Under the pieces are notes generated by a model. It worked only from the letters and a program-made list of their open reading frames with translations, had not been told where the DNA came from and ran no database searches. Shown one piece after another: positions 1-61,072 of a stretch of 61,072 nt of DNA. Position numbers and translations under genes: made by a program. The stretch lies in NCBI GenBank assembly GCA_002714185.1, contig PAWM01000010.1:11045-72116 (forward strand). Direction: 5' to 3'. Numbering within the stretch: the first letter of the stretch is position 1; each line of letters opens with the position of its first letter. The DNA comes from Flavobacteriales bacterium (GTDB taxonomy: Bacteria > Bacteroidota > Bacteroidia > Flavobacteriales > TMED113).

Positions 1-1
1 A

Positions 2-1090
2 GTTTCGGATAGTTCACAGGAAGATATTATTGATAAAAAATCAGATTTAGAGTTGTCTTCTAGTGATTCAATAGAAGATGGTCATCTATTAAAATCTAAA
101 TTGAATAATCAGACATCCTCCCTTAAAAAAGTTCAGCTTCAAACTTCTGAATCTAGTCAATCTACTAATCTCACCAAAAAAAATGAAAAACTCGATAGGA
201 CATTAAATAAAACTAGAGATGGTTTTTTTAGTAAGATGAAACTATTTTTTTCAGGAAAAAATAAAATAGATGATGATTTTTTAGATCAATTGGAGGAAAT
301 GTTAATAACGGCTGATGTAGGTGTTCAAACTACTGTAAAAATCATTGATTTGGTTGAGAAGTTTGTTCATCAAAATAAATATGTAGATGAAGAGGAATTA
401 AAACATATATTAAAAAATGAAATTATTAATCTCCTTTCTATAGATACTGATATTTCAAATAAACTCCAATCAGAAAATGAACCATATGTAATAATATTTG
501 TAGGAGTAAATGGAGTAGGAAAGACCACATCAATTGCAAAAATAGCACACTCATTAAAAAAAGATGGAAAAAAAGTAATAATTGGAGCCGCTGATACTTT
601 TAGAGCTGCAGCAATAGATCAACTTGCATTGTGGGCGAAAAAAATAGACATTCCAATTATCAAGCAAGATATGGGTTCAGATCCTGCTTCTGTAGCATTT
701 GATACTGTACAGTCTGGTCTTTCAAATAATGTTGATTTTATTCTCATTGATACAGCTGGAAGATTGCATAATAAAATAAATTTAATGCATGAACTTGAGA
801 AAATCAATAATGTTGTAAGTAAATTAATACCTAATGCTCCACAAGAAGTGGTTTTAGTTCTTGATGCTTCTACGGGCCAAAATGCTTTAGAGCAGGCAAA
901 ACAATTTTTAAAATCTACAAAAGTAACTCATTTAGCATTGACTAAGTTAGATGGAACTGCTAAAGGAGGTGTTGTAATTTCAATATGTGATCAACTTAGC
1001 ATCCCAATTAAATATATCGGAGTTGGTGAACAAATTGATGATATACAATTATTTGATCGCAAATCATTTGTTGATTCATTATTTAAATGA
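2..1090 (+). CDS. ftsY: Signal recognition particle receptor FtsY (5' end outside window)
   Basis: GTPase that docks the ribosome-SRP complex at the inner membrane and hands nascent membrane proteins to the Sec translocon. The reading frame is open to the first bases of the window, so the start codon lies upstream; a TTG at 53 is probably internal. The N-terminal part is acidic and Ser/Lys rich, like the variable A domain of FtsY. The NG domain follows, with P-loop GVNGVGKTT near 505-530, DTFRAAA near 595, DTAGR near 750 and TKLDGTAKGG near 940-970. These motifs separate the SRP GTPases from other P-loop proteins, and the acidic N-terminus without an M domain separates FtsY from Ffh (13072). 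bshC starts 6 bases after the stop in the same frame. Only the true N-terminus is uncertain. Confidence 0.96.
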   Translation, partial: VSDSSQEDIIDKKSDLELSSSDSIEDGHLLKSKLNNQTSSLKKVQLQTSESSQSTNLTKKNEKLDRTLNKTRDGFFSKMKLFFSGKNKIDDDFLDQLEEMLITADVGVQTTVKIIDLVEKFVHQNKYVDEEELKHILKNEIINLLSIDTDISNKLQSENEPYVIIFVGVNGVGKTTSIAKIAHSLKKDGKKVIIGAADTFRAAAIDQLALWAKKIDIPIIKQDMGSDPASVAFDTVQSGLSNNVDFILIDTAGRLHNKINLMHELEKINNVVSKLIPNAPQEVVLVLDASTGQNALEQAKQFLKSTKVTHLALTKLDGTAKGGVVISICDQLSIPIKYIGVGEQIDDIQLFDRKSFVDSLFK

Positions 1091-1096
1091 TATGTT

Positions 1097-2707
1097 TTGA
1101 ATAAGACAAGAATACCTATTTCAGATACTGGTTTGTTTTCAAAGTTGATTTGTGACTTTATTGAGGGTAATACTAATTTACAAATGTATGTAGATGAATT
1201 CGTCAGTTTAGAATCAATAACTAATAAGATTAATAAAAAGAAAATCATTAATCGAGAAATACTTGTATCAACACTCAATAATCAATATAAGAATACTAAC
1301 TTTTATAATAATGACATATCAATTGTAAAAAATAATATATCATCCATATTAGATAATAAAACTTATACAATTACAACTGGTCATCAGTTAAATATCTTTG
1401 TGAGTCCACTTTTTTTAATTTATAAAATTATTTCTATTATATCATATGTAGAGTATTTAAACAAGCAATTTCCAGATTATCATTTTGTACCGTGTTTTTG
1501 GATGGCTACTGATGATCATGATTTTGATGAAATTAACTCTTGTACAATAAGTGATAAGAAATATACTTGGAGTCTTAAAACAAATGATGCAATTGGTAAT
1601 TTAGAATCCAAGACTCTTTTGCCAGTTTTAAAAAGTATGAAAAATATATTTCTTACAAATTCACATGGACTTGAATTGTATGATAGGTATTTGTTTGCAT
1701 ATCAAAATAATAATAATTATGCAGATGCAACTCGGTCTATTTTAACTGCATTATTCTATGATTATGGTTTAGTTATAGTAGATGGTAATTGTAAAGAATT
1801 AAAAACAACATTTTCTACACACTTTAAAGACGAGATAACTAATAGTTTTACACATCATATGGTCAAAAAAACTTATAATTCACTAAGAAAAAGTTATAAA
1901 CCACAGATTAATCCAATGGAGTCTAACCTGTTTTATTTATCAGACTCTATTAGATCCAAAATTAAAGTTGATAAACAAAAATATTATAGTGATTTACATA
2001 ATTTGCATTGGTCTAAGAATGAGTTGTTAAATAAAATTGATAATTGTCCCCAAAAATTTAGTCCAAATGTTTTTTTGAGAACATTATATCAAGAATCTAT
2101 TATGCCTAATATTTTATACATTGGTGGTCCATCAGAAATATCATATTGGCTCCAATTAAAAAATATGTTTAAACATCAAGGTGTTGATTTTCCACTTTTA
2201 GCTTTAAGATCTCATTTTTTAATATTATCTAGAAAAGCTATTAGATTAAAGTCTAAATTAGGATTAGATTTTACTGATCTTTTTTTAGATTATGAAAATA
2301 AATTAAAAAAAACAATTAGTTGTTTAGATAGTTTTCAAACTGCTCATCAGTTTGAAAATTTAAATAATCAATTATTAAAAATGGAACAAGATTTTAAACA
2401 AATTAATAGCTTTCCGATTAACGATTTTTATGTTTTTAAGAAAAGATTCATTAAAGAAATTAGTCGTTTAGAATCAAAAATACTGAAGTTGAATAAAATC
2501 AAAAATAATACTATATTATCTCAAACAGAAAAAATAAATAATGAAGTATTTATTGATAAAAATATACAGGAAAAATCTAGTAGTTTTATTCCTTATTATA
2601 TTAAATATGGTAAGTCATTTTTTAATTTATTAATTAAGGAAAGTTCGATTATTGATAATAAATATGTTATCTTGACAGAGGAAGATGAAATTAATCATTC
2701 GCAATAA
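1097..2707 (+). CDS. bshC: Bacillithiol biosynthesis cysteine-adding enzyme BshC
   Basis: BshC is the proposed ligase adding cysteine to glucosaminyl-malate in the last step of bacillithiol synthesis. At 536 aa it has the usual family length. Family signatures visible are the N-terminal RIPISDTGLFSKLICDF, TGHQLNIFVSPLFLIYKII, FWMATDDHDFDEIN (residues about 133-147) and YIGGPSEISYWLQLK near residue 345. The start is TTG at 1097: an ATG at 1092 is out of frame and reads only ATG TTT TGA, and the stop of ftsY lies immediately upstream in the same frame. The N-terminus from the TTG aligns with what BshC proteins normally show. It sits 6 bases after ftsY and 3 bases before guaA, so it is probably co-transcribed. 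bshA and bshB are not in the window. Confidence 0.9.
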   Translation: MNKTRIPISDTGLFSKLICDFIEGNTNLQMYVDEFVSLESITNKINKKKIINREILVSTLNNQYKNTNFYNNDISIVKNNISSILDNKTYTITTGHQLNIFVSPLFLIYKIISIISYVEYLNKQFPDYHFVPCFWMATDDHDFDEINSCTISDKKYTWSLKTNDAIGNLESKTLLPVLKSMKNIFLTNSHGLELYDRYLFAYQNNNNYADATRSILTALFYDYGLVIVDGNCKELKTTFSTHFKDEITNSFTHHMVKKTYNSLRKSYKPQINPMESNLFYLSDSIRSKIKVDKQKYYSDLHNLHWSKNELLNKIDNCPQKFSPNVFLRTLYQESIMPNILYIGGPSEISYWLQLKNMFKHQGVDFPLLALRSHFLILSRKAIRLKSKLGLDFTDLFLDYENKLKKTISCLDSFQTAHQFENLNNQLLKMEQDFKQINSFPINDFYVFKKRFIKEISRLESKILKLNKIKNNTILSQTEKINNEVFIDKNIQEKSSSFIPYYIKYGKSFFNLLIKESSIIDNKYVILTEEDEINHSQ

Positions 2708-2710
2708 ATA

Positions 2711-4240
2711 ATGAAGGAAGTATTACTAATTATAGATTTTGGTTCACAATATACACAGCTTATTGCTAGAAAAGTTAGAGAATTAAATGTGCGTTCAGAA
2801 ATTATACCATTCAATAAATTTAATAGTCTTGCACCCTATGTGAAAGGAGTTATATTATCTGGGAGTCCACATTCCGTTAATGCATTAGATGCACCAAAAA
2901 TTGATTTATCACTTATTCGAACTAAAGTTCCTTTATTAGCTCTTTGTTATGGTGCTCAATATATAGCAAAAGATGTAGGTGGTGTGGTAGAAGCTTCTGA
3001 TTCAAGAGAGTATGGGCGATCAAATTTATCAATTATAAGTGCAAATAAATTATTTAAAGGAATAGATTTAAAGTCACAAGTATGGATGTCACACGGAGAC
3101 ACAATACTTGATTTGCCTAATAATACAACAATTAATGCTAGTACTGACGATGTCTCTATAGCAGCTTTTACTTTAAATAATGAAGAGACATATGCCTTGC
3201 AATTTCATCCTGAAGTGTATCACACAAAATATGGAAAAGAAATACTTGCAAATTTTTTAATTAACATTTGTAATTTTGAACAAAATTGGACTTCACAGTC
3301 TTTTATTAATTCTACAATTGATAAATTAAAAAGTACACTGGGTTCTCAAAAAGTACTTATGGGATTATCAGGTGGTGTTGATTCTACTGTCGCAGCAGTT
3401 TTGTTGCATCATGCTATTGGTGACAATTTATTTTGTGTATTTGTCGATAATGGTTTACTGCGTAAGGATGAGTATAGAAATGTGTTGCATGCATATAAAG
3501 ATATTGGTTTAAATATAAAAGGAGTTGATGCTTCCAATCAGTTTTTAAAAAATTTAAATAAAGTTTTAGATCCAGAAAAAAAGAGAAAAATTATTGGTTC
3601 AACATTTATTGATGTATTTGAGTCCGTTGCACAAGAATATTCAGATTTAAAATGGCTAGGGCAAGGAACCATCTATCCAGATGTCATTGAATCTATTTCT
3701 GGTACTGGTGGGCCATCAGAAACAATAAAGTCACATCATAATGTAGGTGGTTTGCCCGAAAAAATGAATTTAAAAGTTATAGAACCATTAAAATCTCTAT
3801 TTAAAGATGAAGTTAGAAAAGTTGGTTTTGAACTCAATATAAATCCAGTAATTTTAAATCGTCATCCTTTCCCTGGTCCAGGATTAGCAATAAGAATTAT
3901 GGGTGAAGTAACTTTAGAAAAAGTTCAAATCTTACAGGATGTAGATAATATTTTTATTCGTTCATTAAAGGATGATAAACTGTATGGTCAAGTTTGGCAA
4001 GCTGGTGCGATTTTGTTAAGTGATAATAGTGTGGGTGTGATGGGGGATGGTAGAACATATGAAAAAGTCGTAGCTTTAAGAGCTGTAGAATCTACTGATG
4101 GAATGACTGCTGATTGGGTCCATTTACCATATGATTTTCTTTCAAAAGTATCTAATGATATTATTAATAAAGTCAAAGGAGTTAACAGAGTAGTATATGA
4201 TATTAGTTCTAAACCACCAGCTACTATAGAATGGGAATAA
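2711..4240 (+). CDS. guaA: GMP synthase (glutamine-hydrolysing)
   Basis: Converts XMP, glutamine and ATP to GMP in the cytosol, the last step of guanine nucleotide synthesis. At 509 aa it has full family length. The N-terminal class I glutamine amidotransferase domain shows nucleophile Cys79 (LLALCYGAQ) and the His166/Glu168 pair in FHPEV. The ATP-pyrophosphatase domain has the PP-loop SGGVDS at 220-225. The C-terminal dimerisation/XMP domain carries [16 protein letters not shown] and ends in the typical KPPATIEWE. Start ATG at 2711 gives the canonical N-terminus. It lies 3 bases after bshC, and its last bases overlap the start of the next gene by 10 bases, suggesting translational coupling. 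Confidence 0.98.
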
Positions 4241-5532
4241 GATTAAGTATATATTTAATTTTTTATTTTTCTTTTTTGATTTCACTAAAAAGTTTTAGTC
4301 AAATCGAAAATTTTTTTAATTTTTCATCTGATTCATTGCAGTCAAATTTAAATAGTAAATTAAATAATAATCAAAATTTAAAAATTTGTTTTTTATTACC
4401 TTTTTGTTTGGAAAAAAACGAAATTTTATCAATTGATAATTCAGATTCATTATTACTAGAGACTTTTGTAAGAACAGATTTGTATAAAAAAACACGTATT
4501 TCTCTAGATTTTTATTTTGGCTTTTTATTATCACTAAATAAATACAATGATTATAATATTGATATTTATGTTTTTGATATTAAAGAAGGTGATCTCTCAA
4601 GAGATATATTAAAAGAGATTGTCGAGGAAAAAAAAATAAATAAAATGGATTTAATTATTGGTCCTCTTTTTACCGATAATTTTTTATTTTTTAAAAATAG
4701 ATTTAAAAAAAATATTCCTATAATATCTCCATTTTCAAAGAAGCCTCATATAACTTTAAACAATCAAAATGTATTTCAGCTTCCAGTTGATATAAATGAT
4801 AAATTATCAATTTTATCCAAATTTATTTTCACAGAACATGTAAATGACAATATAATTTTAATTAGAAGAGATACATTGTTTAATACAACTAAAAATATAA
4901 TGGCTGATGCAGATGAAAATCAATATAGTTATGATACTTTATTAACTGATGATATTTTGTATGGAAAGAAAATTATGCAAGATATAGATACAAGTCAATA
5001 TTTTTTTGAAGAGATTATAGTTCAAGATAATGTTATTGATTCTATTCATCATAAACTTGACACACTAGGCAAGAAAAATATAATTTTAATTCCATCTGAA
5101 GATAATGTGTTTGTAACTGACCTGTTGTCTAAATTACATGCATGTAGAGATACTAGTATGGTGGTATATGGTATGCCTAATTTATCAAAATTTAATCATA
5201 TTTCTATTTATGATTTAATGGATTTAAAATTAACATTTCCCCATAATCAAAATATTGATTATGAGGAAATTAATAAATTTATAATTAATTTTTATAATCA
5301 ATATAATTATCTACCAAATTTAAAGTATTCTTCTGTTGGTTATGAGTCAGGTACTTATTTCTTAGATGTTTTTTCCAAATATGGGTCTATTTTGAATGCT
5401 CGTAATCATTTTAATGACACAACAATTTTAGGTCGAACTTATAATTTTGAACAAGAAAATAATGGTGGTTATAAAAATAAAGCAGTTCAAATTTTTAGAT
5501 ATAATGACTTTGGTTATTTGAAAATTTATTAA
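4231..5532 (+). CDS. Exported protein with periplasmic-binding-protein-like (PBP1) fold
   Basis: Predicted 433 aa exported protein. Residues 1-24 form a signal peptide ending SKSFSQ-like. From about residue 49 it reads as a type-1 periplasmic binding-protein fold: ICFLLPF strand, a helix with [14 protein letters not shown], then [20 protein letters not shown] and [10 protein letters not shown], the order found in Leu/Ile/Val-binding-like proteins. In many Flavobacteriia a LysM plus PBP1-like protein lies next to guaA; here no LysM repeat is evident, so this would be a reduced version. The ATG overlaps the guaA stop (ATGGGAATAA). The end is 3 bases from the converging lolA-like gene. Ligand and role are unknown; the fold call is inference from motif order. 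Confidence 0.6.
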
Positions 5533-5535
5533 GAT

Positions 5536-6306
5536 TTATCTTAAATCTATAACTTCAAATTCTTTATATAGAGTATCTATGTTTAGAATTTTTTCAGATA
5601 CTTTTTCTGTTTTTTTAATATTAATATTTGTTTTCCCATTATGTCTATTTTCTTGGCTAATGGAGATTAATTCTAATGCCTTGAAATTAATTTTGATATT
5701 TATATTTAAAATATTGTTTTCTTTATATCCATTATTTTCATCAAGACATTCTATTAATTTTTCTTTTAATATTGGTTGAATACCAATTTTACATTGAGAT
5801 GGTAGCTTTAAGCATGTTGGTAATCCAACTTCATCAATACAATTATTGTATATGACTTGGCTATATTCTAGTTTGGGAGTTAATATGAGTTCAGCGATTG
5901 TATCAGATTTACTTATGGTATTTGTTTCAAATTTAGATGAGTAGTTTGTGAAAATATTGTGAATTAGAAAGTCCTGAACCCCATCCATATAATCTATTTG
6001 AATTTCTTTTTCTTTAATAAAAATAGTACTAATATATTCACCATTATAAATTTGAATCATTTCATTTTCACCTTTATTAAAATTTAAATAAAAGCGGTTA
6101 TTAGAAAAAATAGCTAGAGAACCTTTAATTGGTATATGCATTTTGTGTGAATCATTTTCATAGTAGTAATCAAATTCAAGTAATGATCCATTATTATCAT
6201 TGACTAAATTACTGTATACCATATTCAGTAATTCATTTGGGTTTTGTGTGTTTTGTCCAATTGCGACATTAACAATTAAAAAAAAATATATAATTAATTT
6301 CATCAT
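5536..6306 (-). CDS. LolA-like outer-membrane lipoprotein carrier protein
   Basis: Predicted 256 aa periplasmic protein, signal peptide at residues 1-17 (cleavage near VAIGQ). The body has the alternating strands of the LolA/LolB half-barrel: LEFDYYY, KGSLAIFSNNRFYLNF, MIQIYNGEYISTIFIKEKEIQIDYMD. LolA ferries lipoproteins from the inner to the outer membrane. The position directly downstream of ftsK supports the call, because ftsK-lolA is a common order in Bacteroidota. The start overlaps the ftsK stop in ATGATG/TGA, so the two are probably translated together. The protein is somewhat longer and more diverged than typical LolA, with an insertion holding Cys residues near 145-165. Confidence 0.7.
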   Translation of the reverse strand: MMKLIIYFFLIVNVAIGQNTQNPNELLNMVYSNLVNDNNGSLLEFDYYYENDSHKMHIPIKGSLAIFSNNRFYLNFNKGENEMIQIYNGEYISTIFIKEKEIQIDYMDGVQDFLIHNIFTNYSSKFETNTISKSDTIAELILTPKLEYSQVIYNNCIDEVGLPTCLKLPSQCKIGIQPILKEKLIECLDENNGYKENNILNINIKINFKALELISISQENRHNGKTNINIKKTEKVSEKILNIDTLYKEFEVIDLR

Positions 6307-8534
6307 AATAACTTGTTTAATTCATCCTCTGTTTCAATGAGTACTTTTCTACCTTTACTTCCTTGTAAGGGCCCAAGAATGCCTGCAGCTTCTAATTGAT
6401 CAATAATTCTCCCTGCTCTATTATATCCTAGTTTCAATTTTCTTTGTATCATTGATGTTGACCCTTGTTGATGTATAACAATAAGAGTTGCTGCCTCCCT
6501 AAAAAGTTCGTCTCTCTCTATTTTCCCACCCTCATTTATTGTCTGAGTTTCATTTTGTATTCCTGGTAGTTCAAATGGTTTATCATAACCCTTTTGGTTA
6601 GAAATAAAATGAGTCAATTTTTCTACTTCAGGAGTATCAATAAATGCACATTGTATTCTTGATAGAGAACTGCCTGTTGAAATAAGCATATCACCTTTTC
6701 CAATAAGTTGATTAGCTCCAACAGTATCTAAAATAGTTTTACTGTCAACTCCTTGAATTACTCTAAATGCAATTCTTGTTGGAAAATTAGCTTTTATTGT
6801 TCCTGTGATGATATTGGTTGTTGGTCTTTGTGTTGCAATAATTAAATGAATACCAATCGCTCTTGATAATTGAGCTAATCTAGCAATAGGAATTTCTACT
6901 TCTTTACCAGCTGTCATAATTAAATCAGCAAATTCATCTATTACAAGAATTAAATAGGGTAAAAAATGATTATTTTCAGCTTTATTAAATTTATTTGATT
7001 TTATTTTTTTATTATACTCTTGAATATTTCTGACTTCAGCTTTTTTTAATAAATCATATCTTTTATCCATTTCGATACATAAGGATTTTAATGTTTTTAC
7101 TACATTTTTCGTGTCAGTAATAATAGCATCTTCATTTTCACCTAATTTTGCTAAAAAATGGTTTTCTATTTTATTATATAATGTTAGTTCAACTTTTTTA
7201 GGATCTACTAGAATAAATTTAACTTCGGATGGATGTTTTTTATATAAAATAGAACATAAGATGGTATTTAGACCTACTGATTTCCCTTGCCCTGTTGCAC
7301 CAGCAATTAATAAGTGTGGCATCTTAGTTAAATCTAGCACGAAAGTTTCATTAGAAATTGTTTTACCTAAAGCTATTGGTAATTCTAGATTAATATTTTG
7401 AAATTTTTCAGATTCTAGAACATTTTTCATTGATACAATAGTAGGATTTTGATTTGGAACTTCGATTCCAACTGTTCCTTTTCCTGGAAGTGGTGCAATA
7501 ATTCTAACTCCTGTTGCTTTAATTCTTAATGCAATATCATTTTCTAAATTTTTAATTTTTGATATTTGAACTCCTTTTTCTGGAATTATTTCATATAATG
7601 TGATAGTGGGGCCAATTGTAGCACGAGCAATTTTAACATCAATTTTAAAATCTTTTAGTGTGTTTTCAATGAGTTTTTTGTTCCATTCAACTTCATCTTC
7701 ATTAATTGATATTGTATTTTTTGGATACTCTTTTAATAAGTTTAAAGTTGGAAATTTATATTCTATAATATCATTATTATGATTTTCGTTTTTAATTTTA
7801 TTTTCCAAAACTGTCTCTTCGTCTTTGGCGATAGATATTATTGTGTTATTATCTGTGTCAATTTCATTTTCAGTTGAAGTGTTATTTTCAGTTGAAGTAT
7901 TATTTTCAGTTGAAGTATTATTTTCAGTTGAAGTATTATTTTCAGTTGAAGTATTATTTTCAGTTTTTTGAAATCTTAATACATTAAATACTTTATTTGA
8001 AATTAATTTAACAATGCTGTATATATAATGATTGAATTTTTCAAATTGTTTTAGTTGTATATTAAAAGTTAGTATAATCACAATTAATAATGATAATAAT
8101 AATAAAGTAATTAATCCAATTTCACCTATAGAAATAACAAGGTTGTTAAATGTTGTTAATCCAATTTTTCCACTAAATTTAGTATTGAAATTAGCACAAA
8201 ATAAAGGTAGCCAAATTAGAAAAAACAAATGATGTAAACTGATTAGTAGGATATTGATTTTTTTTATATTGAACAAGAATTTAATACCAATCAACATAAA
8301 AAATGATGTAATTAAATATGCTCCTACACCAAATAAATTAATTAAAAATTCACTTATTTCTGCTCCAACACCTCCTAATTGATTATTTGTATTTGAATAG
8401 TTTTTAATTTGATTAATTATTTCACTTTGGTCATTAAAATTATTATTCCAAAAAGAATTAAAGGCAATAAATAAAAGCATTGACAAGGCAATTATTGTTA
8501 TTGACGAGATTAATTTAAATTTTTCTTTATTCAT
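6303..8534 (-). CDS. ftsK: DNA translocase FtsK
   Basis: Septal DNA pump that clears and aligns chromosome termini for dimer resolution. Residues 8-29, 65-88, 92-117 and 130-156 are four hydrophobic segments (membrane domain). A linker follows with five STENNT units (residues about 193-222) encoded by a perfect or near-perfect 18-bp DNA repeat. The alpha/beta motor domain has Walker A GATGQGKSV near residue 410 and Walker B YLILVIDEFADLI, with a conserved ATQRPTTNIITG. The C-terminal winged-helix gamma domain (GSTSMIQRKLKLGYNRAGRI) would read chromosomal polarity sequences. The 743 aa length is near the short end of bacterial FtsK, mainly through a short linker. It is followed by the overlapping lolA-like gene. 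Confidence 0.95.
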   Translation of the reverse strand: MNKEKFKLISSITIIALSMLLFIAFNSFWNNNFNDQSEIINQIKNYSNTNNQLGGVGAEISEFLINLFGVGAYLITSFFMLIGIKFLFNIKKINILLISLHHLFFLIWLPLFCANFNTKFSGKIGLTTFNNLVISIGEIGLITLLLLSLLIVIILTFNIQLKQFEKFNHYIYSIVKLISNKVFNVLRFQKTENNTSTENNTSTENNTSTENNTSTENNTSTENEIDTDNNTIISIAKDEETVLENKIKNENHNNDIIEYKFPTLNLLKEYPKNTISINEDEVEWNKKLIENTLKDFKIDVKIARATIGPTITLYEIIPEKGVQISKIKNLENDIALRIKATGVRIIAPLPGKGTVGIEVPNQNPTIVSMKNVLESEKFQNINLELPIALGKTISNETFVLDLTKMPHLLIAGATGQGKSVGLNTILCSILYKKHPSEVKFILVDPKKVELTLYNKIENHFLAKLGENEDAIITDTKNVVKTLKSLCIEMDKRYDLLKKAEVRNIQEYNKKIKSNKFNKAENNHFLPYLILVIDEFADLIMTAGKEVEIPIARLAQLSRAIGIHLIIATQRPTTNIITGTIKANFPTRIAFRVIQGVDSKTILDTVGANQLIGKGDMLISTGSSLSRIQCAFIDTPEVEKLTHFISNQKGYDKPFELPGIQNETQTINEGGKIERDELFREAATLIVIHQQGSTSMIQRKLKLGYNRAGRIIDQLEAAGILGPLQGSKGRKVLIETEDELNKLL
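7867..7956. repeat. 18-bp tandem repeat in the FtsK linker (5 copies)
   Basis: Five consecutive copies of TTTTCAGTTGAAGTATTA (first copy with one substitution, G for A) followed by a partial sixth. Read on the - strand each unit encodes Thr-Glu-Asn-Asn-Thr-Ser. The unit length is a multiple of 3, so copy-number change would keep the ftsK frame. Confidence 0.95.
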
Positions 8535-8546
8535 ATATAATTTGAA

Positions 8547-9335
8547 TTAAATATCATTCCAATTAATTAATTGCTTATCTAAAAAGCCCTTGATTCCTTT
8601 TTTAAAATCTTCATTCATTCTAGATTCGGCATTAAATTTTGCTGCTTCTTCTAGCTTTTCCTTTAAATTAAGTTGCGAGTATAGTATTTTTTTTGTGTTT
8701 GCTATTGATAGAGGAGATGTGGTTTTAGTAAATTTTTTAATAAAATCATTTACTTTCTTATCAATATTTTCATTTTCACATAAATAATTAATTAGTCCTA
8801 TTTCTTTTCCTTGTTTCGCATCAATTGTTTTGCCATTTAAAAGTAGATACTTAATGTTAGCTATGTTTATTCTTTGAATTAAAAATGAACTAACTAAGGC
8901 AGGTGTAAATCCAATTTTCACTTCGGGATATCCAAATTTACTATCGGATGTAGCAAAAATAATATCGGATGCAGTCATAATACCGCACCCTCCACCTAAA
9001 GCAGCACCAGTCACTTTTGTTATAATTAATTTTGGATATGATAGCATTAATTGGAAAAGTGACATAAGTTGTTTAGAATCTTCTAAATTTTGTTGGAAAC
9101 TATACTTTCTAATTTTATTAAGGTATTCTATATCAGCACCAGCACAAAATACATCAGAACTTGATGAAATTAAAACTACTCTAATAGATTTGTTATCCTT
9201 ATTCTCATTTAGCACATTGATTAATTCCAGAATCATATTTGGATTGAGAGCATTTTTCTTTTTTTGTCTATCTAAAATAATGTTAATTACATTATGTAAG
9301 ATATTGCATTGAATATATTGATATTTTTGTTTCAT
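8547..9335 (-). CDS. Enoyl-CoA hydratase/isomerase family protein (LiuC/methylglutaconyl-CoA hydratase-like)
   Basis: Crotonase-fold protein of 262 aa. The oxyanion-hole segments are AGADIEYL (about residues 65-72) and GAALGGGCGI (about 110-119). The segment FGYPEVKIGFTPALVS holds the Glu expected at the active site. This YPEV-IGF-PA pattern resembles the methylglutaconyl-CoA hydratase (leucine degradation) branch more than fatty-acid EchA, but crotonase specificity is hard to read from motifs. No other leucine-degradation gene is adjacent. The gene lies 12 bases upstream of ftsK on the same strand and may be co-transcribed with ftsK-lolA. It diverges from the DDAH-like gene across about 90 bases. 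Confidence 0.8.
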   Translation of the reverse strand: MKQKYQYIQCNILHNVINIILDRQKKKNALNPNMILELINVLNENKDNKSIRVVLISSSSDVFCAGADIEYLNKIRKYSFQQNLEDSKQLMSLFQLMLSYPKLIITKVTGAALGGGCGIMTASDIIFATSDSKFGYPEVKIGFTPALVSSFLIQRINIANIKYLLLNGKTIDAKQGKEIGLINYLCENENIDKKVNDFIKKFTKTTSPLSIANTKKILYSQLNLKEKLEEAAKFNAESRMNEDFKKGIKGFLDKQLINWNDI

Positions 9336-9390
9336 ATAAACTTTAACAAATAAATGTAATATAAATCTAATTAATTTTATTTGTTCTCTA

Positions 9391-9398
9391 TATATTTG
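9391..9398 (+). promoter_or_regulatory. Candidate Bacteroidota -7 box (TATATTTG)
   Basis: TATATTTG matches the Bacteroidota sigma-A -7 consensus TAnnTTTG and lies 26 bases before the ATG of the DDAH-like gene, in the divergent gap 9336-9424. No convincing TTG -33 element at the expected spacing was found, so this is tentative. Confidence 0.35.
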
Positions 9399-9424
9399 AA
9401 TTAATTATTCATAATAAATTATTT

Positions 9425-10345
9425 ATGATTGAACCATATATTAATAATGAATTTGATTTATTAAAAAAAGTAATTCTTGGCATCGCGGAGAATTTTGGAG
9501 GTGTTCCTGAATTACAAGATGCGTATGACCCAAAATCTAAAGAACATATTTTGCAAAACACTTATCCTGTAGAACATAATTTAATTTATGAATTAAATAA
9601 GTTTAAGGATGTTTTAATTAAACATAATGTCGATGTTTTGTCTCCTGAAAATATTCCTAATTGTAATCAAATTTTTACTCGTGATGTTGGCTTTGTTGTA
9701 GAAAATCAATTTTTTATATCTAATATGATTAGTAAAAGAAGTATTGAGTTGAACGGGATAAAATATATTTTAAAACAAATTAAGAGTGCAAACATAAATA
9801 ATATACCTAAATCTGTCTTTGTTGAGGGTGGTGATGTCATTGTGTTTAATAATTTTTTATTTATTGGATATTCTGATTCCAATTCATTCGACAAGTATGA
9901 AGTAAGTAGAACAAATGAGGCAGCATTAGAATTTTTTGCAAATAAATTTCCTTCAAAAAAAATAATCGGATTTAATCTGCACAAGTCTGATTCTAAATCA
10001 GATGAAAATTGTTTACATTTAGATTGCTGTTTTCAACCCTTAGGATTAGGTCATGCTATTTTGTATCCTGGTGGTTTTAAGTTTAAAGAGGATATTTCTT
10101 TTATAGAAAATTTATTTGGTAAGGAAAATATTATTTATGTTGATAAATTTGAAATGGCAGATATGAATTCTAATCTTTTTTCAATTAATAAAAATGTAAT
10201 TGTTTCAGAAAAAAAATTTGTAAGAATTAATTCTGTTTTAAGACAGAAGGGCTACATAGTTGAAGATATACCTTTTTCTGAAATTGCTAAAATGGGAGGT
10301 TTGTTAAGATGCACTACTTTACCACTAATTAGAAATTATGAATAA
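9425..10345 (+). CDS. Dimethylarginine dimethylaminohydrolase (DDAH)-like guanidino hydrolase
   Basis: Pentein-fold hydrolase of 306 aa acting on guanidino groups; DDAH releases citrulline from methylated arginine. Catalytic candidates are His198 (CLHLDCC) and Cys296 in GGLLRCTTLPL near the C-terminus, plus NCNQIFTRDVGFV and FVEGGDVIVF, which hold the substrate-site acidic residues. Related arginine deiminases and amidinotransferases share the fold, so the exact substrate (methylarginine, arginine or other) is inferred. It overlaps the next gene, a second member of the same superfamily, by 8 bases and is followed by argS, suggesting an arginine/citrulline context. Confidence 0.8.
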   Translation: MIEPYINNEFDLLKKVILGIAENFGGVPELQDAYDPKSKEHILQNTYPVEHNLIYELNKFKDVLIKHNVDVLSPENIPNCNQIFTRDVGFVVENQFFISNMISKRSIELNGIKYILKQIKSANINNIPKSVFVEGGDVIVFNNFLFIGYSDSNSFDKYEVSRTNEAALEFFANKFPSKKIIGFNLHKSDSKSDENCLHLDCCFQPLGLGHAILYPGGFKFKEDISFIENLFGKENIIYVDKFEMADMNSNLFSINKNVIVSEKKFVRINSVLRQKGYIVEDIPFSEIAKMGGLLRCTTLPLIRNYE

Positions 10346-11276
10346 TCAAGTGACTGATACAATATTAATGATTAAGCCCTGTAATTTTGGATATAATCCT
10401 TTAACAGCAAAGGATAATGCATATCAGAATATTTATAAAGATGGTTTGTCAAAAGATGATATAGCCCAAAAAGCGATTTTTGAATTTGAGAATTTTGTTA
10501 AAGTTTTAAAAAAAGCTGGCATCAAAGTTGTTGAATTCCCAGATTCCTCACTTCCTTACACACCAGATTCTATTTTCCCTAATAATTGGATTAGCACCCA
10601 TTCAAATGGTGTTGTGTACTTATATCCGATGTTATCAATTAATAGAAGATTAGAAAGAAATCCTGATATTATAAATTATTTGAATAATAAATTTTCAATA
10701 AATATGATTGTTAGTGATTTATTGAGTTTTGAAGATAAAAATCACTTTTTAGAGGGCACTGGAAGTATGGTATTAGATAGGGTCAATAGGATTGCATATG
10801 CCTGTATTTCAAAAAGAACAAATAAAAATTTGTTTATCAAGTGGTGCGATATGGCAAATTTTCAGCCAATATCTTTTCTTGCTTGTGATTTACATACACC
10901 TATCTATCATACGAATGTTATGATGAGTATTTGTAGTGAAATGGTTTTTATATGTTTGGAATCTATAGTTAATAAGGAAGAGAAAGAAGAATTATTATCT
11001 TTGTTTCATAAAACAAATAAAGAAATTATTGATATTACTTTAAATCAAATGAATTGCTTTCTTGGAAATGTAATAGAATTACAAAATAATCTTAATGAAT
11101 CATATTTGGTTATGAGTTCATCTGCTTTTAAAACTTTAACAGATAGCCAATTTTCTATTATTAATAAAAAATCTAAAATTCTACATTCACCCCTTGATAC
11201 TATTGAGTATTTTGGCGGTGGAAGTGCTAGATGTATGATTGCTGAATTATTTTTAAATCCTAATTTTGATTCCTAA
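10338..11276 (+). CDS. ctlX: CtlX-like citrulline-utilisation hydrolase (amidinotransferase superfamily)
   Basis: 312 aa pentein-fold protein. N-terminal LMIKPCNFGYNPLTAKDN, the segment PDSIFPNNWIS, EGTGSMVLDR, His191 in IYHTNVMM and C-terminal Cys299 in GGGSARCMIAEL match the CtlX group, described as citrulline-utilisation hydrolases of Bacteroidota and others. All expected catalytic residues are visible. The start ATG lies inside the end of the DDAH-like gene (8-base overlap), implying coupled translation of two guanidino/ureido enzymes. argS follows after 20 bases. The product reaction is inferred from the family name and not from any residue seen here. Confidence 0.8.
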   Translation: MNNQVTDTILMIKPCNFGYNPLTAKDNAYQNIYKDGLSKDDIAQKAIFEFENFVKVLKKAGIKVVEFPDSSLPYTPDSIFPNNWISTHSNGVVYLYPMLSINRRLERNPDIINYLNNKFSINMIVSDLLSFEDKNHFLEGTGSMVLDRVNRIAYACISKRTNKNLFIKWCDMANFQPISFLACDLHTPIYHTNVMMSICSEMVFICLESIVNKEEKEELLSLFHKTNKEIIDITLNQMNCFLGNVIELQNNLNESYLVMSSSAFKTLTDSQFSIINKKSKILHSPLDTIEYFGGGSARCMIAELFLNPNFDS

Positions 11277-11296
11277 CCCAAACATCTTATTTCGTT

Positions 11297-13057
11297 ATGA
11301 TATTCGATAATCACATTCAAGATATTAAAGATTTAATCTGTTCTATGTATCCAACTTGCCATAGAGATGATATTCAAATACAGGATACTAGAAAAGAGTT
11401 TACTGGTGATTTTACTGTTGTTGTTTTTGCATTAGCTAAGTTTTCTAAAAAATCAGTTGAAAATACAGCTATTGAACTTGGTTCAAAGCTGGTTGAAGAG
11501 ATTAACTATATTTCTTCTTTTAATTTTGTTAAAGGATTTTTGAATTTAAAGTTTTTAGATTCTTTTTGGTATTTGGTTTTAGAAAATAGTTATAAAGATA
11601 ACTTTCATGTTAATGCATGTAAAAACAAAAAAATAGCTCTTGAATCGTGTTCTCCAAACACAAATAAACCTCTTCATTTGGGGCATTTGAGAAATATTTT
11701 ATTGGGTGATGCAATATCCAATATATTAGTGGCTGATGGTTTTTTTGTAGAAAAGGTGCAGATAATTAATGATAGGGGTATACATATATGTAAATCTATG
11801 TTAGCATGGTTGAAATTTGGTAACAGTGAGACACCCAATAGTTCTAAAGTAAAAGGTGATCATTTAGTAGGTAAGTATTATGTTATTTTTGAGCAAGAAT
11901 ATCAAAAAGAACAAAATAATTTGATTCAACAAGGTCATTCTAAAGAGGAAGCTAAAATAATATCTCCACTTTTAAATGAAGCTAAGGAGATGTTAAAGCA
12001 ATGGGAAAGTGGTAAAGCAGATATTATTGGTTTATGGAAAAAAATGAATTCTTGGGTTTATCAAGGGTTTGAAAAAACATATAACAATATTGGGGTTTCA
12101 TTTGATAAAATTTATTATGAAAGTGAAACTTATTTGATTGGTAAAAAACATGTTTTAAATGGACTGAAAAGTGGAATTTTCAGCGAGAAAGATGATGGTT
12201 CTATTTGGGCTAGATTTCAAGATAACAATATTGATGACAAATTATTACTTAGATCAGATGGTACAGCGGTTTATATGACTCAAGATATAGGTACTGCTAT
12301 ACTAAGATATGATGATTTGTCGTTTGATAATATGGTTTATGTAGTTGGTAATGAGCAAAATCATCATTTTAATTTATTATTTCGACTTTTAAAGAAAATG
12401 GGTTTTTCTTGGTATAATAATTTATTCCATTTATCATACGGTATGGTGAATTTACCTGACGGTAAAATGAAATCAAGGGAGGGTAATGTTATTGATATTG
12501 ATGATTTATTAAAAGAAATGTATTCTAAATCAAAAGATATTTTACTTAATTCAGGCAAGTTGGACTTAAATTATGACCATCAACTACCTTTAATAATTGG
12601 TGACGCAGCATTGAAATACTTTATTTTAAAACCAGATCCAAAAAAAGAAATTTTATTTAACCCAGAAGCTTCAATTGATTTTAATGGTCACACAGGTCCA
12701 TTTATTCAATATACTTATGCAAGAATTAATTCAATATTATCAAAAGGAGATATGTGTCCAATTGTTTTTAGCCTTGTTCATCGAAATCTTCTTAAAGAAG
12801 AAATAAGTTTAATTAAATTAATTTTGAATTATCCAACTACTATACATCAATCCGCTAAAAATTTCAACCCCTCTATATTAGCAAATTATTTATATTCTTT
12901 GGCTAAGGAATACAATCATTTTTATCAAAAAATTCCTATTTTAAGTGCTGAAGATAAAAATGATGTTAATTTTAGGGTTAGTGTTTCAAGAAAAGTAGCA
13001 GAATTAATAAGTAAAGGAATGAAATTATTAGGTATTAAAGTTCCTGCTAAAATGTAA
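11297..13057 (+). CDS. argS: Arginyl-tRNA synthetase
   Basis: Charges tRNA-Arg with arginine in the cytosol. At 586 aa it is close to the family length. Class I signatures are HLGH at 127-130 (within SPNTNKPLHLGHLRN) and the KMSKS-equivalent KMKSR at 390-394. The N-terminal additional domain (residues 1-100) and the C-terminal anticodon-binding DALR-type helical domain, with NGHTGPFIQYTYARI before it, are both present. ATG at 11297 gives a normal N-terminus. It sits between ctlX and ffh in a tightly spaced + strand run. A tRNA-Arg(ACG), a substrate of this enzyme, lies 3.6 kb downstream. Confidence 0.97.
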   Translation: MIFDNHIQDIKDLICSMYPTCHRDDIQIQDTRKEFTGDFTVVVFALAKFSKKSVENTAIELGSKLVEEINYISSFNFVKGFLNLKFLDSFWYLVLENSYKDNFHVNACKNKKIALESCSPNTNKPLHLGHLRNILLGDAISNILVADGFFVEKVQIINDRGIHICKSMLAWLKFGNSETPNSSKVKGDHLVGKYYVIFEQEYQKEQNNLIQQGHSKEEAKIISPLLNEAKEMLKQWESGKADIIGLWKKMNSWVYQGFEKTYNNIGVSFDKIYYESETYLIGKKHVLNGLKSGIFSEKDDGSIWARFQDNNIDDKLLLRSDGTAVYMTQDIGTAILRYDDLSFDNMVYVVGNEQNHHFNLLFRLLKKMGFSWYNNLFHLSYGMVNLPDGKMKSREGNVIDIDDLLKEMYSKSKDILLNSGKLDLNYDHQLPLIIGDAALKYFILKPDPKKEILFNPEASIDFNGHTGPFIQYTYARINSILSKGDMCPIVFSLVHRNLLKEEISLIKLILNYPTTIHQSAKNFNPSILANYLYSLAKEYNHFYQKIPILSAEDKNDVNFRVSVSRKVAELISKGMKLLGIKVPAKM

Positions 13058-13071
13058 TAAGAGTTATTTAT

Positions 13072-14412
13072 ATGTTTGAAAATTTATCAGATAAGTTAGA
13101 GAGGGCATTTAGTTTATTAAAAGGTCATGGTCGTATCACTGAAATTAATGTAGCACAAACATTAAAAGAGGTAAGAAGAGCATTGATTGATGCAGATGTT
13201 TCATATCGAACAGCTAAAAAATTTGTTAGTGATGTTAAAGAAAAGGCATTAGGTCAACAAGTATTAACATCAATTAATCCTGGTCAGTTAATGGTTAAGA
13301 TTGTTCAAGATGAATTGACAAAGTTAATGGGAAGTAGTGCTCAAGAAATAAATATTTCATCCAGTTTAACAATTATTTTAATTTCTGGTCTTCAAGGATC
13401 TGGAAAAACAACTTTTTCAGGTAAATTAGCGAATTATTTAGTTCAAAAGAAACAGTTAAAGCCTTTATTAGTTGCCTGTGATGTTTATAGGCCAGCAGCA
13501 ATTGATCAATTAGAAGTTGTAGCATCTCAAATATCAGTGCCTGTTTTTAAAGATTTGGACACAAAAAATCCTGTTGAAATTGCAAAAAAGGGTATTGAAA
13601 TTGCTAAGAGCCAAGGTAAAAATGTTGTTATCATTGATACCGCTGGTCGATTAGCTGTTGATAATGAAATGATGGCAGAAATTCGTTCAATTAAAGATGC
13701 TGTTACGCCTTCAGAAATTTTATTCGTAGTTGATGCTATGACCGGTCAAGATGCTGTCAATACTGCAAAAACTTTCAACGAAGTACTTGATTTTGATGGT
13801 GTTGTTTTAACTAAACTTGACGGAGATACAAGAGGTGGTGCTGCATTAACAATTAAAAATGAAGTTAATAAACCAATAAAGTTTATTGGTACTGGTGAGA
13901 AGATGGATGCTATTGATATTTTCTATCCAAATAGAATGGCTGATAGAATTTTAGGAATGGGTGATGTTGTTTCTTTAGTTGAAAAGGCTCAAGAACAGTT
14001 TAGTGAGAAGGAGGCTAGAGATATGGAAAGAAAGCTTTTGAAAAATCAATTTACTTTTAATGATTTTTTAAAGCAAATTAAGCAGATTAAAAAAATGGGA
14101 AATATTAAAGATCTCTTAGGGATGGTGCCAGGAGTGGGTAAAGCTATTAGAAACCTTGATATTGATGATGATGCATTTAATTCCATAGAAAATATTATTT
14201 TTTCAATGACTGAACAAGAAAGAAATAACCCTAAAATTATTAATCATTCAAGAAGGCAACGAATTGCTAATGGTAGTGGATCTAAAATAGAAGATGTTAA
14301 TAAATTAATTAAACAATTTAGCCAAATGGGTAAAATGATGAAGATGATGAAAAGTGGTGGTTTTGAGAATATGATGAAGAACTTTAATGGACCTAATCCT
14401 AATTTTAAATAA
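13072..14412 (+). CDS. ffh: Signal recognition particle protein Ffh
   Basis: SRP54-type GTPase that binds signal sequences and 4.5S RNA. The 446 aa are full length. Residues 1-90 are the N four-helix bundle; the G domain has GLQGSGKTT at 106-114, CDVYRPAAIDQL, DTAGR and TKLDGDTRGGAAL. The C-terminal M domain is Met rich (MGKMMKMMKSGGFENMM) and contains the RNA-binding segment SRRQRIANGSG. Its partner FtsY is encoded at the start of the window. folD follows after 6 bases. No 4.5S RNA gene was recognised nearby. Confidence 0.98.
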   Translation: MFENLSDKLERAFSLLKGHGRITEINVAQTLKEVRRALIDADVSYRTAKKFVSDVKEKALGQQVLTSINPGQLMVKIVQDELTKLMGSSAQEINISSSLTIILISGLQGSGKTTFSGKLANYLVQKKQLKPLLVACDVYRPAAIDQLEVVASQISVPVFKDLDTKNPVEIAKKGIEIAKSQGKNVVIIDTAGRLAVDNEMMAEIRSIKDAVTPSEILFVVDAMTGQDAVNTAKTFNEVLDFDGVVLTKLDGDTRGGAALTIKNEVNKPIKFIGTGEKMDAIDIFYPNRMADRILGMGDVVSLVEKAQEQFSEKEARDMERKLLKNQFTFNDFLKQIKQIKKMGNIKDLLGMVPGVGKAIRNLDIDDDAFNSIENIIFSMTEQERNNPKIINHSRRQRIANGSGSKIEDVNKLIKQFSQMGKMMKMMKSGGFENMMKNFNGPNPNFK

Positions 14413-14418
14413 TTATAT

Positions 14419-15306
14419 ATGATATTACTAGATGGTAAGGCATTATTGTCAAAAATAAAATTATCCTTATGTAAAGAAGTTTCTTTATTAAAAAATGACA
14501 ACAAAAGACCTCCTCATCTTGCTGCTATATTAGTAGGTGATAATCCCGCATCTCAAACTTATGTTAATGCTAAAATAAAAGCTTGTAATGAAATAGGTTT
14601 TGAGTCAACAGTTATTAATTATTCTACGAATGTAAAACAAGATGTTTTACTTGAAAAAATTAAAGATGTAAATGATTCTGATAATATTGATGGACTTATT
14701 GTGCAATTACCTTTACCTAATCATATTGATGAGCATCTTGTTACTCATAGTATATCACATAAAAAGGATGTTGATGGGTTCCATCCTATAAATATTGGTA
14801 GAATGGTATTAGGTTTAGATTGTTTTTTACCAGCAACTCCATTTGGTATAATATCTTTACTTGATGAATATAATATAGCTACATCCGGAAAAAAATGCCT
14901 TGTGATAGGTCGTAGTCATATTGTTGGTACTCCTATGAGTATTTTAATGTCTCGCAATACGAAAATAGGGAATGCAACAGTAACATTAGCTCATAGTAAA
15001 ACTAAAAATCTAGATTCATTAACAAAAGAAGCTGATATTATTATTGTAGCAATTGGTGTCCCTACGTTTCTGAAATCTCACATGATTAAAAAGAATGCAA
15101 TTGTTATTGATGTTGGCATTCATAGAATACCTTCTCAATCCAATAAAAGTGGCTATAAATTAGTTGGCGATGTAGATTTTCATGAATTAAAAGAAAAAAC
15201 TGCATATATTACTCCTGTACCTGGTGGTGTAGGACCGATGACGATTGCTTCTCTGTTGCAAAATACTTTATACTCTGCTAAAAAAATAATATATTCGCAT
15301 ACTTAA
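14419..15306 (+). CDS. folD: Methylenetetrahydrofolate dehydrogenase/cyclohydrolase FolD
   Basis: Bifunctional enzyme interconverting 5,10-methylene-, methenyl- and 10-formyl-tetrahydrofolate. The 295 aa match the family. The catalytic segment PASQTYVNAKIKACNEIGF carries the conserved Tyr and Lys; GLIVQLPLP, DVDGFHPINIGRM and the NADP-binding VIGRSHIVGTP follow, ending with TPVPGGVGPMTIA. It sits 6 bases after ffh, the order ffh-folD being common in Flavobacteriia. Together with folP (24164) it gives two folate genes in the window, though not in one operon. Confidence 0.97.
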   Translation: MILLDGKALLSKIKLSLCKEVSLLKNDNKRPPHLAAILVGDNPASQTYVNAKIKACNEIGFESTVINYSTNVKQDVLLEKIKDVNDSDNIDGLIVQLPLPNHIDEHLVTHSISHKKDVDGFHPINIGRMVLGLDCFLPATPFGIISLLDEYNIATSGKKCLVIGRSHIVGTPMSILMSRNTKIGNATVTLAHSKTKNLDSLTKEADIIIVAIGVPTFLKSHMIKKNAIVIDVGIHRIPSQSNKSGYKLVGDVDFHELKEKTAYITPVPGGVGPMTIASLLQNTLYSAKKIIYSHT

Positions 15307-15316
15307 TTGTTATAAT

Positions 15317-16693
15317 ATGAAAAATTTTTTACTCCTATTAATTTGTTTTTTTTCGTTTTATATTAATGCACAAGAGTACATTAAAAATATAAAAGGTGAA
15401 GTTTTAATTAAAGGGTCGTTTGATTCTAAGTCTAAAGTGAAATCTGCAGGTACTATGTTTATTTATGAAACTGAGGGAAATGATAGTTTTATTTTAGATA
15501 GTGCTAAAGTTAGGTCCGGCCAATTTGTATTTAAAAAAAGAATATATGAAACAGGTGTGTATAAGTTAGCTTATAATAATATGTCAAATTCTCTTGATTT
15601 CATTGTTAACTCTGCAGAGTCAAAAAAAATTAATTTTGAGATTAATAATGTTAGAATAAAAAAAGGTTATGACATCATAGAATCAGTGGAAAATAAAATT
15701 AAGAAGTTATATACAGTTAAAGAAGAGTCAATTACTCAAAAATTAAAGTTAATTAGAAAAAGTAAAAAAAGTAGAGATGAAAAAATAGCAGAAATGAGTA
15801 AGCTGCAAAGTGAATTATATGATTATGGTCTTCAATTGCATAATCAACACCCTGGAACATATTTTGGTATGATATTATCTAAAATGAAATCTCCACAAAC
15901 ATATATTTCTCATTTATATTTCAATGATATTGATTTTACTGATAATTGTATTGTAAGAAGTACATTGCTCCCTACTAGAATACAGGATTTTTTTCAAAAT
16001 CATAGTAACTGGCCTAATAATAAATTTGGCTTTCATGATGCTATAGATGTTGTAATGGAACATGCAAAAGTTAATGACGAAGTAGCGGAGTTTTGTATGT
16101 ATAATATGCTTGACGGTTTTTATAACACAGGACAAACTGATAAAAAGAATAATCCAGTGTGGACTGATTTATGTAATTATATTATGGATAATTATATTTT
16201 TGGAGAAGGTTGCGGTGATGATGTTCAACCGAGTGAATTATTGAAAGAACGAGCATTTAAATTTAAAAATTTACAACTAGGTAGTAAACCACCTAATTTT
16301 ACTATTCTTGATTTAAAAAATAACAATATTGACTTAGCAAAAACTTGTTCTAAAAATAATTTTACTGTTTTAATGTTTTGGGCATCTCATTGTCAACATT
16401 GTATGGCAGAGTTACCAGGTTTTGCAAAATGGTATGATCAAAATAAGAATGGTAATTTTGAAATTATTGCAATATCGTTAGATGGTAATACTAAAAATTG
16501 GCAAAATGCAGTAAATAACAATAATTTTAGTTGGATTAATATATGTGAATTTAAAGTGTATAAATCACCTATATGTTTAGATTATAAAATTAAGAAAACC
16601 CCTACATTTTTTGTGTTAAATAATGCTATGGAAATTGTCGCAAAACCGAGAAGCACTCATCAGTTACGATCATTTCTTTTGTCAAATAAATAA
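15317..16693 (+). CDS. Exported TlpA-like thiol-disulfide oxidoreductase
   Basis: Predicted 458 aa exported protein. Signal peptide at residues 1-18 (cleavage near INAQE). Residues 25-120 read like the beta-rich DUF4369-type domain of Bacteroidota thioredoxin-like proteins, followed by a helical linker. From about residue 325 there is an AhpC/TSA-thioredoxin domain with redox motif C359-Q-H-C362 (MFWASHCQHCMAELP) and the cis-Pro segment KKTPTFFVLN. Likely a periplasmic or outer-membrane-associated disulfide oxidoreductase; partners are unknown. It begins 10 bases after folD, at the end of the argS-ffh-folD run, and is followed by tRNA-Arg. Confidence 0.8.
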   Translation: MKNFLLLLICFFSFYINAQEYIKNIKGEVLIKGSFDSKSKVKSAGTMFIYETEGNDSFILDSAKVRSGQFVFKKRIYETGVYKLAYNNMSNSLDFIVNSAESKKINFEINNVRIKKGYDIIESVENKIKKLYTVKEESITQKLKLIRKSKKSRDEKIAEMSKLQSELYDYGLQLHNQHPGTYFGMILSKMKSPQTYISHLYFNDIDFTDNCIVRSTLLPTRIQDFFQNHSNWPNNKFGFHDAIDVVMEHAKVNDEVAEFCMYNMLDGFYNTGQTDKKNNPVWTDLCNYIMDNYIFGEGCGDDVQPSELLKERAFKFKNLQLGSKPPNFTILDLKNNNIDLAKTCSKNNFTVLMFWASHCQHCMAELPGFAKWYDQNKNGNFEIIAISLDGNTKNWQNAVNNNNFSWINICEFKVYKSPICLDYKIKKTPTFFVLNNAMEIVAKPRSTHQLRSFLLSNK

Positions 16694-16700
16694 AAGAATT

Positions 16701-16774
16701 GGCCCTGTGGCTCAACTGGATAGAGTACCTGACTACGGATCAGGAGGTTAAAGGTTCGAATCCTTTCAGGGTCA
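16701..16774 (+). tRNA. tRNA-Arg (anticodon ACG)
   Basis: A 74-base cloverleaf folds by eye. The acceptor stem is GGCCCTG with CAGGGTC (one G-U pair) and discriminator A. The D stem is GCTC/GAGT, and the anticodon stem is CCTGA/TCAGG with loop CTACGGA. The T arm contains GGTTCGAATCC. The anticodon at 16735-16737 is ACG, presumably A-to-I edited to read CGU/CGC/CGA. CCA is not encoded. A T run follows immediately and could aid termination. Confidence 0.95.
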
Positions 16775-16805
16775 CTTTTTTATTAATGCTTCATTTTAAT
16801 AAATT

Positions 16806-17735
16806 ATGAATTTTAAAAGAATATTATTACTGTTTACCTTTTCTATTTCAAGTATTATTCTTTCACAAAGAACATCAATAGGTTTCTTTTATGGCCCTTC
16901 AATTGGTTATAATGCTGTATATGATGATGTTGGTAATTATCATAATTTATTTGATTTTAGTTTAGGAGACAGTAATATATTAAATACATTTAGTTTATTA
17001 GATGATAATAATTTATCAAATAATATAGAACTAATTAATGGAAATGTTTTTGGCTTAAGATTTAATTTTCCAGTAATTAAAGGCTTGTCAATTCAGCCTG
17101 AATTAGAGTTTCAGCAGCTTGAATTTAATCATATTTTATATCAAAATAGTTCTTATGCAGTTTTTAATAATTTAGAATTAGCTTTATCAGGTTTACAAAG
17201 TGAAGATTTATATAAAACTGCTATGTATTTTTGGAAGGTAAGTTATTTTAATTTCCCCTTTGTATTGAAGATCTATCCAACTGAAAAATTTTTTTTTCAA
17301 GCAGGTTTTAAATTTGGATTCTTATTAAAAGCTGAGGAAAGTCGCATTTTATCATCATTTAATAATAATACTCAAGATTATACTAATAGTCAATTATTTT
17401 TAGATGAAAGAGTTGTTTATGAGTTTTTTGACTCAGATTCAGGAATTGACAACCATGGTTTTGATAAGGATGAATGGCCATTTAATTGGAATGGCTCTAT
17501 TATTGGAGGTCTAGGTTTTGAAACTAAAACTTTTTATCTCTCTTTGCGTTATAATTTCGGTTTAGTTGATTTTTTTAGCGAGGTAGAAAATAAAGATGAT
17601 GATTTTTTTGAAATATATAATAGTGAGATTGACGAATATATTTATACAGATTTAATAATTACAGAGCCTTTAATAAATAATAATTTTAAATTAAGAAGTG
17701 TGCATTTAACTATTGGCTTTAATATTTCTAATTAG
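16806..17735 (+). CDS. Predicted outer-membrane beta-barrel protein
   Basis: 309 aa with a signal peptide (residues 1-20, ending IILSQ). The mature part alternates aromatic/hydrophobic beta strands with polar loops: SIGFFYGPSIGYNAV, LSIQPELEFQQLEF, FFFQAGFKFGFLL, FYLSLRYNFGLVDFF and a final strand SVHLTIGFNIS. This fits the PorT-like/OmpA-type small barrels that are abundant in Bacteroidota. The loop between residues 190 and 230 is Asp rich. No operon partner is certain: the tRNA lies upstream and a small exported protein 76 bases downstream. Transport or structural role unknown; not confidently PorT itself. Confidence 0.65.
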   Translation: MNFKRILLLFTFSISSIILSQRTSIGFFYGPSIGYNAVYDDVGNYHNLFDFSLGDSNILNTFSLLDDNNLSNNIELINGNVFGLRFNFPVIKGLSIQPELEFQQLEFNHILYQNSSYAVFNNLELALSGLQSEDLYKTAMYFWKVSYFNFPFVLKIYPTEKFFFQAGFKFGFLLKAEESRILSSFNNNTQDYTNSQLFLDERVVYEFFDSDSGIDNHGFDKDEWPFNWNGSIIGGLGFETKTFYLSLRYNFGLVDFFSEVENKDDDFFEIYNSEIDEYIYTDLIITEPLINNNFKLRSVHLTIGFNISN

Positions 17736-17811
17736 TTATTACAATAAAATATTATTACTTTCGTTCAATAATCAGTCAAATAATTTTATTAATTTTTAAA
17801 AAATAAGTAGT

Positions 17812-18213
17812 ATGAAAAATTTATTATTATCACTTTTGAGTTTCTTATTTATATCATTTTCTATTGCTCAAGATAAGAAAGATGTATCTAAAGACCTTAA
17901 GTTAAAATCTGTTAAAGCAGTTGACTATTTACATAAGAATATTAAGCTTGATGAAAAGCAAAAATCTATTTTTATGAATGAATTTGCAGAATATGCATTT
18001 AATATGGCTAAGGCTATATCCAAAAGTAATGAAAAAGGTGTTGATGCAAAAGGTTCAAAAGGTGTTCATCAATATATGTTACGTTTTTCTGCTAAAAGAG
18101 ATAAGTTAGCAAAAGCTTGTTTAAAAAAGAAACAAGTTAAATTATATGATGAATATGTTAGACATATACATCCCTTTACATTGGAAGTGAGGAAACCAAA
18201 GAAAAGAAATTAA
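17812..18213 (+). CDS. Small exported protein of unknown function
   Basis: 133 aa; residues 1-19 are a signal peptide (SFSIAQ). The mature ~113 aa are Lys rich and look helical, with LDEKQKSIFMNEFAEYAFNM and a basic tail ending KPKKRN. The pattern of a helix beginning with LDEKQ followed by long charged helices recalls Spy/CpxP-like periplasmic proteins, but the family LTxxQ motifs are absent, so no family is assigned. A weak -7-like TACTTTCG lies at 17756-17763. It converges on the 962-aa surface protein with 5 bases between stops. Confidence 0.65.
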   Translation: MKNLLLSLLSFLFISFSIAQDKKDVSKDLKLKSVKAVDYLHKNIKLDEKQKSIFMNEFAEYAFNMAKAISKSNEKGVDAKGSKGVHQYMLRFSAKRDKLAKACLKKKQVKLYDEYVRHIHPFTLEVRKPKKRN

Positions 18214-18218
18214 TATAT

Positions 18219-21107
18219 TTATTCATTATTCAAATTCATCATTTTTAAATTCTCATTTGAAGATGATGAATTTGACATAAAAATATTTAAGTCACCAGTA
18301 TACTTTTCTCTTTCTTTAGTGACATTATTAAATACTTCTAGAACATAATAATATACACCGTCAGTTACTTGAGTATTATTATATGTTGTTTTTCCATTCC
18401 ACCATTCACCACTTATTCCGTATCCTGTAGTGTTGTATACTATAACACCCCATCTGTTATAAACTGTAAAAATACTTTCAGTATATATTTCAGGATTTAA
18501 GTTTTTAATAATAAATTGTTCATTATTACCATCGTCATTAGGGGTTATTACATTTGAAAATACTAGAGGACACTCAAATCCAATATTTATTATTGAAACA
18601 GTATCGCATGCAGGATATGCAAAGCTATATAGTCCAAAATTGGGTACAGTAATATCTGTAAAATTAGATGTTTGGTCAGTAAAAATGACTCCAGGTTCAC
18701 CATAAATTTGTTCCCATGGTCCTCCTTGGCTAGGGTCATCAGTATAAGCGATTAGTGATGCTGTTAAAATACAGTTTTGAAAATTAGGAGCAATAATATG
18801 TGGTGGAGTAGGTTCAAATTGAATTTCTAAAAGAGTGGTATTTCCGCATCCATTTAATCCAATCTCATAAGTTCCATAATCAGATACTATAAGTTCAGTG
18901 TTAACTGATGTTGAATTTGTGAAACTTGCATTTGTTCCTGTAGGTGAATTATTTATAAACCATTCAATATTTTGTCCATTATCAATAATTGCTTCTAAAT
19001 TTGTTGAAAGAGCACATGATGTGATTTGTTCTGCTAAGATTTCAGGTTGAACTGGTTCAAAATTAATAATCGCAGTTTCACTATTTGTACCGCAACCATA
19101 GTAGGTGAAAGTGTATTCTCCATATTGATTTACTATTACATTTGTACTTGTTGAAGTAGGATTACTAAAAATAGCATTACCAGGTCCCTGGTAGTCCCAA
19201 TATCCTGGATCTCCTAGTACAATAGCTTCTAATTGACTTTCTAACTCACAGTATATATTTAAATTTTCTGTTGGAGATATTATTTGAGGTTCTATTGCTA
19301 GTGAATTGACATAGATTGGCTCACTAGATTCACCACATCCATTATATATGAATTCATATGTTCCATATTCATCAACAGTCACAATAGGATTTAATAATTC
19401 TTGGTCATTAAAAATAGCATTACCAGGTCCTGAGAAACTCCAGTATCCTGGGTCTCCATCAACTGTAGCATTTAACTCAAACGGTTCTAAGCAATATATA
19501 TCTTCTGGTCCATTGGTACTTGGCTCAATACCTGTCATATTTATTTCAATAGAGCTGTTTGTTCCACAACCGTAATATGTAAATAAATAAGTGCCGTAAC
19601 CATTAACAGTTATTGTTGGATTTAAAGAAATTGGATTATCAATATTAGTTAAAAAAGGACCTTCACCTTCCCAATATCCAGGGTCTCCTTCAATTACTGC
19701 ATTGAGTGAAAAGCTTTCTAAGCAGGAATAGGTATTTGATATAGATGAAAGTATTGGTGCACTACTTTCCACATTAACTGTTGTTGAAAATTCTTCACCA
19801 CATATTGTGTAAGAAAAAATATAAGTTCCATATGCTGTGACACTAGCAAATGTGTTATTTGCAGATATGTTATCGATTTGTACATTTAAATTTGGTTCAA
19901 CACTCCATTCTCCATTATTATTGCCTCCAATAACATTTAATGGTATATCATCTAAGCAATAAACAGTATTTGGTATGTCAAAACTTATGTTATTTGCAAC
20001 TTCTATTATTACTTCATCAGTTGAATTGGTGCATTCAGTAAAAATTTCCCATTGAAATATATTTTCACCATTTCCTAGACTGGTAACTAGGGTAGTTGGA
20101 CTAGATGGATCTGAAAAAACTCCGAAACCACTTATTACTGACCAAGTACCTATTTCATTATTAGCAGGGTCATTTACATTTAATACAATTTCATCTTCAC
20201 AAGTTAGGAGGTTACTTCCAGCTTCAGATGTTGTTACTAGAGATAGGTCAGCACTAGAATTAACATCTAAAATATAATCGCCAGGTTGAAAGCCGTCAGA
20301 ATATATATCTACGATAACATAGTAAACACCCTCAGTTAAATAAGTGTCAATTGTTAGGGTGCCTTCAAAAAATGACATTACCTGTTCAATGGGTCCACTG
20401 CAGCATGCAGAAGCAACAGTTAGCCAAGATTCACCTGCCCAAAATCCTGCATCTTGTGTGAGTGTGAAGTTAAAGTTTCCATCACAAGTGACTGTTAATT
20501 CTATGATTTCATCATTAAAAGGAGCAAAATTACAATTTTGTCCGGCTGGAAAAACATCACTGTCAATTGATCCATTATCAGTAATTGAGTAGTTAGGTAA
20601 ACAAGGACCAGGTATAATTCCACAGGTTATAAAAACATCATTTTGTGTAAATCCAAGGCAATCTTCGTTAATCCCTACGCTGCATAATGTTGCACCTTCT
20701 GGGTTTTCGTCAACTATGATACCAAAGTCTATGCAATCTAGACCCCATCCTCCATTTTCAAAATAAGGTGAATTTGTAACTGGGTCAAAATCATTATATG
20801 TGGCTAACCATATACCATTGCTTACACTTACTGTAGCAGTATTACCTGTAGCTGGGGCTGTAACTTCTGTTACAGTCGTGCCTAAAATATTAATGTCATT
20901 ATTAAAATATAAATCAAAACCATCTGCTGAGCCTCCAGATCCAATACAGGCACTGATATCCATATAAAAGGTACCGTCTCCATTATCAATAACATTACTA
21001 ACTGTTAGTGTGGGTGTTGTATCACAAGCTATTAAACTATTATTAATGAAAAATAACGATATAAAAATTGAGAAAAAAATTTTAAAAAAAGATATTTTCT
21101 TAAACAT
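18219..21107 (-). CDS. T9SS type B sorted surface protein with GYW/CG repeats
   Basis: 962 aa from the ATG at 21107, which begins a clear signal peptide (MFKKISFFKIFFSIF, cleavage near SLIAC); an in-frame start 30 codons upstream would put a charged stretch ahead of it and is unlikely. Residues 20-300 are a beta-rich region with a repeat-free Cys pattern. Residues about 300-860 hold about seven ~75-80 aa units of the form GDPGYWxxxGPGNAIF...T.V.V..YGTY.F.Y.GCG. The C-terminus is a gliding-motility-associated type B sorting domain: VITPNDDGNNEQF, VYNRWG, DGVYYYVLE. About 18 Ser/Asn-rich residues extend past the usual end of the domain. Predicted to be exported by T9SS to the cell surface or medium. 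Confidence 0.85.
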   Translation of the reverse strand: MFKKISFFKIFFSIFISLFFINNSLIACDTTPTLTVSNVIDNGDGTFYMDISACIGSGGSADGFDLYFNNDINILGTTVTEVTAPATGNTATVSVSNGIWLATYNDFDPVTNSPYFENGGWGLDCIDFGIIVDENPEGATLCSVGINEDCLGFTQNDVFITCGIIPGPCLPNYSITDNGSIDSDVFPAGQNCNFAPFNDEIIELTVTCDGNFNFTLTQDAGFWAGESWLTVASACCSGPIEQVMSFFEGTLTIDTYLTEGVYYVIVDIYSDGFQPGDYILDVNSSADLSLVTTSEAGSNLLTCEDEIVLNVNDPANNEIGTWSVISGFGVFSDPSSPTTLVTSLGNGENIFQWEIFTECTNSTDEVIIEVANNISFDIPNTVYCLDDIPLNVIGGNNNGEWSVEPNLNVQIDNISANNTFASVTAYGTYIFSYTICGEEFSTTVNVESSAPILSSISNTYSCLESFSLNAVIEGDPGYWEGEGPFLTNIDNPISLNPTITVNGYGTYLFTYYGCGTNSSIEINMTGIEPSTNGPEDIYCLEPFELNATVDGDPGYWSFSGPGNAIFNDQELLNPIVTVDEYGTYEFIYNGCGESSEPIYVNSLAIEPQIISPTENLNIYCELESQLEAIVLGDPGYWDYQGPGNAIFSNPTSTSTNVIVNQYGEYTFTYYGCGTNSETAIINFEPVQPEILAEQITSCALSTNLEAIIDNGQNIEWFINNSPTGTNASFTNSTSVNTELIVSDYGTYEIGLNGCGNTTLLEIQFEPTPPHIIAPNFQNCILTASLIAYTDDPSQGGPWEQIYGEPGVIFTDQTSNFTDITVPNFGLYSFAYPACDTVSIINIGFECPLVFSNVITPNDDGNNEQFIIKNLNPEIYTESIFTVYNRWGVIVYNTTGYGISGEWWNGKTTYNNTQVTDGVYYYVLEVFNNVTKEREKYTGDLNIFMSNSSSSNENLKMMNLNNE

Positions 21108-21227
21108 TCTATAAAAATAAAGATTTATTATATTAATGACTATTTTTTTAACCTTCAAATTTCTATGTATTTTTGAACATTTATTGCACATTAGCAATTT
21201 GAAATAGTTTTTTTAAGAAAAATAATT

Positions 21228-22259
21228 ATGATTTACAGATACTTTTTTAGAAATTTTCTTTTTTTATTCCCTCCTGAGTATTCCCATAATATAGCTATTT
21301 TTTTTATCAAACTAATATTTTTAGTCCCCGGTGTTAAACAATGTTTAAAGTTTTTTTATTGTTTTGAAGGTTCAAAATTGCAAAAAAGTCTTTTTGGCCT
21401 TGTATTTAAAAATCCTGTTGGTTTAGCTGCTGGTTTTGATAAAAATGCGAATGTATTTAATGAATTTGAATCCTTCGGTTTTGGATTTATTGAGATTGGT
21501 ACTGTAACCCCAATGCCACAGTATGGTAATCAAAAGCCAAGATTATTTAGATTGAAAATGGATAATGCTCTAATTAATAGAATGGGTTTTAATAATGACG
21601 GTATTGAAAAAATTGTTAAAAGATTAAAAAATAAAAAAACCAACATTATAATAGGAGGAAATATAGGTAAAAATAAAATTACACCAAATGAAGCAGCTTC
21701 GTCCGATTATAAAGATTGTTTGCAAAAAATAGCACCACATGTTGATTATCTAGTACTTAATATAAGTTCTCCTAACACTCCTGGATTAGTGGAGTTGCAA
21801 AATAAAAAAGGTTTAAAATCATTACTTTCAGTAGTTCAAGAAATTAATCAAAAAGAATTTAATAAGCCATTATTAATTAAAATCTCTCCTGATTTAACTT
21901 TGAAACAAATTGATCATATTTTAACTTTAGTTAAAGAATATAATATTGCAGGTATAATTGCAACGAATACCTCATCCAATAGAGATAACCTTACTACTAG
22001 GTTATCATATATAGATCAAGTAGGTGCTGGTGGGTTAAGTGGAAGACCGCTGTTTGTAAAGTCTAAAAAAGTTGTTTCTTACATTAGTAAAAAAACCTCA
22101 GGTCAGTTGCCAATTATTGCTGTTGGTGGTATCAGTTGTGCGAATGATGCTCTTGAAATGTTTAATTCTGGTGCAAGTTTAGTTCAAGTTTATACTGGAT
22201 TTATCTACAAAGGTCCATCATTAGTTCGTGATATTAAAAAAAAATTATTGGACATCTAA
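21228..22259 (+). CDS. pyrD: Dihydroorotate dehydrogenase (quinone), class 2
   Basis: Oxidises dihydroorotate to orotate and passes electrons to the quinone pool at the inner membrane face (pyrimidine synthesis). The 343 aa include the N-terminal hydrophobic helical extension (residues 1-35) typical of class 2. Signatures are NPVGLAAGFDKNA, EIGTVTP, NRMGFNNDG, LNISSPNTPGL with the catalytic Ser, IIATNTSS, GAGGLSGRPL and the FMN-phosphate site VGGISCANDA. It diverges from the surface-protein gene across 120 bases (promoters for both probably lie there, none clear). The 3' end overlaps the converging monooxygenase-like gene by 15 bases. Confidence 0.96.
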   Translation: MIYRYFFRNFLFLFPPEYSHNIAIFFIKLIFLVPGVKQCLKFFYCFEGSKLQKSLFGLVFKNPVGLAAGFDKNANVFNEFESFGFGFIEIGTVTPMPQYGNQKPRLFRLKMDNALINRMGFNNDGIEKIVKRLKNKKTNIIIGGNIGKNKITPNEAASSDYKDCLQKIAPHVDYLVLNISSPNTPGLVELQNKKGLKSLLSVVQEINQKEFNKPLLIKISPDLTLKQIDHILTLVKEYNIAGIIATNTSSNRDNLTTRLSYIDQVGAGGLSGRPLFVKSKKVVSYISKKTSGQLPIIAVGGISCANDALEMFNSGASLVQVYTGFIYKGPSLVRDIKKKLLDI

Positions 22260-23606
22260 GCTGATTTTTTCATCTCCTTCCTGGTAGGGTAAATAATTAA
22301 TAATAAATTGTAGCATCTCATTTGTTGTTTTCATACTTCCCTTTCCATTAAATCCAATTCTTTCAGAAATTTCTTTTGGTGGATTGAACGGATTGTCAGG
22401 ATTATTTTCTGTATTATCATATATTGCTTCTACAATAATTTCAGAACCTGCTGGAATTTTTAGCATCTTTTTATATGTATAAAAATATTGCCATCTAAAA
22501 TTCCAATTATTGATTTTAATTAATGGAATTGTATCGTTATTTAAAGTCACGGCAAATGCTATAAATGATTTACCTAATAAGTGCATATGAGGATTTATTG
22601 TAAGCAATGATATATCCTGAGTAATAGTGGCTTTTGTAGTAAATTTTTTAATTTCATTAGGTGGTATAATTAATGGTGGATTGATTTTAGATATCCCAAA
22701 AGTACCTAATTGTGTTTCTTGAACCTGCCTTTTAGGAGGTGAATCACTAAAATATATATTAAAATAAGAACTATCTCTCTCTGGATAAGGTGTAGGCCCG
22801 TAATGAAAATCATTAACAAGAATAATATTCTTTTTTTTAGCCCTATATCCGCCAATACCAAGTGGATATTCAGTTTGTTCCGACCCTGGTAAATAATTTG
22901 CAACGGACGGTGTTAACAAAGGGTATGTGTCATCATCATTTAAAATGTCCATCTTTTGAAAAGCTTTATCATCTGAGAATATTTCAGTATTAACAACATA
23001 CTCACCTTGGAAGATGTTTTTCTTTTTATTTTCTTCATATGTTATTAAATGTGCATTTATATGATGAACTACTTGTTTATTATTAGCAACAAATTCTATT
23101 TTTTTAATAAATGTATCTTTTTGCAGTTCAAATGGAAATTTCATCATTAAGAACTCATCTGTATTTAAATCATTTGTTACATGTGTCTTTTGCATATAAA
23201 TTTGAAGGTCCGGTTTATCTTGATTCTTATTAACAAATATTGAATCTAATATATGATTTGGAGTGTCTTCACCTTTTGTAATTCCGTTCTGTATCCATTT
23301 TAATATAGTTTCTTTCTCATTTATTGTTAGATTTTTTTCATTTAAGAAGCTTCTGTAATATGGGTCTGCTGGCCATGGCGGCATATAATTAGTGGTAATT
23401 ACTTGAGTAATCATTTTAGATCTTTTCGAAACATCTTCATATGAGATTAAATTAAATGGTCCAGCACCTTTTGGATTATGACAAACTGCACATTTAGTAT
23501 GAATGATTTTCTTAACATTATTATGAAAGGTGATTTGTTTTTTATCACATCCAATCATTATTATATATATACATATACATATTATTTGAATCTTTCTATA
23601 ATACAT
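22245..23606 (-). CDS. Cytochrome c plus copper type II monooxygenase-like lipoprotein
   Basis: 453 aa. Residues 1-20 are hydrophobic and end in Cys20 (MIGC), a probable lipoprotein anchor. A c-type haem site CAVCH is at 39-43 with a likely axial Met in NYMPPWPADP (75). Residues 150-440 match the two-domain fold of peptidylglycine alpha-hydroxylating-type monooxygenases: HH at 181-182 and His268 (NDFHYG) fit the CuH site; HMH at 340-342 and Met431 (TTNEM) fit the CuM site. All six copper ligands known from PHM are therefore present. Substrate unknown. It overlaps the redoxin-like gene by 25 bases; in other bacteria related redoxin, haem and monooxygenase parts can be fused in one protein. Confidence 0.75.
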   Translation of the reverse strand: MYYRKIQIICICIYIIMIGCDKKQITFHNNVKKIIHTKCAVCHNPKGAGPFNLISYEDVSKRSKMITQVITTNYMPPWPADPYYRSFLNEKNLTINEKETILKWIQNGITKGEDTPNHILDSIFVNKNQDKPDLQIYMQKTHVTNDLNTDEFLMMKFPFELQKDTFIKKIEFVANNKQVVHHINAHLITYEENKKKNIFQGEYVVNTEIFSDDKAFQKMDILNDDDTYPLLTPSVANYLPGSEQTEYPLGIGGYRAKKKNIILVNDFHYGPTPYPERDSSYFNIYFSDSPPKRQVQETQLGTFGISKINPPLIIPPNEIKKFTTKATITQDISLLTINPHMHLLGKSFIAFAVTLNNDTIPLIKINNWNFRWQYFYTYKKMLKIPAGSEIIVEAIYDNTENNPDNPFNPPKEISERIGFNGKGSMKTTNEMLQFIINYLPYQEGDEKISLDVQ

Positions 23607-24157
23607 CCAATAGCTGTTGTTTTATTTATTAAAATTGAATCATGATAAATGTATTTTCTGATAGCATCATCTAAATAATTATTATTAATATTTTGTCCTT
23701 TTCTTCCTAATGCTTTTACCCAGTCGTCTATTAATCCTTGATAAATAATATTTAAATTTGTATCTAATAAAAAACATTCTGGTGTTACTGTAGCATTGAG
23801 AAATTCAGTAATTACTTGGTTTGTGTCAATAATGACATTCATTGTAATATTATTTTTGATCAGAAAATTATTAGTTTTATTTTCAGAGTAGATTGTTGAT
23901 GGAAAAAAAGCATAAAAATCAAAAGTATTTTCATACTTATCACATAATTCATTAATTGTTTTAGAGTATGATTTACAGAGTGGGCATTCAGGGTCAAGGG
24001 CAAACAGAACTTTTGCCTTATTATCTTTTTTTATATATTTTAATATTGTTCTATTTAAAGAGTCATTTTGACTTGTAGAAATTTGTGTGTTTATTTTGGA
24101 TTTACAGCAAATACAAAATAATAAAATTATAATTAAATTATATTTAAATAATTTCAT
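23582..24157 (-). CDS. Redoxin-like lipoprotein paired with the monooxygenase-like gene
   Basis: 191 aa with a hydrophobic N-terminus ending in Cys (LLFCICC), a likely lipoprotein. A thioredoxin-fold core holds C58-P-L-C61 (DPECPLCKSYS) and TVTPECFLLD in place of the cis-Pro loop. The C-terminal signature GLIDDW..ALGRKG..NNNYLDDAIR....T...GC is the one seen in redoxin domains associated with copper-monooxygenase proteins. It probably delivers electrons or handles thiols for the overlapping downstream gene (25-base overlap); this is inference. It starts 6 bases after folP on the same strand. Confidence 0.7.
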   Translation of the reverse strand: MKLFKYNLIIILLFCICCKSKINTQISTSQNDSLNRTILKYIKKDNKAKVLFALDPECPLCKSYSKTINELCDKYENTFDFYAFFPSTIYSENKTNNFLIKNNITMNVIIDTNQVITEFLNATVTPECFLLDTNLNIIYQGLIDDWVKALGRKGQNINNNYLDDAIRKYIYHDSILINKTTAIGCIIERFK

Positions 24158-24163
24158 TTGGTG

Positions 24164-24991
24164 TTATTTATTTGTATTTATTAATTTATAAATTTGAATT
24201 ATTTCTTTTGCTTCTTTTACATCGTGAACACGTATAATTTTAGCACCTTTTAGTATGGCCATTGTATTTATTATGGTAGTTCCGTTAAGAGCTTGATCCT
24301 TATCAATGTTTAAGGTGTTTTGAATCATTGATTTTCGTGAAGCACCAATAAGAACTGGATATTTAAATTTCAGTAAATCAGGAATCATGTTTATTAATTG
24401 GTAATTCTGAGATAAATTTTTCCCAAATCCTATGCCCGGATCTATAATGATTTTATTGAATTTTAAGTCCATTAATAAATTAATTTTTTGTTTAAAAAAA
24501 TTAAGTATTTCATTTTTAAAATTGTCATAAAAAGTATTTTCTTGCATAGTATAAGGTTTGCCATGCATATGCATCATAATATATGGTATTTGATGTTTTG
24601 CAATAACTTCAAACATTTTTCTTTGTTCTTTTTCAACATAAATATCATTAATTATATTAGCACCATAATTGATTGCATTTTCTGCAATTTTAGATCTGAA
24701 TGTGTCGATGGATATTGTAATTTCAGGAAATAGATTTCTTAATTTATTTAAAACAGGAAATAGTCTTTTCTCTTCTTGTTTAACAGAAATTAGTTTTGAC
24801 CCAGGACGAGATGAGCAAGCTCCTAAATCTATTATATCAACACCTTGATCAATCATTTTTTGAGCACATTTAATTGCATTTTCAGGGTTTATATATTTAC
24901 CACCATCATAAAACGAATCCGGAGTAAGATTAATTATTCCCATAACTAATGGAAGTTGTTTTTTTGATTGTATTTTTTTGTAAAAATTCAA
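24164..24991 (-). CDS. folP: Dihydropteroate synthase
   Basis: Condenses p-aminobenzoate with hydroxymethyl-dihydropterin diphosphate in folate synthesis. 275 aa. Signatures are MGIINLTPDSFYDGG (17-31), DIIDLGACSSRPGS, ISIDTFRSK, GANIINDI, IIDPGIGFGK and a terminal IIRVHDV. The start at 24991 is TTG; the only nearby ATG is Met17, which would remove the strand before the conserved motif, so TTG is preferred. It leads a - strand run with the redoxin and monooxygenase-like genes and diverges from the DUF1599 gene, a neighbourhood common in Bacteroidota. Confidence 0.95.
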   Translation of the reverse strand: MNFYKKIQSKKQLPLVMGIINLTPDSFYDGGKYINPENAIKCAQKMIDQGVDIIDLGACSSRPGSKLISVKQEEKRLFPVLNKLRNLFPEITISIDTFRSKIAENAINYGANIINDIYVEKEQRKMFEVIAKHQIPYIMMHMHGKPYTMQENTFYDNFKNEILNFFKQKINLLMDLKFNKIIIDPGIGFGKNLSQNYQLINMIPDLLKFKYPVLIGASRKSMIQNTLNIDKDQALNGTTIINTMAILKGAKIIRVHDVKEAKEIIQIYKLINTNK

Positions 24992-25062
24992 TTCTTGATA
25001 AGTTAAGATTGATTAATTATTTTATTTTTGTTAAAGATAGAATTAAATGTTTAATGATACAT

Positions 25063-25599
25063 ATGAAAACATCTGAGAGTTTTGATTTAATAATTAATAA
25101 TTGTCACATTTTATTTAATAAAAAAATGCTTGATTATGGGAGTGCTTGGAGAATTTTAAGACTTCGTTCTTTAACAGATCAGATTTTTATAAAAGCACAA
25201 AGAATTAGAAGTATTGAAGATAAAGGTAAGCAGGAAGTTAGTGATACAATTGAGGCAGAGTTTAAGGGAATTATTAATTATTCTATAATTGCATTGATTC
25301 AGTTAGAAAAAGGCTTAGCTGATTCAGCAGATTTAGATTTAGATGAAGCTTCTAAATTATACGAATATTATGCAACAAAAGCCAAAAAGTTGATGGTTGC
25401 AAAAAATCATGATTATAATGAAGCTTGGCGAGATATGAGAGTTGGGTCTTTTACTGATTTAATTCTTCAAAAGTTATTAAGAGTAAAGCAAATAGAGGAT
25501 AATAAAGGTGAAACTTTAGTTTCAGAGGGCATTGATGCAAATTATTTTGATATGATTAATTATTCTATTTTTGCTTTAATTAAACTATCTGAAAAATGA
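25063..25599 (+). CDS. DUF1599 protein with two tandem copies of the domain
   Basis: 178 aa from ATG 25063 (MKTSESFD); an ATG at 25054 is an alternative, and a longer open frame back to 24949 would overlap folP and is rejected. The protein is an internal duplication: YGSAWRILRLRSLTDQIFIK..RI.SIED..... followed by a second copy YNEAWRDMRVGSFTDLILQK..RVKQIEDNKG, each ending in (D/E)..(I/M)INYSI.ALI.L. This is the DUF1599 arrangement, considered to relate to nucleotide-modification proteins. The function is not established. It overlaps the next gene in ATGA, indicating translational coupling with the DoxX/BT_3928-like protein. Confidence 0.8.
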   Translation: MKTSESFDLIINNCHILFNKKMLDYGSAWRILRLRSLTDQIFIKAQRIRSIEDKGKQEVSDTIEAEFKGIINYSIIALIQLEKGLADSADLDLDEASKLYEYYATKAKKLMVAKNHDYNEAWRDMRVGSFTDLILQKLLRVKQIEDNKGETLVSEGIDANYFDMINYSIFALIKLSEK

Positions 25600-26801
25600 A
25601 TTTCCTGATTATTATTTTTTCCATTCAAGCTGTAGCTATTTTTCTTGCATTTATTAAATTATTCTCGAAAAGAAAAATGGTAAATATTCTTCGTGTTTCA
25701 TACTCCGTGTTTTTACTTTTTTCAGGTTTTGTTAAAATTATTGATCCATTAGGTTTTTCATACAAGTTAGAGGAATATTTTCAAGTTTTTGAAATGGAGT
25801 GGTTGTTGCCATTTACTATATTCTTATCAATAACTGTTTGTCTTGTTGAATTTATTATTGCAATTTTTCTTCTTTTGGGTATTTATATTAAACAGACTTT
25901 ATATGTAAATTTATTATTGATGATTTCATTTACATTTCTCACTTTTTATTCTGCATATTTTAATGCTGTAACTGATTGCGGATGTTTTGGTGACTTTATG
26001 AAATTAGAACCATGGGTTTCTTTTCAAAAAGATGTTTTTTTAATAATTATTTCGATTTTATTAATCTGTTATCAATTATATATAAAACCTATTTTAATAT
26101 CTTCTAATCATAAAAATTCATTGTTTTTAGCTTTTGTTTTTATTATTATCTTTTCAATACCTATTTATTCTTTGTCTCATCTACCTATTATAGATTTTAG
26201 AGCATACAAAATTAATACTGATTTAATTGAGGGAAAAAAGACCTGTGATCAGATTGGCAAACCATGTCTTCAGGAAGAGATTTGGTACAAGGTTGTTGAT
26301 AAACAAACAGGCGATACAATAAAAATGTTAAGTAATCAGTGGGCTTCTCAATGGAAAGAATTTGATAAAGTTCAAGGATTCGAAGAGCGAATTATTATTG
26401 ATAAAGGTTATGAACCTCCAATCAAAGACTTCGATATTATAAATCCATTAAGTTTTGATCAAAGTATGACTGATAGCATTTTGAAAATGAATAAAGTTAT
26501 ATTAGTTATCTCACATGATATTGAAAAAACTAATCTTAAGGGCCATAAATTTGTTTCTAATTTAACTGATGCTGTAGACCATAATGCACAAATTTTTGGT
26601 TTATCATCTTCCTCCTCAGATGAAATAATTAATAAATTGTCAATTTCTGAACTACCTTTTCCCTACTTTTTAGTTGATCAAACTACTTTGAAAACTATAA
26701 TTCGTGCTAATCCTGGTGTGATTTTACTAGAGAGAGGTGTTGTAATTAATAAGTGGCATTGGAGAGATATTCCTGCTGATCTTTCTGTTTTTGTAAATTA
26801 A
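25596..26801 (+). CDS. BT_3928-like DoxX-family membrane protein
   Basis: 401 aa. Residues 1-185 hold several membrane segments and a DoxX-like signature FSGFVKIIDPLGFSYKLEEYF, plus FNAVTDCGCFGDFMKLEPW with a conserved Cys pair (CGCF) as in MauE/DoxX-type proteins. The C-terminal ~200 aa are soluble and resemble a thioredoxin-like fold (VILVISHDIEKT, a LPFPYFLVDQTTLKT segment and NPGVILLERGVV). Possible role in quinone-linked disulfide chemistry, inferred from the fold pairing. Overlaps the DUF1599 gene (ATGA) and is followed after 14 bases by an ABC permease, matching the conserved folP-DUF1599-BT_3928 neighbourhood of Bacteroidota. Confidence 0.75.
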   Translation: MNFLIIIFSIQAVAIFLAFIKLFSKRKMVNILRVSYSVFLLFSGFVKIIDPLGFSYKLEEYFQVFEMEWLLPFTIFLSITVCLVEFIIAIFLLLGIYIKQTLYVNLLLMISFTFLTFYSAYFNAVTDCGCFGDFMKLEPWVSFQKDVFLIIISILLICYQLYIKPILISSNHKNSLFLAFVFIIIFSIPIYSLSHLPIIDFRAYKINTDLIEGKKTCDQIGKPCLQEEIWYKVVDKQTGDTIKMLSNQWASQWKEFDKVQGFEERIIIDKGYEPPIKDFDIINPLSFDQSMTDSILKMNKVILVISHDIEKTNLKGHKFVSNLTDAVDHNAQIFGLSSSSSDEIINKLSISELPFPYFLVDQTTLKTIIRANPGVILLERGVVINKWHWRDIPADLSVFVN

Positions 26802-26815
26802 TTAAAACTAAATTA

Positions 26816-27868
26816 TTGATTAAGTATATTTTTAATAAATTATTATATTCATTACTTGTTCTTTTCGGTGTTGTTACTATTATTTTCTTTTTATTTAATG
26901 TGATGCCTGCAGACCCGGCAAAAATGATGTTAGGTAATCGAGATAATGCTAAACAACTTGAGTTATTAAACAGTAAATATCATTTTGATAAACCTATTCA
27001 TAAACAATATTTTTATTATTTAAAAGATTTATCTCCTTTATCTATTCACTGTAATTCACCTATTTATCCATCTTATTTAAGTTTTCCATTAACTGATAAT
27101 TGTTATCTTGTATTAAAATGGCCTTATTTAAGAACATCTTTTTATCAAAAAAATATTTTAGTTTCTCAATTGATTTATAATGCTTTTCTAAATACACTTG
27201 TTTTATCAATTACTGCTATAATATTTTCATTAATTTTTGGTATTCCACTTGGCATTTTAGCTGCTTTGTTTAAAGATAGATTTTTAGATAAGTTTATTTC
27301 TTTTTTTAGCATACTAGGTATGTCACTTCCCTCATTTTTAGCTGCGGTTCTTATAGGATATATTTTTGCTTATAAATTACATTGGTTAACTAATTTAGAT
27401 ATCACTGGTAGTTTATTTATTGTAAGTGATATCGGTAACGGTCAGGAGTTATCTTTGAAAAACTTAATACTTCCCACTTTAACATTAGGGATTAGACCTA
27501 TAGGTGTGATAGTTAATTTAACCCGTACTGCATTAATTGATGAATTAAATGCTGATTATATTTATTTAGTTAGATCTAAAGGATTTAACATGAGATATGT
27601 TGTGTTAAAACATGCTTTACAAAATTCTTTAAGTTCCATCGTTACAGCAGCTTCTGGGTGGTTTGCAGGAATGTTATCAGGTGCTGTTTTTATAGAGTAT
27701 ATTTTTGGATGGAATGGTTTGGGAAAATTACTTGTAGATGGCTTGATTAGTATGGATTTTCCTTTAGTTATGGGAGTTATTTTAGTCATTGCAACATGTT
27801 TTATTATTATTAACATATTAGTAGATTTAATCTATCTTTGGTTAGATCCTAGAGTTGAAATTAATTAA
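26816..27868 (+). CDS. DppB-type ABC transporter permease
   Basis: 350 aa inner-membrane permease. An N-terminal segment KYIFNKLLYSLLVLFGVVTIIFFL is followed by MPADPAKMMLGNRD, then a BPD_transp_1 core with about five more membrane helices, FGIPLGILAAL, and the coupling-helix EAA region TALIDELNADYIYLVRSKGF, the signature of DppB/OppB peptide permeases. Between residues 60 and 115 it has a loop with two Cys. The start is TTG at 26816. No DppC, ATPase or binding protein gene is adjacent, so it is an orphan in this window. tpiA follows after 10 bases. Confidence 0.85.
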   Translation: MIKYIFNKLLYSLLVLFGVVTIIFFLFNVMPADPAKMMLGNRDNAKQLELLNSKYHFDKPIHKQYFYYLKDLSPLSIHCNSPIYPSYLSFPLTDNCYLVLKWPYLRTSFYQKNILVSQLIYNAFLNTLVLSITAIIFSLIFGIPLGILAALFKDRFLDKFISFFSILGMSLPSFLAAVLIGYIFAYKLHWLTNLDITGSLFIVSDIGNGQELSLKNLILPTLTLGIRPIGVIVNLTRTALIDELNADYIYLVRSKGFNMRYVVLKHALQNSLSSIVTAASGWFAGMLSGAVFIEYIFGWNGLGKLLVDGLISMDFPLVMGVILVIATCFIIINILVDLIYLWLDPRVEIN

Positions 27869-27878
27869 TAGTTGAGAT

Positions 27879-28640
27879 ATGGAATATATTATTGGTAATT
27901 GGAAAATGAACAAAACACTTGATGAATCAATAAGTTTTGTGCAAAAATTAGATTTAGATGTTAAGAATTTAAATCTTAAAAAAAATCTTAATATTTTTAT
28001 ATCTCCTCCCAGTATTTTTCTCCCATCACTAAGCCAATTAGATAATTCAATACAATTTATGGGGCAGAATATTGCTTTTGAAGACTCTGGTGCTCTTACT
28101 GGAGAGTTATCAGCCAATATGTTAAGCCAATATGTTAATCATATTATTATTGGACATTCCGAAAGAAGACTTTATTTTCATGAAAATGACAAAATTCTAT
28201 ATAATAAATTAAAATTATGTTTTAATTACGGTATGGTGCCTGTGTTTTGTGTTGGTGAAAATAAAGAGGATAGGGATTCAGGAAATTATTTACGAGTTAT
28301 TGAAAAGCAATTAGAAAACACTATTATGTTATTCGCTAATTCAGAATTATGTAATATAATTGTTGCATATGAACCTATTTGGGCAATTGGAACAGGTATA
28401 ATACCTTCATATAATCAAATTCAAGAGGTTCATACTTACATTAGAAATTTATTAAAATCGAAACAGGGTGATTGTATATTAAGTGATATTCCGGTCCTTT
28501 ATGGTGGTAGTTGTACTTCAAAAAATGCAAAATTAATTTTACAACTGCAAAATGTAAATGGTTTATTAATTGGTGGGGCATCTTTAGATCTTTTACATTT
28601 TGAAGAAATTATTAGTATTGCAAATGAAATTTCTTCCTAG
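27879..28640 (+). CDS. tpiA: Triose-phosphate isomerase
   Basis: Interconverts dihydroxyacetone phosphate and glyceraldehyde 3-phosphate. 253 aa, family length. GNWKMNK holds Lys9, IIGHSERR holds the electrophilic His93, and VAYEPIWAIGTG holds the catalytic base Glu165 and the flexible loop 6. YGGSCTSKNAK and GLLIGGASLD close the phosphate site. The start ATG at 27879 gives the standard N-terminus. It is the only glycolytic gene in the window and sits at the end of a DUF1599-BT_3928-permease run; the following large gene starts 22 bases after its stop. Confidence 0.98.
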   Translation: MEYIIGNWKMNKTLDESISFVQKLDLDVKNLNLKKNLNIFISPPSIFLPSLSQLDNSIQFMGQNIAFEDSGALTGELSANMLSQYVNHIIIGHSERRLYFHENDKILYNKLKLCFNYGMVPVFCVGENKEDRDSGNYLRVIEKQLENTIMLFANSELCNIIVAYEPIWAIGTGIIPSYNQIQEVHTYIRNLLKSKQGDCILSDIPVLYGGSCTSKNAKLILQLQNVNGLLIGGASLDLLHFEEIISIANEISS

Positions 28641-28662
28641 CTTAATAATGTTTCATAAACAG

Positions 28663-31600
28663 ATGATAATGCATAGATTTTTTCTTATATTTTTTCTTAT
28701 AATTTTATTTTCTAACTATTCAAATTCTCAAGATTCTTATAAAGAATTCAAAGAAGATGTGTATTTAATGATGGATGAAAATTCTAATTCAAAAAATAGA
28801 AAAAAAATCAGGAAATTTTTTAGAATATTAAAATCAAAAGAGCTGTCACAAGAAATGAAATCAAAAATTTATCTTGTTTTAACTGAGTTTGAAAAAAGAG
28901 GGTTGTATTTAAATGCACATTATGTCAAATTTTTCAATTTATTTCTTGAATCATTTGAAAGTAGTAAAGATCAAATTGTTTTTAATAGTTTCTTAGATTA
29001 TTTAATTATGAATAATCATATGTACACTGATTTAAATTTAAATTATATATTTTCAGATTTAGAGAAATTTTTAAAAAGTAGAGTTTTGAATAATAGAGCA
29101 GACTTTACCTGGAAAACTGTTGGTGAATTTAATATTAATGTTAATGAAGATGAAAGCTTTAAAATAAATTTTTTAGATTGTGATTTAATTCTTTTTAATT
29201 CATCTGATACAATTAAGTTTTTTAATGTTAAAGGCTACTATGATCTTATCAATAATAATTTTAATGGACAATTTGGTCGATCGGATTATATTAACGAAGA
29301 TGTTTTTGTTGAATTTCAATTTAATAATTTTATTATTGACTTGAGAAAAGATTTTGTTACAATCAATAATGCATCTATTTCTATTTTTGGTGCAGTTGGT
29401 GCAACAGCTGAAGGTATTTATAAAAATAAGCTGTCATCATCTAATAATTTTCCGAATTTTACTTCAGTTAATGATGATTATATGTTAAGAATTTTTAAGA
29501 ATTTTTATATTGATGGTGGTTTTCAGTTAAAGGGAGATAATTTATTTATTTATAGGCACGAAAAACCTGTTGAATTGAGGTTTAAAAATAATAAATTAGA
29601 TTATTTATTTATTGCAAATGATTTTCAATTAAATGATGGAAAAATATATAGTGCAAATACTAATTTTTCTATCTCTAATAACTTAGGCTCACTTACTCAT
29701 CCATCTACATATTTTACTTATGATGATTATGATAACAAAATATCTATTGATAGATTATCTGGTAAAAGAGGCCTAAATCCAATTAGAAATACTTTTCATG
29801 GTCTCAGTATGTATGTAGATAAAATGGAGATTGACTTAATTGATGATAATTGTTATTTATTTCATTATGCACAAGGAAGTGATATCAGTGTGTTATTTGA
29901 ATCTGATAATTATTATAGTCTAAAAAAGTATCATGACATAGATAGATTAGATTTAAATCCACTTTTGCTGCTTCTTCAATTTGATGAAAATTATCCTCAT
30001 CAACAAGAACATCTTGTGAATGATTTTTCTATTTTTAGTGGTTTTGAAATTGAGGATATAATAAATATATTATTAGAACTTGAGATTTTCGGTTTTGTAA
30101 ATTATAATTCTTTTAAAGGTTCATTTTCAATATTGCCATGGGCACATAATTTTCAAAAATCATATAAAAAAAAATATGATTATGATTCTTTTAAAATAGA
30201 ATCACTAGCAGCTATTGGTGATACAGTAGCTGATATTGATTTATATTTGAATAAAATGGAGATTAATAAAGTTCATAAAATTAACCTCACAAATAGATAT
30301 AATATCAATCTTTATCCAATGTCAAATAAACTTATGTTCTTTAAGAATAAATGTTTTTATATGGACGGAAATATTGATTTAGGTTCTTTTGCATTTTCTG
30401 GAAAAGATATAAGTTTTGACTACGATAGTTTTGCTTTTTATTTTTCAAAAAATTCTTTAATGTCATTCCTTGTTGATAGTAAAAATGAAATTTCATCTTC
30501 AATAATTCATTTTGATAATGGTATTCTTTATTTGGATTCAACAAATAATAAATCAGGTGCAAGTAAGATTAATGATTTTCCAAAATTTTCTACTATTGCC
30601 TCATCACATCTAAGTTATAATAATGAACCTGTTCTATTTTTGATTAATCCATTTACTGTCAGTTATTTACATGATATTTCATTAAATAACTTATCATTTA
30701 ATGGTAATATATTTCTTGATGGTATGAAGATAGGTCCTGAGAGTATTCTTAAATTTAATGCAACTAATAATTTAGAAACTTATCTTGAGAGAGATAAGTT
30801 TAATTTATATAAAGGAAAAGTGTCTTTAAATGGTTCTGTCCAATTAAGTGAAAAAGGACTTTTTGGATCTGGTCAATTCAACTCAAGTTCTGTAAATTTC
30901 TTTGCTGAAAAAATTCATTTATTGTCTGGCCAAATTGTTGGAAAAACAAATTCTATTATTAACGGAGATTTTTTAGTAGATATACCTTTTAGCTCTGAAT
31001 CATCTTTATTGAGTTTTAGTCCTTACTCAGACGAATTTATTGTTAAGTCTATAGAAGATACAATTTATATGTATGATGATATAAATTTTTTTGGTGACAT
31101 GTATTTTGATTCTGAAAACTTAAATGGAACTGGGGATTTGAATTTTATGAATTATAGTATTAAATCTGCACATTTTTATTTTTCAGAAAATGGTATTGCA
31201 TCTGCTGATGCAAATTTTTCAATTAAGAATCACTATAATGATAAAGCAAAATTTTCAGTGTTAAGTACAAGTATTGAATATATTTTTAGTGAAAAAAGCA
31301 TATTAATGTATAAGAATAATAATCCATTCGTATTAGATGAGATAAATTATTCTATCGATTTTGATTTGGCATCATTGTATTTAGAAAAACAGCTAATAGA
31401 ATTCAGTAATAATAATACATCTCAGGAAGGTGTTTTATCTTCTTCTAGATATGGAAAAAAAGCTTTTAAGTATAATGCTCAAGATGTTGCTTTTGATATA
31501 AATAAGAATGAATTGTGCGTTGCAAATGGTATTCAATTAGAAATAAAAAACTTTTGGATTCAGCCTGAAAATAATAAATTTTGTACTCTAACTAATGGCG

Positions 31601-31722
31601 ATTTCCCAGTTTTTACTAATAGTACTTTAATTAAAAAAAGATGGTTATTTAAAGATAAATTAATTAATAATAAACATGTTGTCATAAAACCCTCATTGAA
31701 GCATTTAATTCTTGACAATTAA
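28663..31722 (+). CDS. Large exported protein of unknown function
   Basis: About 1019 aa from ATG 28663; 28648 and 28669 are alternatives, and an open frame back to 28600 overlaps tpiA and is rejected. A signal peptide (MHRFFLIFFLIILFSNYSNSQ-like) is clear. Residues ~25-150 are helical and charged; the rest is long beta-rich sequence with many short hydrophobic strands and phrases such as GLFGSGQFNSSS, NGTGDLNFMNYS and ADANFSIKNHY, recalling elongated periplasmic or outer-membrane beta structures. No T9SS sorting domain, no Cys-rich repeats and few Cys, so it differs from the adhesins that follow 75 bases later. I do not recognise the family. Role may be envelope-related; that is speculation from export and shape. 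Confidence 0.7.
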   Translation: MIMHRFFLIFFLIILFSNYSNSQDSYKEFKEDVYLMMDENSNSKNRKKIRKFFRILKSKELSQEMKSKIYLVLTEFEKRGLYLNAHYVKFFNLFLESFESSKDQIVFNSFLDYLIMNNHMYTDLNLNYIFSDLEKFLKSRVLNNRADFTWKTVGEFNINVNEDESFKINFLDCDLILFNSSDTIKFFNVKGYYDLINNNFNGQFGRSDYINEDVFVEFQFNNFIIDLRKDFVTINNASISIFGAVGATAEGIYKNKLSSSNNFPNFTSVNDDYMLRIFKNFYIDGGFQLKGDNLFIYRHEKPVELRFKNNKLDYLFIANDFQLNDGKIYSANTNFSISNNLGSLTHPSTYFTYDDYDNKISIDRLSGKRGLNPIRNTFHGLSMYVDKMEIDLIDDNCYLFHYAQGSDISVLFESDNYYSLKKYHDIDRLDLNPLLLLLQFDENYPHQQEHLVNDFSIFSGFEIEDIINILLELEIFGFVNYNSFKGSFSILPWAHNFQKSYKKKYDYDSFKIESLAAIGDTVADIDLYLNKMEINKVHKINLTNRYNINLYPMSNKLMFFKNKCFYMDGNIDLGSFAFSGKDISFDYDSFAFYFSKNSLMSFLVDSKNEISSSIIHFDNGILYLDSTNNKSGASKINDFPKFSTIASSHLSYNNEPVLFLINPFTVSYLHDISLNNLSFNGNIFLDGMKIGPESILKFNATNNLETYLERDKFNLYKGKVSLNGSVQLSEKGLFGSGQFNSSSVNFFAEKIHLLSGQIVGKTNSIINGDFLVDIPFSSESSLLSFSPYSDEFIVKSIEDTIYMYDDINFFGDMYFDSENLNGTGDLNFMNYSIKSAHFYFSENGIASADANFSIKNHYNDKAKFSVLSTSIEYIFSEKSILMYKNNNPFVLDEINYSIDFDLASLYLEKQLIEFSNNNTSQEGVLSSSRYGKKAFKYNAQDVAFDINKNELCVANGIQLEIKNFWIQPENNKFCTLTNGDFPVFTNSTLIKKRWLFKDKLINNKHVVIKPSLKHLILDN

Positions 31723-31797
31723 TTTTATCGTTTCATTCAAATTGTGTATTTTTAACTCTTGTGATTAATTGTTTTAACACGATTGATATAATATCAT

Positions 31798-34700
31798 ATG
31801 AATAGAATTTATTTTTTCATTTTTTTTATACTTGTTAGCTACATAACACCTGCTCAACAAAGTTCTTTGATTTTAACAGGTATTTCTCGTCCTAATAATT
31901 CATTTCCTGATAATGGAAATAATAATGCAAGATCAATTGAGTTGTATGTGGTTGAAGATATTATTGATCTTAGTGTTTATGGATTTGCTACAAGTAATGA
32001 GAATGCAGCGGGTGGGCAAAGTAATAATCCAATTCAATTAACTGAGGATGCTGATTTTTGGCCTGCAGGTTCATTCATTTATATTGCTAGAGATGGAGAT
32101 TTGTTTGAAGATTTACATGGTTTCCCTCCAGATTATGAATCAGGTGCTTTAAATTTTTATGGAGGTAATGAAAGTGGTCCAGGTCCAATTTGTGTGATAG
32201 AGTTATTATATTCACCTGGTTCTTGGAATGTTAATAACCTTCAAACAATAGATTTTTGGGCGAATAATAGTTTAGATTATGGTCTTTTCGGAGGTTGGTC
32301 AAAAAGACAAAATTGTTTTGGACCTAATGCTGGACCTATTAATTGGCAATATATGAATCCTGTCTTCCTTTCAGATAATGGTGATTTAACTAATCTTTAT
32401 GAAAATTTTGATATTGCAGAATGGTCATATGGAATTTCAGATCCGAATCCAATTGAATTTGGTACATATGAGCCATGTTTTGGTTGTACAAATCCACTTG
32501 CCGATAATTATGATATCAATTCAAACATAGAGAATGGCTCTTGTGTGATTTCTGATTGTACTGATCCAAATGCTGAAAATTATAATTCTAATGCTACAGA
32601 AGATAATGGTTCGTGTGTATATGCAGGTTGTGTAGATCCATTTTTTCTTGAGTATTATCTTCAAGGATATGAGGCAGATTTTGATAATGGCTCTTGTTCT
32701 AATATAATTAATCTTGGATGTTTTAACTCATCTGCATGTAATTACAATGAAAACACTAACCTTCCTTGTACCCAAATAGGAGAAGAAATATCGGGTTTTA
32801 CATTTCTGGGTATATTTAATGATCACGGTTATTATTTATCTAATGAAGTTGCATCTTGGGATTATGCAAACAATTATACAAATGTATTAGGAGGTTATTT
32901 AACATCTGTTACATCAGAGGAAGAGCAAAATTTTATTTATAACAATGTTAATTCAATTATTCCTAATAATTATTGGATTGGATTAAATGACATTAATAAT
33001 GAAGGTGTGTTTAGTTGGGTAAATGATGATGATTTTATTTTTGAAAATTGGAATACAGGTGAGCCTAATTCTGGTTTTGATGAAAATTATGTTGAAGTAT
33101 TTTCAGATAATTCTATATCTCCTGGTTTTTGGAATGATGCTCCAGGATCTGTTGAGAGATATTATGTGCTTGAACTAGAAGATCAGGATTGTTGCTTATT
33201 TGCTGACGGTATATGTCAAACTTGTTTAGATGGTGTGGTTTTGGAAAATGATAGTGATGGTGATGGTATATGTGATTGGGATGATTTAGGTTGTCAAGTC
33301 ACCGTTCAACCGATTATAACTAATCTTTGTGAAGGTGAATGGCAAATTTATTTAGATTTTCAATATGATACTAGCACATCCATTCCAGGCTTAGATGATA
33401 TTACTGCTTTTTTTATTTCTTCAGGCACATTATATGAGCCAGAACAATCTTTTGTAACTACGAATTCTGAGTATGATTTAGTATATAATATCAATACTCC
33501 TGGTGATTATATTATATCTTTTCAATCAAGTTCTGAATGTAATTTTGGAGAATTTCCTATATCAATTTTAGAGTCAGTTGATTTAAGTTTAACATATTCT
33601 TTAGATGCAATACCTTGTCAGGGTGGTTTTTTAACAGGATTTTTAGACGGACCATCAGGGATTTACTCAGTTTATGTTGATGGAATCTATGAAACTGACT
33701 TAAGCATTGGTTTAGAAAATGTTGTATTTGATAGCTGGAATGGGAATGTGGGTTCAGATTGCAATGGAAATGTTCTTTTTGGAAATGCTACAGAAAATCA
33801 AACAATTGCATTAGGTGGTTTTTCAGGTTTGCAAATTGGCGATCAAATAGGTGCATTTTATATTCACCCAACTTGTGGATTAACAAGTGGAGGTGATATT
33901 GAATATGATGGTAGTAATACACTTACAATATCTGTCTGGGCTAATGATCCTAATACTCTTCCAGTAGAAGGTTTTAACCCCGGTGATGAAATTATTTGGT
34001 TAGTAAACTCAGATGGAATAATTTATAATGCTGATATCAATTGGAACACTTCAGGAAATGGTTTGATTTCAGGTGAATATTTTGCACCAGCAGGTCTTGG
34101 TGCTACAACATCCTTTAGTATTGGTGGTGATTACGAGGAATCTTTTTCTGTTGAGCTCAGTACTGGTGCACATTCAGTTACTGTTTTCGATGGAAGTTGT
34201 CTTATTTTAGAAGAAAATGATATATTTATTGAAGACTCACAGTCTGTTAATGATGCTGTTTTAAATATTGTAGATGCTACTTGTGAAGATGTAAATGATG
34301 GTTCTATCACTGTTCAAGGATTAAGTGAAAATTCAACTTATGAACTAACATTAGTACTTATTGGTCCAAATACTACATTTACTGCTAACGGTAATTCTTT
34401 TGAAAATCTACCCTCAGGAACATATTTTATAAATATTCTTGACTTAACTTGTGATGAATCTTTTACTGATTTTGATATTATAGTTGGAGCCTCAGGATTA
34501 ATAGATGACTGTGGAGTGTGTGATAGTGATCCTACTAATGATTGTGTGCTTGGTTGCTCTGATGAATTAGCATGTAATTTTGATCCAAATGCTACCGATA
34601 ATGATTCTTGTGATTACTCTTGTTTGGGTTGTGATGGTATAGCAAATAGTGGTCTGGAATTTGATATTTGTGGTATTTGTGGAGGTGATAACACATCATG

Positions 34701-37700
34701 TATTGGATGCACAGATTTTAGTGCTTGTAATTATAACTCTGTTGCTTTATTTGATGATGGCTCCTGTGATTATAGTTCTTGTGTAGGTTGTACAGATGAG
34801 CAGGCATGTAATTATAATGCTATTGCTATAATCTCTGATAATTCTTTATGTGATTATAGTTCTTGTGCTGGTTGTACAGATGAGCAGGCATGTAATTATG
34901 ATTTAGGAAGTACAATTGATAATGGTTTATGTGAGTATTTAACATGCACTGGTTGTACAGATGAGCAGGCATGTAATTATGATTTAGGAAGCACAATTGA
35001 TAATAATTCATGTGAGTATTTAACATGTGCTGGCTGTACAGATGAGCAGGCATGTAATTATTCCTCTGAAGCTACCATATCTGATGAATGTTTTTATACT
35101 GATGGTATTTGTGATACTTGTGAAAATAACATTATAATTGATAATGACCTTGATAACGATGGCATATGTAATGACGATGAAATATTAGGCTGTACTAATC
35201 CATTATTTGATGAATATAATCCTGCTGCAACCGAGAATGATGGTTCTTGTCTAACTCTCTCTTTAATTGGTTGTACAGACGAAGAGGCATGTAATTATAA
35301 TCCTGCTGCAACTGAGGAAGATGGACTATGTTTATATGCAGATGAACCATGTGAAGAATGTTTTGGTGCTCTTGTATGGTTTTTTGATTTAGATGGGGAT
35401 GGAATCTGTGATGATGAAGAAATATCTGGATGTCAAGATGTTTTGGCTTGTAATTATAATGAAGATGCATCTGATAATGATGATTCGTGTATATATGTTG
35501 AAAATAATTGTGATATATGTTCAGGAGAAATTGATGGTTCTGGCTATATAATTAATAATGATTCTGATAATGATACAATCTGTGATGATGATGAAATAAT
35601 TGGTTGTCAGGATCCTCTAGGTTGTAATTATAATCAATCAGCAACAGAACAAGGAGCATGCCTGTATCCGGATGATGAATGTGAAACTTGTGAAAATGGC
35701 TTAGTTGTAAATAATGATGTTGATAATGACGGTGTGTGCGATTGGAACGAGATAATTGGATGTACTAATCCACTATATGAGGAATACAATCCTTTAGCAA
35801 CTGAAGATGATGGCTCTTGTGTTACATTAACAGTTTATGGTTGCACCGACGAAGAAGCATGTAATTATAATGTTGATGCTACAGATAATGATAATTCATG
35901 TATTTATCCCGAAGATATATGTGAAACATGCGAAAATGGATTAGTAGTAAATAATGATGAAGATAATGATGGAATTTGTGATTGGGATGAAATTGAGTTA
36001 TGCGATCAGTTCGATTTTGTATCTTCTTCTGATGTGTCACAACCCTGTGAAGAAGGGGATTTTGGTTCTATTTCTATTACCATAGATTCTTTATTTATTA
36101 ATGATGACTTGATGTTTCAGTGGTCAGGCTTTGATTATTCAGGTAATAATATAGATTTAGGTGAACAAATTAATAATGAAGATTTGGTTAATTTAGATCC
36201 GGGAGTTTACACATATATTATTGATAATGGTCTATGTGTTCAACAAGGTTTTGAAACTGTTAATGTTGGTCAAAATTTAGAATTTGTTGTTCAAGAGCCA
36301 TATTTCTTTGATAATCCATTTAATCAATATTCGATTCAGTGTTTTGGTGATACAACAGCTTCGATGTATTTAGAATTTATTGGCGGTCAGCCACCGTATG
36401 ATCTTTATATTTCCGTAAATGGTGTTTTAGGCCCTGTTGATTTTGATATTACTGACGGTCAAATAATTAATGAACCTTTTCCTTATACATATGATGATTT
36501 TTATAATTTATGGAATGGTCCTAATAATGATATTGATGTTACATCTATTGGAGGAAGTTATCAATTTATTATTCAAGCTGCTGATGGTCAATGTAGTGTA
36601 GTTAGTGATGTTTTTAATTTTAATGAGCCAAATTTACTAACTCTAGATGTTATTAACATTGATGTTGATTGTTTTGATATTGATTCTGAGGGTAATCAAA
36701 TTCCAGATGGTCAGATTATTTTAAATATTTCAGGTGGAGCACCACCTTACAATATTCAATTTGATAATACTTCTGACGGTGTTTCAGATTATGAAACTAA
36801 TTGGGGGGGTAACGATTTACCAATTAATAATTTAGAATCTGGTACTTATAATTTTACTATTTCAGATTTAAATGGATGTGTTATACTTGATACAATTATT
36901 ATTCAGGATATAGATCCAATTTTTATTTCATCCTATGGAGATCAATATAATTGTTTTAATCCTGACTCTGATGGTAATCAAATTCCAAATGCTTTTTTAA
37001 ATTTTGAATTTAGTGGTGGTACACCTCCTTATAATTATCAATTTCTTCAAAATGATGAAAATGGAATTCCCGTTGCTTTTATTCAAGGTATAACTAACAA
37101 CTCTATAGAGTTTAATGATTTACAGGTAGGTGATTATTATATTGGTGTGACCGACTCAAATGGTTGTAGTGCATTAAATTTAACACTACCTGATGGAGGT
37201 ACAATATCTGAAAACTCTGATGGCTTATTTTACATTAATGGTCCAAATGATTCTCCTTTAACAATTGTTCAATTAGACGAGATTTCAATTAACTATGAAG
37301 TTACACAACCTTTAATATGTTATGGTGATTCTGTTGCATATATTGATGTTTTAATTAATCAACCAAATTATAGTGGTAGCTTTGATGTATATGTTGATAG
37401 TTCAGGTGTTTTAATTGATAGCATAATTGAATATACTCCTTCAGGAGCAGCATTAAACTATTGTTTTTTTGCGGATGGAGACAATCAATCTATTGCCTTA
37501 ACTGGTTTAGGTAATGTATTTGTTAATCCTTTTGAAACTGATTTGCAGGATGGGGATATTATTGGTTTATTTCAACAGGTTCCAGTTAGTCCAGCAGCTC
37601 CGTCTGGGTATCTTTGTGTTGGAGGAATAACTGATAATAATAATCTTCCTGATTGTGATTATTGTTTCGAAGATATTATTAATGATTATCCTACTATTTG

Positions 37701-40700
37701 TTCTGATAACACTTTGTGTCCAGAGGATAATCCGTTAACTCCTTATAATGAAGAATGTGATGCACCAGGATGTGGTATGATATCTAGTTTTTCTCAATCA
37801 ATTCCATATCAATCTTTCCCTGACGACCCAAACGATGTACAAGGTGATCTTAACTCTATTTGGACTGATGCATTTGGAAATTGGACAGGTGGATTTTCAT
37901 TTACCGCTTTTGCATCAGACCCTACAATTCCTGTGTGTAATCCAGTAAGTAATCCTTTAGCTTTATATGGATTTGATGCAACATCACCTAATAATGATAT
38001 TTATATTTTTGTTCAAAGAGATGGAATTACATATTCTACTGTTGTTGAATTTGCTCAATCTTCCGGATTCACACAGCAATATGCTGTTAATGGATTATCA
38101 GCGATTGAATCTATTTATTTAGATGAGCCTTTACTAGACAACGGTGATGGTAGTTTAGAGGTTTGTTTGATTAATCCAAGTGTGGATGATATTTATAATA
38201 TTACAGTTTTTAATTCATCTTATAATGATTCAATTTCCTGTGGTACTTCACTTGATTCAATTAATATTCTTGCTCCTGAAGAACCAATCAATGTGTTTTT
38301 AGCTGACTCAAGTAATTATAATGGTTTTGGAGTTTCATGTTTTGGTGAGACAGATGGATTTGTTGATGTTTTAATTTCTGGTGGATTTGGATCTTATACA
38401 CTTTCTTTGTATAATTCTTTTCCATTTGATAATCCAATAGCGAATGAAATAGCACCATCGTGTCCAATTTTTAATGAATGTAATAATGTTATTGAAAGTT
38501 TTGGTGGTGATTTAGCTCCAGGTACTTATTATTTAACTACTTCAGATAGTTTAGGGTGTTCTACTATTGTTAATGGTAATTTTTATGTAGATGAAAATGA
38601 AAATTTAATATATTATTATGAGTTTTCCATTACAGAACCAGAAATTTTCAATGTTTCTACTTCAATAAATAATGTTTCGTGTTATAATGGTTCAGATGGA
38701 TTTGTTGATTTAAATTTAACAGGTGGAGCGACTCCTTATATATACAATCCTTCGGATTTTATTGGGTTAGAGGCAGGTGTATATCAAGGTATTATTTATG
38801 ATGCTAACTATTGTTATGTTGAAGTTAATTTTGAAATTCAACAGCCAGAAGAACTAGTTCTCTCTATAGAATCAGTTAGTGATTATGATGGCTTTGGAGT
38901 TTCATGTTTTGGCGCAAATGATGGGTTTATTAATCTTGCGGTTAATGGAGGTACACCTTATTTAGGTGATGAAGGATATGAATTTATAGGATTAGACTCT
39001 TTAAATAATAATTTATCATCTGGCTCATATTCAGTTTATGTTATTGATTCACTTGGTTGTGAATCAAATACAATCGATATTAATTTAATACAGCCCGATC
39101 AAATTGAGCTGGTTTCAGGTTTGGATCCAACTACTTACATCAGTGATTATGATGGTTTTGGAGTTTCTTGTGCAGGAGAGGATGATGGGCAAATCGGTGT
39201 TGTAGAATCAATTGAAGTTGTTGGAGGAATTGGACCTTTTAATTACACTTGGTATCTAGGTAGCATTGCCCCTGATAATATTATGACAGTTAATTTATTT
39301 GGTAATATCATCGGTGATGACCCTTCTAGTTTAGGAGCTGATGGAGATGGACTTCCAGGAAACACAACATATTGGTTAGAAATTATAGATACAGGTAATT
39401 TAGAAACTGATTGTCCAATTACAATTGGTCCATTTGTCATTTCATTACCTCCTTCATTAGGTATTGAGCCCTCTATTACAATTCCAATGAATGTTGATTA
39501 CGATAATGATTCAGTTGAAGATAATTGGATTCAAGAAGTACCTTTAGTATTTGTTTTACAAGACGAAAATGAGTATGTAACTGGAGAATTGGAAATTTAT
39601 GGAGATTATGGTGTGTCATGTAATGGTGCAAATAATGGATTTATTAATATTGAAATTTCGGGAGGTTCTTCTAACAATTATACATATTACTGGGAGGCTT
39701 TTGATTTAAATGGTAATTCAATTGACTTAGGTAATCAATCAGATAATCAAGATATTTTTGAATTAAATGCTGGAACATATATTGTAAGTGTAATTGAAGA
39801 CAATTATTATCAAAATGATCCAATTGCTAATTCTGGCTGTTTTGTAACACAGACTTTTATTTTAAATGAACCTGCTGAGCCTCTTGATGTTGATGTTCAA
39901 ATTCTTTACTATGATAGTAATATTAATTCAGAGGACTATTCAAGTGACGTAAATAGTCCGTTAATAGATACTTATAATACCATTGACGATTATGATTATT
40001 TAACATTTGGTGTGTCATGTAATGGAGCAGCTGATGGTCAAATAAATATTAGTATTAGTGGTGGTGTAGAATTATATAATTATAAGTTATTTAATTCATC
40101 TAATCAAGTAGTTGATTCTTTAGAAATTTTTTCAGAAGAGATTAATTATGCTATATCAAATTTAGAAGCTGACACTTATACTTTAATTGTATATGATTAT
40201 AATTATTTATATGATGAATTAAATGCTGAAATTGCTACTGATTTACAATCATATATTAATGTATTTCCAAGTAATAATTATTTAAACTGTGTTTTTGAAA
40301 TAGAAATTGTAATTACTGAACCAGATTTATTATTAATTAATAATCCATTAATTAATAATGTTTCTTGTAATGGAAATGAGGATGGATCTATTAATGTTAG
40401 TGTTTCGGGCGGTATAGGTTCATCGGATGGTGATTATATTTATTCTTGGTCAGGTACAGATTTTAATGGTGATGAGATTATACTTGCTCAGGATGATGTA
40501 CAGGATTTAAGTGGAGTTCCAGCAGGAGAGTATCTGCTAACTGTATATGATAATAATTACTTTTGTGAAGTAACAGAATTATTTCTTGTTACAGAACCTG
40601 ACCCTATAGATTTTGAATTAACAGAGGTAGTATATTCGGACTACTGCGATGATGAATTAGGTTTTAATATTTCATGTTTTATAGACGAAAATAATGATGG

Positions 40701-42729
40701 TTTAAATGATATTACAGACGGTGAAATTGTAGTTAATAGTTTATTTCCATCAACTAATAATAGCTTTTCATATTACTGGAAATATAATAACGAGATTATA
40801 GATTTTGAAAATGGTACACCAGAAATTCTTTTTCCATCTATTTTAGAAGTTGGAAATGGTAATGAAGTGCCTAATTTAGCTGGACTTACTTCTGGATACT
40901 ATACTTTATATGTTCAAGATAATATTACTGGATGTGAAAATATTTTTGGACCTCATTTTATTTCCCAGCCCCAATTTTTAAACTCTAATATAGATAATGT
41001 TACTATTTCTGATTTAAATGGGGATTTAATTGATAATGATTATAATGGTTATGGTGTAAGTTGTATAGGATCATTTGATGGTTCAATTTCGGTTCAAATA
41101 GAAGGAGGGAGTGGTGTGTATAATGTTTTATATTTTGATGAAAATGGAATTGAAATAGCTAACATAAATCAAATTTTAGAACCTGTACCTTGTGAATGGT
41201 CATCTGATGTAGATAATGATGGTATACTTAATGAAAATGATTCTGATATTGATGGAGATGGTGTTTATTTAAATGGTGAGTGTATTGATAACTGTAATAA
41301 TTCTGCATTGTATAATTTAGAAGGAAATTGTATTGAAAATTGTGCTGATAATGATGATTTGCCTTACTATCCAGGTTTAATGTCTACTGTTGTAGAGCTG
41401 GATGAATTGCCTGCAGGAATTTATTCAATTGTTATTAATGATGGATTATGTCAGCCTATTGAAATTAGTTGTATTGAGTTAATAGCACCGCCTGAAATTT
41501 TACAATTTACTGAGGCTTTTGTTGATTCAGTTTCATGTAACGGTGATTCTGATGGTTCAATTCTCACTAGTTTTTATGGAGGTTTACCAAATAATTGGAA
41601 TTGGGGCTTGTATTCTACAGATGATTCATACTTAGATGGTGAGTTAATAGCAACTGGTGTAAACTTAATTGAGCCAGGAGAGATCTATATAGATAACTTA
41701 TCAGCAGGTTTTTATCGATTAGATATATTTGATATTAATGGATTTTCTGTCACTAATGATGATTTTTCAGATTTAGGTTTAGCGGCTGATTCTCAATATC
41801 ATTTTATGCCTGATGGATGTAGTGCTTCTTTAGATATTCAAATATTTGAACCTCCTGCAATTGATACATTAAATATGAGTATTGTGCACCCTTGTTACAA
41901 TTATCAAACTATTTGGTATTCTTCAGAGAATGGTGGTATTATATATGATACTCTTGTTAACCCTTCTAATGGATTGTTAAATTTAGATTTAATTGGTGAA
42001 AATCCACCATTTGATGTTTCTTTAGTTAATACAAGTTCTGATGATACAATGTCATTAGGTTTTTTTGATAATAATTTAGAAATTCAAAATCTAACTTCAG
42101 GTGTGTATAATTTAGAAATTACTGACACTAATCAGTGTGTTTCTAATTTTGATATTTTGTTAGGTTGGGACTATGTTAGTAATACAAGCGGAGTACCATC
42201 ACCTATGTCCATAAATATTTTAGATGTAAATATGCCAGATTGTGAATATTCAGTTGATGGTTCTATTTTATTTCCAGAAATTTCATCAGAATTATCTTTT
42301 ATTCATTATTGGGGGGTTGATTTAAATTTTGATGGTGAATATGATTATACAACTGAGGAACGAGATTTAACTGAGTTATCAATTGGTATATATTCATTAC
42401 ATATAATAGATGATATATATGGTTGTGAGATGATATATGATTATATTCTACAATCTGAATTTGATTGTGTTGAAGTGCCTACAGGTTTTTCTCCTAATGG
42501 TGATGGTATAAATGATTACTGGGTAATAGGTGCAATGGAAGAATATCAAGATGTGGAAGTTCAGGTCTATAATCGGTGGGGTGATCTCGTATTTTACTCT
42601 GATGATAATAAAGATTATTGGGATGGTACATATAAGGGTAAACATATGCCAACTGCTGATTATTTTTATATCATTAAAGATCGTGATGGTATAAGTCTAA
42701 GCCATGGTAGAGTAACATTGCGTCGTTAA
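31798..42729 (+). CDS. Giant T9SS type B surface protein with C-type lectin, Cys-rich and SprB repeats
   Basis: 3643 aa. Signal peptide 1-19. Residues 20-220 resemble a lamin-tail-like domain (SIELYVVEDIIDLSVYGF). Residues 230-315 hold four Cys-rich GCTxP..xNYN.NA.EDNGSC units. Residues about 332-460 form a C-type lectin-like domain with WIGLND, EPN at 422-424 and WND at 445-447. Residues 600-810 contain a GDQIGAFY module. Residues 915-1400 hold twelve more Cys-rich units mixed with DNDGICD blocks. From about 1400 to 3540 come many SprB repeats (CxGxxDGxIxVxxSGG..PY), some carrying inserted domains. The C-terminus is a type B sorting domain (FSPNGDGINDYW, VYNRWG). Likely a cell-surface adhesin or gliding-type filament; the target ligand is unknown. 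Confidence 0.9.
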   Translation: MNRIYFFIFFILVSYITPAQQSSLILTGISRPNNSFPDNGNNNARSIELYVVEDIIDLSVYGFATSNENAAGGQSNNPIQLTEDADFWPAGSFIYIARDGDLFEDLHGFPPDYESGALNFYGGNESGPGPICVIELLYSPGSWNVNNLQTIDFWANNSLDYGLFGGWSKRQNCFGPNAGPINWQYMNPVFLSDNGDLTNLYENFDIAEWSYGISDPNPIEFGTYEPCFGCTNPLADNYDINSNIENGSCVISDCTDPNAENYNSNATEDNGSCVYAGCVDPFFLEYYLQGYEADFDNGSCSNIINLGCFNSSACNYNENTNLPCTQIGEEISGFTFLGIFNDHGYYLSNEVASWDYANNYTNVLGGYLTSVTSEEEQNFIYNNVNSIIPNNYWIGLNDINNEGVFSWVNDDDFIFENWNTGEPNSGFDENYVEVFSDNSISPGFWNDAPGSVERYYVLELEDQDCCLFADGICQTCLDGVVLENDSDGDGICDWDDLGCQVTVQPIITNLCEGEWQIYLDFQYDTSTSIPGLDDITAFFISSGTLYEPEQSFVTTNSEYDLVYNINTPGDYIISFQSSSECNFGEFPISILESVDLSLTYSLDAIPCQGGFLTGFLDGPSGIYSVYVDGIYETDLSIGLENVVFDSWNGNVGSDCNGNVLFGNATENQTIALGGFSGLQIGDQIGAFYIHPTCGLTSGGDIEYDGSNTLTISVWANDPNTLPVEGFNPGDEIIWLVNSDGIIYNADINWNTSGNGLISGEYFAPAGLGATTSFSIGGDYEESFSVELSTGAHSVTVFDGSCLILEENDIFIEDSQSVNDAVLNIVDATCEDVNDGSITVQGLSENSTYELTLVLIGPNTTFTANGNSFENLPSGTYFINILDLTCDESFTDFDIIVGASGLIDDCGVCDSDPTNDCVLGCSDELACNFDPNATDNDSCDYSCLGCDGIANSGLEFDICGICGGDNTSCIGCTDFSACNYNSVALFDDGSCDYSSCVGCTDEQACNYNAIAIISDNSLCDYSSCAGCTDEQACNYDLGSTIDNGLCEYLTCTGCTDEQACNYDLGSTIDNNSCEYLTCAGCTDEQACNYSSEATISDECFYTDGICDTCENNIIIDNDLDNDGICNDDEILGCTNPLFDEYNPAATENDGSCLTLSLIGCTDEEACNYNPAATEEDGLCLYADEPCEECFGALVWFFDLDGDGICDDEEISGCQDVLACNYNEDASDNDDSCIYVENNCDICSGEIDGSGYIINNDSDNDTICDDDEIIGCQDPLGCNYNQSATEQGACLYPDDECETCENGLVVNNDVDNDGVCDWNEIIGCTNPLYEEYNPLATEDDGSCVTLTVYGCTDEEACNYNVDATDNDNSCIYPEDICETCENGLVVNNDEDNDGICDWDEIELCDQFDFVSSSDVSQPCEEGDFGSISITIDSLFINDDLMFQWSGFDYSGNNIDLGEQINNEDLVNLDPGVYTYIIDNGLCVQQGFETVNVGQNLEFVVQEPYFFDNPFNQYSIQCFGDTTASMYLEFIGGQPPYDLYISVNGVLGPVDFDITDGQIINEPFPYTYDDFYNLWNGPNNDIDVTSIGGSYQFIIQAADGQCSVVSDVFNFNEPNLLTLDVINIDVDCFDIDSEGNQIPDGQIILNISGGAPPYNIQFDNTSDGVSDYETNWGGNDLPINNLESGTYNFTISDLNGCVILDTIIIQDIDPIFISSYGDQYNCFNPDSDGNQIPNAFLNFEFSGGTPPYNYQFLQNDENGIPVAFIQGITNNSIEFNDLQVGDYYIGVTDSNGCSALNLTLPDGGTISENSDGLFYINGPNDSPLTIVQLDEISINYEVTQPLICYGDSVAYIDVLINQPNYSGSFDVYVDSSGVLIDSIIEYTPSGAALNYCFFADGDNQSIALTGLGNVFVNPFETDLQDGDIIGLFQQVPVSPAAPSGYLCVGGITDNNNLPDCDYCFEDIINDYPTICSDNTLCPEDNPLTPYNEECDAPGCGMISSFSQSIPYQSFPDDPNDVQGDLNSIWTDAFGNWTGGFSFTAFASDPTIPVCNPVSNPLALYGFDATSPNNDIYIFVQRDGITYSTVVEFAQSSGFTQQYAVNGLSAIESIYLDEPLLDNGDGSLEVCLINPSVDDIYNITVFNSSYNDSISCGTSLDSINILAPEEPINVFLADSSNYNGFGVSCFGETDGFVDVLISGGFGSYTLSLYNSFPFDNPIANEIAPSCPIFNECNNVIESFGGDLAPGTYYLTTSDSLGCSTIVNGNFYVDENENLIYYYEFSITEPEIFNVSTSINNVSCYNGSDGFVDLNLTGGATPYIYNPSDFIGLEAGVYQGIIYDANYCYVEVNFEIQQPEELVLSIESVSDYDGFGVSCFGANDGFINLAVNGGTPYLGDEGYEFIGLDSLNNNLSSGSYSVYVIDSLGCESNTIDINLIQPDQIELVSGLDPTTYISDYDGFGVSCAGEDDGQIGVVESIEVVGGIGPFNYTWYLGSIAPDNIMTVNLFGNIIGDDPSSLGADGDGLPGNTTYWLEIIDTGNLETDCPITIGPFVISLPPSLGIEPSITIPMNVDYDNDSVEDNWIQEVPLVFVLQDENEYVTGELEIYGDYGVSCNGANNGFINIEISGGSSNNYTYYWEAFDLNGNSIDLGNQSDNQDIFELNAGTYIVSVIEDNYYQNDPIANSGCFVTQTFILNEPAEPLDVDVQILYYDSNINSEDYSSDVNSPLIDTYNTIDDYDYLTFGVSCNGAADGQINISISGGVELYNYKLFNSSNQVVDSLEIFSEEINYAISNLEADTYTLIVYDYNYLYDELNAEIATDLQSYINVFPSNNYLNCVFEIEIVITEPDLLLINNPLINNVSCNGNEDGSINVSVSGGIGSSDGDYIYSWSGTDFNGDEIILAQDDVQDLSGVPAGEYLLTVYDNNYFCEVTELFLVTEPDPIDFELTEVVYSDYCDDELGFNISCFIDENNDGLNDITDGEIVVNSLFPSTNNSFSYYWKYNNEIIDFENGTPEILFPSILEVGNGNEVPNLAGLTSGYYTLYVQDNITGCENIFGPHFISQPQFLNSNIDNVTISDLNGDLIDNDYNGYGVSCIGSFDGSISVQIEGGSGVYNVLYFDENGIEIANINQILEPVPCEWSSDVDNDGILNENDSDIDGDGVYLNGECIDNCNNSALYNLEGNCIENCADNDDLPYYPGLMSTVVELDELPAGIYSIVINDGLCQPIEISCIELIAPPEILQFTEAFVDSVSCNGDSDGSILTSFYGGLPNNWNWGLYSTDDSYLDGELIATGVNLIEPGEIYIDNLSAGFYRLDIFDINGFSVTNDDFSDLGLAADSQYHFMPDGCSASLDIQIFEPPAIDTLNMSIVHPCYNYQTIWYSSENGGIIYDTLVNPSNGLLNLDLIGENPPFDVSLVNTSSDDTMSLGFFDNNLEIQNLTSGVYNLEITDTNQCVSNFDILLGWDYVSNTSGVPSPMSINILDVNMPDCEYSVDGSILFPEISSELSFIHYWGVDLNFDGEYDYTTEERDLTELSIGIYSLHIIDDIYGCEMIYDYILQSEFDCVEVPTGFSPNGDGINDYWVIGAMEEYQDVEVQVYNRWGDLVFYSDDNKDYWDGTYKGKHMPTADYFYIIKDRDGISLSHGRVTLRR
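32793..33182 (+). other. C-type lectin-like domain inside the 3643-aa protein
   Basis: Encodes residues about 332-460. The order is DHGYYLS...SWDYA...GGYLTSVTSEEEQNF...YWIGLND....G.FSW....F.F.NW..GEPN..FDENYVEV......WND, the full C-type lectin layout. EPN (422-424) and WND (445-447) are the calcium and mannose-type sugar-binding motifs of the family. The classic disulfide Cys are absent, as in many bacterial members. Confidence 0.85.
34786..35061. repeat. 81-84 bp tandem repeat in the Cys-rich region
   Basis: A 30-base core, GGTTGTACAGATGAGCAGGC followed by ATGTAATTAT, begins at 34786, 34870, 34951 and 35032 (last copy with one change). The second and third copies are nearly identical over the whole 81 bases, indicating recent duplication. 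Each unit encodes GCTDEQACNY plus a variable tail. Confidence 0.95.
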
Positions 42730-42822
42730 TCTTAAATTAAAACACTTTCTTATCTTATAATTTTTGTATATTTATTCATTAATATCGTAGCCCCTATTGA
42801 TATATGAATCACAGATACTGAA

Positions 42823-45800
42823 ATGAAGAAATTTTATATATTATTTTTTTTTCTCCTTTGTTGTATTAATTTAATTTATTCACAAGATGATGATTGTATT
42901 GTTGATGCTGGTGTTGAATTAATTCCTGGTCCTACACCTGATCCTCTATTTACAGGTTTTTCTACTTACCCTGCTGAGACAACTGTCCAAATGTGTTACA
43001 CTGTTGATGAATATAACACACCTGGTACTCAAAATTGGATGCATGGTATTGTTCCTTTATTTGGGCCAGGATGGGATTTAACAACCTTACAACCTGTTGG
43101 TCAGCCAGAAACACAATTCTGGGCTGGTGGTGAATGGATATGGGTAGGAGATGTAGTAGCAGGAATTACTGGTGAATTAATAAGTGGTCCAGGTTGGTTT
43201 TTTGATGCTGGCTCTGGTGGTGGAACTTTAGACGGAGATCCAACTGATAACTGGGGCGATGGTAATAATGGGCCGTGGACATTCTGTTGGGAAATTACAA
43301 CACAATCTTGTCCACCTGCATTTAATGAAGCTAATTTAATTGTTGAAATTTTAAATTTTGCTGATTCAGAAACTGGAAGTTGGAATAATTCTGCTGCATT
43401 GAATCAATGTTTAGATGATCCATCATATTATATTCAAGGTGTTCAATTAGATTGTCCAACTTGTGATGAATCAGGTTTAACTATTATTCACCCCACTTGT
43501 GCTAATGTTGACGAGACAGGGGGTGTTGCAGTAGTTACACCTGAAGGTATAGGTCCTTGGAATTATATATGGTTTAATTTAGATAGTGGTGAAATTATTG
43601 AAGAAAATACTAATGTTACACTTCCTGTTACAGTGTCTGGTTTAGAGTCTGCAGAATATTTAATTCAAGTTGAAGATTTAGGTTTTCCTGGGGGTTGTTC
43701 CTCTCCAGTTTATTTTGAAATATTACCTCCTGAAGAAATTATGGTTGAATTAGATGTGACAAATGCTAGTTGTATAGATTCTAATGATGGAGTAATCACT
43801 GTTTCAAGTATAATGAATAGTAATTGTATTGATGATAATCTAATTGCTGAAGATATAAATGGAGATGGTATTATTAATAATGATGATTTTTCCTGTCCAT
43901 CTACATCTGAGGAAGTTTGTGGATGTGATTTTGTAACATATTTCAATGCTTGTCAAGCAACAAATTGGTATGGTATTACTGCATATGATACAGGAAGTTG
44001 CTCAGGTTTTCCTACTGATTATGATATTTCGTGGTCAAGTAGTAATTCTTTTAATTCCCCCTCATGGAATGGAGAAATAACGAGTTTGTTACCTGGTGAA
44101 TATTCTGTTTTAATTGCTAGTAATAATAATGCAAGTCCAGTTTTTGGTTGTGACTTTCAAACAACTGTTGTAGTTGGCTCTCCAGAACAATTTAATTACA
44201 ATTATAATATAATAGATGTATCATGTTTTATTGATGATAATAATGATAGTATTAACGATATTATTGACGGTGCTATTTCAATCAATTTAACAGGTGGTAC
44301 GGAACCTTATACAACCTCTATTGGTTTATTGACTGGTGAGATTATTGCAACTGAAATTGGTTCATCAATTTCATTTAGTAATTTAGGAGTTGGTGACTAC
44401 TTTTTTACACCTTTTGATGCTTTTGGATGTTTAGTTGAAGAGCAAGAAGTGTTTTTTACTATTTCTGAACCAGAACCTATAATTTTAGAAAATATTATTT
44501 TTTCTGATTATGGTGGCTTTGGTGTTGCATGTAATAATGATGATAGTGGTTTTATTAATATAGATATTAATGGTGGAACACCGCCTTATCAGTATAATTG
44601 GTCTAATAGTACTGGTACACTTGTTAATAACACTCAAAATTTAAGTAATGCTAATGCTGGAATATATTCGGTACAAGTTGTTGATCAAAATAATTGTGAA
44701 TTATTAATAAATGACTTAGTCCTTTCAGAACCAAATGTGGTTGATATTATTGCTACTGAAATAGTTCCTGTTTCGTGTAGTGGTGCTACTGATGGAGCAA
44801 TTACAGTTGATATAAGTGGTGGTGTATCACCTTATTCTTTTTCTTGGTTTTTTGACGACATATTTTTAAGTAATAATCCAAATATATCTGATATACCTAC
44901 TGGAGATTATACTGTAATAGTTACTGACAATAACAATTGTGAATACCAGGAGATATTTAGTGTTACTACTCCAAATCCAATTTTAATTAATGAAACAATT
45001 ACTAATATTTCTTGTTTTGAATTTAATGATGGTTCAATTGATCTTTCATTGTCAGGTGGAACCCCTCCATATATAGTTGAATGGTCTACTGGTAGCTTTA
45101 ATGAGAATATAAGTAATTTATCTCCTGGTGTATATGATGTGATAGTAACTGACAACGAAGGTTGTTTTGAAACAGCCACCTTCCAAATTACTGAGCCCAC
45201 ATTATTAATAGCTTCTGTCAGTAGCTTTGATGTATTATGTTTTGGTGAAAATACAGGTTCAATTACTCCAATTATAAGTGGAGGTACTCCTCCCTATACA
45301 GAGAGCTGGAGTGGAGGAGCTGACCCTAATAATTTATTTGCAGGTGTTTATTCATTAACTATCACTGATGCTAATAGTTGTATTGTTACTGTAGATGATA
45401 TAATTATTAATCAACCTGATTTAGAGTTAGCACTAACTGCGAATATTATTGATGTTTTTCCTTGTAATGGTGATCAAACTGGATCTATTGAACCAATAGC
45501 ATCTGGTGGTACTTTTCCTTATCAATTTTCAACTACTCCTGGGGTATTTTTAAATCAGTTAGGTTCTGGTCTCTATACTGTTTCAGTTGTAGATAGTAAT
45601 GGTTGTGTTGTGGAAGAAGATTTTTTTGTTGACGAACCTAACCCTGTTTCTGCTATTGTAAATTCTGTTGATGCTACATGTTTTGGATTGAGCGATGGTC
45701 AAGCTAGTGCTGTTCCTTCAGGTGGTACCGGGCCATATACAGTATTATGGTCAGATCTTTTTGGGGTGTCTGTTGATCCTAATAATTTATCAGCAGGTAC

Positions 45801-46944
45801 TTATTTGTTATCAGTAGAAGATAGTTATGGATGTTTATTTAGTGAATATGTACCAATATCTCAACCTTCTATTTCTGATATGGTTATTGATATTGATAGT
45901 CAAATTAGCTGCTTAGAACCCTTCAATATTAATGTTTCCGGTGTAAGTTCTGGGAATTGGTCTGGTTCGGGACCTGGAAATATTGAATTTTCTAATCCTT
46001 TGAACTTACAAACTGAAGTTATAGTTTCTGAGTTTGGAACTTATGAAATTGTATTTACGAATGATTGTGGAGAAGAGATTTCTACTACAGCTCAAATGTT
46101 ATCAATTGCACCACTTGCAGAGGCTGTACCTGTAGTTGTGTATTGTGATTTTGAAACTTCATTGGTAGCGTCTTCATTCAGTAGTCAAGGATTTTGGTCA
46201 TTAATTGAATCTCCGGATAATACTCAAGTTACCATTGACAATATTAATTCATTTGAAACTGATGTATACATGACACCAATTGATCCAAGTCAAGAATGTT
46301 GTTATGGTGATTATTTATTTTCCTTTACCTCTTGTGGAAAAGAAGATTATGCTCAGTTTTCTATTCAAAAAGAAGCACCTGAATTTGGTGTTTCGACATA
46401 TCAAGATTGTTTACTTGATGCAACTATATTTATTGAAAATCCAATTTCTTTTGCCGATGCTTTAATGGATCCTGGTACATGGGAATGGAGTAATGCAGGT
46501 GTTAATCAAGGTAATGTTGATATTTATTATGCGACCCCACATGAAATAAGTTTTGGTGTTTCTGATTATGGATTATATGAGTTTAGATATTTAATTTGTG
46601 ATACTTTCTATCAACATTTTGTTGGTTTTTCGTGTCCCTTAGAACTTCCTAATGTTTTTACACCAAATGGTGATTTAAATAATGACTTTTTTTTAGAAAG
46701 TCAATTAATTCCACTAATACATTCTCAAATTAATTTTACTGTATATAATAGGTTTGGTCAAATTGTTCATTCTCAAAATAATTACGGTTTTGATTCGCAT
46801 CTATGGGATGGTACTACTAATACCTTTGAAAATAAAAAATTGAATGATGGTGTTTATTATTACATATTGGAATTATTTAATAATGCGAATATGAGAAAGG
46901 AGAGGTATAGTGGATATGTACATTTATTTAAAGAAGATAGATAA
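42823..46944 (+). CDS. T9SS type B surface protein with SprB repeats and an inserted Kazal-like domain
   Basis: 1373 aa. Signal peptide 1-20 (LIYSQ). Residues 20-215 form a domain with MCYTVDEYN, NWMHGIVPLFGPGWD and FCWEITTQSC, of a kind found at the front of Bacteroidota adhesins. Residues ~215-1020 hold about ten SprB repeats (CFGxxDGxxxxxxSGGTPPY..SW). The second one carries an inserted six-Cys Kazal-like segment at 335-393. Residues 1025-1270 contain two or three GxWSGSGPG.I.F / SEFGTYE-type units shared with the protein at 18219. The C-terminus is a type B sorting domain (FTPNGDLNNDFF, VYNRFGQIVH, DGVYYYILE). It begins 93 bases after the giant gene; a five-codon frame (42804-42821) ends just before its ATG. 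Confidence 0.9.
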   Translation: MKKFYILFFFLLCCINLIYSQDDDCIVDAGVELIPGPTPDPLFTGFSTYPAETTVQMCYTVDEYNTPGTQNWMHGIVPLFGPGWDLTTLQPVGQPETQFWAGGEWIWVGDVVAGITGELISGPGWFFDAGSGGGTLDGDPTDNWGDGNNGPWTFCWEITTQSCPPAFNEANLIVEILNFADSETGSWNNSAALNQCLDDPSYYIQGVQLDCPTCDESGLTIIHPTCANVDETGGVAVVTPEGIGPWNYIWFNLDSGEIIEENTNVTLPVTVSGLESAEYLIQVEDLGFPGGCSSPVYFEILPPEEIMVELDVTNASCIDSNDGVITVSSIMNSNCIDDNLIAEDINGDGIINNDDFSCPSTSEEVCGCDFVTYFNACQATNWYGITAYDTGSCSGFPTDYDISWSSSNSFNSPSWNGEITSLLPGEYSVLIASNNNASPVFGCDFQTTVVVGSPEQFNYNYNIIDVSCFIDDNNDSINDIIDGAISINLTGGTEPYTTSIGLLTGEIIATEIGSSISFSNLGVGDYFFTPFDAFGCLVEEQEVFFTISEPEPIILENIIFSDYGGFGVACNNDDSGFINIDINGGTPPYQYNWSNSTGTLVNNTQNLSNANAGIYSVQVVDQNNCELLINDLVLSEPNVVDIIATEIVPVSCSGATDGAITVDISGGVSPYSFSWFFDDIFLSNNPNISDIPTGDYTVIVTDNNNCEYQEIFSVTTPNPILINETITNISCFEFNDGSIDLSLSGGTPPYIVEWSTGSFNENISNLSPGVYDVIVTDNEGCFETATFQITEPTLLIASVSSFDVLCFGENTGSITPIISGGTPPYTESWSGGADPNNLFAGVYSLTITDANSCIVTVDDIIINQPDLELALTANIIDVFPCNGDQTGSIEPIASGGTFPYQFSTTPGVFLNQLGSGLYTVSVVDSNGCVVEEDFFVDEPNPVSAIVNSVDATCFGLSDGQASAVPSGGTGPYTVLWSDLFGVSVDPNNLSAGTYLLSVEDSYGCLFSEYVPISQPSISDMVIDIDSQISCLEPFNINVSGVSSGNWSGSGPGNIEFSNPLNLQTEVIVSEFGTYEIVFTNDCGEEISTTAQMLSIAPLAEAVPVVVYCDFETSLVASSFSSQGFWSLIESPDNTQVTIDNINSFETDVYMTPIDPSQECCYGDYLFSFTSCGKEDYAQFSIQKEAPEFGVSTYQDCLLDATIFIENPISFADALMDPGTWEWSNAGVNQGNVDIYYATPHEISFGVSDYGLYEFRYLICDTFYQHFVGFSCPLELPNVFTPNGDLNNDFFLESQLIPLIHSQINFTVYNRFGQIVHSQNNYGFDSHLWDGTTNTFENKKLNDGVYYYILELFNNANMRKERYSGYVHLFKEDR
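43822..44001 (+). other. Kazal-like domain inserted in a SprB repeat
   Basis: Encodes residues 334-393 with Cys at 335, 358, 366, 368, 377 and 393. The run VCGCDFVTYFNACQA followed by GITAYDTGSC matches the Bacteroidota Kazal-type pattern PVCGCDG.TY.N.C.A..G...Y..G.C, preceded by CIDDNLI as usual. The stretch between the first two Cys has an extra EF-hand-like DINGDGIINNDDF. Confidence 0.75.
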
Positions 46945-46984
46945 TAGCGTATTATTAAAATTATATAACTTAAAAAGTTTTGTT

Positions 46985-49900
46985 ATGAAAAAAATATTGT
47001 TTTGTATATGTGTGTTTATTAATTTTTATATTCAAGGACAATCAGTTTTAGATTGGCAAGTTCCTGTAACTGATGCAAATGCTACAATAAGTATTGGGGA
47101 AGGAAATGGTGTAACTGGTGCATCTGATCCAACTCTCAATTCAGCACTGCTACCTGATGGGTCTTTAATTGGTGTTTTCTTTTTAAATGATAATAATGAG
47201 TATACTTGTGGTGGAGCAACTAAATGGAATGCATCATTAAATTTAGCAGTTGCAGCATGGGGCTCTGAAAGTGGTTTAGATAATGGGTTTGCTGCCGGTG
47301 AGTCATATAATTGGTTTGTGAGAGTATGTGACGGTGATTGTTGGCCTATAGATCTTGATGGTGATAATGTTATTGATTCAAATGAAGTATTAGATGGAAT
47401 AGATTATATTTCTAATGATGCTATAATGTTAAACATAAGTCCTTTTGATGTTACATACGTATCTAATGGATTATCAGCTTTATCTTCTGCTGATTTTGTT
47501 GAATATGAAGAAAATGTAGAAGAAGAATTATCATGTGAGTGTGCTTATGGGGTAGCTGTTCCTAACGGAGGTATGTGTATGATACTCAATGCTTGTGATG
47601 ACCCTACAGCATCCAATTATTGTCCTGGACTAGGACCTGATTTAACACAATATTTTCAAAATGCATGTGAATATGATCAAGCTTTAGAAGGTTGTACATG
47701 TGAGGAAGCTTATAATTATGATTCTAATGCTTCAGTTGACGATGGTACTTGTTTAGTGTTGTCTGGAGGCTGTAATGATTCTTCTGCAGCAAATTATTCA
47801 GGAGATGAATGCTCTACTGCTAATTTTATTGCACCAAATTGTGTGTACTCTGGTTGTTTATGTTCCGAATCATATAATTATAATCCATCTGCAAACTTAG
47901 ATGATGGTTCATGTGTTATTTTAAGTGGTGGCTGTAGTGATGCTACTGCTAATAACTACTCAGGAGATGAATGTTCTACTGCTATTTTTGCTTCAGAAGA
48001 TTGTCAATATAGTCTTATTGATGTTGATTTAACTTGGGAGTTTTCTATAACCGATGCTAATATGACAGTTCAAATAGGTTCTGATGTAGTTAATTTTAAT
48101 AATGAACCAATTCCATTAGGTTCTTTAATCGGTGCTTTTTTCACGAATGACAATGGTGAATTACAAAATGCTGGATATTTAGAGTGGACAGGAGATCAAC
48201 TAGCATTACCTGTATGGGCATCAGAGTCTGGCTTAGATAATGGATTTGCTTCAGGTGAGGAAATTATATGGGGTTTATCAATCGGTCCAGATGATTTTCT
48301 TGCTACTTCGTCTTCTATGAATTCTAATCCACCATTTTCTCAAACTTTTATTTCAAATGGTTTTGGACAATTATTGTCAGCTGAATTTGAAGGTGAATTA
48401 ACAGCCGTTTTAGGATGTACTGACCCGTCGGCCTACAATTATAGTCCTGATGCTAATTTTGATAATGGTTCTTGTTATAATTTAGATTGGGAGGTGACGC
48501 CCACTGATTGTAATATGACAATTTTAATTCAACAAGTAGATATTGATTTACTTAGCATTTCTTTAAATCAAGATGTTATTCCCACTGGCTCAGTAATTGG
48601 GGTGTTTTATGAAAATGAAAATGGAGAACTTATATGTGGTGGATCTACTATATGGACAGGAGTAGCAACCAGTCTTGCTGTTTGGGGAGCAGAAGCTGGA
48701 TTAAATAATGGTTTTCAAAGTGGAGAGGAATTTGCAACTTGGGCTTTATTGATTGGAGATCAAACGATTCAAATTGATGATAATGGGGCTACAATGAATG
48801 AAATTGGGTGGTCTAGTACTTATGTGTGTAATGGATTTGGAAATCTAACATCTGTTAATTTTGAAGGAGAATACACCATAAGTTTTGGTTGTACAGATTC
48901 TACTGCTTGTAATTATGATGAAACCGCGATTGTTGATGATACATCTTGTACTTATGCACAAATATTGTATCAGGATAGTGATGGTGATGGCCTTGGAAAT
49001 CCAGATTCGAGTACAGAATCTTGTGATGAAATAAGTGGATTTGTAGACAATAATGAAGATCCTTGTCCTAATAATATAGATAATCCTAATAATGCGGTTA
49101 TATGGTATCTAGATGAAGATGGTGATGGTCTAGGAACAGATTTATATATTGTATATGGATGTAATCCTCCGGGGGATGATTTTTCTGATAATGCTGATGA
49201 CCCTTGTCCTTATGATAGTGAAAATACTGATGAAGATAATGATGGAATTTGTGATTATGAAGATGATTGTATTGGTGAATATGATGCTCTTGGTATTTGT
49301 AACGGAGAATGTGTTAATGATATAGATAATGATGGAGTTTGTGATATTGATGAAATTTATGGATGTCAAGATTCATCTGCATTAAATTTTGATAGTTCTG
49401 CAACTGAAAATGATGATTCTTGTTGTTATATAGCAGGATGTATAGATGCGTCAGCATTTAATTATAATTCCAATGCATGTTTTGATAACGGTTCATGTAT
49501 AGATGTTTTAGAAGGTTGTACAGATTCATCCTCATTTAATTATGATGTGAATGCAAATACAGATGATGGTTCATGTGTTCCATTTATTTTTGGTTGTACT
49601 GATATATTCGCTTGTAATTATGATTTAACAGTTAATACAGATAATGGTACTTGTACTTATCCTTTAGAGGATTATTTAGATTGTAATAATAATTGTTTAA
49701 CTGATTCTGATAGTGATGGAGTATGTGATGAGATAGAAACTTTTGGTTGTACTGAATTATCAGCATTTAATTATGATTCTTCAGCAACTGAAGATGATGG
49801 TTCATGTATAGAAGTGGTCTATGGTTGTACAGACTCAATGGCTTTAAATTATGATGAAATAGCTAATACTGATAATAATAGTTGTTGTTTCATTGAAGGT

Positions 49901-52900
49901 TGTACAGATGAATTAGCATATAATTATAATGCTAATGCTTGTTTTGATAATAGCTCCTGTATTGAAGTTATAGAGGGCTGTTTAGACCCATCTGCTTTAA
50001 ATTATGATTTAAATGCTAATACTTCTAATGATAGTTGTTGTTATATTGGAGGATGTACAGATTCATCTGCATATAATTATAATTCAAATGCATGTTTTGA
50101 TAACGGTTCCTGTGTTGAAGTTATTGAGGGATGTACAGATTCATCATCATTTAATTATAATGTGAATGCAAATACAGACGATGGTTCTTGTATACCATTT
50201 ATTTTTGGCTGTACTGATTCAATAGCTTGTAATTTTAATCCTAGTGCAAATACAGATAATGGATGTACTTATCCTGAGGATTTCTATGACTGTAATGAAG
50301 TTTGTTTAAATGATTTAGATTCTGATGGTATTTGTGATGAATTAGAAGTGGGTGGATGTACAAATCCAGCAGCTTTCAACTATAATCCGCAAGCAACAGA
50401 TTCCGACTTTTGTATTTTTCCAGGATGTTTAGATTCTGGTGCTTGTAATTTTGATTCCGAAGGCATATATAATGAGGTTGTAGAATGTGAGTATGAATCA
50501 TGTTTAGGATGTACAGATTCGTCTGCAGAAAATTATGATTCAGAAGCTATAATAGATAATGGTTCATGTATTATAATAGGATGTACAGATCAAGTAGCTT
50601 GTAATTATAATCCTAATGCAAATTCTAACAGTGGATGTTCATATCCAGTAATTTATTTTGATTGTGATAATAATTGTATCAATGATATTGATAGTGATGA
50701 AGTATGTGATGAATTGGAAATTTTTGGATGTACTGATTCATCAGCATTCAATTTTGATTTAGAAGCTACAGAGGATGATGGAACTTGTATAGAAATAATT
50801 TTAGGATGTTTAGATAATGCTTCATGTAACTATATTATTAATGCGAATACAGATGATGGTTCATGTATATATCCATCTCAGGGTTTTGATTGTGATGGTA
50901 ATGCATTATTATTAGATTCTCCATGGGGAAATAATATTGGTTGTGACCCATTTAATACTCATGTTGTTGGATTTGCAGTAGAGGGATTTAATATAGGAGA
51001 TTTTATAGGTTTATTTTATACGAGTTCAGATGGTGATTTAGTGTTTTCACAAGGAATTGAATATAGTGGTAATAATTTTTCTTTTACTATTTGTGGTGAT
51101 GATCAAACAACTTCCGAAAAAGATGGTTTTGATATAGGCGAGTCTTTCATCTGGCAACTTTGGCCAGTAGGTGAAGATTGTGCTTATTCTATCAATGTTG
51201 ATTATTCTGAATCTCAGTCTTCAGCTGGAGAATATCAAGTAAATGGTATTTCTCAAGTTATTTCTTTTTCAGGAAGTCCTCTCGATGCATCTGCTATTGT
51301 TACAGATGCTCTGTGTTACGGGGATTTGGGGTCAGCAGAATTGATAGTTACAGGCGGTGTTGCTCCATATCAAATTGAAGATTTATCATCTTTACCTGTA
51401 GGTTTAAATACTACAGTAGTTCTTGATGCAGTAGGATGTCAATTTGAATTAGAATTTATTGTTCAAGAACCGGACTTGCTAACCTCTTCAGTTGAGATAC
51501 TAAATCCTCTATGTAATGGTGGTTTAGCCACAGTGTATTATAGTGTTTTAGGAGGTACTCCACCATATCAATACACAGATAATGGTATAGATTTTTATGA
51601 CTTTATTCCAAATCAAGATAATGAGCTATATTTATCTACTGATAATAATTTACTCTTAACTGCTATTGATGCAAATGGTTGTGTAAGTGAAGTGGAAGTT
51701 GTTTATGAAGTACCTGCAGAATTAACTGTAGAAGTAATAGTAAGTGAACCATTATGTTATGGAGATTTTGTATCAGCAGAAATAATAGTTGAAGGTGGTA
51801 CAGCTCCATATGAAATATCTGCATATGAAGTATCATCTATTCCTTTATTCGTTTATGATTTTAATTACCTGTTATCAGGTACATATACCGCAGAAGTAAC
51901 TGATGCTAATGGATGCATAGCAAGTCTTGACTTTATAGTTACAGAGCCAGAAGAATTGTCATTATCATTTAATTCTACAGCAGGTGAGTATTCTAATTGT
52001 TCTTCTGGAACAGCTGCTGTGTTTGTAGAGGGCGGTAATGGAGATTATGAATATTTGTGGTCAAATGGTGAAACTACTGCAGAATTATCAGGACTTTGTG
52101 CCGGAGATTACTCTGTTACAGTTACTGATTCTAATGGCTGTGTTGTTAATGGACTAGTAACTGTAGAATATTTGCTACCAGAAGGGTGGGAGGTTAATGA
52201 AACAAGTTTGGTTCATCATATAATTATTGGAGGCGGTTTTTTAGATGATGCTATTATGTTATTAGATGAAATTCAACTAGTACCAGGTGATTATGTGGGT
52301 GTGTTTTTTAATAATGATGATGGAACTCAATCATGTGGTGGTTATGTGATGATAAATGAATATAATATGTTCATGAATCAAGATGGTTGTTATACTTGTC
52401 CTTTATATGCTTATGGAAGTGATAATGATTATGAAGGTTTTGAGCAAGGAGAAAAATTTAATTGGAGAGTTTGGAGTAATCAAACAGAAACAGAAGTAGA
52501 GGGTTTTGCTGTTTATGATAATAGTTGCGATGATGAAAGATATTTTAATTCGAACGGTACTAATCAAGATGCTGGTACAAGTTGTGTTTTAGGTACTGTG
52601 TTTGCATCTCATCAAGTGATTCCACTTAACGAAAATCTATATTCTGACTGGGATATGATATCAACATATATGTCCTCTGAGGAAACTGTTCAATCCATAT
52701 TTACTCCTGTAGCAGAAGAGTTAGTTATTATAAAAGATGCTACTGAGTTAGTTTATTGGCCAGATTTAAATATACAAACACTAACAACTTTAAATGTAAA
52801 TGATGCTTATGCAGTTAAAACATGGGCACCAAATGAAATAACTGTTTATGGAGATTTTATTCAACCAGAAGAAATTTCATTTTCTCTTTCTGGTTGGAAT

Positions 52901-53785
52901 TATATGTCATACCCACGATACTACCAAGAAGATGTTGATGTTGTATTATCTGATTTAGCATCAAATATAAAATTATTAAAAGATGATGAAGGGAATCTGT
53001 ATTGGCCTGAATTAGGTATTAATACAATTGGTCAGATGGAGGCAGGTGAAGGTTATATTCTAAAAGTCTTGGATGATCAATTATTTTCTTTCCCATCTAA
53101 TAGTGATGGCGAGATAGGTGGTAGTACAGTTGCCGAGGGAAGACTTGGTTTAACCCAAACCTCTTACTTTACTGACATTGAGAAAACTAACTCTAACATG
53201 GTTATTGGGTTACCTGTAGAATCTTGGGATAATTTTTATCCTGAAAATGGAGATGAATTAGTTGCATTCGATTCTGAAAATAACATCGTAGGTGTTACTG
53301 TATTGAATGATAATAATAATTTTATGTTTATTTGGGGTGATGATAATGAAACATCGCATAAGGATGGAATGATAAGTGGAGAAGAATTTTTTATTGAATT
53401 ATGGGATCAGTCAACAAATACTATTTATACTGTTGAAATAGATTGGGAAGAAGGAGTTGATTTATTTAGTAATAATGGAATTAATATAGCTTCTTCAATT
53501 TTCGTAGATAAGAAATTTGAAAATAGTTTAGATTATATTTCTTGTTATCCAAATCCAACTTCAGGTAATTTATCAATTGAATTCTATTTGAATAATGATG
53601 ATTATGTAAATTTATCAATCTTCAATTCAATTGGTGAGCAAGTTTATAAGTATAATAAGAATTTATTTACTAAGGGTATTAATAAATTACCAATTTCTTT
53701 AGGACATTTAAGTCAGGGGTTATACTATATTGAGATACAAAATTCTGAAGAAAATAAGAATATTATAATTGATTTAACAAAATAA
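46985..53785 (+). CDS. T9SS type A Cys-rich repeat adhesin with six GDxIGxF modules
   Basis: 2266 aa from ATG 46985, where a signal peptide starts (MKKILFCICVFINFYIQGQS); an in-frame start 25 codons upstream would overlap the previous gene and add a charged stretch, so it is rejected. The layout is three N-terminal modules of the PxGSLIGxFF....WASESGLDNGF.xGE type, with Cys-rich units between them. About 23 GCTD.SA.NYN.NA..DDGSC units in all extend to residue ~1300, interleaved with DSDSDGxCDE blocks. A fourth module, three or four SprB-type repeats and a fifth module follow. Next come a duplicated WDMISTYM/WNYMSYP domain (about 1886-2042), a sixth module and a type A sorting domain (CYPNPTSGNLSIEF). 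Likely a secreted adhesin; 4 bases separate it from the next gene. Confidence 0.9.
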   Translation: MKKILFCICVFINFYIQGQSVLDWQVPVTDANATISIGEGNGVTGASDPTLNSALLPDGSLIGVFFLNDNNEYTCGGATKWNASLNLAVAAWGSESGLDNGFAAGESYNWFVRVCDGDCWPIDLDGDNVIDSNEVLDGIDYISNDAIMLNISPFDVTYVSNGLSALSSADFVEYEENVEEELSCECAYGVAVPNGGMCMILNACDDPTASNYCPGLGPDLTQYFQNACEYDQALEGCTCEEAYNYDSNASVDDGTCLVLSGGCNDSSAANYSGDECSTANFIAPNCVYSGCLCSESYNYNPSANLDDGSCVILSGGCSDATANNYSGDECSTAIFASEDCQYSLIDVDLTWEFSITDANMTVQIGSDVVNFNNEPIPLGSLIGAFFTNDNGELQNAGYLEWTGDQLALPVWASESGLDNGFASGEEIIWGLSIGPDDFLATSSSMNSNPPFSQTFISNGFGQLLSAEFEGELTAVLGCTDPSAYNYSPDANFDNGSCYNLDWEVTPTDCNMTILIQQVDIDLLSISLNQDVIPTGSVIGVFYENENGELICGGSTIWTGVATSLAVWGAEAGLNNGFQSGEEFATWALLIGDQTIQIDDNGATMNEIGWSSTYVCNGFGNLTSVNFEGEYTISFGCTDSTACNYDETAIVDDTSCTYAQILYQDSDGDGLGNPDSSTESCDEISGFVDNNEDPCPNNIDNPNNAVIWYLDEDGDGLGTDLYIVYGCNPPGDDFSDNADDPCPYDSENTDEDNDGICDYEDDCIGEYDALGICNGECVNDIDNDGVCDIDEIYGCQDSSALNFDSSATENDDSCCYIAGCIDASAFNYNSNACFDNGSCIDVLEGCTDSSSFNYDVNANTDDGSCVPFIFGCTDIFACNYDLTVNTDNGTCTYPLEDYLDCNNNCLTDSDSDGVCDEIETFGCTELSAFNYDSSATEDDGSCIEVVYGCTDSMALNYDEIANTDNNSCCFIEGCTDELAYNYNANACFDNSSCIEVIEGCLDPSALNYDLNANTSNDSCCYIGGCTDSSAYNYNSNACFDNGSCVEVIEGCTDSSSFNYNVNANTDDGSCIPFIFGCTDSIACNFNPSANTDNGCTYPEDFYDCNEVCLNDLDSDGICDELEVGGCTNPAAFNYNPQATDSDFCIFPGCLDSGACNFDSEGIYNEVVECEYESCLGCTDSSAENYDSEAIIDNGSCIIIGCTDQVACNYNPNANSNSGCSYPVIYFDCDNNCINDIDSDEVCDELEIFGCTDSSAFNFDLEATEDDGTCIEIILGCLDNASCNYIINANTDDGSCIYPSQGFDCDGNALLLDSPWGNNIGCDPFNTHVVGFAVEGFNIGDFIGLFYTSSDGDLVFSQGIEYSGNNFSFTICGDDQTTSEKDGFDIGESFIWQLWPVGEDCAYSINVDYSESQSSAGEYQVNGISQVISFSGSPLDASAIVTDALCYGDLGSAELIVTGGVAPYQIEDLSSLPVGLNTTVVLDAVGCQFELEFIVQEPDLLTSSVEILNPLCNGGLATVYYSVLGGTPPYQYTDNGIDFYDFIPNQDNELYLSTDNNLLLTAIDANGCVSEVEVVYEVPAELTVEVIVSEPLCYGDFVSAEIIVEGGTAPYEISAYEVSSIPLFVYDFNYLLSGTYTAEVTDANGCIASLDFIVTEPEELSLSFNSTAGEYSNCSSGTAAVFVEGGNGDYEYLWSNGETTAELSGLCAGDYSVTVTDSNGCVVNGLVTVEYLLPEGWEVNETSLVHHIIIGGGFLDDAIMLLDEIQLVPGDYVGVFFNNDDGTQSCGGYVMINEYNMFMNQDGCYTCPLYAYGSDNDYEGFEQGEKFNWRVWSNQTETEVEGFAVYDNSCDDERYFNSNGTNQDAGTSCVLGTVFASHQVIPLNENLYSDWDMISTYMSSEETVQSIFTPVAEELVIIKDATELVYWPDLNIQTLTTLNVNDAYAVKTWAPNEITVYGDFIQPEEISFSLSGWNYMSYPRYYQEDVDVVLSDLASNIKLLKDDEGNLYWPELGINTIGQMEAGEGYILKVLDDQLFSFPSNSDGEIGGSTVAEGRLGLTQTSYFTDIEKTNSNMVIGLPVESWDNFYPENGDELVAFDSENNIVGVTVLNDNNNFMFIWGDDNETSHKDGMISGEEFFIELWDQSTNTIYTVEIDWEEGVDLFSNNGINIASSIFVDKKFENSLDYISCYPNPTSGNLSIEFYLNNDDYVNLSIFNSIGEQVYKYNKNLFTKGINKLPISLGHLSQGLYYIEIQNSEENKNIIIDLTK
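49436..50277. repeat. Duplicated ~230-bp block, copies offset by 615 bases
   Basis: Positions about 49436-49665 recur at about 50051-50277, without insertions or deletions over at least the first 165 bases. Both copies encode the order SNACFDN(G)SC, then a TDSSSFNYxVNANTDDGSC unit and PFIFGCTD. The bases between the copies are made of related but more diverged units. Confidence 0.85.
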
Positions 53786-53789
53786 ATAT

Positions 53790-56700
53790 ATGTTAAGGAA
53801 TCTATTTTTTATTAGTTTTATTTTTTTTAGTCATTTAGTAATATCTCAAGAGTGGGAATATTCTATTACTGATGTCAATATGACTATTCAAGTCTCAGCT
53901 GATGTTGTTACTTTTGATGATATAGCACCACCTATTGGTTCTTTATTAGGTGCTTTTTATATTAATGATTTAGGAGAATTTTCTTGTGGTGGTTATCAAG
54001 AGTGGACAGGCGATCAAATTGCAGTTGCACTGTGGGGTACAGAGTCGGGTATGGATAACGGTTTTCAAGTTGGTGAAGATATTACTTGGTATTTACAAGT
54101 TGATGGAGAAAGTTATCAAGCCTCTTTTTCATTAATGAACGAAGGTGGACCATTGGGTATGTCTTCTACTTTTGCTCCAAATGGCTTTGGTCAAATTTTA
54201 GATGTAGATTTTTTTAGTTCAGGTTGTTCAGATCTATTAGCTTGTAATTATTGCGGTTCTTGTTCAGTATTTGATGATTCTTTATGTCAGTATCCTCCCA
54301 TATACTACAATTGTGATGGTGAATGTATAAATGATTCAGATAGTGATTTCATTTGTGATGAGCTTGAAATATTTGGTTGTACTGATTCTTTAGCAGCAAA
54401 CTTTGATTCAAATGCAACTGAAGATAATGGCTCTTGTAATTATATAGTTTTTGGATGTATAAATTCTTTAGCAAGTAATTTTGATATTACTGCTACTGAT
54501 GATGATGGTTCCTGTTTGTTGTGTGGAGACATTGATGCACAAAATTATTATTCAGGTTCAGATGGTACAATATGTACTGAGGATATTCTCAATAACTATA
54601 CATTAGAAAATGAAACAGATGGATTACCGGATTGTTGTTTTTATGCAAATCCTGGTTGTACTGATGATGGATCATGTTTCGATATCGATGGCGATGGAGA
54701 TTTAGATGAATGTGATGATAGTTTTTTATATATAGATGAACAAACTGGTTTGTCAGTATATTATCAAAGCCCTTTTCCAGGGGTTCCAGCATCAAATTAT
54801 AATCCTAGTGCAAATATTTTAGTAGGTGTTAATTATTGTTATTATTTTCCTGCTTGTCAAGATGCAGATGCTTTGAATTATGGATTTAATTGTAACGGGG
54901 ATGATATTTTATCACTTGCAAGTGAAAATGGCTTTTCTATTGATTTTAATGAGCAGCCTGAGAATGATTCTTTTGCAGTAACATATAATGATGTGTCTTT
55001 TGATTTTGAGGGATCTAATAGTTGTTGCTTATATTTTGGTTGTGATGATGAATCAGCTGACAATTATCAAGATTTAGATGGAGTTTTCTATCAAGATGAT
55101 ACAGCTAATGATAATGAGCAGAATTTAAATGTGCTATTTAATTTTGATGAATCATATATTATTTTAGATCCTGATTTACCATCGCCTTCAAATATAATAA
55201 GTTTCTTTTCACAAGAAGATATTGACGGAGATGGTATTTCAAATTCTTTAGATTCAGATCCTGATGGTGATAATTTCTCTACAATTTTTAATTATGGAAA
55301 TGTAGAAGATTTAGATTCAAATAGTCCTTGTGTATATATGGGTTGTATGGATGTTAATGCTATTAATTATAATGAAAATGCTAATGTTGATAACTTCAGC
55401 TGTATCTATTATGCTTGTGACGATAATCAAGCACTTAATTTTAATCCTGAAGGAGAAGAATGTTTTGACTATTTTAATAATCAAACATTTTTACCTGAGC
55501 CTGACGGTTTAGATGACTGTTGTGATTATTTAGGTTGCCTTGATCCATATTCAGTGAATTATAATTCAAGTGCTACGATTGAAGAATTAGTATTTGTATT
55601 TCAAGACGGCATTTATGTTCCTATTCCTATTATAGAAGATGGAGATACAATAGGTTATGAAAATACATGTTATGATTATGTATTTGGTTGTATGGATCCT
55701 GTTGCAGAAAATTATAATGATTATGATTATGATGGTGAATCAAACGAATATGTAAATGAAAATCAAATTATTTATCAATTGCAGAATATTAATATGAATA
55801 TTGAATCTGATTTGTTTGCCATTAATAATTTTGATATTATCCAAGAGGTTCCGTTCTTAGGAAATAATACTAATGTAAATACTCAAGTTCCATTAGATCA
55901 AAATGGTTTACCTATTAATAATCCAGATCCAATTAACTCAGTTAATCCATGTGAATATATTTATGGTTGTATGAATCCTTGTTTTATAGAGTATTATGAC
56001 ATTGTAGATTATAATGGCGAGGATAATTTTGACTTTGATTTTATAAATAATTTATTGGAAAGTTATAATTGTGATTTTGAATATGAAGGTGGTTGTACTG
56101 AATTACTACCACCTCAAAACATACCTACATTTGATGATGGATCTTGTGAAAACCTTCTTGTGTATGGCTGTATGGATCCTACAGCTGAAAATTTTAATCC
56201 AAATGCAAATATTAACGATTGTAGTTCTTGTGTGCCAGCGATTGAAATTATCAATTTAAATATTGAAAATCCTATTTGCTGGGATGATATAAATGGTGAA
56301 TTTGATTTTCAAGTAATTGGCGGTATTCCGCCTTACACATTTTTCATATATGATAATTTAAGTAATATAGTTATTGATGAAGAAGTTACTTTTCCATTTG
56401 TCACTAATGATTTTGAACTCCAATATGGAAATTATCTTTTAAATGTAATTGATTCTGAAGGTTATTCTAGCTCTATATCATTTACTATTACACAGGCTGA
56501 TGATTTATTAATTGAAATGTGGGAATCAGGTGGTTGGTTAGTAACATTAGAGGGTTATGATAATTACCAATGGACTTTAAATGGAGAGATTTTAACAGGT
56601 GATGGTTTTGAAGGCTCTCAAATATTCCCCACAGTTTCGGGTTTATATGGTGTAACTGTTAATTTTATTTATGGTAATGATTTGTGTTTTTCAAACACTT

Positions 56701-56993
56701 TTTATTATGATTATGAATTATTTCAAAATTCTATTAACGATGAGTTAGGTTTTACTATAACATGTAATCCAAATCCATTTTTGAATTCCGCAATTATTCA
56801 AATAGAAAGAAATAATATTGAGTTACTTAAATTTGCTTTATATGACGGCCTTGGTAAAAAGATTTGGAAAGATGATATGGTAATAAATAATGAAAAATAT
56901 TTTATTATTGATAATTTAGAACCTGGTATATATTATCTTTATGCAGCTAGTAGTAGTGATGTTCAGATTATTCAACTTATGGTATTAGACTAA
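53790..56993 (+). CDS. T9SS type A Cys-rich surface protein
   Basis: 1067 aa. Signal peptide 1-19 (LVISQ). Residues 20-145 are one PIGSLLGAFY...WTGDQ..ALWGTESGMDNGFQVGE module, closely related to the first modules of the upstream protein. Residues 150-810 contain Cys-rich units like GCTDSLAANFDSNATEDNGSC, several with long low-complexity Asp/Asn-rich insertions and several CC pairs; one DIDGDGISNSLDSDPDGD block is calcium-site-like. Residues 815-890 form one SprB-like repeat (GGIPPYTFFIYD). The C-terminus (about 985-1067) is a type A sorting domain with CNPNPFLNSAIIQI and PGIYYLYA. It lies 4 bases after one surface-protein gene and 7 before another, probably one operon. Likely surface attachment; ligand unknown. 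Confidence 0.88.
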   Translation: MLRNLFFISFIFFSHLVISQEWEYSITDVNMTIQVSADVVTFDDIAPPIGSLLGAFYINDLGEFSCGGYQEWTGDQIAVALWGTESGMDNGFQVGEDITWYLQVDGESYQASFSLMNEGGPLGMSSTFAPNGFGQILDVDFFSSGCSDLLACNYCGSCSVFDDSLCQYPPIYYNCDGECINDSDSDFICDELEIFGCTDSLAANFDSNATEDNGSCNYIVFGCINSLASNFDITATDDDGSCLLCGDIDAQNYYSGSDGTICTEDILNNYTLENETDGLPDCCFYANPGCTDDGSCFDIDGDGDLDECDDSFLYIDEQTGLSVYYQSPFPGVPASNYNPSANILVGVNYCYYFPACQDADALNYGFNCNGDDILSLASENGFSIDFNEQPENDSFAVTYNDVSFDFEGSNSCCLYFGCDDESADNYQDLDGVFYQDDTANDNEQNLNVLFNFDESYIILDPDLPSPSNIISFFSQEDIDGDGISNSLDSDPDGDNFSTIFNYGNVEDLDSNSPCVYMGCMDVNAINYNENANVDNFSCIYYACDDNQALNFNPEGEECFDYFNNQTFLPEPDGLDDCCDYLGCLDPYSVNYNSSATIEELVFVFQDGIYVPIPIIEDGDTIGYENTCYDYVFGCMDPVAENYNDYDYDGESNEYVNENQIIYQLQNINMNIESDLFAINNFDIIQEVPFLGNNTNVNTQVPLDQNGLPINNPDPINSVNPCEYIYGCMNPCFIEYYDIVDYNGEDNFDFDFINNLLESYNCDFEYEGGCTELLPPQNIPTFDDGSCENLLVYGCMDPTAENFNPNANINDCSSCVPAIEIINLNIENPICWDDINGEFDFQVIGGIPPYTFFIYDNLSNIVIDEEVTFPFVTNDFELQYGNYLLNVIDSEGYSSSISFTITQADDLLIEMWESGGWLVTLEGYDNYQWTLNGEILTGDGFEGSQIFPTVSGLYGVTVNFIYGNDLCFSNTFYYDYELFQNSINDELGFTITCNPNPFLNSAIIQIERNNIELLKFALYDGLGKKIWKDDMVINNEKYFIIDNLEPGIYYLYAASSSDVQIIQLMVLD

Positions 56994-57000
56994 ATTAATT

Positions 57001-59004
57001 ATGAAAAGAGCTTTAATTTATACATTTTTATTTATTTCTTTCTTTGCATTTTCTCAATGCTCCTATGATGAAAGTTGTGTTATATCTCCTGCTTTTCCAA
57101 CAATTTGTCCCATTCAATTACCGGATGCTACTGTTGGAGAGCCGTATAATACTGATTTAACATTTTGGATGCCTGTAGAATTTGAGGCTGAAGGATTTGA
57201 AGTTGTGTTAGATGAATTAGTAGTAACTCAAATAAGTGGTTTACCCATTGGTTTATCAGTTGAACTTTCAAATTCTTCAATGGTTTTTTACCCATCAGAG
57301 AATGAGTTTGGGTGTGCCAGTGTAAGTGGTATGCCTTTAGCTTCAGGAGAGTATACTATTACAGTATATGTTGTTGCAAATGTCATTGTACCTTCAGTTG
57401 GTTTTGAAATCGCTTATCCAACAGAGTTTGATTTGTTTATTAATGTAAATCCTGGCTCAGGAGGTAATACAAGTTTTACTTTCAGTCCTTCTAGTGGTTG
57501 CGAAGATTTGGATGTGAATTTTGAAGCTTTGATTACAAGTGATGAATATGATGTAGAATATATTTGGGATTTTGATAACGGTTTCAGTAGTAATCAGCAA
57601 TATCCACCAACTCAAACTTATCAAGAACCTGGTGATTATAATGTAACATTGATTACTAATTTAACTTCTACTCTGTCTACATTGAATAATTTTAATATAA
57701 ATTATACTAATTCAGATTGTTGGGGTAATGATGTTGAAGAATTATGTGTTGATATTCCTTTTATTGGTGAAAGTTGTATTTCTGATCCGGATTTATTAAT
57801 AAAATTATATGATGCTAATGGAAATTTAGTATATCAAACCGGTGGTCTTGGTTCTAATGAATATGTTACTGGTACGACAGCTTCCTGGTCGAATATTAAT
57901 TTCACTTTAAACAATCCTCCTTATACAGTTTCAATATGGGATACAGAAAATTGGGATCAACTTGATTTTGGTGTTCAATTCTCAGAAGATGATTTGTTAG
58001 GTTCATTTACACTGAATTTAGAAGATGGTGAACATTCATTTAATTCTAATTGTTCTAGTGGTACTTATTCAATTAATTCCTCCGTTGTCCCAATTCAATC
58101 TATAGAGGCTTCTGAAGTCATATCTGTGTTTGAAAATCCTGAGTTACTTACGATATTAAATGAAGATATTTATTCTATATATATTGATTATGATAATGCT
58201 GTGTCTTATCAATGGTTTGTTGATGGAAATTCTATTGAAGGAGCTAATGAATCTACATATCTTGTTTCTGAGTCAGGCACATATTGGGTGGAATTTATTA
58301 CCCAGTATGGTTGTGTTGGGACATCTATTCCATTAGATGTAGTAAAGTGTGATAATGAATTTTCTCCATCTATCTTTGTTTCCGATAATGTACTACTAAC
58401 TACTGACACTGATTATGAAATTGATTGGTACTGGAACGGTGTGTATTATGGTGTAGGTTCTGATATAAATATTGATTCAGATGGTTATTATTGGTTAATT
58501 GCTTCTGATGTATATGGGTGCTCGTGGAGTTCGGACACTATATTTTACCAATCTCAAATTAATGATGATTTAGATAATGATGGTATTATTAATGACAATG
58601 ATGATGATGTGGATGGTGATGGAGTTATAAATAGTGAAGATGATGATGTGGATGGTGATGGTATACCTGATGATATTGATAATGATATAGATGGTGACGG
58701 AATACCAAATGATGAAGATGATACTATATCTGGTTATTTAATTGTAGATGAATTAATAAATTCTGTGATTAAAGTTTTTCCAAATCCGTCAAATGGTCTG
58801 TTATATATAAAATTATCTAATTCAAATAATAGTCATCTTGCTAAAGTCACTTTGCGAGATATGAAAGGTAATTTAATTTTAGATAAAGACTTAAAGTTAA
58901 TGGATTCAACACCTTTAGATATTAGCTTTTTACCTTCTTCTATTTATATATTAAATATTACAATAGATAATTTTTATTCAAGCCATCAAATTATTAAAGA
59001 ATAA
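57001..59004 (+). CDS. T9SS type A surface protein with PKD-like domain and acidic DxDGD repeats
   Basis: 667 aa. Signal peptide 1-19 (FFAFSQ). Residues 20-150 read as an Ig-like domain (DATVGEPYNTDLTF, SGMPLASGEYTITV). Residues about 160-220 form a PKD-like domain with YIWDFDNGFSS and YQEPGDYNVTLI. Residues ~230-350 resemble a C2-like or proprotein-type beta domain holding IKLYDANGNLVYQTG. Two Ig-like segments (YQWFVDGNSIEGANESTYLV and IDWYWNGVYYG) follow. Residues 521-577 form an acidic run of VDGDG/NDEDD units like thrombospondin type 3 calcium repeats. The end is a type A sorting domain (VFPNPSNGLLYIKL). The C-terminal bases overlap the converging NlpC/P60 gene by 11. Confidence 0.87.
   Translation: MKRALIYTFLFISFFAFSQCSYDESCVISPAFPTICPIQLPDATVGEPYNTDLTFWMPVEFEAEGFEVVLDELVVTQISGLPIGLSVELSNSSMVFYPSENEFGCASVSGMPLASGEYTITVYVVANVIVPSVGFEIAYPTEFDLFINVNPGSGGNTSFTFSPSSGCEDLDVNFEALITSDEYDVEYIWDFDNGFSSNQQYPPTQTYQEPGDYNVTLITNLTSTLSTLNNFNINYTNSDCWGNDVEELCVDIPFIGESCISDPDLLIKLYDANGNLVYQTGGLGSNEYVTGTTASWSNINFTLNNPPYTVSIWDTENWDQLDFGVQFSEDDLLGSFTLNLEDGEHSFNSNCSSGTYSINSSVVPIQSIEASEVISVFENPELLTILNEDIYSIYIDYDNAVSYQWFVDGNSIEGANESTYLVSESGTYWVEFITQYGCVGTSIPLDVVKCDNEFSPSIFVSDNVLLTTDTDYEIDWYWNGVYYGVGSDINIDSDGYYWLIASDVYGCSWSSDTIFYQSQINDDLDNDGIINDNDDDVDGDGVINSEDDDVDGDGIPDDIDNDIDGDGIPNDEDDTISGYLIVDELINSVIKVFPNPSNGLLYIKLSNSNNSHLAKVTLRDMKGNLILDKDLKLMDSTPLDISFLPSSIYILNITIDNFYSSHQIIKE
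58561..58731. repeat. Acidic DxDGD repeat (thrombospondin type 3-like)
   Basis: A GATGATGAT/GTGGATGGTGAT-rich stretch encoding about five units of (D/N)DxDxDGx(I/V)xxxxD, residues 521-577 of the 667-aa protein, just before the sorting domain. Such runs bind calcium in thrombospondins and OmpA-like linkers. Confidence 0.8.
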
Positions 59005-59731
59005 CTCTTTTGATTAGTTTCAGTGAGTGAGTATATGAATTTGATTCTAGATTAAAAATGCCTTTTTTATCTAGTGTATCAATTCTAACTTTACCTGATG
59101 CATGAATAATTCTATTATTATTTAACACTATACCAACATGTGTAACTTTTTTATTTTTACTGCCAAAAAATGCTAAATCTGCTAGTTTAGTCTCTTCTAT
59201 ATTGATTGATTGTCCAATTAGAGCTTGCTGAAATGAATCTCTTGGTAATTTTATGTTAAAAAATCTAAACACCATTTGTGTATATCCTGAGCAATCTATC
59301 CCTAAAGGAGTTCTTCCTCCCCAAAGATATGGTGAGTTTAAGTATTTTTTAGCTATGTTTAAAAAGGACAAGTTAAATGGTTCCATTTTTTTAAATGACA
59401 AGTTGTGATCTATTTCAAACTTTGTTTTAAATCTTTTATTGAATGGGATTAAACTACCAATAATTACTATTTGTTTAGTGTTATTAATTTTTATGTAGGC
59501 AAATATTTTGTTAGAAATTTTGTGTCTTATTTTGAAATTGATTTTTTGAAATTGTTTATTATCAATCCAACCTGTGTATTTATCATGATGTAATTCTATA
59601 AAAGACCAGTTTTTTTCTTCCTTTATTATTTTAAAAGTTTCACCAAATAATATTTGATTAATTAATTCCGAGGTATCTGATTTTTTACTTCTCATCGGAA
59701 TAACAGATAAAAGGCATATTCCTTCTAGCAT
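58994..59731 (-). CDS. NlpC/P60 (C40) peptidase with SH3-like domain
   Basis: 245 aa from ATG 59731. Residues 1-60 read like a bacterial SH3-like domain (GICLLSVIPMRSKKSD, FGETFKIIKEEKNWSFIEL, GWIDNKQF). The C-terminal C40 cysteine peptidase has Cys147 in GIDCSGYTQ, His198 in THVGIVL and third residue His210 in IIHASG, a complete catalytic set for cleaving D-Glu-diamino-acid bonds in peptidoglycan stems. No signal peptide is evident, so it may recycle imported muropeptides in the cytosol; that is inference. The ATG overlaps the thiolase stop in ATGCTAG (7 bases), indicating coupling. A longer frame starting at 59776 is rejected because it would read basic residues inside the thiolase end. Confidence 0.88.
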   Translation of the reverse strand: MLEGICLLSVIPMRSKKSDTSELINQILFGETFKIIKEEKNWSFIELHHDKYTGWIDNKQFQKINFKIRHKISNKIFAYIKINNTKQIVIIGSLIPFNKRFKTKFEIDHNLSFKKMEPFNLSFLNIAKKYLNSPYLWGGRTPLGIDCSGYTQMVFRFFNIKLPRDSFQQALIGQSINIEETKLADLAFFGSKNKKVTHVGIVLNNNRIIHASGKVRIDTLDKKGIFNLESNSYTHSLKLIKRVIL

Positions 59732-60903
59732 AAGTTTTCTATTACTATGGCTGAGGCGCCACCTCCTCCATTGCAAATACCTGCAGCTCCATATACTCCT
59801 TTTTTATTTTCTAACGTATTTAGAAGAGTAACAAGTATTCTGGAACCAGAGCATCCTAAAGGATGTCCAAGTGAGACTGCACCACCATGAATATTTACTT
59901 TATTTTTATCTAAATTTAATTTTTTGATATTAGCTAATCCAACTACTGAAAATGCCTCATTTAACTCCCAATAATCTATATCTTCTTTCTTTAAATTAGC
60001 TTTTTGAAGAGTCTTTTTAAGAGCATCTGTAGGTGTAGTTGTAAACCATTTTGGTTTTTGAGAGGCATCAGCATATGAAATTATTTTTGCTAATGGTTTT
60101 ATGTTTAATTCTTTTGCTTTTTTATTACTCATTAAAACAATAGCTGCTGCACCATCATTGATAGTAGAAGCATTTCCTGCGGTTACCGTGCCTTCTTTTT
60201 TGAATACTGGTCTTAATGTTTTAAATTTTTCTAAATGAATATTTTTATATTCTTCATCTTCAGTTATAATTTGCTCTCCTTTTCTTGTTTTTATTGTCAC
60301 AGGTGTGATTTCATTTTTAAAAAACCCTTTTTTCCATGCATCTGTACTTTTTGAGTAAGAATTTAAAGCAAATTCATCTTGCTCATCTCTTGAAATTGAC
60401 ATTTCTGTTGCACATAATTCTGCACAAACTCCCATGTGTACATTATCATAAACATCTGTTAATCCGTCCAATAGTAGTCCGTCTTCTAATTTAGAGTGTC
60501 CCAATTTTTTTCCATTTCTCATTTCATGAATATAAAAAGGGATAGATGACATATTTTCCATACCTCCGGCTACCACAATATCATTATCCCCAATTGCAAT
60601 AGATTGTGCTGCAATCATAACTGATTTCATTCCTGATGAGCAAACTTTATTAATAGTGGTACAAGGAGTTTTTTCATTAATGCCAGCAAATATTGCTGCT
60701 TGTTTCGCAGGAGCTTGTCCTAAGCCTGCAGAAATAACATTACCCATATAAACTTCATTAATTTCATTTGGGTCTAAATTAATTTTTTCAATAGCACCTT
60801 TTATTGCTATTGATCCAAGTTTAGTAGCACTTACTGAGGACAGTATTCCTCCAAAGCTACCAATTGGTGTTCTCGTATAAGATACAATTACAACTTCTTC
60901 CAT
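59725..60903 (-). CDS. Acetyl-CoA acetyltransferase (thiolase)
   Basis: 392 aa from ATG 60903 (MEEVVIVSYTRTPIGSFGG, the usual thiolase beginning); a TTG six codons upstream is possible but unneeded. Nucleophile Cys88 is in INKVCSSGMKSV, His347 in GGAVSLGHPLGCSG, and second catalytic Cys377 in GICNGGGGAS. GNASTINDGAA and the covering-loop region are present. The enzyme condenses or cleaves acetyl-CoA/acetoacetyl-CoA. The NlpC/P60 gene overlaps its stop, an arrangement that recurs in Bacteroidota although the two activities are unrelated. Confidence 0.95.
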   Translation of the reverse strand: MEEVVIVSYTRTPIGSFGGILSSVSATKLGSIAIKGAIEKINLDPNEINEVYMGNVISAGLGQAPAKQAAIFAGINEKTPCTTINKVCSSGMKSVMIAAQSIAIGDNDIVVAGGMENMSSIPFYIHEMRNGKKLGHSKLEDGLLLDGLTDVYDNVHMGVCAELCATEMSISRDEQDEFALNSYSKSTDAWKKGFFKNEITPVTIKTRKGEQIITEDEEYKNIHLEKFKTLRPVFKKEGTVTAGNASTINDGAAAIVLMSNKKAKELNIKPLAKIISYADASQKPKWFTTTPTDALKKTLQKANLKKEDIDYWELNEAFSVVGLANIKKLNLDKNKVNIHGGAVSLGHPLGCSGSRILVTLLNTLENKKGVYGAAGICNGGGGASAIVIENLC

Positions 60904-60958
60904 TTTTATTTTTTTAGGCAATTTACTTAATTAATTTCATTCTCTAATAATATATGTA

Positions 60959-60966
60959 TATATTTG
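60959..60966 (+). promoter_or_regulatory. Candidate promoter -7 box (TATATTTG) of tRNA-Ser
   Basis: TATATTTG followed by C matches the Bacteroidota TAnnTTTG box and ends 14 bases before the tRNA-Ser, a fitting distance for a start point just ahead of the mature 5' end. The -33 TTG is not clear. Confidence 0.5.
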
Positions 60967-60980
60967 CAATCCTTCTTTTC

Positions 60981-61067
60981 GGAGAGGTGGCTGAGTGGCT
61001 GAAAGCGGCACCCTGCTAAGGTGTTATACTGGTAACGGTATCGAGGGTTCGAATCCCTCTCTCTCCG
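60981..61067 (+). tRNA. tRNA-Ser (anticodon GCU)
   Basis: An 87-base tRNA with a long variable arm, as expected for serine. The acceptor stem is GGAGAGG/TCTCTCC (one G-U pair) with discriminator G. The anticodon stem is GCACC/GGTGT with loop CTGCTAA, anticodon GCT at 61015-61017, reading AGC/AGU codons. The T arm is GAGGG-TTCGAAT-CCCTC. CCA is not encoded. Confidence 0.95.
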
Positions 61068-61072
61068 CTTAG

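Follow-up and report, generated by a model that had tools for sequence, protein, structure and literature searches.

A recurrent GDxIGxF beta-sandwich domain in large exported surface proteins of a Flavobacteriales bacterium and its possible adhesive role

Within a 61,072-nucleotide stretch of a Flavobacteriales genome (contig PAWM01000010.1), referred to as the window, three large genes encode proteins in which a motif resembling GDxIGxF recurs. The locus raises the question of whether these recurrences are copies of a single domain and, if so, what that domain does for its host proteins. The proteins are P0001 (31798-42729, + strand, 3643 aa), P0002 (46910-53785, + strand, 2291 aa, with a likely true start, MKKILF, at aa 26), and P0003 (53790-56993, + strand, 1067 aa). 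The first-pass annotation had proposed nine diverged copies of one beta-rich unit, and all nine were found where it had placed them or within a few dozen bases: six in P0002, one in P0003, and two in P0001. A GDxIGxF-type core was present at each of the nine places in a motif scan.

Homology among the copies was assessed noncircularly with a profile built from 137 copies, all taken from genomes other than the bacterium's own. This external profile recovered 8/9 of the window copies with i-E values of 1.4e-38 to 6.3e-13 (123.7 to 40.9 bits); the same window proteins, once reversed or shuffled, scored no more than 5.7 bits. The ninth copy, designated i, is split; when its halves were joined, it scored 18.5 bits, compared to at most 8.2 bits in 1431 control joins made from the same protein (P0001), and its C-terminal half alone was matched at 1.7e-10 by an own-genome profile. 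No tenth copy was found in the window. The profile search therefore bears out a single homologous unit, detected eight times directly and once through joined halves. The host proteins have a high content of D, N, G, and S, a composition that might yield a recurrence by chance or as a low-complexity artefact, but the external profile, set against the shuffled and reversed sequences, refutes this explanation, to which we assign next to no probability.

The six copies of P0002, all on the + strand and all scored with the external profile, are copy a (47045..47500, aa 46-197, i-E 2.8e-30), copy b (48026..48391, aa 373-494, i-E 1.4e-38), copy c (48479..48865, aa 524-652, i-E 2.9e-36), copy d (50876..51277, aa 1323-1456, i-E 8.9e-23), copy e (52178..52588, aa 1757-1893, i-E 1.8e-17), and copy f (53159..53509, aa 2084-2200, i-E 1.6e-19). 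Copy g (53844..54215, + strand, i-E 1.7e-37 with the same profile) spans aa 19-142 of P0003. In P0001, copy h lies at 33727..34125 (+ strand, aa 644-776, i-E 6.3e-13, 40.9 bits, external profile) and copy i at 37465..38124 (+ strand, aa ~1890-2109), where an insertion of ~90-100 aa follows the GDIIGLF strand. Copy a is likewise enlarged, by an insertion between its last strands. The unit length of about 110-130 aa given earlier fits the typical copy (~120 aa) but not the full range, which takes in 117 aa (copy f), 152 aa (copy a), and ~220 aa (copy i).

An alignment of 51 diverse members (A3) yielded the family pattern T-(G/D)-x-N-x-x-I-x-I ... G-(D/S)-x-I-G-V-F ... C-x-G-x-x-x-W ... W-G-(D/S)-(D/E)-x-x-T-x-x-(D/N)-G-F-x-x-G-E ... 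(F/Y)-x-x-N-G. The family motif is thus broader than the GDxIGxF core from which the domain takes its name. The single invariant column is the Gly of DGF, and conservation is highest at glycine, aromatic, and aliphatic core residues. Conservation of core residues would also be expected of a passive spacer, a point against an adhesive reading of the domain.

Model positions 11 and 110 are both cysteine in 31 copies, only one of them is in 4, and neither is in 106 (Fisher p 3.6e-27, a value not corrected for relatedness), and the paired state has two origins on the copy tree. Copy c carries the pair. From this co-occurrence we predict a Cys11-Cys110 disulfide linking the start of strand 1 with the start of strand 8, which would place T9-(G/D)10-N12 beside N111-G112. 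The conserved polar residues T9-(G/D)10-N12 and N111 are one candidate contact or Ca2+-stabilised region; the acidic loop (D/S)66-(D/E)67-x-x-T70...(D/N)72-G-F-x-x-G-E78 is a second candidate. The conservation of the loop at 66-78 and of T9, N12, and N111 could also be read as the mark of a metal-dependent or enzymatic domain, as could an EF-hand-like loop read from the sequence of the copy a insertion, DLDGDNVIDSNE (47351..47386, + strand), to which DIDGDGLLDTGE corresponds in the copy a orthologue of the relative SP256. We consider this explanation very unlikely: positions 66 (D/S/T/N) and 67 (D/E/N) of the acidic loop are variable, which fits a catalytic site poorly, and the fold comparisons yielded no relative of known activity.

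Copy b was modelled with AlphaFold2 as an 8-stranded β-sandwich (pLDDT 96.5, pTM 0.89). A second model, covering copies e and f (P0002 1750-2291), which are among the most diverged, was built from a shallow alignment of ten rows and reached a pLDDT of 48.6; its strand order looks like that of copy b, a resemblance to which we give no weight as evidence. At this low confidence, the shared fold of copies e and f rests on sequence homology rather than on the model. A Foldseek comparison of the copy b model to the PDB gave a best E of 0.014, which is at chance level, and the best VIA-align result (Z 7.1) is rated by the tool as typical of models without a true match. Transthyretin-like (prealbumin) domains, the FimD C-terminal domain, and the lipoxygenase N-terminal (PLAT-type) β-sandwich loosely resemble the arrangement (VIA Z 4.0-7.1, rmsd 2.9-4.4 Å), but the scores are at chance level and there is no sequence relation. 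Because the fold matches do not exceed chance, a function cannot be borrowed from the fold. The absence of a close match, in a comparison that covered the PDB and a viral fold library, is weak evidence of novelty. No ligand or solved relative of the module is known, which also speaks against the adhesive reading.

Domain libraries were similarly silent. Among the 51 diverse modules, no curated cut-off of Pfam-A or NCBIfam was reached, with stray weak matches of E 0.011 at best, and no Pfam-A model covered the 19 own-genome modules. The module regions of P0001-P0003 had no match in Pfam-A or NCBIfam, and these proteins matched only SprB, C-type lectin, and type IX secretion system (T9SS) tail models; the supposition that no existing Pfam family covers the copies is thereby upheld. 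A PDB sequence search with two profiles returned only chance matches, and searches of PHROGs and the viral fold library gave nothing above chance, leaving a phage origin of the module without support. A description of the domain was not found in the literature searched, an absence that is itself weak evidence.

The module is widespread beyond the window. In the bacterium's own assembly (1.52 Mb, 89% complete), 30 matches at E ≤0.001 were found, and 11 proteins carry the module; together these take up 50.6 kb, 3.3% of the total length. Eight of these proteins are additional to P0001-P0003, one of them only 241 aa long. All 12 of the genomes searched from the same family carry 11-35 matches. Elsewhere in the order, most families lack matches and two have 2-19. 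In a draw of 394 Bacteroidota genomes, the own-genome profile found matches in 25 and a broader profile in 39 (~10%), both counts including the bacterium's own genome. The named relatives (NAT88, SP256, SP39, NAT99, NAT501, TMED113, and AG-343-M05) are oceanic Flavobacteriales metagenome-assembled and single-cell genomes. Farther afield, a Calditrichota bin encodes two proteins of ~3490 aa, each containing some nine copies. The earlier suggestion that the module defines this adhesin set does not survive its occurrence in eight further own-genome proteins, across the family, in ~10% of the sampled Bacteroidota genomes, and in Calditrichota.

The history of the copies was examined in a tree of 157 copies over 129 columns, a number of columns that leaves many of the deeper nodes without resolution. 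Window copies a, b, d, e, and f cluster with same-position copies from other genomes, and copy c clusters with its counterparts in other genomes and in a paralogous protein of the own genome. This grouping with positional counterparts implies that the copies are old and have been kept individually; a recent tandem duplication was rejected because the copies group with those of other genomes and not with their neighbours. The Calditrichota copies form a separate, starred group and, on this tree, represent an independent expansion. The gene order itself, P0001, an SprB-repeat protein (42823-46944), P0002, and P0003, is partly kept in NAT88, SP256, SP39, and NAT99, within the reach of the contigs.

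The host proteins have the features of exported surface proteins. P0001 ends in a type B T9SS sorting tail (CHU_C; 42472..42681, + strand; PF13585 4.4e-21, TIGR04131 3.4e-21) and also contains a C-type lectin domain (32851..33168, + strand; PF00059 5.5e-10). Type A tails close P0002 (Por_Secre_tail; 53546..53770, + strand; PF18962 1.1e-9, TIGR04183 5.6e-7, above cut-off) and P0003 (56769..56963, + strand; TIGR04183 2.2e-6, above its cut-off). The N termini of the window proteins, judged by eye and a simple count, begin with Met and a hydrophobic stretch, a putative signal peptide, and the genome encodes T9SS machinery (GldK, 499.6 bits; SprA, 2623.8 bits). Elsewhere, many host proteins carry type IX sorting tails, and the module shares polypeptides with C-type lectin, SprB, cohesin, dockerin, cadherin-like, carboxypeptidase-regulatory, and HYDIN/ASH domains; in one Calditrichota protein, its copies alternate with HYDIN/ASH Ig-like repeats. 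It is nearly certain that the module represents a real domain family belonging to exported surface proteins.

The placement of the module within these proteins bears on its role. Copies a and g are the first domain behind the putative signal peptide in P0002 and P0003, respectively. Among 56 proteins not truncated at the 5′ end, a count that includes some near-identical orthologues, the first module begins ≤40 aa from the likely start, directly after the putative signal peptide, in 40/56. In P0001 and certain other proteins, no module lies close to the N terminus, which counts against the adhesive reading. At the opposite end, copy f adjoins the T9SS tail of P0002, separated from copy e by a two-lobed W-rich region (52622..53149, + strand) without a Pfam model, and the order of module, W-rich region, module, and T9SS tail recurs in other Bacteroidota families (phmmer, P0002 1750-2291 against loci from other genomes). 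Since it adjoins the putative signal peptide in most cases, and the tail in this conserved arrangement, the module might serve export or assembly by contacting periplasmic chaperones or T9SS parts, or by processing or docking the protein at the surface. We regard such a role as unlikely, since ~90% of the sampled Bacteroidota genomes lack a copy, and T9SS export thus does not need the module; it is also carried by the Calditrichota proteins and by lipoprotein-like versions (L072, L048).

A passive role has more in its favor. The module could be a structural bead, a stable beta-sandwich that adds only length and stiffness to a fibre while the C-type lectin, SprB repeats, and other domains do the binding. 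Its conserved residues are chiefly those of the core and turns, and copies occur in series, as in one protein of 1559 aa with four and in the Calditrichota proteins. Such a bead is a serious possibility, if a less than probable one, given two observations that it hardly explains: the frequent N-terminal position and the existence of minimal proteins of 262-282 aa (such as L057, L063, and L069) that comprise a putative signal peptide, a single module, and a T9SS tail and nothing else. These minimal proteins suggest that the module alone can be cargo. We lean toward a contact role on the strength of the mature N-terminal placement and the minimal proteins, and a binding role is moderately favoured over that of a passive spacer.

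The reading we prefer, and to which we give about an even chance, takes the nine units as divergent versions of a single ~120-aa extracellular beta-sandwich domain that acts both as an adhesive or ligand-contact head and as a bead. The host proteins would be translocated across the inner membrane by Sec and then across the outer membrane by the T9SS, and the C-terminal tail would hold them at the surface. Sorting and anchoring of T9SS substrates depend on the C-terminal tail, which would leave an N-terminal module as the distal tip. Further modules would be beads along a long fibre, and the tip module together with the repeats could bind particles, glycans, or adjacent cells multivalently.

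A profile of the domain would give an annotation to segments of large "hypothetical" surface proteins in roughly one-tenth of the sampled Bacteroidota genomes and in Calditrichota. The bacterium's own family offers a testable case, in which small oceanic genomes spend several per cent of their DNA on giant module-built surface proteins, an allocation that bears on how cells attach to particles or to other cells. More tentatively, and with some doubt, many T9SS surface proteins may carry as their distal head a previously unnamed adhesive beta-sandwich without close solved fold relatives. Its multiplication to 11-35 copies in genomes of ~1-1.5 Mb may likewise be a main particle- or cell-attachment system of this small-genome oceanic Flavobacteriales family.

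Several known systems resemble the GDxIGxF domain in part. The SprB repeat (PF13573) of SprB-type gliding adhesins is likewise repeated in very large T9SS-exported surface proteins and occurs in the same window proteins, but it is short (37 positions) and has its own model, whereas the GDxIGxF domain is a complete beta-sandwich of ~120 aa; no PF13573 match was found among the 19 own-genome and 51 diverse modules. The TANFOR domain (TIGR02542) is N-terminal in large Bacteroidetes proteins encoded in T9SS neighbourhoods (PMC7073777), a placement that the GDxIGxF domain shares. Identity with TANFOR was rejected, as TIGR02542 had no match in P0001-P0003 (E 1) or in the 51 modules (E 0.1) and no toxin domain was found. 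Cohesin (PF00963), Big_9, and Cadherin_4 are also beta-sandwich modules of bacterial surface proteins and are found on the same polypeptides, but they have separate profiles, none of which the GDxIGxF modules match. The GDxIGxF domain is not a new kind of system; by the libraries searched, it appears to be a new family of a familiar kind, the extracellular beta-sandwich modules.

In P0001 and across positions 46910-56993 of the window, the GDxIGxF modules are set apart by many cysteine-rich GCTDxxAxNYxxxAxxDDGSC repeats. By a simple pattern count, these number 15 in P0002, 6 in P0001, and 2 in P0003, the three module-bearing proteins of the window, and no Pfam model matched them. Module a, the first domain after the P0002 signal peptide, is interrupted by an EF-hand-like loop (window 47351-47386), a putative calcium loop by sequence that is retained in the SP256 orthologue. 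Between modules e and f, ahead of the C-terminal type IX sorting domain (T9SS tail), lies a two-lobed region (window 52622-53149) with the motifs WDMIS...YWPDLNI and WNYMSYP...YWPELGI, which is kept across several Bacteroidota families and is without a Pfam model.

The window's own genome encodes C19 (2,622 aa; L011:3622-11487), a giant surface protein of T9SS type B that carries three GDxIGxF modules along with SprB repeats; its orthologue is located at L045:1177-9594. The mature N terminus of C19 is a cytochrome-c-like domain (PSCyt1/Cytochrom_C), and a heme motif, CAGCH or CIDCH, is present at residue 36. A surface fibre bearing a heme protein is unusual.

Two Calditrichota proteins of ∼3,490 aa each (L043:1-10473 and L046:487-10965) contain approximately nine modules apiece, which in L043 alternate with HYDIN/ASH-type Ig-like repeats; the Calditrichota series is an independent expansion. 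A Bacteroidota protein (L053:166-2334) joins two modules to two cohesins, one dockerin, and a T9SS tail, a set of domains that is cellulosome-like.
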